Below, in pieces: positions 1 through 37,523 of a stretch of DNA of 37,523 nucleotides. The notes below the pieces were generated by a model that saw nothing but the letters and a program-made list of their open reading frames with translations, was not told where the DNA came from and ran no database searches. Origin of the DNA: a virus; IMG/VR virus record IMGVR_UViG_3300021131_000021, positions 1 through 37,523 of that record, one strand, 5' to 3'. The first letter of the stretch is position 1. Every line of letters begins with the position of its first letter. Position numbers and translations under genes: made by a program.

Positions 1-32
1 TCTGCAGTTGGTATTCCTCTAACATCTAGCAT
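1..32 (-). CDS. Start of a truncated gene, function unknown
   Basis: An open frame begins with ATG at 32-30 and runs off the left edge; only about ten residues (MLDVRGIPTA) are visible. Its start overlaps the stop of the HslV-like gene in a TAATG junction. Several other adjacent genes in this window use the same junction, so translational coupling is likely. Too little protein is present to assign a family. Confidence 0.55.
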   Translation of the reverse strand, partial: MLDVRGIPTA

Positions 33-574
33 TATTTTTTAACTTGTTTCTGTTGTTTAACAATCTGAAAAGGTCCAGACGTATAAATATCGTTGTTAGT
101 TGCAATTTCAAGAGATTTCTCTACACTTGCACCTGCATACAACGCACCAATAGCGATAAGTGATCCAGAACCAACACCGTATATGCCGTCGCTATTCAGC
201 AAAACACTAAAATCATTTCCAATGTCGAATACTTCTCCATCAAATGCAAAAAGCATATTAAATCCAGAATCTTTATCTTCTTTTTCTTCTTTCCAACCAT
301 AATCTTCTAAACATTCTTTCATTGCTGGAATAAACTTCACCACCATAAAACGATAAAGGTTTTCTCTTTCTTTAACAGTCGGAACTGGAGGAATAAAAAC
401 GTGCTGAAGAATATCGCAAGGCTGTGAATCTCCACTACCTGCAATAAGCCAACCATTATTTTTGGTAATTTTTTGCATGCTGGCATGCATATTTGGACGG
501 GCACCATCGGTAACTTGAGAATCAGCCCCCATTGTAACATTACCATTTTTACATACTGCAACAATAGTTGTCAT
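32..574 (-). CDS. HslV/proteasome-beta-like Ntn peptidase
   Basis: The 180-residue protein matches the T1 threonine peptidase family in length and pattern. It starts M-TTIVAV, so removal of Met1 exposes a catalytic Thr1, as in HslV, with no propeptide. Counting from that Thr, the Asp of GADSQVT is residue 17 and the Lys of MQKI is residue 34, close to the Asp17/Lys33 of HslV. The C-terminal half has the family-like GVGSGSLIAIGAL and EKSLEIA..NDIYTSG segments. HslV works as a ring peptidase with the HslU unfoldase; no HslU or other AAA unfoldase is visible here, so the partner would come from the host or from elsewhere in the genome. ATGA overlap with the thioredoxin stop suggests coupling. 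Assignment to HslV rather than another T1 branch is less sure than the fold. Confidence 0.8.
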   Translation of the reverse strand: MTTIVAVCKNGNVTMGADSQVTDGARPNMHASMQKITKNNGWLIAGSGDSQPCDILQHVFIPPVPTVKERENLYRFMVVKFIPAMKECLEDYGWKEEKEDKDSGFNMLFAFDGEVFDIGNDFSVLLNSDGIYGVGSGSLIAIGALYAGASVEKSLEIATNNDIYTSGPFQIVKQQKQVKK

Positions 575-867
575 TTACCTAGCTCCTCCAAAATTGCTTC
601 AGCAGTACGTGATTCAATACGATCAACAATTTCTCCTCGCTTCATTGTGAAAATTTGGGGGATACTTTTGATTCCATAATATTCTACAGTAGACGAGTCA
701 ATCTTGTCAACATCTACTAAATAATAGTTAGTTTCAGTATCAATTACTGATACTTTGCCATAATGTGGCTTTAACTGTTTACAAGGGTTACACCATTCTG
801 CAGTAAAATAAACTACACATTCATCTTCTGCTTGAAATTCTTTTACATCATTAGTTATATTAAGCAA
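571..867 (-). CDS. Thioredoxin-like protein
   Basis: A 98-residue single-domain thioredoxin. The active site is WCNPCK (Cys26, Cys29), and the expected cis-proline is Pro70 in KSIPQ. CNPC differs from the classic CGPC, which usually shifts redox potential or partner choice. The start codon is TTG, chosen because GGAGGAAA lies about five bases before it and no ATG fits. It overlaps the end of the preceding Zn-ribbon gene by 8 nt. Likely a cytoplasmic dithiol reductant for phage proteins, possibly the glutathione peroxidase at 18925-19386; that pairing is inference. Confidence 0.88.
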   Translation of the reverse strand: MLNITNDVKEFQAEDECVVYFTAEWCNPCKQLKPHYGKVSVIDTETNYYLVDVDKIDSSTVEYYGIKSIPQIFTMKRGEIVDRIESRTAEAILEELGK

Positions 868-1090
868 TTATTTCCTCCGCCGAGATTTTATTTCCTATAT
901 ATAGATTCTTAACAATATGCTCTCTAACATGATCTGCACCCTTTTGACGACCCGCCAAAATTATAACCCATCGTGGCTCGTACTTTAGGTCAACGCATGA
1001 CTGGCATAGGAATAACTGTATTCCTGCCAACAAACTAGACTTGGTTGGAATTAAGTTCTGTCTTGATTTATTGCAACTAAAGCAAAGCAT
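860..1090 (-). CDS. Small CxxC protein of unknown function
   Basis: 76 residues with two CxxC pairs, CFSC (residues 3-6) and CQSC (about 29-32), which would form one zinc site in a treble-clef or ribbon-like fold. The middle has the Arg/Lys-rich segment AGRQKGADHVREHI. Start ATG overlaps the preceding stop as TAATG, and its own 3' end supplies the Shine-Dalgarno sequence for thioredoxin. No family is recognised. Small CxxC proteins recur through this genome. Confidence 0.7.
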   Translation of the reverse strand: MLCFSCNKSRQNLIPTKSSLLAGIQLFLCQSCVDLKYEPRWVIILAGRQKGADHVREHIVKNLYIGNKISAEEIIA

Positions 1091-1308
1091 TAAATGTTCT
1101 CCTCATTTATATAGCCGATTCCTATTTCATTAACTTCAATAAACTCATCATTGGGTACTTCTATGATGTAACCAATTCCACCATCAAAATATTCAATCAT
1201 GGATGCCCAAGCACCATGAGTTACAATTGTTCCATATATGCCATCATCTGGCAAATAAACATACGTAATTGTGTCTTCAGCGAGATCTTCTTCTTCTGAG
1301 TTGTTCAT
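1090..1308 (-). CDS. Hypothetical acidic protein
   Basis: 72 residues, strongly acidic (EEEDLAED near the N-terminus), beta-rich with Tyr/Ile/Gly alternation such as YIIEVPNDEF and GIGYINEE. It lacks a signal peptide, membrane segment or recognisable motif. The gene overlaps the preceding one by 32 nt and ends in a TAATG junction with the following one, so it looks part of a translationally coupled string running down to the thioredoxin. Not recognised. Confidence 0.65.
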   Translation of the reverse strand: MNNSEEEDLAEDTITYVYLPDDGIYGTIVTHGAWASMIEYFDGGIGYIIEVPNDEFIEVNEIGIGYINEENI

Positions 1309-1552
1309 CAGTATACTTCATCCCTTCCAATTCGCATGGTACTCCAAATGATTGAATAAGCTGTCTTACAAGTAACAGATAGTTCATGATTGCCATTCTA
1401 TCTGATTCGTTATACTCCATGATATTACTTTCGTATACAGTTAAAGCAAGATAGTTAGGTCTATCCCTAATATCTAAAAGCAAGTTCTTTACGGGAGGCT
1501 TAAACTCACGTATCTTCTTTGCTATCTCTTTTGTATACTTAGTTTTTTCCAT
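1277..1552 (-). CDS. Hypothetical protein
   Basis: 91 residues, Lys/Arg-rich at both ends (MEKTKYTKEIAKK and a C-terminal RRRRSR) with a predicted helical centre (AIMNYLLLVRQLIQSFG). The basic tail overlaps the start of the next gene by 32 nt, so the tail may be constrained by that overlap. The gene starts 14 nt inside the end of whiB. No domain is recognised; nucleic-acid contact is possible from charge alone. Confidence 0.62.
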   Translation of the reverse strand: MEKTKYTKEIAKKIREFKPPVKNLLLDIRDRPNYLALTVYESNIMEYNESDRMAIMNYLLLVRQLIQSFGVPCELEGMKYTDEQLRRRRSR

Positions 1553-1865
1553 GAAGCTTTTTTAATCTCTTCCATACTTCGGATGTTTTATGCTCATTGT
1601 ACTGCTTATCTGGTCTGCCAAGATCCATGTAGACCCCGCCCCAAACACCTTTTTCTTTATTCTTTACGCCTTCTGAATGACAAATTTTAATTACTGGACA
1701 ACTAATACATAGCTGGTCAACTTGTTTTGCTGCCTCTTTGTCTGTTTCATAAAGATCGTAAAACCAATCATACTCACTGCTTGTTGTCATGCCATTGCAA
1801 GATGCAAGGTGATACCACTCTGCATCTTGGTCATCAATGCCAATAAAATTAAATAAATTTTCCAT
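1539..1865 (-). CDS. WhiB-like Fe-S transcriptional regulator
   Basis: 108 residues with the full WhiB signature: Cys23, then Cys53-x2-Cys56-x5-Cys62 for a 4Fe-4S cluster, followed by the GVWGG turn at 73-77 and a basic C-terminal segment. WhiB proteins are essentially restricted to Actinobacteria and their phages, where they bind the primary sigma factor region 4 and redirect transcription. This is the best host indicator in the window. Upstream lies the 76-residue gene, overlapping by 17 nt, within the groES-led string, so it is probably co-expressed with groES. Its targets cannot be told from sequence. Confidence 0.92.
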   Translation of the reverse strand: MENLFNFIGIDDQDAEWYHLASCNGMTTSSEYDWFYDLYETDKEAAKQVDQLCISCPVIKICHSEGVKNKEKGVWGGVYMDLGRPDKQYNEHKTSEVWKRLKKLHGKN

Positions 1866-2079
1866 AAGCCTCTGGGATATCCCATTCCCCGTTTACATTT
1901 AGCGGGTTACGGAATGATTCGCCCCATTGGTTATTCTTGAACACACCGTTTGTTTGTGTGTAACCCTTTGGGCTTGGAATCCATCTTACGATAGTATATC
2001 CATCCCAGTAGAAGCCGTTAGATTTGTTTTTAGCCACAAAATCATGAGCTTGCTCATAATTAAACTTGATCTTAGCCAT
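1849..2079 (-). CDS. Small hypothetical phage protein
   Basis: 76 residues from ATG at 2079; the frame extends upstream but those codons lie inside groES and read as noise. The start overlaps the groES stop by 8 nt. The protein is aromatic-rich, with GFYWDGYTIVRWIPSP and a GVFKNNQWG segment, resembling small uncharacterised proteins common in actinobacterial phages. There is no catalytic motif. The weak purine run GGAACGGAAAA precedes the ATG. Confidence 0.68.
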   Translation of the reverse strand: MAKIKFNYEQAHDFVAKNKSNGFYWDGYTIVRWIPSPKGYTQTNGVFKNNQWGESFRNPLNVNGEWDIPEAYGKFI

Positions 2080-2377
2080 TGTTTTCCGTTCCAAATAGGT
2101 TTCTCCAGCTAATAAAATAGTATTTATCGCCAGCGTTGTCGGATATTTCAGTTGCATGGATTTCGTTATAAATAATAACGTCTCCAATATTTAGTGGTAA
2201 TGGATGAATAACTCCATTTTGATCACGCTCTCCTGGACCTAATTTTACAATTTTTCCACGAGAAAGGTGCTGTTCTACTACTGATGCTGCTATAACTAAG
2301 CCAGATTTAGTTGTTTTATCTGTTTCCTCTACCTTAGTTACTAAAACAAGTCCACCTAGTGGCTCTATATTTGTCAA
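2072..2377 (-). CDS. groES: GroES-like co-chaperonin
   Basis: 101 residues, normal for GroES. It has the N-terminal beta strand with PLGGLVLVTKVE, the mobile loop region KTTKSGLVIAAS that contacts GroEL, and the C-terminal GDVIIYNEIHATEI / KYYFISWRN strands. No GroEL is in the window, so it probably caps host GroEL during folding of phage proteins, as T4 gp31 does. The start is TTG at 2377; no ATG fits. It is the first gene after a near-consensus promoter at 2408-2436, leaving a leader of roughly 24 nt. Confidence 0.9.
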   Translation of the reverse strand: MTNIEPLGGLVLVTKVEETDKTTKSGLVIAASVVEQHLSRGKIVKLGPGERDQNGVIHPLPLNIGDVIIYNEIHATEISDNAGDKYYFISWRNLFGTENNG

Positions 2378-2407
2378 TTTATTTCTTTCTACTAGTAGAT
2401 GTATTCT

Positions 2408-2436
2408 ATTGTATCAGTGATATAATTATCTGTCAA
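2408..2436 (-). promoter_or_regulatory. Promoter for groES string
   Basis: On the minus strand TTGACA (2436-2431), 17-bp spacer, TACAAT (2413-2408): five of six at -10 and perfect at -35. It sits directly after the stop of the SLOG gene and reads into groES. Confidence 0.75.
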
Positions 2437-2438
2437 GC

Positions 2439-2807
2439 CTATTTTGCAAAATATCTATACGGGATTCCGTATACGTCAAGAAGCTTCATACACTGCTTAT
2501 TTCTTGGAGAATCACCAAAAATTAGGGCAATTGTAGGTTCAGACTCAATCATCTTTACGTCAGACAAAGATCCTTTATCTCTAATTAATTCTTCTTTAAT
2601 CTTATATCCATTTTGTTTTATTAGCTTTTCGACCTTGCCAATATATTCTGTGATCATGTTTTCAGCACCATGCTGTCCTTTATGTACAAAAATAAATTCT
2701 TTGTCGTCTGGATAATGATGTTTATTGTCCTCAAGTAATAGAGTTACTTGACGGATCAAATCATTATAATCTGTCCATTCTTTACTGCCAAAAACTAATG
2801 CTCTCAT
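2439..2807 (-). CDS. SLOG-family (DUF2493/YspA-like) protein
   Basis: 122 residues opening MRALVFGSKEWTD, a Rossmann-like beta-loop typical of DUF2493 SLOG proteins. A second conserved stretch, FVHKGQHGAENMITEYI, follows; the family has a comparable G-x-x-G-x-D motif here, partly altered in this copy. SLOG domains bind nucleotides or related small ligands, and phage members are common but unassigned. A good ribosome site, AGGAAGG, lies 5-11 nt before the ATG. The gene starts just after the hairpin at 2820-2852, so expression would need read-through or a promoter that I cannot identify. Confidence 0.75.
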   Translation of the reverse strand: MRALVFGSKEWTDYNDLIRQVTLLLEDNKHHYPDDKEFIFVHKGQHGAENMITEYIGKVEKLIKQNGYKIKEELIRDKGSLSDVKMIESEPTIALIFGDSPRNKQCMKLLDVYGIPYRYFAK

Positions 2808-2819
2808 GATTTCCTTCCT

Positions 2820-2852
2820 AAAAACACATAAGAACGGTTTCCCGTCCTTATG
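2820..2852 (-). terminator. Intrinsic terminator hairpin
   Basis: On the minus strand an 11-pair stem (CATAAGGACGG with CCGTTCTTATG, one G-U pair) closes a GAAA tetraloop and is followed by TG and five T. It lies between the 220-residue gene ending at 2875 and the SLOG gene. The T tract is short, so termination may be partial. Confidence 0.65.
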
Positions 2853-2874
2853 CGAATATATACGTATATATAAT

Positions 2875-3537
2875 TTACTTAAGTGGTGCGAATGCTCCGC
2901 CCCAAAGGGACTTCTTCATCTCTGCCTTTTCATCTGCTGCAGTTTCTTTTGCATCTTCTTCTTTAGATTCTGCATCTGTAGCTTTTGTCATAGGCTGATC
3001 GTTATCATTCTCTTCTGTAACTTCATCTGCGCCTGCAGCCTTTGTTACATCTGATGAGTCGCCATAGCACTCATGAACTACTGATCCACCGCAATCTGGG
3101 CAGGTAGTAGATTTAGTGATCTTTGTAGGCTGGTTCATTTCACCATCACGTGATGGTGCAACTGCTGAAGTTGCTGAACTGGGAATTGTTTCCTGATTAG
3201 GAACAGCTCCTGGGTTGTTAGGTGCATCTGAAACTGAAACATCGCCCTCGGGACGTGTCTCCTGATTTACTAGAGTACCTGATGCTGTTGGAAAATCTTT
3301 CTGAACAGCTATGTTGCCCTTTGGATCTGGTTCTGTTGTTTGATCTGACATTGTGTTTCCTCCAATCGTGTAGTCGTTAGGTTGTGGTGCAATTACATTT
3401 GTATTTGCAGTCTGTCTTACATAGTTCTCAACGCTTCTTTCGTCACGCTCTTGATCTACTGACGAAGAAGTTCCAATTGCTTTAATAAAAGCATCCTTTA
3501 CATCCTCGAAAAATTTTTCCACACTATTACCATTCAT
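2875..3537 (-). CDS. Disordered protein with Zn knuckle and WGGAFAP tail
   Basis: 220 residues, mostly low-complexity Thr/Ser/Pro/Glu with repeated NQET.P segments at about 90-120. There is one CPDCGG...HEC zinc-knuckle candidate near residue 145, then an acidic Glu/Asp/Ala stretch and the C-terminus KKSLWGGAFAPLK. The tail resembles LSFWNGSFAPVMG in the protein at 7347-7904, suggesting a shared docking peptide. Disorder plus an acidic helix would fit a scaffold or head-core protein, but that is inference. It follows the 79-residue disordered gene end to start. Confidence 0.65.
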   Translation of the reverse strand: MNGNSVEKFFEDVKDAFIKAIGTSSSVDQERDERSVENYVRQTANTNVIAPQPNDYTIGGNTMSDQTTEPDPKGNIAVQKDFPTASGTLVNQETRPEGDVSVSDAPNNPGAVPNQETIPSSATSAVAPSRDGEMNQPTKITKSTTCPDCGGSVVHECYGDSSDVTKAAGADEVTEENDNDQPMTKATDAESKEEDAKETAADEKAEMKKSLWGGAFAPLK

Positions 3538-3776
3538 TATGCGTGAGATCCTGGCTCTGTTGTTGCAATTGGTCCACCTGCACGTTGAGGAGTTGTCATT
3601 GAAACATCTTTTCCTGTAAAAGCACCCTGTGTGGTTGCCTTTGCTGGGTTATTAACACCTAAATCTTTAACTGATGGTGACTGTGCGCCACCGTTTGGTC
3701 CTGCTTGCTCTGTTACTGGAGTAGCGGATGCTGGTTGCTGTGTTCCGCCATCTTTACCTTGCTGATTGTTGTCCAT
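3537..3776 (-). CDS. Short disordered Gly/Pro/Thr-rich protein
   Basis: 79 residues almost without large hydrophobics, rich in Gln, Gly, Pro, Thr and Ala; probably unfolded alone. The start ATG is preceded by the strong site AAGGTGGTGAT. Composition matches the N-terminal half of the 220-residue neighbour downstream, so the two may act together or derive from one virion-associated protein. No family is recognised. Confidence 0.6.
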   Translation of the reverse strand: MDNNQQGKDGGTQQPASATPVTEQAGPNGGAQSPSVKDLGVNNPAKATTQGAFTGKDVSMTTPQRAGGPIATTEPGSHA

Positions 3777-3800
3777 ATTTAAATCACCACCTTAGTGTTT

Positions 3801-3806
3801 ATTATA
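3801..3806 (-). promoter_or_regulatory. -10 element upstream of disordered genes
   Basis: TATAAT on the minus strand 24 nt before the ATG at 3776, with a good ribosome site in between. No convincing -35 hexamer is seen at 16-18 bp. Confidence 0.4.
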
Positions 3807-3823
3807 CCTTATTAATCTAAAAA

Positions 3824-4165
3824 TTAGAAGTCAGTTTCTGGGAAATCAATACCCAAAGCTTTTAGGGCTTGCTCACCTTGTTCGGTCAAACTGATTGTGG
3901 CTAAAAGATTTTCGTCATATTCCACGTTTGCTAGGCCTGCCTCAAATAGCTCCAGGAGGGTATTATCAACATCCTCCATGACTTGTTGCCATAATTCGGG
4001 CATAACTACTGCCAAAACTTCCATATTAAATCTAAACATTCTTTCGCCGTAAGCATCAATGCCATCCCATTCCGCTGCACCATGGTCCACCAAGTACTGA
4101 ATTACCAGCTCTGTTTCTTCATCGGTCATATTGTCAAAAAATTCGTCAAAATCTGGCTCATCCAT
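3824..4165 (-). CDS. Hypothetical acidic helical protein
   Basis: 113 residues, very acidic (MDEPDFDEFFDNMTDEETE at the start). The C-terminal half, ANVEYDENLLATISLTEQGEQALKAL split across two strands and a helix, recalls the wing and last helix of winged-helix proteins, but no recognition helix is obvious. It starts six bases after a TATAAT box with CTGACA 17 bp further upstream, so the mRNA probably begins at the A of ATG. A DNA-mimic role is conceivable from charge only; function is not recognised. Confidence 0.62.
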   Translation of the reverse strand: MDEPDFDEFFDNMTDEETELVIQYLVDHGAAEWDGIDAYGERMFRFNMEVLAVVMPELWQQVMEDVDNTLLELFEAGLANVEYDENLLATISLTEQGEQALKALGIDFPETDF

Positions 4166-4171
4166 AGTTTA

Positions 4172-4200
4172 ATTATACACTACTTCAATGCTGCTGTCAG
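4172..4200 (-). promoter_or_regulatory. Leaderless promoter
   Basis: CTGACA (4200-4195), 17 bp, TATAAT (4177-4172), then six bases to the ATG at 4165. The expected transcription start coincides with the start codon. Confidence 0.75.
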
Positions 4201-5097
4201 ATTTAAAGTAGGGACATTTTTTGCATATACTGCGTTAGACATACTTGCAGTATTACGAATTAAAGAGTAGATTTGTTGATAATTTAATGTAGGTTTTGCT
4301 TGACGAATTGCCACCCATGATGCTGCTGAAATTTGTGTAGCAATAGAAGTTCCAATTGAGACTACTGGCTTATTACCTACTGAATTTAACGTAAGTGTTC
4401 CTAAAGCATCCCATCCAATATTTGGGCTGTAGTTACTCCAATATGCTGGGACATTGTTCATCTCACCACCAATAGCAATTATTCCTGTATTGCATGCTGG
4501 AAAATCAATTGCGTTTTGATTTCCTTCATTACCCGCACCTGCAAAGACTGGAATATTTAGAGATGTCAATTTTGATGTTGATGATGCAAGTGCTGCATTG
4601 ATAGGACATGCCCCCGATACTGCTCTTGCAAAACTCATGGATACTGCTTGAATATTATATGTTGATGCATTTGCAGCAATCCAATCCAATATCTTTGGCA
4701 AATCACTATCATATGGAGAAATCAATAGAGATGGCTTTGTTTCTATTGAAAACGCTCTAATATATACAAAATTGATATTTGGATTTGTAGCAATTTCTCC
4801 CGCCAACATTTCTGTTCCATGACCTGAACCAGTAACTGAAAGTTGAGATGCAGATAATGCTGCTGCACCCACACCACTCATGGTTGTTTTTCCATTAGGG
4901 CAAGAAGCAAAAAATGTTGTATAACATTCTTCATGAATAATTTTCCCAGCAAATTGAGATACAGAGGGATCGTATCCAGTATCAATGATGGCTACAGTCG
5001 GACTGATTGCTGCAGATGCTTTTGCAATACCCAAAATTGCTAGGTACCCGACGATTGCAATTAATCCAATAATTGATACTATTTTTTTCGCTTTCAT
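4180..5097 (-). CDS. Secreted subtilisin-like serine protease (S8)
   Basis: 305 residues with a lysine-rich N-terminus and a hydrophobic segment (about residues 5-25) ending in AKASA, a plausible signal peptide or anchor. The catalytic triad is readable: Asp39 in AIIDTGYDP, His93 in GSGHGTEM, Ser251 in SIGTSIAT; the oxyanion region AGAGNEGNQ lies between. There is no long prodomain, so it may act without an inhibitory propeptide. Two Cys pairs may form disulfides outside the cell. Possible roles are lysis, host-surface processing or virion protein maturation; sequence does not decide. A consensus promoter at 5126-5155 precedes it. Confidence 0.88.
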   Translation of the reverse strand: MKAKKIVSIIGLIAIVGYLAILGIAKASAAISPTVAIIDTGYDPSVSQFAGKIIHEECYTTFFASCPNGKTTMSGVGAAALSASQLSVTGSGHGTEMLAGEIATNPNINFVYIRAFSIETKPSLLISPYDSDLPKILDWIAANASTYNIQAVSMSFARAVSGACPINAALASSTSKLTSLNIPVFAGAGNEGNQNAIDFPACNTGIIAIGGEMNNVPAYWSNYSPNIGWDALGTLTLNSVGNKPVVSIGTSIATQISAASWVAIRQAKPTLNYQQIYSLIRNTASMSNAVYAKNVPTLNLTAALK

Positions 5098-5116
5098 GGT
5101 TTTCCTTTGTTAGTAG

Positions 5117-5122
5117 TATAAT
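5117..5122 (+). promoter_or_regulatory. Divergent -10 element for the oxygenase
   Basis: TATAAT on the plus strand, 26 nt before the ATG at 5149, with the ribosome site AGGGTGA between. It is the other arm of the 5116-5132 palindrome. I see no good -35 at the expected distance. Confidence 0.5.
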
Positions 5123-5125
5123 TGT

Positions 5126-5155
5126 ATTATACAGGAACAGGGTGAACTATGTCAA
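5126..5155 (-). promoter_or_regulatory. Consensus promoter for subtilase
   Basis: TTGACA (5155-5150), 18 bp, TATAAT (5131-5126) on the minus strand. The -35 box overlaps the first codons of the divergent plus-strand oxygenase, so the two transcription units physically compete. The -10 box is one arm of the palindrome GTATAAT-TGT-ATTATAC (5116-5132). Confidence 0.8.
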
Positions 5156-5871
5156 TTCTTCAAGACAACATGAGTATTAAGTTAGATAAAGATTTTATAA
5201 AAATTCACGATGAAGCTTTTGTTTATCATAATTTTCTATCGCCCTCCGAAATAAAACAAATACGATTACAATTAGACTCAATGATGGATTTATCCAAAGA
5301 TCAACATACTATCACTATAGAATCATTCTCAATGTACGGTGATAGACTTAAATCACTTTTTATTGATGATGAAATTTATTTTCAAGATATGACAGAATTT
5401 CAAGTAAGATTTCCTGGAGATGGTCAAAAAGTTCATATTGATTTTGTAAATCACATGAATCCTTTGCTTGACATGATCGTTGATGAAAGCTTCACTGGAG
5501 AAAAAGAAGAAATATTGTTAAACCCATTTGCCTTCATTATTTATTTAAATGATGATTATGAGGGTGGGGAAATTTCTTATCCAGAATACAACATAAAGTA
5601 TAAGCCTAAATCTGGAGATCTTTTAGTACATTGTGTGGAGGTTCCTCATGGAGTTTTGCTTGTAAAATCTGGAATTAGATATACTCATTCAAATATAATA
5701 AGATCTAAATTTTATGTTAATTTAGACTTACTTAAAGATTACACTCCAGATGATAGTCCTTACAACCCGATGCTACCCAGCCATCATTCGTATTACCATC
5801 AAGAATCTACAAATAAAAGAATGCAAAATTTACAAAAAACATATATTGAAGAAAAAGAATACAGCTTATAG
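5149..5871 (+). CDS. 2OG-Fe(II) oxygenase, P4H-like
   Basis: 240 residues, the only clear gene on the plus strand. The double-stranded beta-helix iron site is His96-x-Asp98 (VHIDF) with distal His167 (VPHGV), and Arg177 (GIRYTH) for 2-oxoglutarate. The segment YLNDDYEGGEISYP before the distal histidine is characteristic of prolyl-4-hydroxylase-type enzymes. The Tyr/His-rich C-terminal tail (about residues 205-240) is extra. The reaction is probably hydroxylation of a peptide or nucleoside; the substrate is not visible. Orientation against all neighbours and its position beside tRNA-Arg suggest separate acquisition. Confidence 0.85.
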   Translation: MSILQDNMSIKLDKDFIKIHDEAFVYHNFLSPSEIKQIRLQLDSMMDLSKDQHTITIESFSMYGDRLKSLFIDDEIYFQDMTEFQVRFPGDGQKVHIDFVNHMNPLLDMIVDESFTGEKEEILLNPFAFIIYLNDDYEGGEISYPEYNIKYKPKSGDLLVHCVEVPHGVLLVKSGIRYTHSNIIRSKFYVNLDLLKDYTPDDSPYNPMLPSHHSYYHQESTNKRMQNLQKTYIEEKEYSL

Positions 5872-5943
5872 TGCCCCCGAAGAGATTCGAACTCCTGGCC
5901 TAACGGGTAGAAACCGTCCGCTCTTCCGCTGAGCTACGAGGGC
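5872..5943 (-). tRNA. tRNA-Arg (anticodon TCT)
   Basis: 72-nt cloverleaf: acceptor GCCCTCG/CGGGGGC, anticodon stem GACGG/CCGTT with loop TTTCTAC (anticodon TCT, reads AGA), T-loop TTCGAAT, discriminator A. CCA is not encoded. AGA is favoured by an AT-rich phage and is normally rare in Actinobacteria. It begins right after the stop of the plus-strand oxygenase. Confidence 0.92.
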
Positions 5944-5947
5944 ATTG

Positions 5948-6613
5948 TTACATTATTTCTTTTACTATTTCTTCACAAATTATTTTATTGTAATTAAATT
6001 TTAAATGATCCCATCTTATACCGATACTCTCGGGCTCTAAACAATAAGCACACTCATGACACTCATAAGATTCATCAAGCTGATCAACGCCTAATATTTT
6101 TTCAATGCTAATCGGCTCTTTTAATCCATTTAGCTCTGATTTACTTCTTAAATAATAAACAAACTTTTTATAATTATTATATCTTGACTCAAATTTATGA
6201 ATTTCCCTACCATTACCGATGAGTTGATCATCTATAAATTGTGGCATAGGCTCTATAAATCTAATTTCATTTTCTGGAAAAGAATCAAAATACGCTTGCA
6301 TATATCTTGACACGGTTTCTTCAACATCATTATACCTATTTAATTGAATTTTACAATCAATAAATCCAAATGAAGGTAAAATAATTGTTTCTTTTTTAAC
6401 ATTTTTTTTAACACAAGGGTTTATTTCATTAATAATTTCTTTACTCTTCCAAGCACATTTGCCTTTATGAAATGACATTTTCATTTCAATTGGAAGACCT
6501 TGAGTATAAATAGAATGCTTTTCCTCACAGTTACAATCAGAATGTGGCTGTGGTTTACCCAATGTTTTAATTAAACGCAAAACGTGACTATCACCTATAA
6601 TTAATGCGTCCAT
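5948..6613 (-). CDS. SGNH/GDSL-like protein
   Basis: 221 residues starting MDALIIGDSHVLRL, a block I GDS motif with candidate nucleophile Ser9. A candidate C-terminal Asp-x-His, W-D-H in IRWDHLKFN near residue 200, would complete the catalytic dyad. The middle has several Cys (CNCEEKH; CHECAYC), suggesting a metal site not typical of the family. SGNH enzymes hydrolyse or transfer acyl groups, often on carbohydrates. A second SGNH-like gene lies at 11137-12183. Transcription starts from a perfect -35/-10 promoter that places the first base at the ATG. Catalytic activity is inference. Confidence 0.65.
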   Translation of the reverse strand: MDALIIGDSHVLRLIKTLGKPQPHSDCNCEEKHSIYTQGLPIEMKMSFHKGKCAWKSKEIINEINPCVKKNVKKETIILPSFGFIDCKIQLNRYNDVEETVSRYMQAYFDSFPENEIRFIEPMPQFIDDQLIGNGREIHKFESRYNNYKKFVYYLRSKSELNGLKEPISIEKILGVDQLDESYECHECAYCLEPESIGIRWDHLKFNYNKIICEEIVKEIM

Positions 6614-6619
6614 AGAGAT

Positions 6620-6649
6620 ATTATACTATTACTTAAGTGTTGATGTCAA
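6620..6649 (-). promoter_or_regulatory. Consensus leaderless promoter
   Basis: TTGACA (6649-6644), 18 bp, TATAAT (6625-6620), then six bases to the ATG at 6613. Both hexamers are perfect. The -35 lies inside the end of the Dps gene. Confidence 0.85.
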
Positions 6650-7066
6650 CTGCCATTGCCAAAACTTATGTTTATCTTCACGTTCCGCTAAGAAATTACA
6701 AAGTCCCTGCTCGTCTAACTCAGCAGCTTTATCAAATGTGTGTCTAATCATAGCAATTACTATCTGATTTGTTTTAGATAATTCTTGAAACATAACTCTT
6801 GAATCTAAATCTGGGGAGTCATTAATTTCAAGATCACTATTGTCATCCCATGCTCTTACACCGAATGGTGCTTTATGCCCAAGTCTGCGTAGATTTTCTG
6901 AATATGTGTCAATAGAATCAAATACATCCTCATAGATCTCTAGTAGGAATGCATGATCCTGCTTGAATGTGCGTCCCTCAACATTCCAATGATACCCGTG
7001 GCTCTGTCCCCACATTTTTACAACCATAGATTGCAATTTAACTAATAACTGATTTAACTCTTCCAT
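6629..7066 (-). CDS. Dps-like ferritin-fold protein
   Basis: 145 residues, a four-helix bundle of Dps size. The ferroxidase signature HWNVEGRTFKQDHAFLLEIYED (read as HWNVEG...F...H....E.YED) is intact, with the preceding His in SHGYHW. Dps proteins form dodecamers that oxidise Fe2+ with hydrogen peroxide and protect DNA; some bind DNA through a basic N-terminal tail, which is absent here. In a phage it may protect replicating or packaged DNA, or store iron for the many 2OG oxygenases; the latter is speculation. The start overlaps the end of the upstream membrane-protein gene by one base. Confidence 0.85.
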   Translation of the reverse strand: MEELNQLLVKLQSMVVKMWGQSHGYHWNVEGRTFKQDHAFLLEIYEDVFDSIDTYSENLRRLGHKAPFGVRAWDDNSDLEINDSPDLDSRVMFQELSKTNQIVIAMIRHTFDKAAELDEQGLCNFLAEREDKHKFWQWQLTSTLK

Positions 7067-7350
7067 TATTTTCTCTTTTCCGTCTCAGTTGATTTTAACA
7101 TCTCATTTATAATTTCATCATCTGGCTTTGATGTATCATTTTCTGTATACAAAGCTTTTAATGTTTTAGCATCTTCTTTTCTTTGAGCACCCTCACCGAA
7201 CATGATGAGAAGCATGACAACTGGGATAAACAAGCTTGTTGGGAAATGCTTGAAATATAAAGCTGTATTCATTATTAATGCAGAAACATATCCCGACACT
7301 CTTGATGGATACTTATTTATATAAAAAGAAAGCTTTTCTCTGAAACTCAT
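7066..7350 (-). CDS. Small membrane protein, holin candidate
   Basis: 94 residues. Two hydrophobic stretches (about 18-32 and 38-52, the second containing LFIPVVMLLIMFG) are separated by a short YFKHFP turn, followed by a charged C-terminal tail. This topology and size fit class II holins, but many phage membrane proteins look alike and no endolysin is adjacent. It lies between the Cys-rich capsid-like gene and dps with overlaps at both ends. Confidence 0.55.
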   Translation of the reverse strand: MSFREKLSFYINKYPSRVSGYVSALIMNTALYFKHFPTSLFIPVVMLLIMFGEGAQRKEDAKTLKALYTENDTSKPDDEIINEMLKSTETEKRK

Positions 7351-7904
7351 TGATTGCTTCTACCTCTTGAGTCAGAATGATTCCCATATCCAACAGAAGG
7401 TTTGCCATCATTTTGTGGTGGAGAATTATATGTTGACATCCAGCTATACTGAACCTTTTGATTTCCCATGACTGGGGCAAAAGATCCGTTCCAAAAACTT
7501 AAGGGCCCAATCCCATCATCTTTTTTAACTGGAATACAATTGGGAACAGTTTTGCCATTCTCATCTTCTTTAGTTCCAGCGTATTGATAGCCATCCCAGC
7601 ATGGGCCCTGCCCTTTTTGTACGCAATATGCACACTTTTCTGTATCTGATATATAATGGTGATCGTTTCCTAAATCATCACAACCACAAGTCATACATTT
7701 ATTTACAATGGGCTCTGTTACTGCCAACGCTCCTAATGCTTCTTTAGCATCTTCTTCCTTAAAATAGCAACCTATTGATTGCCCAGTTCCTTCTTTTACT
7801 ACTGACCAGCCATGTTGGCAGTCTGGAGTGTTAAATTGAATGGACCAGCCAACTCCGCCACTTATTCGGCCAGAGTTGGCTGCAAAATCTTTTTCAATAC
7901 TCAT
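7347..7904 (-). CDS. Cys-rich, probably head-associated protein
   Basis: 185 residues in three parts. Residues 25-60 contain HGWSVVKEGTG...GCYFKEEDAKEAL, a small module I know from the tails of phage prohead proteases and portals. Residues 70-115 hold paired cysteines (CMTCGC, CAYC) and a CWDGYQYAG...NGKTVPNCIP segment also common in phage structural proteins. The C-terminus has LSFWNGSFAPVMG, matching the tail of the 2875-3537 protein. It probably attaches to the head or its core; this is inference from motif company. It starts six bases after a TATAAT box. Confidence 0.6.
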   Translation of the reverse strand: MSIEKDFAANSGRISGGVGWSIQFNTPDCQHGWSVVKEGTGQSIGCYFKEEDAKEALGALAVTEPIVNKCMTCGCDDLGNDHHYISDTEKCAYCVQKGQGPCWDGYQYAGTKEDENGKTVPNCIPVKKDDGIGPLSFWNGSFAPVMGNQKVQYSWMSTYNSPPQNDGKPSVGYGNHSDSRGRSNQ

Positions 7905-7910
7905 AAGCTA

Positions 7911-7919
7911 ATTATATCA
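7911..7919 (-). promoter_or_regulatory. Extended -10, leaderless start
   Basis: TGATATAAT on the minus strand (extended -10 form), six bases before the ATG at 7904. No clear -35 is needed with an extended -10. Confidence 0.6.
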
Positions 7920-8357
7920 CTTATCTTGTTGTGTTATTACCTCAGCAGCGGGTTCAGTCCCCGTTTTTCTGAATCTAAAAGTCTCCCATAAAGGGGCGGG
8001 TATAGAATGTATTCCAAAATGTGTTCTATGATGAGAAGCACATAGAACCTCAAGATTGCCTGGACTTTCAATCCATTTCTGAAAATCATCGTCAGACTCA
8101 AAATGAAGCCCAAAAGCTGCTTCAATCTTTTTTGGGTCCATATTTGCAATTTGACTAAACTCTACAAAGCTATGATGAAGTTCTGGTTCCCCCGAACATA
8201 AATCATCATTAATGATACATTTCCAAAGTCCTTGAGCTTTTATCCTTTTTTTTGCTGCCATAAAATACTTATAATATGGATCAGAAGTTCTTGGAGCATG
8301 CTCTGGTATTGAGGTTACCAAATGTAGATTAAGTGATTGTTTGTGGGCATCAGTCAT
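7917..8357 (-). CDS. HNH-family nuclease-like protein
   Basis: 146 residues. A His-Asn-His type pattern is visible: PELHHSF near residue 65, an intervening Asn in GNLEVLCASHHRTHFG around 107-120, with Cys in WKC and LCAS that could hold zinc. The C-terminal segment IPAPLWETFRF is extra. HNH proteins in phages act as homing nucleases or as packaging partners of terminase; this one is 5 kb from terminase and flanked by unrelated genes, so homing or a free-standing nuclease is as likely. Confidence 0.7.
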   Translation of the reverse strand: MTDAHKQSLNLHLVTSIPEHAPRTSDPYYKYFMAAKKRIKAQGLWKCIINDDLCSGEPELHHSFVEFSQIANMDPKKIEAAFGLHFESDDDFQKWIESPGNLEVLCASHHRTHFGIHSIPAPLWETFRFRKTGTEPAAEVITQQDK

Positions 8358-8366
8358 GATAGACTA

Positions 8367-8372
8367 ATTATA
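8367..8372 (-). promoter_or_regulatory. -10 element close to start codon
   Basis: TATAAT nine bases before the ATG at 8357 implies a leader of two or three bases at most. The -35 region is poor. Confidence 0.45.
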
Positions 8373-8374
8373 CA

Positions 8375-8926
8375 TCAGTTATCCATAGGATTGAAATAGT
8401 CCATAACTATAGAGGCTCTTGGCTCCGAAACAACTATTTGATGCATTGTTCCTTTGGGGCAGTAAAAGATATCTCCTGGTTCAAGAATATAAGATTCATA
8501 ATCATCACCGCTATATATTCTCCACTCAACAGTTCCAATGCAATGCCAAGATATAACATCATTTGGATCTTCATGCTTATAGTAATCAGCTTCATGTCCC
8601 GCAAAATTTATGATTGATTTTATATTAAAAAAGTCAATATCCAAGTAAGATCTAAAGAAATCAGAAACACTTTTTAATCCTTTAAGACCATTCTCATCTT
8701 CTTGACTTGCAGCAAAGGCAACGAATGGATCAAGGTAATTATACACCGCAATATCATTTAAATTTCTTCCATGACTATACTGCATTAATTGATCAGAATG
8801 CGCTTTGTTGTACAAGTTATTTATAAAATCTTCCCAGCCTGGCACATTAGAAAAAAGATTTTTTAATAGCAATGGTTTTTTATTTGCACGAGCTTTATTA
8901 AAAGAATCAAGTAAATTATTTTTCAA
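8375..8926 (-). CDS. Cupin/JmjC-like putative 2OG oxygenase
   Basis: 183 residues. A cupin core is visible with a His118-x-Asp120 pair in YKHEDPND, then ISWHCIGTVEWRIY. The turn LEPGDIFYCPKG follows, with distal His162 in GTMHQIV and Arg170 shortly after. This is the arrangement of JmjC/asparaginyl-hydroxylase-like dioxygenases, which hydroxylate peptide side chains. It overlaps the end of the P4H-like gene upstream by 11 nt, so the two oxygenases are almost certainly made together. Plain metal-binding cupin without hydroxylase activity is the alternative. Confidence 0.7.
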   Translation of the reverse strand: MKNNLLDSFNKARANKKPLLLKNLFSNVPGWEDFINNLYNKAHSDQLMQYSHGRNLNDIAVYNYLDPFVAFAASQEDENGLKGLKSVSDFFRSYLDIDFFNIKSIINFAGHEADYYKHEDPNDVISWHCIGTVEWRIYSGDDYESYILEPGDIFYCPKGTMHQIVVSEPRASIVMDYFNPMDN

Positions 8927-9512
8927 CTGGAATCCTTATTGAATTACCTAAATTACTTGACCAAGCATATCTTGATCCTTCAATCATTACTTTAACTCCA
9001 TGCTCACATTTTTCTTCTGAACTATGAATCACTAAATCCCCAGCTTTTGGCTTATAAACAATATTTTGCTTAGAATAAAATATTTCTCCGCCTTTGTAAT
9101 TGTCATTTATATAAACTACAACTCCATATGCTGTATTATGAATTATTTTAAAATCATCACCATCTTTTAGCAGATTAGATTTTTTTCTTATTTCTTGATA
9201 CATAGCATTATCTGAATGCTCTCCCCAAGAATTTCCTTTGACCATTTTTGTAAATAATCTATTTTGCTTAACTTCATATTTATTTGATAAATCAGATAAT
9301 CTTGAAATAATTAACTCAGAGACAATCATTTCGGGGCTTATTTTTGGGCTAATACTTTCATCAACATCGCCCCACATCTTGCCCCAACTTTCTTTTTCAG
9401 AACTTTCCAATAAACCATATATATAGTCGCATTCTTCTTTTGACAAAAAATTTTTATATACATATATATCATCACCCAAAACTGTCAAGTTATTCATGTT
9501 TGTGAGTGGCAT
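8916..9512 (-). CDS. 2OG-Fe(II) oxygenase, P4H-like
   Basis: 198 residues with the iron ligands His99-x-Asp101 (GEHSDN) and His171 (CEHGVK) and the 2OG-binding Arg181 (GSRYAW). YINDNYKGGEIFY is the family strand-turn seen in prolyl-4-hydroxylase-like enzymes, and the N-terminus IYVYKNFLSKEEC is the usual opening helix. ATG at 9512 was chosen over the internal ATG because AGGAG lies six bases before it. The gene is preceded by a strongly folding leader RNA (9530-9650), so it is a candidate for RNA-level control. Confidence 0.85.
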   Translation of the reverse strand: MPLTNMNNLTVLGDDIYVYKNFLSKEECDYIYGLLESSEKESWGKMWGDVDESISPKISPEMIVSELIISRLSDLSNKYEVKQNRLFTKMVKGNSWGEHSDNAMYQEIRKKSNLLKDGDDFKIIHNTAYGVVVYINDNYKGGEIFYSKQNIVYKPKAGDLVIHSSEEKCEHGVKVMIEGSRYAWSSNLGNSIRIPVEK

Positions 9513-9529
9513 AACTTACTCCTAAATTT

Positions 9530-9650
9530 AAGGGCTGTGGGCGAATATTCCAGCACCGAATGACGCTGCCCTATCTCCCCGAACTTTTACGCTGCGGGTA
9601 CATGTTTATGTGTAACTATATCCATACTAAGGTGTGTCGCCCACAACCTT
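9530..9650 (-). ncRNA. Structured 5' leader RNA, unclassified
   Basis: The only sizeable unexplained non-coding gap here folds strongly. On the minus strand AAGG-TTGTGGGCGA (9650-9637) pairs with TCGCCCACAG-C-CCTT (9544-9530): 14 pairs with one bulged C, enclosing 92 nt. Inside are smaller possible hairpins (TACA/TGTA; CCCG/CGGG; CAGC/GCTG) and a repeated pattern GCAGCGT..TTCGG. A TATAAT box at 9656-9661 would start the RNA almost exactly at the first paired base. The oxygenase ribosome site follows seven bases after the helix. It matches no riboswitch class that I recognise; a free sRNA is also possible. Confidence 0.6.
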
Positions 9651-11070
9651 ATACAATTATAGCACTATTATAAGTTTTATTCCATTCATCAATATCATTC
9701 CAATCATTCAATAAAGGTTGACCCTTAATGTTTAAACTAGTGTTAAGAAGAACTGGAACCCCTGTAATTTCATACCATTGCTTTAATACTGAATAAAGAC
9801 CTGGATGTTGCTTGGCATTAACTGTTTGCACCCTAGAAGTCCCGTCTTCGTGAACAACAGATGGAATAAGATCTGGCTTTAAGCATTTAAATGTATATTG
9901 CATGTATGGACTTGTAGCTTTTGATGGAATATCAAACCATTCATGTGCATAGTCTTCCATAACTACAGGGGCAAATGGCCTAAATAATTCTCTTTGTTTA
10001 ATTAAATTCACTTTATCTTTAATGTCTGGATCTCTGGGGTCTGCCAATATACTTCTATTCCCTAAAGCTCTGGGACCAAATTCTGCACGTCCCGCTGCCA
10101 CTGGAGCAATCTTATTGTTAATTAAAGACTGTATCACTTTTTCGACAGGATATTCATTGCCTAAATCGTAGCCAAGATACGGACCTTCCCATTTTATATG
10201 TTCACCCCGCAATGCCAATGCAGCACCCAAACTTGATCCAGCATCTCCTGGATTTGGCATAATCCAAACATCATCAAATAAATCCCATAAAATTGTATTT
10301 GCAGAAGAATTTAATGCACAACCACCCATAAATACAAGTTTTGTTTTCCCAGTCTTCTTTCTTGCATAAGACATAAACTCGTATAGTCTTCTTTCATATA
10401 CAAGCTGAACTGCTGCTGCTATATCAAATTTTTGTTGATCACTAATAATATTCCAATCAGTAATTCCTTTGTGAAAGTTGTATTTTTGCTTATTTATACT
10501 TGGAAAATATTCATTGACTTTATTAAAATATTTATGAGGATTACCATAAGCAGCCATACCCATCATAATATATTCCTCTTGATTAGGCATAAGACCAATT
10601 AACTTTGTAAAAGCTGAATAGAATAGGCCAAAACTTAATGGATAATTTCTTTTTTCTATAAGAGAGATGTTTTCTCCAATACCCGTCCAAATTGTTGATG
10701 TATTAAATTCTCCAATAGCATCTAGCACCACAATTACAGCATCATCAAATGGGCTTGTGTAGTATCCTGCTGCTGCATGAGAGTAATGGTGCTTAAACTC
10801 TTTTGCTTTTATTCCTTTGTGAGCAGGCTTCCAATCGGCTGCCCCACCACGCAACTTAATTCTTAATCTTTTTAGGCGGGATTTTTCATAATAAGCAGCC
10901 TCATCGGGCATACCATAACTAAGTAAATCACGGTATATATCATTATTGTTATACCAATCATTCTTTTTTTTGCTATATCTTTCAGCATGTCCTGCAAACA
11001 AAATATTTTCATCATCAATTAATGCCATGGCAGCATCATGGGATGTTTCATTATAGCCCAATATATTCAT
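9649..11070 (-). CDS. NodU/TobZ-family carbamoyltransferase
   Basis: 473 residues covering the Kae1-like N-terminal domain and the C-terminal carbamoyl-transfer domain. Landmarks are MNILGYNETSHDAA, HHYSHAAAGYY, VIVVLDAIGE, MMGMAAYG, FMGGCALNSSAN, GDAGSSLGAAL, RAEFGPRALGNRSI and LNTSLNIKGQP. The family uses carbamoyl phosphate and ATP to carbamoylate a hydroxyl, classically on sugars or antibiotics. Family members usually exceed 500 residues, so this is slightly compact. It sits between two SGNH/2OG genes, suggesting joint decoration of one target, possibly a hydroxylated one. TAATG junction with the 29-residue gene upstream. Confidence 0.9.
   Translation of the reverse strand: MNILGYNETSHDAAMALIDDENILFAGHAERYSKKKNDWYNNNDIYRDLLSYGMPDEAAYYEKSRLKRLRIKLRGGAADWKPAHKGIKAKEFKHHYSHAAAGYYTSPFDDAVIVVLDAIGEFNTSTIWTGIGENISLIEKRNYPLSFGLFYSAFTKLIGLMPNQEEYIMMGMAAYGNPHKYFNKVNEYFPSINKQKYNFHKGITDWNIISDQQKFDIAAAVQLVYERRLYEFMSYARKKTGKTKLVFMGGCALNSSANTILWDLFDDVWIMPNPGDAGSSLGAALALRGEHIKWEGPYLGYDLGNEYPVEKVIQSLINNKIAPVAAGRAEFGPRALGNRSILADPRDPDIKDKVNLIKQRELFRPFAPVVMEDYAHEWFDIPSKATSPYMQYTFKCLKPDLIPSVVHEDGTSRVQTVNAKQHPGLYSVLKQWYEITGVPVLLNTSLNIKGQPLLNDWNDIDEWNKTYNSAIIV
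9656..9661 (-). promoter_or_regulatory. -10 element for the structured leader
   Basis: TATAAT lies in the last codons of the carbamoyltransferase, placing the start near 9649-9650, the first base of the long helix. The -35 region (TGGAAT) is weak. Confidence 0.5.
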
Positions 11071-11159
11071 TAGTATATGAACCTATCTTTGTTTTTTTTA
11101 AAATGCTTTATTATTTTACGCACATAAATATAAATATCATACCAGATTTCTTTCATCAT
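11070..11159 (-). CDS. 29-residue basic peptide
   Basis: A very short frame with ATG at 11159 preceded by GGAGG at ideal distance. It ends in a TAATG junction with the carbamoyltransferase start. The peptide is basic and amphipathic (KEIWYDIYIYVRK, then IIKHFKKNK). It overlaps the SGNH gene end by 23 nt. It may be a real microprotein or merely a coupling leader for the carbamoyltransferase; the start signals are stronger than chance. Confidence 0.45.
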   Translation of the reverse strand: MMKEIWYDIYIYVRKIIKHFKKNKDRFIY

Positions 11160-12183
11160 AATCCTCCAATGCCTCTAGAAATGACTCTGCCCAGTGTACG
11201 TGAACATGCACACCAGAGTGCCCATGCTCTCTTCCCTCTGTGGAATCTGGGTTTCTATCAAATGGAATATCAAAATTATTGCCATAAATTTTTCTTAAAT
11301 CTGAATGACAATCGGTATATGTGCTGCAAGGACCACTACTTGTTTTATGACATTTTTGTGCATCTGCATTATCATGAAATCTTTCCATCATATCATCTTC
11401 TTTATGGGCATGCCAACCATTTAAATTTAATTTAACAAAATTTCTAAAATTATTAAACTTACTTAAATTTTTAGATATCATGTCCATCTGACCCTCTTCC
11501 CATGTTGACCAGAGGAGCTTTATATTATTAGTGTTGCAGTACATTTCTAAAATTTTTATCATTCTTATTGCTTCTACAATCGCAGCTTCTTTGGGGTATA
11601 TATTAATAATTTCATGTGGTTTTTTTGAGTACTTCATTTCTTCTTGTCTGGTAAGTATTAAATCCACAATCTGGACATCATCATCAGAGTGAAAGTTTGC
11701 GCTTATATTGTTTTTATTTACATATAATTCTTTTCTTAAAAAATCTGGAAATAAACACATTATAATTTTAGGATTTCCATAAATTCTACAATAATTAAAA
11801 ATTTCATTAATAATTGAAGCCGTTGATCTTCCAGTTTTTCCCAAATTATATGATTTTAAGCCTAATCTTTCTGATACTATATTTCCCCAAATTCCTTCTT
11901 TTACAACTCCATGCCCATAAGTAAAAGAGCAACCCGCAAAGATAAAATCTCTAGGCTCAACAAATTCATCGCACCGATATCCATTTGAATTTGGCTGAAG
12001 CATACTTGCAATTTCTTTTACAGTTTTTTTCTCTCGTGCTCTATAAACAGTTTCAATATGTTTTTGCGAAAAATATGGATGATTTTCATCATAAACGCCT
12101 GGATGCTCTGAGGTATTTATCTTTAAATTTGCTTCATTATAAGAATCAATATTATTTAAAATATCTTCATTAAAACGAGGCAT
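11137..12183 (-). CDS. SGNH-like hydrolase/transferase domain protein
   Basis: 348 residues from ATG at 12183, chosen because GGAAGGA precedes it and the longer frame runs into tRNA-Ile. Block I is DFIFAGCSFTYGHGV (Ser86), the form seen in phage and marine SGNH proteins. It is followed by YNLGKTGRST, a block II Gly, and NPKIIMCLFPD. The C-terminal GVHVHVHWAESF could give the catalytic His. The acidic and Cys/His-rich insert near 290-320 is unusual. Likely acts on acyl or sugar-linked esters; close coupling with carbamoyltransferase hints at a shared carbohydrate or protein substrate. Confidence 0.7.
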   Translation of the reverse strand: MPRFNEDILNNIDSYNEANLKINTSEHPGVYDENHPYFSQKHIETVYRAREKKTVKEIASMLQPNSNGYRCDEFVEPRDFIFAGCSFTYGHGVVKEGIWGNIVSERLGLKSYNLGKTGRSTASIINEIFNYCRIYGNPKIIMCLFPDFLRKELYVNKNNISANFHSDDDVQIVDLILTRQEEMKYSKKPHEIINIYPKEAAIVEAIRMIKILEMYCNTNNIKLLWSTWEEGQMDMISKNLSKFNNFRNFVKLNLNGWHAHKEDDMMERFHDNADAQKCHKTSSGPCSTYTDCHSDLRKIYGNNFDIPFDRNPDSTEGREHGHSGVHVHVHWAESFLEALEDYDERNLV

Positions 12184-12197
12184 AACATTCCTTCCAG

Positions 12198-12272
12198 TAT
12201 GGGAGGTGGGATTTGAACCCACGATACACAGCTTATAAGACTGCTTCCAAAACCAAGCTAGGATACTCCCAT
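12198..12272 (-). tRNA. tRNA-Ile (anticodon TAT)
   Basis: 75 nt: acceptor ATGGGAG/CTCCCAT, anticodon stem GCAGT/GCTGT with loop CTTATAA (anticodon TAT, reads AUA), T-arm GTGGG/CCCAC, discriminator A, no encoded CCA. A UAU anticodon avoids the need for lysidine modification. AUA is a rare codon in most Actinobacteria. Confidence 0.88.
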
Positions 12273-12277
12273 GTGCT

Positions 12278-12508
12278 CTAGTTTTCAGATCCTATAAGTC
12301 TATCTTGTATTAGTTTATCACGCTCATCAACAATTTCAAATGCGTAATCTTTAAGCTTTTCCTCATATTTGTTGTAGTGATGGCCACAGAACAATAGCTC
12401 TCCCGCCACCCCATTTACCCAAACTAAAGCTTCAGCAGAGCAAGAATCGCAGCGATCTTGGGGGCCAAGCACATAAGATTTAACTTCTTGTGTTTCTTCT
12501 GCCATCAT
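12278..12508 (-). CDS. DUF7455-like actinobacterial Zn protein
   Basis: Short protein (76 residues from the third ATG) with DRCDSCSAEALVWV and ELLFCGHHYNKYE, the Cys/His pattern of the small DUF7455-type proteins that I know from Actinobacteria. The four ligands (CxxC and CxHH) fit one zinc. Start at 12508 was chosen because a TATAAT box ends seven bases before it; the longer ATG at 12514 would lie upstream of the expected transcript start. Role unknown in hosts and phages. It sits inside the tRNA cluster, between Lys and Ile. Confidence 0.72.
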   Translation of the reverse strand: MMAEETQEVKSYVLGPQDRCDSCSAEALVWVNGVAGELLFCGHHYNKYEEKLKDYAFEIVDERDKLIQDRLIGSEN

Positions 12509-12515
12509 ATTCATA

Positions 12516-12521
12516 ATTATA
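12516..12521 (-). promoter_or_regulatory. -10 element, leaderless start
   Basis: TATAAT seven bases before ATG 12508. The -35 is weak (TATTAA at 17 bp). Confidence 0.5.
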
Positions 12522-12550
12522 CTCTTTCTAGTAGTTTATTAATAATCTAG

Positions 12551-12623
12551 TGTCTCCAGTTGGGCTCGAACCAACGACCCGCAGATTAAAAGTCTGCTGC
12601 TCTACCAACTGAGCTATAGAAAC
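12551..12623 (-). tRNA. tRNA-Lys (anticodon TTT)
   Basis: 73 nt: acceptor GTTTCTA/TGGAGAC, anticodon stem GCAGA/TCTGC, loop CTTTTAA (anticodon TTT), T-loop TTCGAGC, discriminator A, no CCA encoded. It reads AAA, abundant in this AT-rich genome. Confidence 0.93.
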
Positions 12624-12628
12624 ATTAG

Positions 12629-12702
12629 CGATCCGTATCGGACTTGAACCGACGACCTTTGCCGTGACAGGGCAACGCTCTAACCAACTGAGCTAACGGA
12701 CC
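12629..12702 (-). tRNA. tRNA-Asp (anticodon GTC)
   Basis: 74 nt: acceptor GGTCCGT/ACGGATC, anticodon stem TTGCC/GGCAA with loop CTGTCAC, T-loop TTCAAGT, discriminator G as expected for Asp; CCA not encoded. Confidence 0.93.
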
Positions 12703-12703
12703 T

Positions 12704-12779
12704 TGGCTGGGATGGTAGGGGTCGAACCTACGACATTTCGATTAACAGTCGAACGCTCTGCCTGCTGAGCTACATCCCA
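12704..12779 (-). tRNA. tRNA-Asn (anticodon GTT)
   Basis: Acceptor TGGGATG/CATCCCA, anticodon stem TTCGA/TCGAA with loop CTGTTAA, T-loop TTCGACC, discriminator G followed by an encoded CCA (12706-12704), the only one of the five tRNAs with it. It leads the run Asn-Asp-Lys, separated by a few bases, so a single precursor is likely. Confidence 0.93.
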
Positions 12780-12787
12780 TTATAGTA

Positions 12788-13075
12788 TTATTCTACTATA
12801 CCTTTATTTGCTTTGTCAATCATGGCAAGCAAATCCTCTGGACCATCAATCATTCTTTTTTGTGCTTCAAATTTTCCAAATTCACAAAGTTCATTTGCAA
12901 TTGTAAACATAAGATCAACCATACCTTGTGCATATTTTGCATCTGGCCCAGTAATGTCTGACGCTTCATGTTTCATCTTAATGCTTGATGAAGTAAAATA
13001 TTCGCATAGCTCTGTAAGAGATACGTAAATATCAGTGCTATCTTCTATTGTTGTTAGTGTTCCGTTTGCTATCAT
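12788..13075 (-). CDS. Hypothetical helical protein
   Basis: 95 residues, predicted mostly helical, with DAKYAQGMVDLMFTIANEL and a C-terminal EDLLAMIDKANKG. No metal motif, membrane segment or family is recognised. It lies between the large terminase and the tRNA-Asn gene, 12 nt after the terminase stop, so it probably shares the packaging transcript, which may also carry the tRNAs. Confidence 0.62.
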   Translation of the reverse strand: MIANGTLTTIEDSTDIYVSLTELCEYFTSSSIKMKHEASDITGPDAKYAQGMVDLMFTIANELCEFGKFEAQKRMIDGPEDLLAMIDKANKGIVE

Positions 13076-13087
13076 GCCTGTAGTTTA

Positions 13088-14938
13088 CTACAGAATTCTC
13101 ATGCTGTCAACAGGAAATGGATTATCTTCATCTTCTTCTATGCCCATAAATTCCCGCAAATTTGGTGGCATAATTTTTTTATCTGGAACTCGAATTTGAT
13201 TACTTGCTGCAATTCTAGCATCCGATTGATCTTTAATTTCCTGTAATTCTCCAGCAAATACGCCAGAATAAGTATATATGTCAAGCTCTCCATTGGCATC
13301 TCTGGGAGTCAGGGCAACCGCATTGTATATGGCACCACAGACTGCATCTGAAAGGTCCTTAGAGCCCTTTCTAGGGTGGTCTACCTTGTCCTTAACAATT
13401 CTTAGCTGAAGAAGTTCATCAATCAATAATTGAATATGAGGGCCATAAACACGCTCTTCAGTAATACAAAGCGACATGTCCTCATAATGTTTTTTGGCAA
13501 CTGAAAGCAATTCAGTATTGATTCCATTTGCTTTTAGTTGTTGCATCATATCATGCGAGTTCCATCGGTCAAATGTAACCATTTTTAGATTGAATCCCCG
13601 CTGTCTTAAACTAATTATGTAATCTTTTACCTCAGTAAAATCTACAGATTTAGATGCAGTTGGGGTCCAAAAACGTACAGCATCAACTATAATTCTAGGT
13701 GCTGCCTCTTTATACTTATCACCAATTTTCATTGTTACCCAGCTTTCGGTATGTGCTAAGGCTACCGCACAATGGTCATGCTTTTGGGCAAGGTCAACGT
13801 GAACAAAATAAGATTTATCTGGATCTGGAGTAAAATGATCATCAAACCTACCATACTCATCAACATTAAGTTTTGGATTACTAAATGCTTTTTCTATGAC
13901 TCCACGATTTTTAAAAAATGCATCGGTGGCATCTGGAGGCATACAGGCAAAGCGTGACAAAGCATCTGTTGGATCTGTGTAAAAGTCAATAGTAAAATCT
14001 TCAATAGTTCTTGTAGGATTTACTTCCCATGTAGGCCTTTTCAAGGCAAACATTTTTGGTACTTTATACGAAACTATATGGTCTTCCTCCCATTCAATTT
14101 CAAATTCATTTCCGACTGTGCCATCTGGAAGTTCTGGGTCTACTTTAAGCATTTTATGCCTAATAATAACTTCTTTTTCAGCAATGGCCTCATTGTATTT
14201 TTGCTGAATATAATCATTCTTGAATCGTGGGAATGAAAGCAAGATCACTTTACCAAAGTCTGGAAAACGAGAGTTAACAGAGGCACGATACATTTTATAG
14301 ATTGATGATGCAGTTTTTGCTTGATCATGGCCAGATGTGGACTCCAGCTCAAAACCTGAGATTTCATCAAGAATAACTACGAGAACGTTATAACCTTCCC
14401 AAGCTTCTCTTTCTGAGTGACCTGAGTGAACTGTAACGGATTTATCAAACTCAACCATGTTTGCCTTAGCAACATATCTTCCCTGGAACCATGGAGATTT
14501 TTCAATACGCTGATTAAATCCCTTAAAGAAAACTCGGTTAGCCTGAATAGCATTGATAGCAATGTTAATAATATCAATAGCATCGCCTGGAGGTTTACCA
14601 TAATATATTGCGGGATCTGAAAGACATAGTAATAAATGAACCATGTACGCACAAGCAATTGTAGATGTATAGTCTTTTCCAGAACCTTTTCCAAGTTGTA
14701 GAATAACCTCGGAACAGGTTTGTTTCCAAATTTTTTCGCCCTCTTCTGGTCCATATAAACGATAAAGAGTTTCTTTTTTATAAATTTGAGTTGATGCTTT
14801 AATAGATTTATACTGTAATTCAGATAAAGGAGGTAGGCCTAGATATTGCTTGTCTGTGACAAATTGTTCTAAAGCAACTGGCTTTTCTGAAAATTCATCA
14901 CCAGTAAGTGCATCTAAAAAGACATCAAAATCACTCAT
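13088..14938 (-). CDS. terL: Terminase large subunit (packaging ATPase/nuclease)
   Basis: 616 residues with both domains. The ATPase has a Walker A-type LGKGSGKD (82-89) and Walker B VLVVILDEISG (about 185-195). The C-terminal RNase H-like nuclease begins with VHVDLAQKHDHCAVAL, where the first Asp is a metal ligand, and continues with VTFDRWNS and a late DLSDAVCGA acidic site. It docks on the portal and translocates DNA into the prohead, then cuts it. It overlaps the small subunit gene by 8 nt. The upstream promoter is at 15636-15665. Confidence 0.93.
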   Translation of the reverse strand: MSDFDVFLDALTGDEFSEKPVALEQFVTDKQYLGLPPLSELQYKSIKASTQIYKKETLYRLYGPEEGEKIWKQTCSEVILQLGKGSGKDYTSTIACAYMVHLLLCLSDPAIYYGKPPGDAIDIINIAINAIQANRVFFKGFNQRIEKSPWFQGRYVAKANMVEFDKSVTVHSGHSEREAWEGYNVLVVILDEISGFELESTSGHDQAKTASSIYKMYRASVNSRFPDFGKVILLSFPRFKNDYIQQKYNEAIAEKEVIIRHKMLKVDPELPDGTVGNEFEIEWEEDHIVSYKVPKMFALKRPTWEVNPTRTIEDFTIDFYTDPTDALSRFACMPPDATDAFFKNRGVIEKAFSNPKLNVDEYGRFDDHFTPDPDKSYFVHVDLAQKHDHCAVALAHTESWVTMKIGDKYKEAAPRIIVDAVRFWTPTASKSVDFTEVKDYIISLRQRGFNLKMVTFDRWNSHDMMQQLKANGINTELLSVAKKHYEDMSLCITEERVYGPHIQLLIDELLQLRIVKDKVDHPRKGSKDLSDAVCGAIYNAVALTPRDANGELDIYTYSGVFAGELQEIKDQSDARIAASNQIRVPDKKIMPPNLREFMGIEEDEDNPFPVDSMRIL

Positions 14939-15458
14939 TTATAATTACAGCCTCGATTTGCCCAGTAACTTCTGACAACCTTCTTGATACTTCCCACTTA
15001 CATGTTTCGCAAGATGAGGTTACATCTCTAAGTATTCCTACTAATATATCTTGTTTTCTTTCTGACTCTAAGATGGAATCAGCCATATCATTGTTTTCCA
15101 AGACCCCCGCCTTGTTAAGCATATCAATACGCTTAGACTCAATATCAGCAATAAGCTTTAATGCTTGTGTTTTTACTGGGAGTGCATCCTGCACATCTGC
15201 TTGCTCTAAGGTTCTCCACGCTTCCTTGATCAACATATTGTAATGCTCATCTGCCCCAGCTAAAGCTTCCTTGGCACGAGATTTTATGGCATTGTTATCT
15301 TGGACCAATACTTTCCAAGTATTAATATGTGTATCTACTTGAACACGAGTAAGTTCTAGGCTACGTGAAATTTGTGCGGGAGTATTACCTTTAAGTAATT
15401 CCTCAACCACCTTGTTCATTTGGTCAAATTGACCTGCAACTTCTATTTCATTATCCAT
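14931..15458 (-). CDS. Terminase small subunit-like DNA-binding protein
   Basis: 175 residues from ATG at 15458, chosen because upstream codons overlap the FmdB-type gene and the start then overlaps its stop by 8 nt. Residues about 12-48 form a helix-turn-helix (LLKGNTPAQISRSLELTR then VDTHINTW). A long helical region follows (EAWRTLEQADVQ...LKLIADIESKR), as in terminase small subunits that oligomerise around DNA. A Cys pair (SCETC) near the end is extra. Position immediately before terL supports the assignment. Confidence 0.75.
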   Translation of the reverse strand: MDNEIEVAGQFDQMNKVVEELLKGNTPAQISRSLELTRVQVDTHINTWKVLVQDNNAIKSRAKEALAGADEHYNMLIKEAWRTLEQADVQDALPVKTQALKLIADIESKRIDMLNKAGVLENNDMADSILESERKQDILVGILRDVTSSCETCKWEVSRRLSEVTGQIEAVIINE

Positions 15459-15630
15459 TATCTGTTTTATAAAACCCTGATCCTTTGAATTGAACTCCTG
15501 CAGGGGAATAAACACGAGTCATTTTATATCCACAACTTTCACAAGGAGGAATTACTTCCTGATCATTAAAGCCACGCACTATATCTTTTGATGTCTCGCA
15601 TTCCATGCAATTGTATTCATATGTTGGCAT
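15451..15630 (-). CDS. FmdB-type zinc-ribbon protein
   Basis: 59 residues: MPTYEYNCMEC at the start, then PPCESCG and the ending QFKGSGFYKTDNG. This is the complete FmdB-family single zinc ribbon with two CxxC pairs and the conserved FKG-GFY close. It is often annotated as a regulator; the biochemical role is unknown. It is the first gene of the packaging transcript and begins five bases after TATAAT, so the mRNA is probably leaderless. The stop overlaps the small terminase start. Confidence 0.85.
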   Translation of the reverse strand: MPTYEYNCMECETSKDIVRGFNDQEVIPPCESCGYKMTRVYSPAGVQFKGSGFYKTDNG

Positions 15631-15635
15631 ACTTA

Positions 15636-15665
15636 ATTATACTCCCTCTGACTTGCTTTTGTCAA
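15636..15665 (-). promoter_or_regulatory. Consensus promoter for packaging genes
   Basis: TTGACA (15665-15660), 18 bp, TATAAT (15641-15636), then five bases to the ATG at 15630. Both hexamers are perfect. The element lies over the end of the upstream gene. Confidence 0.85.
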
Positions 15666-15978
15666 CCGCAATTTTAAGTAAGATTAAATAACCAATCAAA
15701 TCATCAATATCGTTATCTCCCGCAAAGCCTTGATTATTCTTTACTCTATTTAGCTTATCATCAATACGAACTTTAATCTGTTCGATACCGTCTGACTGTG
15801 CAAATATTCTGCTAGGGGACAGTGCGGAGTCGCCATAGGATATATTTTTTTCAATAAGCATTTGAGCAATCTCATGACATGTGTTCCAAATTCTATGACC
15901 AGATGGAGCACTACTTGCATGCATATAAAGGTCATTACAAGAAAATTGCTTGACATCTTGATAAACAGGTTTTAACAT
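15637..15978 (-). CDS. DUF1599-like phage protein
   Basis: 113 residues containing MLIEKNISYGDSALSPSRIF, then VRIDDKLNRV and DDLIGYLILLKIA. The KN-YGDS, RIDDKL and D-GYL blocks are those of the DUF1599/nucleotide-modification-associated helical family, related in style to MazG-like proteins. The function of such phage proteins is not established; nucleotide metabolism is suspected. It begins in a TAATG junction with the small HTH gene. Confidence 0.65.
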   Translation of the reverse strand: MLKPVYQDVKQFSCNDLYMHASSAPSGHRIWNTCHEIAQMLIEKNISYGDSALSPSRIFAQSDGIEQIKVRIDDKLNRVKNNQGFAGDNDIDDLIGYLILLKIAVDKSKSEGV

Positions 15979-16151
15979 TACTTAGTCCACTTTCTAGGTT
16001 TTTTGATTAGATCAAATCTTTCCAACGCTCGTTGGATTGTCATATGGGAGCACTTTGCCTCCATAGCCATCTGAAGAACTGTCTTCTTCTCTACTGAATA
16101 TCGCTTGAATACCCAGTCTTTGTTTTCCCAAAGTTTTGTGCTTTTAGCCAT
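15978..16151 (-). CDS. 57-residue helix-turn-helix protein
   Basis: Starts at ATG 16151 after the strongest ribosome site in the window, AAGGAGG. Residues 18-46 (YSVEKKTVLQMAMEAKCSH then MTIQRALERF) form an HTH with the conserved M-x-x-E-x-x-C spacing seen in small phage and invertase-type binders. The C-terminus is basic (IKKPRKWTK). A plausible DNA-binding regulator or accessory factor. It ends TAATG with the DUF1599-like gene. Confidence 0.78.
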   Translation of the reverse strand: MAKSTKLWENKDWVFKRYSVEKKTVLQMAMEAKCSHMTIQRALERFDLIKKPRKWTK

Positions 16152-16163
16152 TATAATACCTCC

Positions 16164-16721
16164 TTACAAAATTTCATTTACCGCATACCATGCAATTCCC
16201 GCAGCATCCGCTACGTTATCGGACTCAGTTTGGATTCCCAAATTTTTAGCAAAGTTAATTGTCCTTTGCTTTCTACGCTCTCTAATTTTTCCCTTAATCC
16301 AGTTGTCGGATTTATCGGGGAATTCAGCTCTGATTGCATCTTTTTCCGCCTTGGTATAGTTTTTATTACCAAGATAAGATTGCCAAGTTATCGGATGAAC
16401 TTCAACAACCTCCACATTATCACTAAGTAATTCTCCCATTATAGCACCAAATACGTATGCCATCTTCATTCCAACGTGAACAGACTTTACAGAAATAGCT
16501 GCTTCAATAACAACAAAGTCGAAGTCTAATGTATGCTTAAATGATTTAATCTTATTCTTAGCATCAAGAATTCTTTCATATACATCGGCACCCTCAAATG
16601 TAATCTCGCCCCATTTAACAGCTTTTTCTTCATTCATAAGGCAAAATGCAAAGCTATTTGTGCTTGCATCAATACCAAGAACTTTACTGCCTTTACTTTT
16701 TGCCAGTTTTGCCAATGACAC
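16164..16721 (-). CDS. RuvC-like Holliday junction resolvase
   Basis: 185 residues. RNase H-fold acidic residues are Asp18 in VLGIDAST, Glu73 in VVIEAA and the C-terminal DNVADAAGIAWY (Asp168/Asp172). RuvC cuts four-way junctions symmetrically as a dimer; in phages it clears branched DNA before packaging. The basic loop KIRERRKQRT may contact DNA. It overlaps the preceding Zn-finger gene by 29 nt, which leaves the exact start slightly uncertain because residues before VLGID are dispensable. Confidence 0.85.
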   Translation of the reverse strand: MSLAKLAKSKGSKVLGIDASTNSFAFCLMNEEKAVKWGEITFEGADVYERILDAKNKIKSFKHTLDFDFVVIEAAISVKSVHVGMKMAYVFGAIMGELLSDNVEVVEVHPITWQSYLGNKNYTKAEKDAIRAEFPDKSDNWIKGKIRERRKQRTINFAKNLGIQTESDNVADAAGIAWYAVNEIL

Positions 16722-16995
16722 TTCGCATCATCTCCATCATTTCAATCTTGTCTGATATTTTTTGAGAATTTTGACATGAATAACATATCTTGTCCTCGTT
16801 ATATCTACTTAACTCAGAATTACAATTTTTTCCCGAACAAATTCTTTTTTTGCCAGCCAATCTATCTTTTTTTGCATAGTATGCTGCACGTAATTTTTCG
16901 TTAGTAGCAATTCTACAATGCTCATCAGAACAATATTTCATGTTATGTGTTCTTGGCTCAAACTCTTGACCACATTTATCATATGCACATATCAC
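16693..16995 (-). CDS. Double zinc-finger-like small protein
   Basis: 100 residues with a CAYDKCGQEF...YCSDEHC module at 3-27 and a second CSGKNC...CYSC module at about 53-75, separated by a basic helix (KLRAAYYAKKDRLAGKKR). The first module is like the HNH-associated or plasmid-type treble clefs found in phage proteins. DNA or RNA binding is probable. It overlaps the glycosyltransferase upstream by four bases (ATGA) and ruvC downstream by 29. Confidence 0.7.
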   Translation of the reverse strand: MICAYDKCGQEFEPRTHNMKYCSDEHCRIATNEKLRAAYYAKKDRLAGKKRICSGKNCNSELSRYNEDKICYSCQNSQKISDKIEMMEMMRSVIGKTGKK

Positions 16996-17708
16996 AAATT
17001 TACCTCCTCAAGCCAAAGCCAGTCATGATCTTCTCTGAATGAAGAAGATTTTGTTTGGTGAAACATACTTTCATCACAATGCATTCCATTAATACCTATG
17101 TGGTTAGATCTTGATGCTAATGGATTTATATTTTTTAGTCCATTATTTGGAAGCAATCTTAAATTTAAATGCCAATCCCAGCCATTATGAACTGGATCTG
17201 AAGAGTAATCTTTGTCCCAGTTAGGTCCAAAATAATCATCCCAATACTTCCTCCAAGTTCCCCAAACAAGGCCGTTAAAGCCTTGTTCACGTATTACCGC
17301 TGTTGGATCTGTTGTATCCCACTTTGTATTGGCTGAAATGACAGCTATTTCATTATCATCACGGTACATTTTTTCAAGAGTATCAAAATATCTTAATACA
17401 TCTTTGGACACGACAACATCATCTTCTGCTAATATCACAAAGTCATATTTTTTGAATAAATCAGTAAAGCCTCTCCAAGTATTACCGCCAGTCCCCAGAA
17501 CTTTATCGTTGTAATGTATGCTAAAATTAACATCTGCTTTATCCTCAAAGCTATATATTAAGTCTGTAATTTGCTTAGATACATTACTAGGCTCTACATA
17601 AAAACAAAAATCATATTCTTCCTTTTGATCTACGTTAATCCAGCTTTCTAAGGTTTCACGAAGATAATCTACACGGTCAAATACTGTAAATAAAACTGCT
17701 TTCTTCAT
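16992..17708 (-). CDS. GT-A fold glycosyltransferase (GNT-I/POMGNT-like)
   Basis: 238 residues starting KKAVLFTVFDRVDYLRETLESW, a GT-A nucleotide-binding opening. The metal-binding motif is AEDDVVVS (Glu-Asp-Asp, about residue 93-96), as in GNT-I type N-acetylglucosaminyltransferases; NGLVWGTWRKYWDDYFG follows, with SRSNHIGINGMH near the end. It probably adds a sugar from a nucleotide donor to a phage or host molecule. It lies between the Cas4-like nuclease and a Zn-finger gene with four-base overlaps on both sides. Acceptor unknown. Confidence 0.78.
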   Translation of the reverse strand: MKKAVLFTVFDRVDYLRETLESWINVDQKEEYDFCFYVEPSNVSKQITDLIYSFEDKADVNFSIHYNDKVLGTGGNTWRGFTDLFKKYDFVILAEDDVVVSKDVLRYFDTLEKMYRDDNEIAVISANTKWDTTDPTAVIREQGFNGLVWGTWRKYWDDYFGPNWDKDYSSDPVHNGWDWHLNLRLLPNNGLKNINPLASRSNHIGINGMHCDESMFHQTKSSSFREDHDWLWLEEVNL

Positions 17709-18487
17709 TTTTCAAGCACCAGTGGTTCTATGTAAACTTCTCCCAAATCTTTTTTATCTGCCCAACAAACCTTCTTTACAGGACATCCTTTACAAGCCCA
17801 CTGAGATTTAGTAAAGGTACGCTCTGGTAAAGTTCCAGCCTCGTAGGCTGCATACACTTTGCGTAACCAATCCCATACATCATCAACTAGCTTAGCATTT
17901 TTTTCATCCATGTTAATTGGAATGATTAAAAAGCTATTATCATTCTTGTTCTCATAAAAGAAAAATCCCTGTTTAGCTCCACGAATTTTCATGTAGGTAA
18001 GTAATTGAACTTTATGATATGGCAACCCTTGCATTTCTGCTTGACGAATATCAAAAATCTCTTGCTTAGCAGATTTAATTTCTCCTACTACTTCTTGTCC
18101 ATTCCACTCAATAAAAGTGTCTGCAAAGCCTCTAATTGGTGGATCATCATGGGTAACTTCTGTTTCATTTGCTTTGAATACTGGCGTTTTAGCCATGACT
18201 TTCTGTATGCGATCATGGACATACGTGCCGTTATCCATATTGACGACACCCATAGCATCGGTTTCATTTTCAAACTCAGCACCATTAAAAGCAATGAACC
18301 AGTATCTAGGGCAGTTACCATTACCGTAGCCAACACCGCTAGGACTAAAAGTCTTTTTTTGAGTAAATTCGTTTGGCCTCTTACCACTTAAAACTGCCTC
18401 CTCGTACATTTTTGCAAACTCAATTGCATTAAATCCTGATTCAATAGGCTTTTGAAATTTTAAATTAGCAATTAAATCTCTACCCAT
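17705..18487 (-). CDS. Cas4/RecB-like PD-(D/E)XK nuclease
   Basis: 260 residues from ATG at 18487, whose 8-nt overlap with the short upstream frame (ATGGGTAG) supports this start. Nuclease motifs: GFADTFIEW (Asp) and VVGEIKSAK (Glu-x-Lys), then YHKVQLLTYM. Four cysteines, one in NCPRYW near residue 58 and three in CKGCPVKKVC near the C-terminus, form the 4Fe-4S site typical of Cas4/AddB-type enzymes. There is no CRISPR array nearby, so a role in recombination or DNA end processing with RecA is more likely. Confidence 0.88.
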   Translation of the reverse strand: MGRDLIANLKFQKPIESGFNAIEFAKMYEEAVLSGKRPNEFTQKKTFSPSGVGYGNGNCPRYWFIAFNGAEFENETDAMGVVNMDNGTYVHDRIQKVMAKTPVFKANETEVTHDDPPIRGFADTFIEWNGQEVVGEIKSAKQEIFDIRQAEMQGLPYHKVQLLTYMKIRGAKQGFFFYENKNDNSFLIIPINMDEKNAKLVDDVWDWLRKVYAAYEAGTLPERTFTKSQWACKGCPVKKVCWADKKDLGEVYIEPLVLEK

Positions 18488-18602
18488 TGCGAATACCCAC
18501 ACGCTTCTCGCATTTTATACACATAATATATACCTTGCCAGTAAATGGGCAAGCCACATCCTCAGTCTTGTGCTTATGAAAAAGCTTTTTCAACATGTAC
18601 AT
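18480..18602 (-). CDS. 40-residue Cys-containing protein
   Basis: A short frame begins with ATG at 18602 in a TAATG junction with the gene upstream and ends overlapping the nuclease start. The protein has a basic N-terminus (KKLFHKHK) and three Cys (ACPF, MCIKC) plus nearby His, enough for a small zinc site. Coupling at both ends and the absence of any gap otherwise make it likely real. Not recognised. Confidence 0.6.
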   Translation of the reverse strand: MYMLKKLFHKHKTEDVACPFTGKVYIMCIKCEKRVGIRNG

Positions 18603-18928
18603 TATGCTCCAAATCTTGCGGAATACTTAAGGGCATCCACTAGTCTATTAATTGCTTCTTCTGCTGTGTAGTAAACGTTTTTCTTCTTTGAGTTTTCCCC
18701 ACCTTTTTCAAAAGTTGTATAATATCGTGACATAATAGCAAACTTAGCAGCCAGTGCTTGCATCTTAACAATGAGATCTGGGGCTTTAGTTGATGGTACA
18801 TCAGGCTTAGCAATTAACTTAATTATAAGGTCAAGTGCATAATCAAGATCAGCATCATTCATATATGCCTTCATATCATTGAACTCTGTAAGTTCACTTA
18901 TTAACTCAATCACTGGCTTGTCAGTCAT
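18602..18928 (-). CDS. Hypothetical phage protein
   Basis: 108 residues, largely helical. N-terminal acidic part (ELISELTEFNDMKAYMNDADLDYAL), centre with MQALAAKFAIMSRYY, and a basic GGENSKKKN loop. Similar in style to short helical proteins near recombination genes of actinobacterial phages, but I do not recognise a family. The four-base overlap (ATGA-type) with the glutathione peroxidase stop suggests coupled expression. Confidence 0.62.
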   Translation of the reverse strand: MTDKPVIELISELTEFNDMKAYMNDADLDYALDLIIKLIAKPDVPSTKAPDLIVKMQALAAKFAIMSRYYTTFEKGGENSKKKNVYYTAEEAINRLVDALKYSARFGA

Positions 18929-19386
18929 ACTAGGTTTGCCTCGATTACGCTTTCAAGTTCTTCAGGCTTTCTATCTGGAGCATCTCTAAAAATCTTTGCA
19001 TCTTTATTGACAATAAATTTTTCAAAATTCCAAGCAATGTCCGAGCCTGACCATTCTGTAAGAAATTTATAAATTGGATGTGCATTGTCTCCATTTACAT
19101 CAATCTTCTTTGACATTAAAAATGTAACGCCATAGTTTGTTTTGCAAAAATCTTTAATTGCTTCATCAGTTCCTGGCTCTTGGCCTCCAAATTGATTGCA
19201 TGGAAAACCAATAATTTGAAGTCCCTTATCTGCATATTTTTCATGAAGTAATTGCAATCCAGCATACTGATTTGTAAAGCCACAGTTACTGGCTACATTT
19301 ACAAAAAGTAACACTTTATTTTTAAAATTAGAAAGTGGGACTTCATTACCTTCATTATCTGTAAAGCTTAGATCATATATATCCAT
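18925..19386 (-). CDS. Glutathione peroxidase-family (probably Trx-dependent)
   Basis: 153 residues, complete. Peroxidatic Cys35 in VASNCGFT, catalytic Gln in the PCNQFGGQEPG block (about 62-72) and the late WNFEKF block are intact. Cys81 in DFCKTNYGVTF sits where thioredoxin-dependent members keep their resolving cysteine. It would reduce peroxides with electrons from thioredoxin, and Actinobacteria mostly lack glutathione, so the phage thioredoxin at 571-867 is a logical donor; this link is inference. An antioxidant enzyme within a DNA-metabolism block is odd. Confidence 0.92.
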   Translation of the reverse strand: MDIYDLSFTDNEGNEVPLSNFKNKVLLFVNVASNCGFTNQYAGLQLLHEKYADKGLQIIGFPCNQFGGQEPGTDEAIKDFCKTNYGVTFLMSKKIDVNGDNAHPIYKFLTEWSGSDIAWNFEKFIVNKDAKIFRDAPDRKPEELESVIEANLV

Positions 19387-19396
19387 CTTATTTCTC

Positions 19397-19579
19397 CTAT
19401 TCTAGTATTCTTACTACAAATTGGCAGGGATCCCCGCCATCTTCCCATTCTTTTGCTTCCTCTTCAGATATTGGTTCAATTCCATCATGAGTAGCACATG
19501 TTACATCAGAAATCCAACCCTTCTCAAGCCCTTGGCTAAACCAAACTTGAAAATCATCAATATTTGTTTCATCAATCAT
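19397..19579 (-). CDS. Hypothetical small protein
   Basis: 60 residues from ATG at 19579, overlapping the stop of the DUF6065-like gene by 8 nt; a longer upstream start is less likely. Acidic (EEEAKEWEDGGD), with two Cys (VTCATHDG and DPCQFVV) separated by 23 residues. It ends in a beta-like FVVRILE. No family recognised. It closes the DUF6065/oxygenase block and precedes the peroxidase by 10 nt. Confidence 0.6.
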   Translation of the reverse strand: MIDETNIDDFQVWFSQGLEKGWISDVTCATHDGIEPISEEEAKEWEDGGDPCQFVVRILE

Positions 19580-20273
19580 CTTGATTCCTATCACTATAAT
19601 TTACATTTAAATTTAACTTTTTTATTTCATGGGCACCTATAGTTTTACCTAAGTGATCAATGCCTTTTTGATAAAGCTTTAAAAATTTGCCTTCTTTTTG
19701 GGCATCTTTTAATGCTTTTGTATAATTTTGATCTCCATGTACATGCCTAAACGGAAAAGTTTTATCATGAATATTTATTGTAGAATCATGAAATTGAGCT
19801 ATTGAAATAGGAATTATGCATGCCACGTAAGTTCCAGCTGGCACAAAATATTCTTTATGTGGCACTTCTAGCTTCCAAACTACTGGTAGAACGGAACTAA
19901 AAAAAGAAGTTGATAATATATTTGAAATTACAGTAACATCTTCTATTGGTTGATTTGGAACTGGTATGGTAAGTAAGCTTGTATTTTCATCAGTTTTAAA
20001 TAACAAGTTAGTATCAAAACTTACAGTACCGCCACCACGCAATTCACGTACAACATTCTCTCCCTTTAATGCCCTAGCTGGAACTTCTGTATCTCCGTCC
20101 CAAATAAAGGAAAGATCTTCCTCAAAGTATATCCCATAGCCAAATGTGTTTGCTGCAACAACTGGAGTGCAATTATAAATTGTATTCTCCATCCATTCTC
20201 TTTTTACCTTAAGCTGCTCTATTTTTGCAGTAGGAAGAGATGGATTGTTAACATAAACATCAACGCTATACAT
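19572..20273 (-). CDS. DUF6065-like protein, copy C
   Basis: 233 residues. Family marks: KREWMENTIYNCTPVVAAN, then GYGIYF...SFIWDGD, a Gly-rich turn before VSFDTNLLFKT, PVPNQP, and VPAGTYVACIIPI. These match the uncharacterised DUF6065 family, whose fold looks like a beta-rich barrel; no activity is known to me. It is clearly related to the copies at 21167-21871 and 22172-22870, closest to the former (both have AKIEQLK and ANTFGYG). A P4H-like oxygenase separates the two. Confidence 0.78.
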   Translation of the reverse strand: MYSVDVYVNNPSLPTAKIEQLKVKREWMENTIYNCTPVVAANTFGYGIYFEEDLSFIWDGDTEVPARALKGENVVRELRGGGTVSFDTNLLFKTDENTSLLTIPVPNQPIEDVTVISNILSTSFFSSVLPVVWKLEVPHKEYFVPAGTYVACIIPISIAQFHDSTINIHDKTFPFRHVHGDQNYTKALKDAQKEGKFLKLYQKGIDHLGKTIGAHEIKKLNLNVNYSDRNQDD

Positions 20274-20280
20274 TTTAAAC

Positions 20281-21174
20281 CTAATCTATTATCTTGATTG
20301 CTTCATCTAATTGTACCAGTTTACCCCGCACTATGTCCACTTTTTCTCCAGGAAATTGAAGTGTGACTGCGTGAGTATAATTAGCTACAAAATCATCTAC
20401 TTTCTTTTGCTGCTTTTCCATAAAATCTTTGTCCTGTGTAATATTATTTTTTTCCCATTCTTTATCTCCAAATGAAAAGTAAGGTATAAATATTCTCATG
20501 AAATATCTGTCTGCTCCAGAGAAGTGCTCGACTGCATGATAAAAAGGAGCTGCTGAAGGAAATACTGTTACATCTCCCTTTCTTGGCTTATATTTATAGG
20601 CTTTATTCTCACTCTCATCATAGAAGCATATCTCTCCTCCATCATAATCGTCATTTGGATAAAAGGTAATTGTCACAACTTGATGAGCTGGTCTTTCATC
20701 ACGTGCTTCCTCTGGCATTTCATCAACATGATACTCCAGCATCAAGCCTTCACGGTTAATGCTTTCAAAATGCTCATTACTATACTTATATATATTGATA
20801 TGCACTGGGTCAAGCTTTTCCCAAACTTTATCCCACTGCTTTATATATTGAGGCCATACGCCTTTGTCACCTGCATACTCAGATAAATAATCTTTTTGAA
20901 TAAAATCATAGACTTCCATAATATGTCGCAAGATCTTTTTTTCAAGAGCCATATCTTCTGAATCATCACTTTTTTCTTGAAATTGATCTCTATTGAACAA
21001 TTGATTAATATTCAATCCTTGTTGATACCAGGGCTCCCACTGTGGCCATAACGAGTTATCTTTTGATTTACTTTCAACTACTTTTATCAACTCATCACAA
21101 TACTGCAAAAAATTTTTATAAATTACGATTTGTGGAGCAACTATTATTTTTTCAACTTCATCTGAATTAATCAT
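20281..21174 (-). CDS. 2OG-Fe(II) oxygenase, P4H-like
   Basis: 297 residues, longest of the oxygenases here. Iron ligands His149-x-Asp151 (EYHVDE) and His213 (FYHAVEHF), with Arg223 for 2-oxoglutarate. FYPNDDYDGGEICFYD and KPRKGDVTVFPS are the P4H-like strand and turn. The N-terminal 120 residues form a longer helical cap than in its relatives, and a C-terminal extension of about 65 residues follows the core. It lies between two DUF6065 copies, overlapping the upstream one by 8 nt, so a joint pathway is likely. Confidence 0.87.
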   Translation of the reverse strand: MINSDEVEKIIVAPQIVIYKNFLQYCDELIKVVESKSKDNSLWPQWEPWYQQGLNINQLFNRDQFQEKSDDSEDMALEKKILRHIMEVYDFIQKDYLSEYAGDKGVWPQYIKQWDKVWEKLDPVHINIYKYSNEHFESINREGLMLEYHVDEMPEEARDERPAHQVVTITFYPNDDYDGGEICFYDESENKAYKYKPRKGDVTVFPSAAPFYHAVEHFSGADRYFMRIFIPYFSFGDKEWEKNNITQDKDFMEKQQKKVDDFVANYTHAVTLQFPGEKVDIVRGKLVQLDEAIKIID

Positions 21175-21871
21175 TTTTCTCCTTATAAATATAGTTTACC
21201 TTCATGTCAAAATTTTCAACTTCATGAGTTCCAATTTTTTCACCTAGATGATTTATTCCTCTTTCATACAATCTTAAAAACTTTTTTTCTTTTTGTCCAG
21301 CTCTTAGGGCATCTAAATATTCTTTTTGCTGATGAATAGGCTTTTCTTCTAAATATTCGTCTGGATGAATATTTATTTCTGTCTCTTGAAATGTTGCTAA
21401 AGATATGGGCAAAAGTGCAGCCACATAGGTACCTGCTGGAATAAAATATTTATGGTTTGCTTTTTGTAATTTCCAAACTATTGATATATTTGATGTAAAG
21501 AAAGATGTAGACAAAAGGCTAGTCAGAACAGTAGCATCTTTTAATTCTTGATTTGGAACGGGCATTGTTAATAGACTTGTATTCTCGTCTGTTTTAAATA
21601 CTAAATTTGTATGGAAACTTACAGTACCTGCACCTCTATCCTCACCTATAATTTCTTTTCCCAAAATAGCTTCTGCTGGATGAAGCACATCTCCATCCCA
21701 AGTAAAAGATATGTCCTGATCAAAATAAACACCATAGCCAAAGGTATTAGCTAGCGACAAAGGTGTACAGTGGTATATGGAGTGATGCATCCAATCCCGC
21801 TTCATTTTTAACTGTTCTATTTTTGCGGTTGATTGACTTCTATCATCTGGATACGCTTCTACTTTATACAT
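21167..21871 (-). CDS. DUF6065-like protein, copy B
   Basis: 234 residues with KRDWMHHSIYHCTPLSLAN, GYGVYFDQDISFTWDGD, GAGTVSFHTNLVFKT, PVPNQE, and IPAGTYVAALLPISLA. Nearly every conserved block aligns with copy C without gaps, pointing to a duplication within the phage lineage. The C-terminal part (about 175-234) with LRLYERGINHLGEKIG is also shared. Function unknown. Overlaps the PD-(D/E)XK-like gene by 8 nt upstream and the 2OG oxygenase by 8 nt downstream. Confidence 0.78.
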   Translation of the reverse strand: MYKVEAYPDDRSQSTAKIEQLKMKRDWMHHSIYHCTPLSLANTFGYGVYFDQDISFTWDGDVLHPAEAILGKEIIGEDRGAGTVSFHTNLVFKTDENTSLLTMPVPNQELKDATVLTSLLSTSFFTSNISIVWKLQKANHKYFIPAGTYVAALLPISLATFQETEINIHPDEYLEEKPIHQQKEYLDALRAGQKEKKFLRLYERGINHLGEKIGTHEVENFDMKVNYIYKEKND

Positions 21872-22172
21872 TTTTTTCTTCCCATGCTTCTACCATTTGC
21901 TCAAATAATGCCCATTCAATTACTGCGAGTCTAGTTTTTTGACCCTCTCCTCCAAGGATAAGTTTAAGAACTGGGTATTTATCCCTAGAGACCTTAAACG
22001 TATCCGTGCAAATTTTAGCCCAAATTTCCTTACTAATGGATATTGATTTTGCATACTCTTTATAATCAACGACAAAATCATGCCAGATCGCATCGCCCTT
22101 TTGATAATCCCCACGCCCAGAATTTTTTTGGCCTTTTGCTTTATCACGCTTTATTTCTCCACGCTCTGACAT
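21864..22172 (-). CDS. Small PD-(D/E)XK-like nuclease candidate
   Basis: 102 residues: a basic start (ERGEIKRDKAKGQKNSGRG), then YQKGDAIWHDFVVDYKEYAKS, where GDA-Asp and Asp-Tyr-Lys could be the PD...(D/E)xK metal site. ISKEIWAKICTDTF and KLILGG..KTRLAVIEW follow. This layout recalls small phage Holliday-junction-type or penetrating nuclease proteins. The catalytic assignment rests on motif spacing only. It is embedded between two DUF6065 copies with overlaps of 1 and 8 nt. Confidence 0.5.
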   Translation of the reverse strand: MSERGEIKRDKAKGQKNSGRGDYQKGDAIWHDFVVDYKEYAKSISISKEIWAKICTDTFKVSRDKYPVLKLILGGEGQKTRLAVIEWALFEQMVEAWEEKNV

Positions 22173-22870
22173 TATTTTTTACCCTCAACTGTTTTTAAGT
22201 TTAAATATTTAACTTCATGTTCGCCAATTTTTTCTTTCTTATGATTCCATGCGTTTCTATAAAATCCAGCAAGATCTGGTGCGTATCTGGAATCCTCCAT
22301 TGCTTTAGCATAATCTTCATTATATACTGAAAAATCTCGCTCAGACCAATCAAAAATATTTATTACAGAATCATTTAGTTCCGTAAAAGATATTGGCAAA
22401 ATTGATGCTACAGGAGTTTTTGCTGGTATGGTAATTATTTCATTTGCTTTTAAAATTTTTACACCAAATCTTATGGCATCGTGATAAAAAGATGTGGATA
22501 AAGTTGCAGAAATTACAGCCCAACTATCAGAAAATTGATTTGGTACAGGCATAATAAAAATACTTACCCTATCTTTTGTTTTTAAGCTAAATTGCGTGTT
22601 AAAAGATATAGTTCCATTATCAGCAACATCTATATATTGTGACCCAGACAAGATCTTAACGTGGTCTTGAAAATTTTCATCTTCTCCGTCCCAAATAAAA
22701 GATATGTCTTCTCCAAAAGATACGCCCCATCCTACTAGATTAGCTGATGAAATAGGTAGGCATTTATAGGCAGACTTATGAGAAGATTTATCAAAAAAAT
22801 CTCTTTTTGTAGTCAACGGTTCTAACATTACACTACGGTCATCCATATATGCATCTATTGAATAAGCCAT
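22172..22870 (-). CDS. DUF6065-like protein, copy A
   Basis: 232 residues. It keeps the family blocks (SAYKCLPISSANLVGWGV, SFIWDGE, GTISFNTQFSLKT, MPVPNQF, IPAKTPVASILPISF) but is more divergent than copies B and C and is closer in wording to the cellular DUF6065 form (AYxCLP...GW). That suggests A resembles the ancestral acquisition and B/C arose later, which is inference. Ends one base before the PD-(D/E)XK-like gene start. Function unknown. Confidence 0.75.
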   Translation of the reverse strand: MAYSIDAYMDDRSVMLEPLTTKRDFFDKSSHKSAYKCLPISSANLVGWGVSFGEDISFIWDGEDENFQDHVKILSGSQYIDVADNGTISFNTQFSLKTKDRVSIFIMPVPNQFSDSWAVISATLSTSFYHDAIRFGVKILKANEIITIPAKTPVASILPISFTELNDSVINIFDWSERDFSVYNEDYAKAMEDSRYAPDLAGFYRNAWNHKKEKIGEHEVKYLNLKTVEGKK

Positions 22871-23067
22871 TAAAAAGCCACACTCGAGCTATGACCATTG
22901 GCACAAACCCAATTAAGTTTGTGCTTAAACTTATCTATTTCTGCCTCTGTATTTATTTCATCACACTGAATATTTTGACAGCTGAACATTCCTAGTGCAA
23001 GGTCATGCTCCTCTGCTTTATGAATTATGTCCTGCGTTTTTCCCAAAAAATTATCAAGACTTGTCAT
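22870..23067 (-). CDS. Small Cys-pair protein after recA
   Basis: 65 residues from ATG at 23067, chosen because AGGAG precedes it and upstream codons lie deep in recA. Overlaps the recA stop by 14 nt. Cysteines in FSCQNIQC and a WVCANGHSS end could bind one metal; the rest is charged and helical. Not recognised. Overlaps the start of DUF6065 copy A by one base, linking recA to that block on one transcript. Confidence 0.62.
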   Translation of the reverse strand: MTSLDNFLGKTQDIIHKAEEHDLALGMFSCQNIQCDEINTEAEIDKFKHKLNWVCANGHSSSVAF

Positions 23068-24052
23068 ATATCTCCTGTTTAATTTTATCAGCAACATCTG
23101 GATTTTCCCGCAAATATTCAACAGCTTTTGCACGACCCTGGAAACGCTCTTCATTAACCGTATACCAGGCACCGCCCTTTTGTACAATGCCCATCATCTC
23201 TGCTGTGTCTAGGATTTCTCCAACGGAATCAACTCCGACTTTATCCCCTTGGAAGTAAAAATCATATTGACCGCTGAGTCCCATTGGTCCAGTTTTATTG
23301 TAGTCAATGATCCAATTAACGGGCCTGCCAACTTTTTGTTCAATGATTTTGTCACCAACTTGGACTCCAGACTTAATAGCATTTGCATCAGCTTCGGATG
23401 CCCAAAGCTTGATGACGGTGCTGGAGAAAAACTTAACTGCCATGCCCCCTGTTGGGATATGCGACGCATGCATAGAACCAAATTGGTTTCTCTGCTGAGA
23501 AATAAGAACCAATAACGTATTTTTGTTTGCGTAGTTAAGCATTTTGACTGCATGTGTCATATCCTTTGCTTCTGCACCAATCTGCTTGGTGTCCTCTAAC
23601 TTCTTAAGATCAGAACTATCTTTCTCAAAATAAATGGCTGGGAGTAGTGCTGAGATAGAATCTACAACGATAATATCTACTCCCGCCTCCATAAGTTGTT
23701 GTGCAACATCAACCATATCATTAATAGACTTAGCTGGTGAATAGATAAGAGAGTCAGAGTCAACGCCCAATTTTGCAGCCCATGCGGGGTCATAAGATGC
23801 TTCTGCATCAATCCAAGCACATGTCTTGCCTTCTTTTTGTGCTTGAGCAATCATCTGCAAACAAAAAGATGATTTACCAGCAGACTTATTTCCCCAAATA
23901 AGAACTTGACGACCAAAGCCTAAGCCACCTTTTAGGCCCATAGTTAAACCAATACTAGGTGTTTTTTGCTTTTCTACGTTTACTGTCGTTGCTAGTTGCA
24001 GTCTTGCTCTTGTTTTTGGATCCAGCTTTGCTAGAATCTCTTCCGTTATCAT
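23054..24052 (-). CDS. recA: RecA/UvsX-type recombinase
   Basis: 332 residues. Walker A GNKSAGKS at 54-61, Walker B DIIVVDSISALLP, the L1-like region and LVLISQQRNQFG, followed by IPTGGMAVKFFSS (L2 region) and the C-terminal domain with GGAWYTVNEERFQGR. It forms ATP-dependent filaments on single-stranded DNA and drives strand exchange for repair and recombination-dependent replication. Slightly shorter than host RecA. Its first 33 codons overlap the end of the 84-residue gene upstream in another frame (98 nt), an unusually long overlap. Confidence 0.95.
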   Translation of the reverse strand: MITEEILAKLDPKTRARLQLATTVNVEKQKTPSIGLTMGLKGGLGFGRQVLIWGNKSAGKSSFCLQMIAQAQKEGKTCAWIDAEASYDPAWAAKLGVDSDSLIYSPAKSINDMVDVAQQLMEAGVDIIVVDSISALLPAIYFEKDSSDLKKLEDTKQIGAEAKDMTHAVKMLNYANKNTLLVLISQQRNQFGSMHASHIPTGGMAVKFFSSTVIKLWASEADANAIKSGVQVGDKIIEQKVGRPVNWIIDYNKTGPMGLSGQYDFYFQGDKVGVDSVGEILDTAEMMGIVQKGGAWYTVNEERFQGRAKAVEYLRENPDVADKIKQEIYDKS

Positions 24053-24209
24053 GTAAACTCTTCTCTAATTCAATAGCTACTTCTTTAATTTGTTCGTTAC
24101 GACTTGCTGACAAAGCATCTATAACAAGATAGATTGCCTTCGCATCTTCTGCTCTAATAACCAGAAGATACTCGTTCTCCGTTCCTTTAAGTACATAGGA
24201 GTCAGCCAT
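23955..24209 (-). CDS. Hypothetical protein overlapping recA
   Basis: 84 residues: a folded-looking half (MADSYVLKGTENEYLLVIRAEDAKAIY, helix NEQIKEVAIELEKSL) and a Lys/Ser/Asn tail (about 56-84) that is encoded in the 98 nt shared with recA. The tail composition probably reflects the overlap. Starts eight bases after TATAAT, so its mRNA is at most nearly leaderless. No family recognised. Confidence 0.6.
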   Translation of the reverse strand: MADSYVLKGTENEYLLVIRAEDAKAIYLVIDALSASRNEQIKEVAIELEKSLHDNGRDSSKAGSKNKSKTATSNDSKRRKAKNT

Positions 24210-24217
24210 ATACTTAT

Positions 24218-24223
24218 ATTATA
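24218..24223 (-). promoter_or_regulatory. -10 element before recA unit
   Basis: TATAAT eight bases from the ATG at 24209. No good -35. Would start the transcript carrying the 84-residue gene, recA and the DUF6065 block. Confidence 0.5.
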
Positions 24224-24225
24224 CA

Positions 24226-24477
24226 CTATTCTGCAGGAGTATTTTCTGCCTCTGCTGGTGCAGCATCAAGAACTACATCTGCTAGTTCGAATGTCACTGC
24301 CTTAGTATCTGGGTCTTGGTTTACAGCAATATTCTTACCGCCGTAATTTGCCACAAGATTTTCAAGGGGAACTGTAACTGGTCCAAGAGAAAGAATAGAT
24401 GCGAGAATTTGTTCTACGCTAATCTGAACTCCTGGATCTGCTGCTGGTGTATCCACTGATGTTGTTTCGTCTGTCAT
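24226..24477 (-). CDS. Hypothetical acidic protein
   Basis: 83 residues, acidic, with a Pro/Asp/Thr-rich start, a compact middle (VEQILASILSLGPVTVPLENLV) and an Ala/Glu/Pro-rich C-terminus. Overlaps the end of the polymerase gene by one base. An accessory of the polymerase or the recA region is possible by position only. Not recognised. Confidence 0.62.
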   Translation of the reverse strand: MTDETTSVDTPAADPGVQISVEQILASILSLGPVTVPLENLVANYGGKNIAVNQDPDTKAVTFELADVVLDAAPAEAENTPAE

Positions 24478-27400
24478 TAAATCACCTCCTTAACATATAG
24501 GGTGCCATCATCCATTTTAGATATGGCTGGGTCACAAATCATACCAGATCTCATCTTGCCGAGAGCTGTAGAATAAAACTTTGGGAAAGCAATAACACGC
24601 TCTAAATTTTTATCTGCATCAGATAAAATAATATGAGCCATCATCTTGTTTGCTTTTGTTTTATAGTGTGTAAAGTCTAACACAAGTCTCTTACCCATGT
24701 CAATTTTTAATTTATCACGGTAAAGCCAATGAACAAATGTATCATCAACTTCATTTACAACATCATCAATGGTTACATACTTATGAATGCGGTTATCTCC
24801 AACGAGGAAGAAGTACATCATTCCTGGCTCAATCTTTGTATTTACCTCATGAAAAATTCCCACCGAACCTGTATCATCTACAAGTTCCACACGTGCCCAC
24901 GTTGGTCCTTTTTTAATTGACTTAACCATTGCAAGCAGTACAAAGCAGCCTTGCTCAAGAAATTCTTCAAGAGGGTTAACCTGTGCTTTAATTTTAGGAC
25001 TTAGCTTTCCTGTATCAAATTTAGGAATTCCTAGGTACTCATACAAATTTTCATTTTCAGTTCCTTTTAATGGGTTATCCTTGAATGATGCAGCCCCGAT
25101 TGCATTAAGAGAATCAATAGCTCTGGAGTTTATACCACTACCTTTTTTACCCGCTTCTTCTGTAAAATGAGACATTGACTTGTATGGTCGGTTAGCTATA
25201 ATGCTACTTCCAACTTTTCCAGATATGTATTTGATATCGGAAAGTCCAAATCTTAATGCGTTTCCTTGGATACTGAAGTCAAGGTCAGATTCATTAATGT
25301 GAGGTAGCAATACTTTGATTCCCAATCGCTTAGCTTCAAGCAAGTAGTCAGTACGAGCATCTTTATCTTTTTCATTTTTAAGAATGGCAAACATAAATTC
25401 AATAGGGTAATAATGCTTAAGCCAAGCAGTGTAATAACTGAGCATAGAATAAGCAATTGCGTGAGAACGGTTGAACGAATAGCCCGCATGAGCTTCGAAG
25501 TCATGCCATAGCTTTGTGGCATCCTCAACAGTAATGTGTTGTGAAGCACCTGTGATAAATTGGTCTTTATACGCATCAAATTCACTTGCATCCTTTTTCT
25601 TTCCAATAATCTTTCTTACCTTATCAGCATCAGCCCATGACATACCGCCCAAGTGTACGCAAGCCTGCATAACCTGCTCCTGATAAATGATAACGCCGTA
25701 TGTACGCTTTGTAAATTCTTGCATAATTGGATGGGCATACGTGGTCATCTCTTCTCCACGCTTACGTCTTATATACGATCCTCCAACCGTATTCATGGCT
25801 CCTGGTCGAACCAATGCGTTAGATGCAGCGAGATCCTCAAAATTGTCTACGCCCATCTTCATAAGAAGATTGGTGTAAGGTGTGGCTTCTGCTTGAAATA
25901 CACCCTTTGTAAAACCATTTGATAAGTCAGCAAAAACATTTGAATCGTCAAGAGGAATTTGTTTTAATACAATATCTTTACCCTTATTCTTCTTAATAAT
26001 ATCAATTGCATCATCAATGACTGATAAAGTTTTGAGTCCAAGCACATCCAGCTTAATAAGGCCTAAGTCTGCTGTCTGCTCCATATCATAAGCAACAACT
26101 GGAATGCGACCCGATACTGAATCATTTGGGTCCTTACGTGTTTCAATTGGGACATACTTACTGATATCATCTTTAGCAACAACAACACCTGCTGCATGCA
26201 TACCATTGCCACGAATTTTACCCCGTAACATAGAAGCATATTTAGTTACTTCGGGATACTTTGCTCTAAACTCTGCTGTACTTGTAGAAATTTCATACTC
26301 ATCAAAAGTTTCAACACCCTTAAGAGCTTTGTTTACTTCTCCCAGCGGAATGAGGAATGCTCTTGCAACGTCACGAATAACACCCTTATCTTTAAAGTAA
26401 GTATAAGTAGAGATAGATGCAACATGCTTAAACTTTTTACGCAAGTAATCTTTAACTTCTCCACGACGACGGTCCATAAAGTCCGTATCAATATCGGGAA
26501 AGTCATTACGCTCTGGGTTAATAAATCTAAAGAACAGTAAGTCAAACTTGATAGGGTCTACATCTGTAATCCCCATCAAATAGCATACTAAAGATCCAGC
26601 AGCTGATCCTCGTCCTGGGCCAACCATGATTTTGTTGTCTTTTGCCCAACCAACCATATCGCCAACAATAAGGAAGTAACTAGCAAAGTTTTTATCAGCA
26701 ATGACTTGAAGCTCTTCTTGGAGTCTTTCTCTATATGTTTCATTGTCTAAACCATTTTCTACGAGAGATTTCTCGCACATCTCTTTAAGTGTTTTTAGTG
26801 CATTCTTTTTTGGAACTGGAAGTAAGTCAAGGTTTTCATGAAAGTCATAGACCTCAACCTTATCAGAAATTTCTATTGATGATTCGTATATGTCTGTTCT
26901 TGCAAAACCTGCTTTAACAAAGTCTGCTTCAATCTCAGAACGGGATTGAATATACACGTTAATATCAGCGAAACTAATAGGCCTATCGGGATAAATATGA
27001 TCAAAGCGATCAAGGACAGTAGATCTTTGACGACCACTTTCATAATCTGCTTCTTTATTTTGCGTGGGTTTGGTAGAGAGGATGAGGAGTAATTCTTCCA
27101 AATCCCTCTCTTCTTTCTTTGCAAAATGACAGTCTCCTGTAGCAACTGGTTTTACCCCCAACTCATCTGCTAATTCCAGCAGAGAGTTATTCAATTCGAC
27201 AGGATTGTGTGCTTGCACTTCAATGTAAAAGTCTTTGCCAAAACGATTCTTGAACATCTTGACATATTCTCTTGCCTTATCAAGGTCTTTACGCTCAATA
27301 GCTTTTGAGATAAGTCCATTCATACAGCCTGACAATACAATTATACCGTCGCCGAACTCCCAAAGCGAATCAATATCAATTCTAGGCTTGTGGTAGTATC

Positions 27401-27752
27401 CCTCTGTCCAAGCAATCTGAGAAAGCTTTTGCAAGTTTTTTAAGCCTAAATCATCTTTTGCAAGAAGAATGATGTGGTTGTACAAGGAAGTGTTGTCATC
27501 TCTTTTGGCAACTGCTCTTTTATCAAAACGGTCTGTAGCTGAGATATAAGCCTCAAGACCGAGTATAGGCTTTATGCCTAATTCTTTAGCTGCGATTTGC
27601 ATATCTCTATGAGATGACAACGTTCCATGATCGGTAATTGCTAAACTAGTCTGACCCATATCTTTTGCAGCCTGCAAAAGCTCATGAGGGGTATTTAAAC
27701 CATCCATCAAAGAGTAATGAGAGTGTACGTGCAAGTGAACAAAGTCAGACAT
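24477..27752 (-). CDS. dnaE: DNA polymerase III alpha subunit (DnaE-type)
   Basis: 1091 residues, near full DnaE length. The PHP domain opens HLHVHSHYSLMDG with AITDHG and GLEAYI following, and keeps most metal-site histidines. The polymerase core has GPGRGSAAGSLVCYL, then PDIDTDF (catalytic Asp residues, about residue 420) and further NALVRPG and IYQEQVMQ motifs. An OB-like segment with VELVDDTGSVGIF lies near 970. No clamp, loader or exonuclease subunit is visible, so host clamp use is likely. A C-family replicase in a phage replisome is a distinctive trait shared with some actinophages. Confidence 0.95.
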   Translation of the reverse strand: MSDFVHLHVHSHYSLMDGLNTPHELLQAAKDMGQTSLAITDHGTLSSHRDMQIAAKELGIKPILGLEAYISATDRFDKRAVAKRDDNTSLYNHIILLAKDDLGLKNLQKLSQIAWTEGYYHKPRIDIDSLWEFGDGIIVLSGCMNGLISKAIERKDLDKAREYVKMFKNRFGKDFYIEVQAHNPVELNNSLLELADELGVKPVATGDCHFAKKEERDLEELLLILSTKPTQNKEADYESGRQRSTVLDRFDHIYPDRPISFADINVYIQSRSEIEADFVKAGFARTDIYESSIEISDKVEVYDFHENLDLLPVPKKNALKTLKEMCEKSLVENGLDNETYRERLQEELQVIADKNFASYFLIVGDMVGWAKDNKIMVGPGRGSAAGSLVCYLMGITDVDPIKFDLLFFRFINPERNDFPDIDTDFMDRRRGEVKDYLRKKFKHVASISTYTYFKDKGVIRDVARAFLIPLGEVNKALKGVETFDEYEISTSTAEFRAKYPEVTKYASMLRGKIRGNGMHAAGVVVAKDDISKYVPIETRKDPNDSVSGRIPVVAYDMEQTADLGLIKLDVLGLKTLSVIDDAIDIIKKNKGKDIVLKQIPLDDSNVFADLSNGFTKGVFQAEATPYTNLLMKMGVDNFEDLAASNALVRPGAMNTVGGSYIRRKRGEEMTTYAHPIMQEFTKRTYGVIIYQEQVMQACVHLGGMSWADADKVRKIIGKKKDASEFDAYKDQFITGASQHITVEDATKLWHDFEAHAGYSFNRSHAIAYSMLSYYTAWLKHYYPIEFMFAILKNEKDKDARTDYLLEAKRLGIKVLLPHINESDLDFSIQGNALRFGLSDIKYISGKVGSSIIANRPYKSMSHFTEEAGKKGSGINSRAIDSLNAIGAASFKDNPLKGTENENLYEYLGIPKFDTGKLSPKIKAQVNPLEEFLEQGCFVLLAMVKSIKKGPTWARVELVDDTGSVGIFHEVNTKIEPGMMYFFLVGDNRIHKYVTIDDVVNEVDDTFVHWLYRDKLKIDMGKRLVLDFTHYKTKANKMMAHIILSDADKNLERVIAFPKFYSTALGKMRSGMICDPAISKMDDGTLYVKEVI

Positions 27753-27779
27753 GTTTAACTTTCTTTTAGTAGGTAGGTA

Positions 27780-28472
27780 TTACCATTCAACTGCTGATGA
27801 AGACTCAGCAGGTGAAGAACTAGTGGATGCAGGTGATGCATCAGTTGGTGTTCCAAAGTAGAATGCTTCCTGCTCTGCATAAGGAACATCACGAACTGCT
27901 GTCTTTTCAAGATCAAACATTTCGAACTTATCAAAATCAATTGGCTCTACATTTGCGGTAGGAAGTGGAATAGCTGAATAGCTTGTATCTGTTGCACCGC
28001 TACCCGTACGCTTTACCTTCCAGTTAGTATTAGTGATACTACCTGTCTCTCCTGCCCAAGCAATTACTGATTCAGTAATAGCCTTTGGACCAAGACCCTG
28101 TGAAAGAATTGCAACGTATGGCTCTTTTACGCCATCATCTACAATTACATTTGCGTAGAAACGCTTCTTGCCACCCCACTTAGCCTTTGGATCACGACGA
28201 TGCATTTCGCAACCAAAGCAACGGCCCTGGTCTTCAATTGAACAAAGTGCTTTACGCTGGTAGTGTTCTGGATTTGTGTGCTCTACGGCAATAAAAGCAG
28301 TACCTGCTTTTTCATTATAGTCTGGTGAATTTGGATCAATCTCTTGCATAAAACGAAGCTTTACAGATTGATTATCGTTAATCTTTAACCAGGTACCCTT
28401 TTGGCCATCGCCTGAATACTCTGATTTTTCCATTTGTTGATTTAGTGCGTTAAGGCCTCTTACGATACCCAT
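27780..28472 (-). CDS. Phage single-stranded DNA-binding protein (gp32-like)
   Basis: 230 residues. A Zn site is suggested by His70-Cys77-Cys85-Cys88 (with CFGCEMH), flanked by KLRFMQEID and GGKKRFYANVIVDDG strands of an OB fold, as in gp32-type proteins. The C-terminal tail is Ser/Pro/Ala-rich and ends in AVEW, a likely protein-docking tip. It coats single-stranded DNA and recruits replisome partners. It has its own promoter at 28517-28545 and a good AAGGAG ribosome site. Confidence 0.8.
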   Translation of the reverse strand: MGIVRGLNALNQQMEKSEYSGDGQKGTWLKINDNQSVKLRFMQEIDPNSPDYNEKAGTAFIAVEHTNPEHYQRKALCSIEDQGRCFGCEMHRRDPKAKWGGKKRFYANVIVDDGVKEPYVAILSQGLGPKAITESVIAWAGETGSITNTNWKVKRTGSGATDTSYSAIPLPTANVEPIDFDKFEMFDLEKTAVRDVPYAEQEAFYFGTPTDASPASTSSSPAESSSAVEW

Positions 28473-28516
28473 ATATTCTCCTTAGTGTAATGGACTCTAA
28501 TTTGTCCTGTGTGTTT

Positions 28517-28545
28517 ATTATAGCACGTAGAGTTTGCTTTGTCTA
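28517..28545 (-). promoter_or_regulatory. Promoter for ssDNA-binding protein
   Basis: TAGACA (28545-28540), 17 bp, TATAAT (28522-28517), followed by a leader of about 38 nt and AAGGAG. The -35 overlaps the primase stop codon. Confidence 0.8.
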
Positions 28546-29505
28546 GTCTATATTTGCGTACTCAAAATGCGGAATAGCATTCTTTATACACTGCTTTATT
28601 TCTTCATCTGTGAGATCTCCCACATCCTTTGCATTATGTGGATACATATTTAAACTATCATAACGTGCCCACAATACATTTTTATTCTTTAGTTTATTAG
28701 CAATAGTTTCCCCTAGTGACTTACCAGCCTTATCGTTATCGGTCATAATGATAATGGTAGATGCATACTTATTTAAATTCTGTATATTAATATCTGATAT
28801 GCTACCACCCAAGGTGGCTACTGCATTTGGGAATCCCGCCTGCCATAAACGGATAGCATCAAAACTAGACTCAACTACAATAATAGTCCCGCCTTCTCGT
28901 TTTGCTCTATGTAGATTGAACATGGTTTTGTTGCGTGGCAAGTTAGGGCTATTCTTGAAAGACTTTCCTTCTATTGAACGACCAATAACCCCAACGGGAA
29001 TGCCGTCTGGACTATGCAGTGGAACAGTCACCATATTCATATTTTCCGAATAACCCAAAGAGAAATGTGCTATGGAACTTAAATTAATTTTGCGAGAAGC
29101 AAAGTAATCTTTAGCTTTTTCATTTGCCAAAAGCCCATTGTATAGTTTAACCAATGTCTCTTCTGAAAATTCTTCAAATTCTGGTTTTTCATCCAACAAT
29201 TCTTTCAACTCTTCTTCAAGCAACTCTGCATCAGACATTTTATTTGAAGATATAAAACGCATTGCTTCAAAAGTATTTCTGCCAGTTAATTTTACAACTA
29301 AATCTAGTATCGTTCCAGCTGCATTACAATTTTGATTGTAGCAAACATATAGGCCTTTGGAATAACTTGCTGCAAATGCTGGAGAATCTGTATTATGATG
29401 GAACGGGCATAAGCAAAGAAAGTCTGTTCCTGTTTGAGAAATAATCTCTATATTACAAGAACGCAAAATAGAGCGGAGATCCGCTTTAGTGTATGTGTCT
29501 GCCAT
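28543..29505 (-). CDS. DNA primase (DnaG-type)
   Basis: 320 residues. The N-terminal zinc domain uses Cys33/His36 (CPFH) and Cys55/Cys60. The TOPRIM domain has IIVVESSFDAIRLW (Glu) and IIIMTDNDKAGKS (Asp-x-Asp). The helicase-binding C-terminal domain of cellular DnaG is missing, so contact with the helicase must differ. It makes RNA primers for lagging-strand synthesis. Lies between the helicase and the ssDNA-binding protein genes, as expected for a replication module. Confidence 0.9.
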   Translation of the reverse strand: MADTYTKADLRSILRSCNIEIISQTGTDFLCLCPFHHNTDSPAFAASYSKGLYVCYNQNCNAAGTILDLVVKLTGRNTFEAMRFISSNKMSDAELLEEELKELLDEKPEFEEFSEETLVKLYNGLLANEKAKDYFASRKINLSSIAHFSLGYSENMNMVTVPLHSPDGIPVGVIGRSIEGKSFKNSPNLPRNKTMFNLHRAKREGGTIIVVESSFDAIRLWQAGFPNAVATLGGSISDINIQNLNKYASTIIIMTDNDKAGKSLGETIANKLKNKNVLWARYDSLNMYPHNAKDVGDLTDEEIKQCIKNAIPHFEYANID

Positions 29506-29508
29506 TTT

Positions 29509-29790
29509 TTATCCTTTAGGTATTAAACTCTGACCAGAGAATCCTTCGTACAATAGCGACTTAGCTTTTCCTAGATATATTCCGTACATGACTAAGTTGA
29601 AAGTGTAGTGATCTTTCTCATGATTATATTTTATATTAAATTGTGGCTGCATGTCAAGTACAGGAACATAACCTTTGTCCCGCATTTGCTGGACCAAAAG
29701 TCTTTCGTAGTTCTCCCTTGAGCTTTGGAATTTTGAGTCATCTTTAATGGTTCCGTTAATCCAAAAGTCATGCATCTTACGTGGGTACAT
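29509..29790 (-). CDS. Hypothetical phage protein
   Basis: 93 residues from ATG at 29790 (further in-frame starts exist three codons up). Features: MYPRKMHDFWING at the start, a helical charged segment, and a beta-rich half (KYNHEKDHYTFNLVMYGIYLG) ending in GQSLIPKG. No family recognised; similar short proteins sit beside primases in many actinophages. An extended -10 box with an inverted repeat lies just upstream (29805-29822). Confidence 0.58.
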   Translation of the reverse strand: MYPRKMHDFWINGTIKDDSKFQSSRENYERLLVQQMRDKGYVPVLDMQPQFNIKYNHEKDHYTFNLVMYGIYLGKAKSLLYEGFSGQSLIPKG

Positions 29791-29804
29791 GATCACCAAT
29801 CTTT

Positions 29805-29822
29805 CTTGATAATTATATCAAG
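29805..29822 (-). promoter_or_regulatory. Promoter -10 inside an inverted repeat
   Basis: CTTGATA-TAAT-TATCAAG, a perfect 7-bp inverted repeat around a 4-bp centre. It contains TGATATAAT, an extended -10 for the minus strand. A repressor bound here would block transcription of the primase region. Confidence 0.55.
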
Positions 29823-29843
29823 TTAATTGATCATTACATAAAT

Positions 29844-31070
29844 TTAGCCAATTGCTTTGTCGTAAAGCTCTGTGACTATACCCCTATTTAGGTCCCAATC
29901 AAGATAGAATCCGAATTCATTGCCATGACGATTCTTACGACTAACAATTTCCATAACATTTGAATCAGGATTTTTGTGAACTGCAATTGCCATATCTGCA
30001 TCATATTCAATTGCTTTTGACCAAGCAACTTGATTTAGCATAGGCGGATTGTCATGATCTGAAGTCTCTTCTGCTGTTGCAGCAGTAATATCAATCACGG
30101 GAATATTGTTTCTCATTGCAAGCATTTTAAACTCACGAGAGATATTCATGTTTCGTTCTGTCGGAGCCTTTGAGTTATTTGAATCAACAAATAGTTGATG
30201 ATAATCTAAGATTACTAGATCTGGCTTATGTTGATCAATTTTTGCTTGAACTGTTGTTGGAGTTACAACTCCAGAACCTTCATTTGAAACTAGAATAAAT
30301 CCATTCTTATCCAGGAACTTCTTCTTTCCCCAATCATCAAATGCTTCCATATCAATACTACCTCTTGAAAAGTCTGAGGACTTAAACAGTCCCGACCCAA
30401 GCATTGTATAAATGCGGTCACGCATATTTTCAGGAGTCATTTCTAGGGAAATGATCATGGGCTTAAATCCCTGTTCCCAGGCCTTACAAGCCAAATAGGA
30501 CGAGAACCATGTCTTACCCTTACCTGGCCAACCAATCATCACGATAAGGTGTCCTGGAGCCATTCCTGTGGGGTATGCATAGTCAATAGCCTTGAAGCCA
30601 GTCATAATTCCTGGGCTACCGCCCATAATATTGGAGCGATCTCTAACAGCCTCAAAGTGCTTTTCTGCAGACTTATAATCAGTCAAATCAATATCACGAA
30701 TATTTGCAGTAAGCTTGCCCAAGCCAGTAAGTTCTTTTTGCATATCGCCAATAACACGAGCAGATGCCTCTGTCTTTAGGCTAGCTCCAGAGGTTAATAG
30801 CAGGTTGCGTAAACGGCTAGCAAGGTATTCGTTCTTTAACTGATCTAAGTAATATGCTGTTTCGCCTTTTACTTTGACTGGTTCAAAATCCTTGAACCTT
30901 TCAGTCAAAACTGAAATATCTGGAACTGCTTTAAACTTTAAGTAGTATGACTTTAGGCCTTCCCACACATCTCTGTGTGAAGTAAACACTTCATCAATAT
31001 TGTCAGCAAGGACTGTAGAAATATCTTTGTTCTCACATACGGCTGTAATAACTGCTGACTCAGTATTCAT
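29844..31070 (-). CDS. DnaB-like replicative helicase
   Basis: 408 residues. A short N-terminal helical domain (1-100) precedes the RecA-like motor with FKAIDYAYPTG, Walker A GWPGKGKT (180-187), MIISLEMTPENM, LVILDYHQLF (Walker B) and the late SRKNRHGNEFGF finger. It is a hexameric 5'-3' helicase at the fork and pairs with the primase 0.3 kb downstream. Overlaps the preceding 110-residue gene by 11 nt. Shorter than cellular DnaB (about 470) mainly at the N-terminus. Confidence 0.88.
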   Translation of the reverse strand: MNTESAVITAVCENKDISTVLADNIDEVFTSHRDVWEGLKSYYLKFKAVPDISVLTERFKDFEPVKVKGETAYYLDQLKNEYLASRLRNLLLTSGASLKTEASARVIGDMQKELTGLGKLTANIRDIDLTDYKSAEKHFEAVRDRSNIMGGSPGIMTGFKAIDYAYPTGMAPGHLIVMIGWPGKGKTWFSSYLACKAWEQGFKPMIISLEMTPENMRDRIYTMLGSGLFKSSDFSRGSIDMEAFDDWGKKKFLDKNGFILVSNEGSGVVTPTTVQAKIDQHKPDLVILDYHQLFVDSNNSKAPTERNMNISREFKMLAMRNNIPVIDITAATAEETSDHDNPPMLNQVAWSKAIEYDADMAIAVHKNPDSNVMEIVSRKNRHGNEFGFYLDWDLNRGIVTELYDKAIG

Positions 31071-31392
31071 TGTCTCTTTCTTTAACCATTAGTTCTGTCT
31101 GCTTCATAATAAGTTCCCGACGGGCCCTATCTTTTTCTAATTCTACCAGTGAGGAATCAATCTTGTCAAAGTTGTAAAAGAACCAAGTCAAATTATGATC
31201 GGTCTTATTTAACTTAAAATATTGCTCAAGAAGCTGTTTTGCTCTATCAAAGCCTACACTATCAACAACATCTTTCATCGCCCACTTTTCACGATACTTA
31301 TTAACAATGGGAACCTTTTTGTATTTTTCTTTATACAAAACGCAAAAAAGGGATACTAGAGAGTATGCTTCCTTTGCTTCGTCTTTTGTCAT
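31060..31392 (-). CDS. Helical protein next to helicase, loader candidate
   Basis: 110 residues, almost all helical: DEAKEAYSLVSLFCVLYKEKY, then GFDRAKQLLEQYFKLNKTDHNLTWFFYNFD and a charged coiled tail. The middle recalls the C-terminal domain of phage replication-initiator or loader proteins (WFFYNFDKI style). The position directly upstream of the DnaB-like gene with overlaps supports a helicase-loading role, but that is inference. Confidence 0.58.
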   Translation of the reverse strand: MTKDEAKEAYSLVSLFCVLYKEKYKKVPIVNKYREKWAMKDVVDSVGFDRAKQLLEQYFKLNKTDHNLTWFFYNFDKIDSSLVELEKDRARRELIMKQTELMVKERDNEY

Positions 31393-31604
31393 TTCTTACC
31401 TTTGCCTGCATTAAGCTCTGCTTCAATTTCATTTACCTTCTCCATTAACTTACCCTCAACAAAAGCATATACCCTGTTGGTAGCCTCATCAATAGTTTCA
31501 CCCTCCCGCTTAAAATCTTCAATGCCAATTCCAACCTTTAGGCTTTCATAATTACCTAGGTTGCGTGTGAATTGCAAATCAACTTTAACGTTAGTCTGAT
31601 TCAT
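31389..31604 (-). CDS. Small conserved-looking phage protein
   Basis: 71 residues beginning with beta strands (VKVDLQFTRNLGNYESLKVGIGIED), then a helix from DEATNRVYAFVEGKLM to the C-terminus. This strand-strand-helix arrangement with RNLGNYES is seen in several phage replication regions, and function is unknown. The C-terminal AGKGKK is basic. Overlaps its neighbours by 4 and 14 nt. Confidence 0.6.
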   Translation of the reverse strand: MNQTNVKVDLQFTRNLGNYESLKVGIGIEDFKREGETIDEATNRVYAFVEGKLMEKVNEIEAELNAGKGKK

Positions 31605-31821
31605 TCTGTACTTCTTCCTTGTGACCCATAGAAAATCCTGGCTTAAATTTCTTTACATCGCCTTCAGATAAATGCTGGTACAAAATCATTAACCTGTCAG
31701 ATATACCTATCATAGCATCAATGTCCTTACTTTGTACAGCTATATCCATTGTGAATTCTAACACACGAAGAGCTTGGTCAAGCACATGTTTTGCTTCTTT
31801 ATTTAACTTCTTATCTACCAT
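31591..31821 (-). CDS. Hypothetical helical protein
   Basis: 76 residues, nearly all helix (KHVLDQALRVLEFTMDIAVQS; IGISDRLMILYQHL), with a short charged tail. No Cys, membrane segment or recognised motif. Overlaps both neighbours (7 and 14 nt), in the string that leads from the Zn-ribbon gene to the helicase. Confidence 0.58.
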   Translation of the reverse strand: MVDKKLNKEAKHVLDQALRVLEFTMDIAVQSKDIDAMIGISDRLMILYQHLSEGDVKKFKPGFSMGHKEEVQNESD

Positions 31822-32330
31822 TCAGGTTGCTTCCAAACTGGGATGAACTCCCCATCATTGTTTTTTACATACAATATGTTTTCTTGTTTCATTATAGCTT
31901 CTAATTCTGCTCTTGAGGGCATATCACCAGGTGTAACACCGCCGTCAATTCTAGGGCGACCACGATGAACTGTCTTAAAAAAATCATGCATCTCCCTTAT
32001 ATTATCCTCACTCCAAAAATATTTTCCTGGAGTTTTATTACCATTTAAAGAATATGATCTTTGGGGGTATTTTAAATTTCCCCGTCTCATATGAAGATTT
32101 ATAGTATCTTCGTGTTTTCCTATAATTTTAACAACTTCGGATATAGGATAAGCATGTTGCTTATTTTTATTAACATCTGTTAAGCTATAAGCAACACGCT
32201 TTCCATTTTGGTAATCCCAAGCAACCAAAAGGTCCTCGGCACGTGAGCGTCTTAAGACTTTATGCAACAATCCGTTTAGATAGAAATACCGTAACCGAGT
32301 TGTGCTTGATGTTCTCTTTTTGCTAACCAT
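31815..32330 (-). CDS. MerR/HTH-like DNA-binding protein
   Basis: 171 residues. The centre YPISEVVKIIGKHEDTINLHMRRG followed by YFWSEDNIREMHDFF is the helix-turn-helix plus wing pattern of MerR-like or excisionase-like binders. It is preceded by a basic beta part and followed by HRGRPRIDGG, an AT-hook-like GRP. It likely regulates the replication genes or binds an origin, and sits at the head of that block. Overlaps the Zn-ribbon gene by 55 nt. Confidence 0.65.
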   Translation of the reverse strand: MVSKKRTSSTTRLRYFYLNGLLHKVLRRSRAEDLLVAWDYQNGKRVAYSLTDVNKNKQHAYPISEVVKIIGKHEDTINLHMRRGNLKYPQRSYSLNGNKTPGKYFWSEDNIREMHDFFKTVHRGRPRIDGGVTPGDMPSRAELEAIMKQENILYVKNNDGEFIPVWKQPEW

Positions 32331-32461
32331 GCCCCAAACCTAGTGTCTCTTTTGATCATCCATCTTTTACCGCACAATAGGCAGAAAAGTTCAATTCGTA
32401 AATTTTGAGAATAAACTCTATCTACAAAAACCCTGCCTGTGCATTTTTTACAATTGAGCAT
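32276..32461 (-). CDS. Small zinc-ribbon protein
   Basis: 61 residues with CKKC (4-7) and CLLC (27-30) forming one zinc ribbon, and a basic end (KREHQAQ). Starts six bases after GATAAT with TTGCAA 17 bp upstream, so a leaderless transcript is likely. The last 18 codons overlap the MerR-like gene in another frame, which argues for co-evolution of the pair or a later start of that gene. Not assigned to a family. Confidence 0.65.
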   Translation of the reverse strand: MLNCKKCTGRVFVDRVYSQNLRIELFCLLCGKRWMIKRDTRFGAWLAKREHQAQLGYGISI

Positions 32462-32467
32462 TATTCA

Positions 32468-32496
32468 ATTATCTTGTTACTTAGCTGCCTTTGCAA
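32468..32496 (-). promoter_or_regulatory. Leaderless promoter for replication string
   Basis: TTGCAA (32496-32491), 17 bp, GATAAT (32473-32468), six bases to the ATG at 32461. Lies within the end of the membrane-protein gene. Moderate match to consensus. Confidence 0.55.
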
Positions 32497-32773
32497 GTGC
32501 CTTTTCAGCATCTGACTGTGCTGCTGCGACAACATTAGTAAGTACTGCTGCTTCTGGTACAGACAGGTGCTCTTGCTTTGTTAGCTTTGCAACCAAACCA
32601 CGTGGGTTAATCTTTGCAAGAACTGGACCAATAACTCCATAGATTGCTGCAAATGCAACATGCTTTAGGTTATGGTTTGCTGATCCGCCACGCTGCCAAA
32701 GAATGACGGCTGCAGATGCAGTTGCATATACGTAGTGCTCAACCAGAGTCTTCTCTGAGTTTGTGATCTTCAT
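32477..32773 (-). CDS. Small membrane protein
   Basis: 98 residues. Two weakly hydrophobic helices (about 12-26 YVYATASAAVILW and 39-55 HVAFAAIYGVIGPVLA) with an RGGSANHN turn, then a Lys/Ala-rich helical tail. The layout resembles small actinophage proteins of the '...NPRGL' type found near lysis or tail genes. A holin is possible but unsupported by neighbours. A strong AAGGAG ribosome site precedes the ATG; 9 nt after the phosphoesterase stop. Confidence 0.6.
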   Translation of the reverse strand: MKITNSEKTLVEHYVYATASAAVILWQRGGSANHNLKHVAFAAIYGVIGPVLAKINPRGLVAKLTKQEHLSVPEAAVLTNVVAAAQSDAEKALAKAAK

Positions 32774-32782
32774 TTTGTCTCC

Positions 32783-33586
32783 TTATAGACTAAATAATTT
32801 TCCATCAACTACACAAGTGTAGTTAGGGGAAATTTCCACAATTTGTACATGAGGATGTTGACCATTCTCAATATGTGCAATTGCGAAACCTTTTTGCCAG
32901 TTGTGATTCTGAGTGTACTTCATTCCATCACTCTTTTCATCACACATATGCCCAATCTCGTATCCACGGATTGTTCTTCCACCCGTCGCCACTGGTAGCT
33001 CGTATGTCTGGAAGTGTGAAGCGATTCTGTGTGAGTGACCTCTAATTAAAGAAATTTGTAGGTCATCAATATCTTTTCTAACTGCACCAGTATCTGCAAT
33101 TGAAAGTCCATGGTGAACATGGATGTCTCCAAATCGTTGCTTAGGCAATTCATTATAGTAAATGTAATCGTATCCTAGCGAATCCAAGCCCCACAAGGAT
33201 TCTGGAGTGACCTCTGAGGCATACTCTGGAAGCTTTTTGTCAACATAGTCAAAGATTCTAATATCATGATTTCCTAGTGCTGAAAATAGCTGTGCATTCG
33301 GGAGCATCTCTCTGGTCTTAGCATAGAAATCTCTTGCACCCTTTGCTTCATGTCGCATCATGGGAACAATAAGATCCTTGCTATCATCTTTGTGGAGCTT
33401 CATGAATTCTGCAGAACGACCCTCTGTATACTTGCTATAACATGCTTGATCATCTGTGTCTCCCAAGTAGTCAACAACATCTGGCTTGAAAGATTTCATG
33501 ACCTTAAACCATAATTCAATAGCTTTGTCATCTTGATATGGAAATTGCTGATCAGATGATAGCATCCACTTTAAGTCATTACTCAT
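32783..33586 (-). CDS. Calcineurin-like metallophosphoesterase
   Basis: 267 residues. Metal-site motifs in order: SSDQQ (Asp12, with Gln where His is usual), YLGDTDDQ, SALGNHD, HVHHGLS, GHSHR. The two-metal centre is essentially complete; the first motif's Gln is a known variation. Phage members may act on nucleotides, RNA ends or phosphoproteins. It has a perfect promoter at 33612-33641 and leads a separate short transcription unit. Substrate not deducible. Confidence 0.88.
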   Translation of the reverse strand: MSNDLKWMLSSDQQFPYQDDKAIELWFKVMKSFKPDVVDYLGDTDDQACYSKYTEGRSAEFMKLHKDDSKDLIVPMMRHEAKGARDFYAKTREMLPNAQLFSALGNHDIRIFDYVDKKLPEYASEVTPESLWGLDSLGYDYIYYNELPKQRFGDIHVHHGLSIADTGAVRKDIDDLQISLIRGHSHRIASHFQTYELPVATGGRTIRGYEIGHMCDEKSDGMKYTQNHNWQKGFAIAHIENGQHPHVQIVEISPNYTCVVDGKLFSL

Positions 33587-33611
33587 ATAATCCTTTGTTT
33601 AGGTTTAGTCA

Positions 33612-33641
33612 ATTATACTACTAGGTGTTTTGTTTTGTCAA
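33612..33641 (-). promoter_or_regulatory. Consensus promoter for phosphoesterase
   Basis: TTGACA (33641-33636), 18 bp, TATAAT (33617-33612), leader of about 19 nt containing AAAGGA. Both hexamers are perfect; -35 overlaps the end of the HNH gene. Confidence 0.85.
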
Positions 33642-33898
33642 GCTACATGAGCTTTATTATGTTCTATTCTTGAACATAGAAAAAGATTGATTAATCTATT
33701 ATCAGTTTTATCATGATTAATATGATGAATAGTTTCCCAGTCTTCGATTGTTCTGTTTAGTTGTTTTTCTATTATTAGGCGGTGTTCATAGTACCAGCCT
33801 TTAAAATTTTTAGGATGCTCAGGTACTTTTATAAGTACATATCCTTCTTTACTGATCCTTCTATCACGTTTCGTCCAAAACCTGATAGGCTGATACAT
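33638..33898 (-). CDS. HNH endonuclease, homing-type
   Basis: 86 residues from ATG at 33898. It has GYVLIKVPEHPKNFKGW and YEHRLIIEKQLNR, then TIHHINHDKTDNRLINL, the His-His...Asn...HNH core of small phage homing endonucleases (class with YxxEHR and HHxDxxxxNN-like motif). Such genes are usually selfish insertions between phage genes. Start placed after the stop of the upstream gene; the longer frame upstream has no ribosome site. Confidence 0.83.
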   Translation of the reverse strand: MYQPIRFWTKRDRRISKEGYVLIKVPEHPKNFKGWYYEHRLIIEKQLNRTIEDWETIHHINHDKTDNRLINLFLCSRIEHNKAHVA

Positions 33899-33899
33899 G

Positions 33900-34307
33900 T
33901 TATAGTTTTTCTCCTTCTGGATGAACAAAAATTTCTTTTTGTCCTACCTTAATGATTTCACTATCAAGCCATTCTAGCACATCGGGATCAATTACATGGC
34001 GACGTTTTGAATCGCTTATAAGATATATTCTACCATCTGATATGTCATGGATCAAACTTCCATCACGGAATCCTAAAACTCCCGCCGTAGAAAAGTTGAC
34101 AAGCATTGCTTCTGAAGTTTCAACAATTGGTAATGACCAAGATTGCATCGCTTTATCTGAAACAAATTTAAAACGCTTGTTACCCTTAATATAAAAATAT
34201 CCCTTTTCGGTATGTGCTATCAATCCGCTAGGGACGGCGGGATTGTGTTGTTTTTTTAGCTTTTTCTTTTGTGACTTGATTAGCTTCAACTTTTTTGCCC
34301 TTTTCAT
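33900..34307 (-). CDS. Structural-like protein with 'KRRHVIDPDVLEWL' domain
   Basis: Up to 135 residues. From about residue 95 a repeat-like domain reads GRIYLISDSKRRHVIDPDVLEWL...EIFVHPEGEKL, a module I know from phage tail- or cell wall-associated proteins. The Lys-rich first 28 residues overlap the coiled-coil gene by 80 nt and look like noise. A TTG at 34223, just after that gene's stop, would give a 107-residue protein beginning at IAHTEKG and is an equally good start. Neither start has a clear ribosome site. Confidence 0.6.
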   Translation of the reverse strand: MKRAKKLKLIKSQKKKLKKQHNPAVPSGLIAHTEKGYFYIKGNKRFKFVSDKAMQSWSLPIVETSEAMLVNFSTAGVLGFRDGSLIHDISDGRIYLISDSKRRHVIDPDVLEWLDSEIIKVGQKEIFVHPEGEKL

Positions 34308-34530
34308 ATTTTTCTATTTTCTTATTTAAATCTGCCACTAAATCTCTAAAGCCTTTTACTTGACTCTCAAAATCAAGATGTAGTTTTTCAACTTCTTTGT
34401 CCGTACCTGCTTTCAATTCACTCAACTCAGTGTAATCAGCACGTATCATGGCAATTTGCATTTCATACTGCGAAACAATTTCGGATATTCTTTGCTGTAA
34501 AGCCAAAACAATTAATTCGTTTTTATCCAT
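34228..34530 (-). CDS. Coiled-coil protein
   Basis: 100 residues predicted as one long coiled coil (heptads from residue 5 to about 75), ending in a Lys/Thr-rich tail (KEKAKKTTQSRRP). It opens a transcription unit after a TATAAT box and has an AAAGGA site. No enzymatic motif. May be a scaffold, spanin-like or tail-assembly factor; not recognised. Confidence 0.62.
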   Translation of the reverse strand: MDKNELIVLALQQRISEIVSQYEMQIAMIRADYTELSELKAGTDKEVEKLHLDFESQVKGFRDLVADLNKKIEKYEKGKKVEANQVTKEKAKKTTQSRRP

Positions 34531-34551
34531 CTATCATCCTTTGTTCATTAT

Positions 34552-34557
34552 ATTATA
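34552..34557 (-). promoter_or_regulatory. -10 element
   Basis: TATAAT 21 nt before the ATG at 34530, with AAAGGA between. The -35 hexamer (TGCCAC region) is poor. Confidence 0.4.
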
Positions 34558-34564
34558 GCACAAA

Positions 34565-35509
34565 CTATCTTCTTGGTGGCATACCATATCCACGGCTTTC
34601 TATATCTACATGAAAATAATAATTTTCATTATTAATCATATACCTTTTTTCTATTCCAGTCAAGTTAAAAAACTCTTCAACTTTATTTAAAGGTACATCT
34701 TCAAGGCCAGACATTAGCCTAGAAGTAAAATTAGTTTGTTTTTCAACATGTTCCCAGTAAGCATTTTTTCTATCATCTGACCAAGGCCTCAAACTTCTTC
34801 TTGTAATAACTCCATCTGGCTGTTGATGAGACATGTGGTGAAAAGTATCTCTTGATCCAACACCAAAAATTTTCCAACCCTTGCTGTACGTTCTTAAAGA
34901 CAAGCTGAACTCTTCAGTATTAAATGAAGAATCTTTACTTATTCCAACTTCTTCAACCCATTCATAAGGGGCAAAAAGATAACAGCATGTAACCCAGTAC
35001 CCAGCTTTTACCTGATTAGCTTCTAGAGTATGGTAGCCTGGAAAATTAAATCCAGGAATAAATCCTTTATACTCTTCAGCAATCATTGACATTTTTGGAT
35101 CTACTTCATAATTAATGCTGCCGTCTTGATTTATTTCATAATTTGCTGGGCAGTAAGATATTATATATTTATCTTCAGATATAGAGTTATATGTATATAG
35201 AGCATTTGCGTCCCAGCCCTTACTAGATAATGTGTGAGAATCAAACTGAATTAAATAATCATATTTAAAATCTACGGATACGGCAAGATTTCTTGCCCAC
35301 GCCACACCGCCCCTATATACACTTGCATCAAAATGACGATATAAAAGTTGATCAGATGGCATAAAGCTAAAATCATGGATTTTGCTATCTTCAGAAACAA
35401 GAGAAAAAAACAGGTTTTCTTTATTTGCAGAATTATTCCACAAATCTTTTACTGTAGAATAAAATTCTGGATCACAGTAGTTTACAATACTTACGAGTAT
35501 TTTTTTCAT
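34565..35509 (-). CDS. GlcNAc-type glycosyltransferase (Skp1 Gnt1-like family)
   Basis: 314 residues. RGGVAWARN (66-74), QFDSH (88-92) and GWD (98-100) reproduce the order R-G-V-x-W-A-R ... Q-x-D-S-H ... G-W-D of the GlcNAc transferase family that includes Skp1 Gnt1. QFDSH is the metal-binding DxD-type site. NTEEFSLSLRTYSKGW follows as the catalytic acidic region, and HHMSHQQP near 225. In eukaryotes this family adds GlcNAc to hydroxyproline. It directly follows two P4H-like genes with 2-3 nt spacing, which makes modification of a hydroxylated residue attractive; that link is inference. Confidence 0.82.
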   Translation of the reverse strand: MKKILVSIVNYCDPEFYSTVKDLWNNSANKENLFFSLVSEDSKIHDFSFMPSDQLLYRHFDASVYRGGVAWARNLAVSVDFKYDYLIQFDSHTLSSKGWDANALYTYNSISEDKYIISYCPANYEINQDGSINYEVDPKMSMIAEEYKGFIPGFNFPGYHTLEANQVKAGYWVTCCYLFAPYEWVEEVGISKDSSFNTEEFSLSLRTYSKGWKIFGVGSRDTFHHMSHQQPDGVITRRSLRPWSDDRKNAYWEHVEKQTNFTSRLMSGLEDVPLNKVEEFFNLTGIEKRYMINNENYYFHVDIESRGYGMPPRR

Positions 35510-35511
35510 AA

Positions 35512-36054
35512 CTATCTCCTGTTTTTTATAATATCAGCATCTACATAATCTGGTCCGTTTTTAAAATACCAGTGATCCTCATCGGCAAAATGAAAAAATA
35601 TCATTGCAACTTTATTTTTTTGAGGCATAGGAAAATTATTTCTCCAGTGCTCTTGATCATTGCCGTAATATGCCAATGCTTCATTTGGAAAGAGTGTATA
35701 GGGGTTTCCTTCAACCCATAAGTCCCAAGCGTAATTTTGGTATAAACAAAAATCTATCGTATACGTGCAAGCATTATCATCTTTATGCTTCCATAGCTTT
35801 GCGTTCTCCCCACTATATTGTGCAAATAATGCATAAGTTGGAAGCAATGTTGGTGCATCAAATATCTCTCTAGCCAAACTAGTCAGGCTTTCAAAATAAT
35901 ATTGCAGCTCTCTTACATCGTTTTGATCTGCAACATGCCTTGAAAAATGTGGATCAAAGTTAAAAGTAGCCACCCTATCTTTACTAAAAGTTTTTAAAAG
36001 GTTTTTAAAATCTTCTTTATTAAAGACATCAATTATTTTTTGAGGTGGCTTCAT
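35512..36054 (-). CDS. 2OG-Fe(II) oxygenase-like protein
   Basis: 180 residues. The double-stranded beta-helix reads LFAQYSGENAKLWKHKDD, giving His90-x-Asp92, then WDLWVEGNPYTLFPNEALAY, then EHWRN with His136 and Arg138. This is the compact 2OG oxygenase pattern with a HWR close; a later FFHFADEDHWYF adds another His pair. It differs from the P4H-like genes in lacking the NDDY-GGE turn. Three bases separate it from the P4H-like gene upstream and two from the glycosyltransferase, so all three are one operon. Confidence 0.75.
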   Translation of the reverse strand: MKPPQKIIDVFNKEDFKNLLKTFSKDRVATFNFDPHFSRHVADQNDVRELQYYFESLTSLAREIFDAPTLLPTYALFAQYSGENAKLWKHKDDNACTYTIDFCLYQNYAWDLWVEGNPYTLFPNEALAYYGNDQEHWRNNFPMPQKNKVAMIFFHFADEDHWYFKNGPDYVDADIIKNRR

Positions 36055-36057
36055 ATA

Positions 36058-36654
36058 CTACCTCAACCAGCTTACAACAGAGTATCTTGTTCCAGATATT
36101 ACTGGACTTACAGAATGGTTATATGTATATATTGATGGAAATAAAATAAAGTCATTTGCTTCTGGCTTTATTGATAAATTAAAGCTGGGGAAATTAATCT
36201 CCCCACCAGCATAATCATCATTCATGTAAAATAAAGTTGATATTCTTCTATGATAAGCAATACTATCATCAATATGATTGCTGAAGTGTTGACCTACGCC
36301 ATACTTTAAAATACCCCATTGATCATGCCATTCAGTTTCTATTCCAAAAAAAGACTTGTATTCTTGCTCACAAGGAGTAAATGCTTCAAAAAAAACGTTG
36401 TTTAATGTTTTATAAAAAGAATCCTGAAAGTTTTGATAATCCTCGTTTTTACCACCCAAATATGGAACAGCCATAGAGTCTGTATCTCTAATAAACTTAT
36501 TTATGCTTTCTTCTTTATTTGTCCTTACTGCGGATGCAGCCCAAGAAGCTGTTCTGTGATCAACACAATCTTCAATTTCCTTGATAAGATCTTTTGACTC
36601 TGGCAAAACATTTTTGTATATAAATATTCCTGGAGCGATAATATGTTTTTCCAC
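36058..36654 (-). CDS. Prolyl-4-hydroxylase-like 2OG oxygenase
   Basis: 198 residues. Iron ligands His127-x-Asp129 (SNHIDD) and His180 (YNHSVSP), 2OG Arg190 (SGTRYSV), and the P4H-type turn YMNDDYAGGEINFP. The N-terminus IFIYKNVLPES is the family entry helix. Length and layout resemble viral and bacterial P4H enzymes, which act on proline-rich peptides. Two genes upstream on the same strand lies a proline-rich repeat protein, an obvious candidate substrate. Starts one base after the Zn protein gene ends. Confidence 0.87.
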   Translation of the reverse strand: MEKHIIAPGIFIYKNVLPESKDLIKEIEDCVDHRTASWAASAVRTNKEESINKFIRDTDSMAVPYLGGKNEDYQNFQDSFYKTLNNVFFEAFTPCEQEYKSFFGIETEWHDQWGILKYGVGQHFSNHIDDSIAYHRRISTLFYMNDDYAGGEINFPSFNLSIKPEANDFILFPSIYTYNHSVSPVISGTRYSVVSWLR

Positions 36655-36655
36655 G

Positions 36656-36892
36656 TTACCATTTTTCCATTGGGCAGACAGCTGATTGTATTTTTGTTTT
36701 TACAGCCATAAAGCATCCACACTTTTTACATTGTTTTGTCAATCTTATTAGCTCTGGGCATGCTTTGCATATTTCAAATCTTCTACTTGATTCTTCATCG
36801 GTGCTCCATTCAGTATTTGGATTTAACATGTCCCAAGGCCTAGTATCGCCAATCTTTTCTTTATATTTTTGCCAAGCACTTTTTTCTTCCAT
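36656..36892 (-). CDS. DUF6171-like zinc protein
   Basis: 78 residues. RRFEICKACPEL, TKQCKKCGCFMAVKTK and AVCPMEKW give the Cys pattern CxxC, CxxCxC, C, shared with small phage proteins of DUF6171 type. The N-terminal third is Trp/Asp-rich and acidic. Its role is unknown; in phages it often precedes structural or modification genes. One base after the stop of the 144-residue gene and one before the P4H-like gene. Confidence 0.72.
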   Translation of the reverse strand: MEEKSAWQKYKEKIGDTRPWDMLNPNTEWSTDEESSRRFEICKACPELIRLTKQCKKCGCFMAVKTKIQSAVCPMEKW

Positions 36893-36893
36893 T

Positions 36894-37328
36894 TTATGCT
36901 ATCCCTTCTGGATCGTAAAATTTTTCACCATCGTACTTCCAACCAATATTTATAAATTGTTCTGGATCTGCTTCAACCTTTGTTGGATTGTCCATTATTT
37001 GTTCTAAAGTTTTTTCAAAAGTTGGACTATTAGTAGGCCATTTTATAAATGCAGCCACATCTTCATCCACGACAAAGATAACCCTTATAACAGAGCTGTT
37101 TTCAGGATAAAGACTTTTATCCCATGGCTTTCCATCTGGATCAATTAAAGTATCGTTGATGTACTTCCAGCCATATTCAGCTGGACAATTACCGTCTATC
37201 TGTATAAGCCTTGGATTTGAATCAATAGCAGCCATCATCATTTCTTCAAGATAATTTTCGCTATCTAACAAAAATGGAAAAATAACTTCATTATCTTTAT
37301 TTAAATAAATAATATGTCTCTTGGTCAA
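36894..37328 (-). CDS. Structural-like protein with duplicated WKY motif
   Basis: 144 residues from TTG at 37328; AAGGAGACGG lies eight bases before it and no ATG fits. Two copies of a short motif, GWKYINDTLIDPDGK (about 53-67) and GWKYDGEKFYDPEG (at the C-terminus), flank a beta-rich centre. Such G-W-x-Y...DPEG elements are typical of tail-tip, fibre and fibre-assembly proteins. It may accompany the proline-rich protein upstream. Driven by its own promoter at 37349-37377. Confidence 0.62.
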   Translation of the reverse strand: MTKRHIIYLNKDNEVIFPFLLDSENYLEEMMMAAIDSNPRLIQIDGNCPAEYGWKYINDTLIDPDGKPWDKSLYPENSSVIRVIFVVDEDVAAFIKWPTNSPTFEKTLEQIMDNPTKVEADPEQFINIGWKYDGEKFYDPEGIA

Positions 37329-37348
37329 GCCCCGTCTCCTTTTTCTTC

Positions 37349-37377
37349 ATTATATCACTTACTACTATTTTATTCAA
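37349..37377 (-). promoter_or_regulatory. Promoter for the hydroxylase/glycosyltransferase operon
   Basis: TTGAAT (37377-37372), 17 bp, TATAAT (37354-37349) with an extended TGA before it. Begins just after the stop of the proline-rich gene, so the modification genes can be made independently of it. Confidence 0.72.
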
Positions 37378-37523
37378 TTAGCATATCCTAGTACTACATA
37401 CACCATTGATACAAACACAGTTGCATCCCGAACATTTGGCAGGTGGGGTTGGAGCTGGTGGCGTTGGGGCTGGTGGCGTTGGGGCTGGTGGCGTTGGGGC
37501 TGGTGGCGTTGGAGCAGGCGGGG
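37378..37523 (-). CDS. C-terminus of a proline-rich, Cys-tailed protein (truncated)
   Basis: Minus-strand frame, 5' end beyond the right edge, stop TAA at 37378-37380. The visible 48 residues are (APTPP)5-type repeats followed by AKCSGCNCVCINGVCSTRIC. Ala-Pro and Thr-Pro repeats resemble extracellular linkers; the six-Cys end could be a disulfide knot or metal site. The 15-base repeat stays open in all frames, but this frame gives a coherent Cys-rich ending and a stop directly before the next promoter. Most likely a virion surface, tail or cell-wall-binding protein. It is the candidate substrate for the downstream P4H and glycosyltransferase. Confidence 0.65.
   Translation of the reverse strand, partial: PPAPTPPAPTPPAPTPPAPTPPAPTPPAKCSGCNCVCINGVCSTRIC
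37439..37523. repeat. 15-bp tandem repeat array, open at the right edge
   Basis: Units of GCTGGTGGCGTTGGG (plus strand): three perfect at 37454-37498, one with a final A at 37499-37513, a diverged unit at 37439-37453 and a partial unit 37514-37523. On the minus strand each unit encodes A-P-T-P-P. The array is far more GC-rich than its surroundings. The full length is unknown because it leaves the window. Confidence 0.9.

Follow-up and report, generated by a model that had tools for sequence, protein, structure and literature searches.

Near the right edge of IMG/VR virus record IMGVR_UViG_3300021131_000021, the whole of which was analysed here (37,523 nucleotides, hereafter the window), genes for a proline-rich repeat, two oxygenases and a glycosyltransferase stand together. 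The locus raises the question of whether a bacterial virus hydroxylates and glycosylates one of its own structural proteins and, if so, which residue of that protein accepts the sugar.

Layout of the locus

On the minus strand, the right edge carries the 3' end of an (APTPP)n gene, then genes for a DUF6171 protein and three enzymes: OG1, an oxygenase resembling prolyl 4-hydroxylases; OG2, another oxygenase; and GT, a glycosyltransferase of PF11397. The original prediction had placed the repeat, a P4H-like enzyme, a second oxygenase and the glycosyltransferase in one minus-strand cluster; all four were located, and this set of elements is confirmed. Its gene list lacked the DUF6171 protein (36656-36892, minus strand; PF19668, E 3e-7), which has a Cys4, zinc-ribbon-like character, and a 144-aa ORF (36894-37328, minus strand) that separates the repeat gene from DUF6171. 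The ORF has no Pfam match, a weak match in locus L087, and small proteins at the equivalent position in L051 and L075; a role as tail-fibre chaperone would be a guess. The plus-strand ORF at 37321-37521 (WGWWRW) was discarded as a gene, being the repeat read in antisense. The DNA polymerase of the window phage is actinophage-like (about 56% to Streptomyces phages). No relatives of GT or OG2 were found in 84,980 GTDB genomes, so that this route gives no cellular version or host.

The proline-rich repeat protein

The 3' end of the repeat gene (37381-37523, minus strand) comprises an (APTPP)5 array, spanning 37523 to about 37440 and reading PPAPTPPAPTPPAPTPPAPTPPAPTPPA, followed by the Cys-rich C-terminal tail KCSGCNCVCINGVCSTRIC and a stop codon. 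The gene is cut at the contig end, leaving the last ~46 codons visible and the 5' part missing, and a chance origin of the repeat was rejected. In relatives, full-length counterparts lie directly upstream of the same genes, and their products have tail-fibre-like N-termini (as read from sequence), with Cys-rich knobs beside many arrays. Tail-fibre PHROGs occur near these cassettes, and the substrate proteins have no match to a Pfam tail domain. The product of the repeat gene is probably a tail protein: the proposal of a virion fibre or tail substrate finds partial support in the N-termini and tail-gene context of the relatives, although the window gene's own N-terminus is missing.

The arrays upstream of OG2 or GT are mostly of TP, AP and VP types, that of the window being APTPP. 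The residue preceding proline is T in 58% of cases, A in 24%, P in 6%, S in 3% and V in 2%, so that T, A or S together account for about 84%, as in glycomodules of the arabinogalactan-protein type; in plants these consist of repeated Ala-Pro, Ser-Pro and Thr-Pro dipeptides (PMC5266747). The arrays contain no Gly-X-Y repeats (a separate GXY gene was observed in L061 only), and a collagen-like virion protein was rejected on this ground. The collagen analogy drawn earlier was therefore wrong, the X-Pro dipeptides being those of plant arabinogalactan proteins.

The two oxygenases

OG1 (36058-36654, minus strand) belongs to the 2OG-Fe(II) oxygenases. It matches PF13640 (E 3e-16), the profile proposed for it, and its best PDB match is the Bacillus P4H 3itq/5hv0 (profile E 5e-11), followed by P4H, P3H1, PKHD-type and PHD2 enzymes. 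In a 13-sequence alignment H127, D129 and H180 are invariant and position 190 is always R or K, which reproduces the 2OG-oxygenase pattern (HxD...H with Lys/Arg about 10 residues on) and bears out the four residues named beforehand (His127, Asp129, His180, Arg190). From its sequence, OG1 looks like a prolyl hydroxylase.

OG2 (35512-36054, minus strand; phrog_2954), the most constant enzyme of the cassette, has a 2OG-oxygenase fold. It has no Pfam match, PF13640 included; its model (pLDDT 90) does resemble prolyl hydroxylases, with PHD2 and P. putida P4H as top Foldseek matches (E 3e-7 to 5e-7, TM 0.56-0.66). His90, Asp92 and His136, from which it was originally called a second 2OG oxygenase, are invariant in 17 sequences. 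The position of the usual 2OG-binding Arg/Lys is mostly Asn (N147) with no conserved Arg/Lys, and R138 near H136 is invariant. Searches by sequence returned nothing from the PDB and, among INPHARED phages, a single weak match in cyanophage S-SM1. Judging by the model, OG2 too is predicted to be a prolyl hydroxylase. PHROG annotates the oxygenases as 'ferrochelatase' and 'DNA endonuclease'; both names were rejected as mistaken, because these proteins match PF13640 or fold as 2OG oxygenases.

Conservation of the cassette across viruses

Loci were drawn from IMG/VR through three separate entry points (GT, OG2 and repeat DNA alone), and each led back to the same order: proline-rich gene, DUF6171, (OG1), OG2, sugar genes. 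The neighbourhood conservation that had been proposed as a check is thus present in dozens of divergent viral contigs, and because the order repeats in this way the arrangement is far beyond chance. The putative substrate, the oxygenases and the sugar enzymes, originally noted together at one site, form one conserved cassette. The OG2 set comprises 414 contigs. A same-strand proline-rich gene lies upstream of OG2 in 44/46 non-redundant loci and downstream in 0/56, and DUF6171 is likewise upstream in 44/46. Loci fetched with (APTPV)n DNA alone contain OG1 or OG2 in 63/65 cases (26/27 non-redundant groups). Generic viral (TP)n arrays are a poor marker, with cassette enzymes near only 11/73, and viral (APTPP)n arrays have them nearby in only 2/10.

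Much of the locus set consists of almost identical contigs from the same phages, as would be expected if the synteny reflected common descent in one phage lineage and no functional link. This explanation is very improbable, given that OG2 forms 62 clusters at <90% identity, down to 37% identity with the window OG2, and that the cassette occurs in several genome backgrounds (a tail-fibre block, an actinophage replication block, portal-adjacent and endolysin-adjacent sites); the window's sisters, moreover, exchange or lose parts inside shared flanks.

A functional link leaves the target of the oxygenases to be considered. Their target might be free sugars or the Cys-rich knobs (AspH, for comparison, acts on EGF domains) in place of prolines: knobs adjoin many arrays, 2OG-oxygenase folds serve many substrates, and L095 combines OG2 with a repeat rich in Cys, Ser and Thr and lacks a proline array, so OG2 may have another target. 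We rate this as improbable, however, since prolyl hydroxylases are the closest relatives by sequence and fold, repeat DNA by itself predicts oxygenases, and L041 has a Cys-rich tail and no oxygenase found in its 34.9-kb fragment. Hydroxylation of the array prolines is the reading we hold with most assurance, and we regard it as highly probable.

The sugar module

Genes 3' of OG2 vary (PF11397 GT, epimerase, O-FucT-like, carbamoyltransferase or none), with further sugar genes downstream, including Mannosyl_trans3-like, UDP-glucose dehydrogenase and NTP transferase genes. L075, L058, L111 and others have a proline array and oxygenases with no sugar enzyme nearby. This variability, with sugar genes absent within 6 kb in some cassettes, and the frequency in environmental phages of galE, interpreted as a metabolic gene (PMC9301287), would suit a tail region that is a cargo hotspot, where the oxygenases act on the stalk and GT and the downstream sugar genes act on host envelope glycans, the capsid or DNA. 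Such a division is unlikely, though slightly less so than a non-proline target of the oxygenases. Against it, nearly all distinct GT loci that have a proline array place GT directly behind OG2, where the ends of the two genes frequently overlap, and a DUF6171-GT fusion in L040/L041 ties GT to the cassette. DUF6171 is likely an accessory or recruiting domain. Glycosylation of the stalk is, in our assessment, quite probable.

Two distant window genes may be connected. A Nol-type carbamoyltransferase (9649-11070, minus strand; phrog_1601, E 8e-100) is 78% identical to one within the L051 cassette and is possibly a detached piece of the same glycan pathway. The adjacent product (11137-12222, minus strand) has no Pfam match and shows 25-31% identity (blastp E 1e-19 to 6e-21) to proteins encoded beside or near the carbamoyltransferase in the L051 and L106 cassettes; it might, more doubtfully, belong to that pathway as well.

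The glycosyltransferase and its acceptor

GT (34565-35509, minus strand) is a (GlcNAc) GT-A glycosyltransferase that matches the proposed PF11397 profile (E 2.5e-19; 70.4 bits against a curated cut-off of 21). The RGGVAWARN...QFDSH...GWD pattern by which it was recognised holds at its core: across 15 sequences the QFDSH core, the Gly pair and Ala-Arg of RGGVAWARN and the Trp-Asp of GWD are invariant, and the invariant D90-S-H92 provides the DxH/DxD metal site of the GT-A fold. No match was found by sequence in the PDB or in INPHARED phages. The best Foldseek matches of the model (pLDDT 81) are mucin-type polypeptide GalNAc-transferases (E 7e-10).

The acceptor residue is the weak point of the original prediction, which had GT act on hydroxyproline. 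GT resembles family GT60, and PF11397 includes Gnt1 of the Skp1 pathway. The T. cruzi polypeptide GlcNAc-transferase uses Thr as acceptor. GT60 holds both this enzyme and a Hyp-specific one (PMC6939170), so the family accommodates a mucin-type alternative, a branch of the stalk hydroxylation and glycosylation reading, in which GT acts on Thr/Ser of the stalk, the oxygenases hydroxylate proline separately, for stiffness only, and no Hyp glycoside is made. The structural matches agree with it, as does the Thr content of at least 16% in every array paired with a window-type GT. L041, a close sister of the window (DNA polymerase 87% and helicase 92% identical), keeps the DUF6171-GT fusion with a Thr/Ser-rich repeat and lacks a detectable oxygenase, which points to a Thr/Ser acceptor and makes Thr a live rival.

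Association with OG2 argues the other way: OG2 is present in 15/15 distinct GT loci with a strong proline array and absent in 3/3 that lack one but have enough upstream sequence (L012, L038, L041), and its presence is easier to explain if hydroxylation feeds GT. The L105 and L106 arrays, with Thr <= 1%, nevertheless accompany complete cassettes with sugar enzymes, other than the window-type GT; in L106 a nearly Thr-free (APAPIPVP)n array still stands with OG1, OG2 and an O-FucT-like gene. Full cassettes with almost Thr-free arrays favour a hydroxyproline acceptor in those phages. For the window GT, hydroxyproline is a tentative assignment, at somewhat under even chances, and the Thr/Ser alternative is less likely still.

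Proposed mechanism and significance

We consider it likely that the cassette in the window is one variant of a modular phage system for hydroxylating and glycosylating a proline-rich tail stalk, regardless of which residue bears the sugar. Gene order and its conservation, the folds and motifs, and the variation of the sugar module are observed; the chemical steps, the acceptor residue, the part played by DUF6171 and the place in the virion are inferred. The substrate gene would join N-terminal tail, fibre or Ig/Fn3-like domains to small Cys-rich knobs and to long AP/TP/VP arrays that probably form a polyproline-II stalk. OG1 and OG2 would hydroxylate the array prolines, with DUF6171 probably bringing the enzymes to the substrate, and interchangeable sugar enzymes would then decorate the stalk; in the window the acceptor for the PF11397 GT would probably be the newly made hydroxyl of hydroxyproline, with Thr of Thr-Pro as the less probable choice. 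The phage would probably benefit by having, at its adsorption end, a coat of variable glycans that is stiff and resists proteases.

The openly licensed literature that was searched gave no previous account of a cassette like this one, and we know of no hydroxyproline-O-glycosylation pathway outside eukaryotes and their viruses. It is conceivable, at a little under even odds, that bacterial viruses run a complete pathway of this kind, with a fixed hydroxylation core and exchangeable sugar modules on an arabinogalactan-like tail stalk. If so, related phages could change coat quickly by swapping sugar modules, another route for phages to vary their outer surface, and the cassette would be a naturally occurring, genetically encoded means of producing hydroxylated, glycosylated proline polymers in bacteria. 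It would also explain why 'P4HA' and 'galE' are two of the supposed metabolic genes most often met in aquatic viruses. Prolyl hydroxylase and galE belong to the supposed auxiliary metabolic genes that are most abundant in Baltic Sea viruses, and the authors of that study state that viral use of prolyl 4-hydroxylase 'remains cryptic' (PMC9301287); the cassette would be a concrete answer, as genes of this kind can serve to modify a tail protein of the phage itself and not the metabolism of the host.

Comparison with known systems

The Skp1 pathway of Dictyostelium and Toxoplasma (PhyA, and Gnt1 of GT60) likewise pairs a prolyl hydroxylase with a glycosyltransferase as cytoplasmic enzymes, but modifies a single Pro of a ubiquitin-ligase subunit in oxygen sensing, whereas the phage target would be a repetitive tail stalk. 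Plant arabinogalactan proteins share the long arrays of Ala-Pro, Thr-Pro and Ser-Pro and P4H-type enzymes; they differ in being secreted plant proteins with unrelated sugar transferases, presumably of independent origin. The mucin-type GalNAc-transferases (GT27) that best match the phage GT in structure are only about 14% identical to it, and the phage protein is single-domain. Mimivirus L230 is a collagen lysyl hydroxylase-glucosyltransferase; it too represents viral hydroxylation followed by glycosylation of a viral repetitive protein, but on Lys in collagen, by one bifunctional protein of a eukaryotic virus.

To our knowledge, the P4H of chlorovirus PBCV-1 has no linked cassette, and mycobacteriophage virion glycosylation involves no oxygenases or proline arrays. 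PBCV-1 resembles the phage in encoding a P4H for which viral proline-rich sequences serve as peptide substrates, but this precedent is weaker than originally presented, hydroxyproline having gone undetected in purified particles according to an entry in the reference list of a review (PMC7019647, ref. 162). Mycobacteriophages provide a case of actinophage virion proteins that bear glycans, but at capsid and tail-tube C-termini (Freeman et al. 2023, as cited in PMC12619734).

The proline-rich gene cluster and its phage

According to the original prediction, one minus-strand cluster at 34565-37523 combines a proline-rich repeat with two oxygenases and with a Gnt1-like glycosyltransferase, and all four elements are found there. 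The window, 37,523 bases long, is a fragment from IMG/VR, and its contig end interrupts the repeat gene. The final codons of this gene encode (APTPP)5, with codons that differ solely at third positions as read from the DNA, before a short tail rich in Cys. DUF6171 (36656-36892), a Cys4 protein, makes a fifth member and is placed before the prolyl-4-hydroxylase-like 2OG oxygenase OG1 (36058-36654), which is followed by the second oxygenase OG2 (35512-36054) and the glycosyltransferase GT (34565-35509). In a Pfam search of the cluster proteins, the expected families were recovered for OG1 (PF13640, E 3e-16) and GT (PF11397, E 2.5e-19), and OG2 gave no Pfam match.

The window also encodes a terminase, DnaB helicase, primase and UvsX-like recombinase, and its phage is probably an actinophage, since its DNA polymerase is ~56% identical to counterparts in Streptomyces phages (e.g. 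BillNye). Five tRNA genes (Arg, Ile, Lys, Asp, Asn) lie at 5871-5943 and 12197-12779. An HNH endonuclease gene (33638-33928), possibly homing, is 81-91% identical to its versions in two related phages (L051 and L041), with less conserved neighbours.

Enzymes of the cluster

The OG1 profile matches a bacterial prolyl-4-hydroxylase (P4H) best (3itq/5hv0, E 5e-11), followed by other prolyl hydroxylases and PKHD-type oxygenases. The predicted model of OG2 (pLDDT 90) is closest to human PHD2 and P. putida P4H. OG2 is likely but not certain to be catalytically active, since H90, D92 and H136 are invariant in the alignment, yet Asn mostly occupies the position where Arg/Lys normally binds 2OG. The closest structures to the predicted GT model (pLDDT 81) are mucin-type polypeptide GalNAc-transferases (E 7e-10, ~14% identity), while its top matches in the viral library are uncharacterised "Glycosyltransferase, GlcNAc" proteins from uncultured phages. 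The ferrochelatase and DNA endonuclease labels of phrog_2954, phrog_3531, phrog_2297 and phrog_274, which the 2OG oxygenases here match, look wrong. Elsewhere in the window are a second glycosyltransferase (16992-17708; GNT-I family, PF03071, E 1.4e-7) and three DUF6065-type genes (19572-22870) flanking a PF13640 oxygenase (20281-21174), a pairing also seen within two cassettes of other loci (L100, L103).

Conservation of the cassette

Conservation was examined from GT relatives (41 viral; 49 when searched with an alignment), OG2 relatives (the best 80 of 414, picked regardless of GT or repeat) and repeat DNA alone; the three locus sets share contigs and the counts ignore phylogeny. The cassette order recurs from the GT, OG2 and (APTPV)n starting points, bearing out gene-neighbourhood conservation across related phages. 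Nearly all GT relatives with enough upstream sequence show the order P-rich gene, DUF6171, (OG1), OG2, GT. When OG2 and GT loci were pooled and clustered below 90% identity, 46 non-redundant OG2 loci (simple sequence clusters) had at least 2.5 kb upstream, and 44 of these carry a same-strand upstream P-rich gene (a chosen threshold of at least 12 Pro per 30 residues; sets overlapping in contigs, kinship ignored), with DUF6171 in 44, OG1 in 37 and the GT family in 17. Of the two exceptions, L061 carries an (SPV)n array that is weaker, and L095 retains OG2 with a Ser/Thr/Cys repeat and without OG1. A downstream P-rich gene occurs in 0/56 OG2 loci, and an antisense one in none. Because contigs are fragments, a gene missing from a locus is weak evidence.

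OG1 or OG2 lies within 4.5 kb downstream in 63/65 loci chosen by (APTPV)n (26/27 non-redundant groups), compared with 11/73 chosen by (TP)8 and 2/10 by (APTPP)3; thus (APTPV)n strongly predicts the oxygenases, whereas simple TP runs are common in viruses without them. No GT or OG2 relatives were found in GTDB genomes. Small proteins (129-214 aa) with (APTPP)n arrays occur on other viral contigs (L133-L150), where the cassette is absent. In L038 and L039, which have no P-rich gene there, the GT relative adjoins several 2OG oxygenases along with a DUF6065-like protein and what reads like a tryptophan halogenase.

The proline-rich protein

Full-length P-rich proteins of relatives reach >1,000 residues and, by reading, consist of tail-fibre- or Ig/Fn3-like N-terminal regions, some with repeated short GxW motifs, then long AP/TP/VP arrays and Cys-rich knobs; Pfam gives PASTA and weak matches, nothing else. 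The gene comes after tail-like genes in three loci (L051, L053, L075), and tail-fibre PHROGs lie near it in others. In 69 distinct P-rich proteins, array Pro is preceded by Thr (58%), Ala (24%), Pro (6%), Ser (3%) or Val (2%). Such an X-Pro arrangement defines the AG glycomodules of plants (PMC5266747), which the phage arrays resemble in composition, not by descent. Two P-rich proteins (L028:7012-8733 and L012:4556-5914) have a Hint/intein-like C-terminal domain, which PF14890 matches weakly in L028, and (FFPP)n arrays occur in others. A collagen-like GXY gene (L061:2160-2894) lies ~4 kb upstream of the cassette with the weaker-than-usual proline array.

Exchangeable sugar genes

The cassette has a core that stays fixed and sugar genes that are exchangeable. 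In 69 loci, the genes following OG2 include SDR epimerase (30), GT (26), and O-FucT-like and Mannosyl_trans3-like families (14 each, both with weak Pfam matches), and more rarely carbamoyltransferase, UDP-glucose dehydrogenase, nucleotidyltransferase and methyltransferase; 10/69, part of them truncated, have no sugar gene within 6 kb. Between shared flanks, the window's kin differ in this module: L051 has an epimerase, an O-FucT-like gene, one unassigned gene and a carbamoyltransferase, L075 has zero sugar genes after OG2, and L041 has a DUF6171-GT fusion, lacks the oxygenases and carries a Thr/Ser-rich tail repeat.

A window block at 8375-12222 has homologues within P-rich cassettes of other phages, and comprises a JmjC/cupin protein (8375-8926), a 2OG oxygenase (8916-9512), a carbamoyltransferase (9649-11070) and a cassette-gene homologue (11137-12222). 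Because this carbamoyltransferase is 78% identical to the L051 cassette member, part of the glycan pathway may be located apart from the window's cassette.

Candidate acceptor residues

We infer every chemical step of the cassette, and for GT in the window hydroxyproline is tentatively favoured over Thr as the acceptor. Among distinct GT loci, OG2 is present in 15/15 with a strong P array and 0/3 without (exact p ~0.001, kinship ignored; in the no-array rows, the GT of L041 is shared with the L040 row), which speaks against Thr, and PF13640 genes occur elsewhere in the no-array loci L012 (another one) and L038 (several). Glycosylation of Thr, which we consider rather unlikely in the window, draws on L041, a sister phage (DNA polymerase 87% and helicase 92% identical) whose fragment keeps GT and a Thr/Ser-rich repeat with no PF13640 protein, arguing there for a Thr/Ser acceptor. 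Conversely, the arrays of L105 and L106 contain at most 1% Thr, yet OG1, OG2 and O-FucT-like genes are present, which argues for hydroxyproline in those loci, though not for the GT family. Known members of family GT60 include an enzyme specific for Hyp as well as the polypeptide GlcNAc-transferase of T. cruzi (PMC6939170).

Comparison with known systems

Among the known pieces are the P4H of PBCV-1 and the glycosylation of mycobacteriophage virions. Skp1 hydroxylation with glycosylation is likewise known (PMC11570480), and a Baltic Sea survey, in which P4HA and galE rank with the most abundant auxiliary genes of viruses, terms viral use of P4H cryptic (PMC9301287). No description of a linked phage cassette of P-rich gene, oxygenases and sugar genes was found in searches of the open-licence literature. 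The cassette would represent a known type of chemistry, in which peptidyl-proline hydroxylation is combined with glycosylation, at a new location and in a new modular form.
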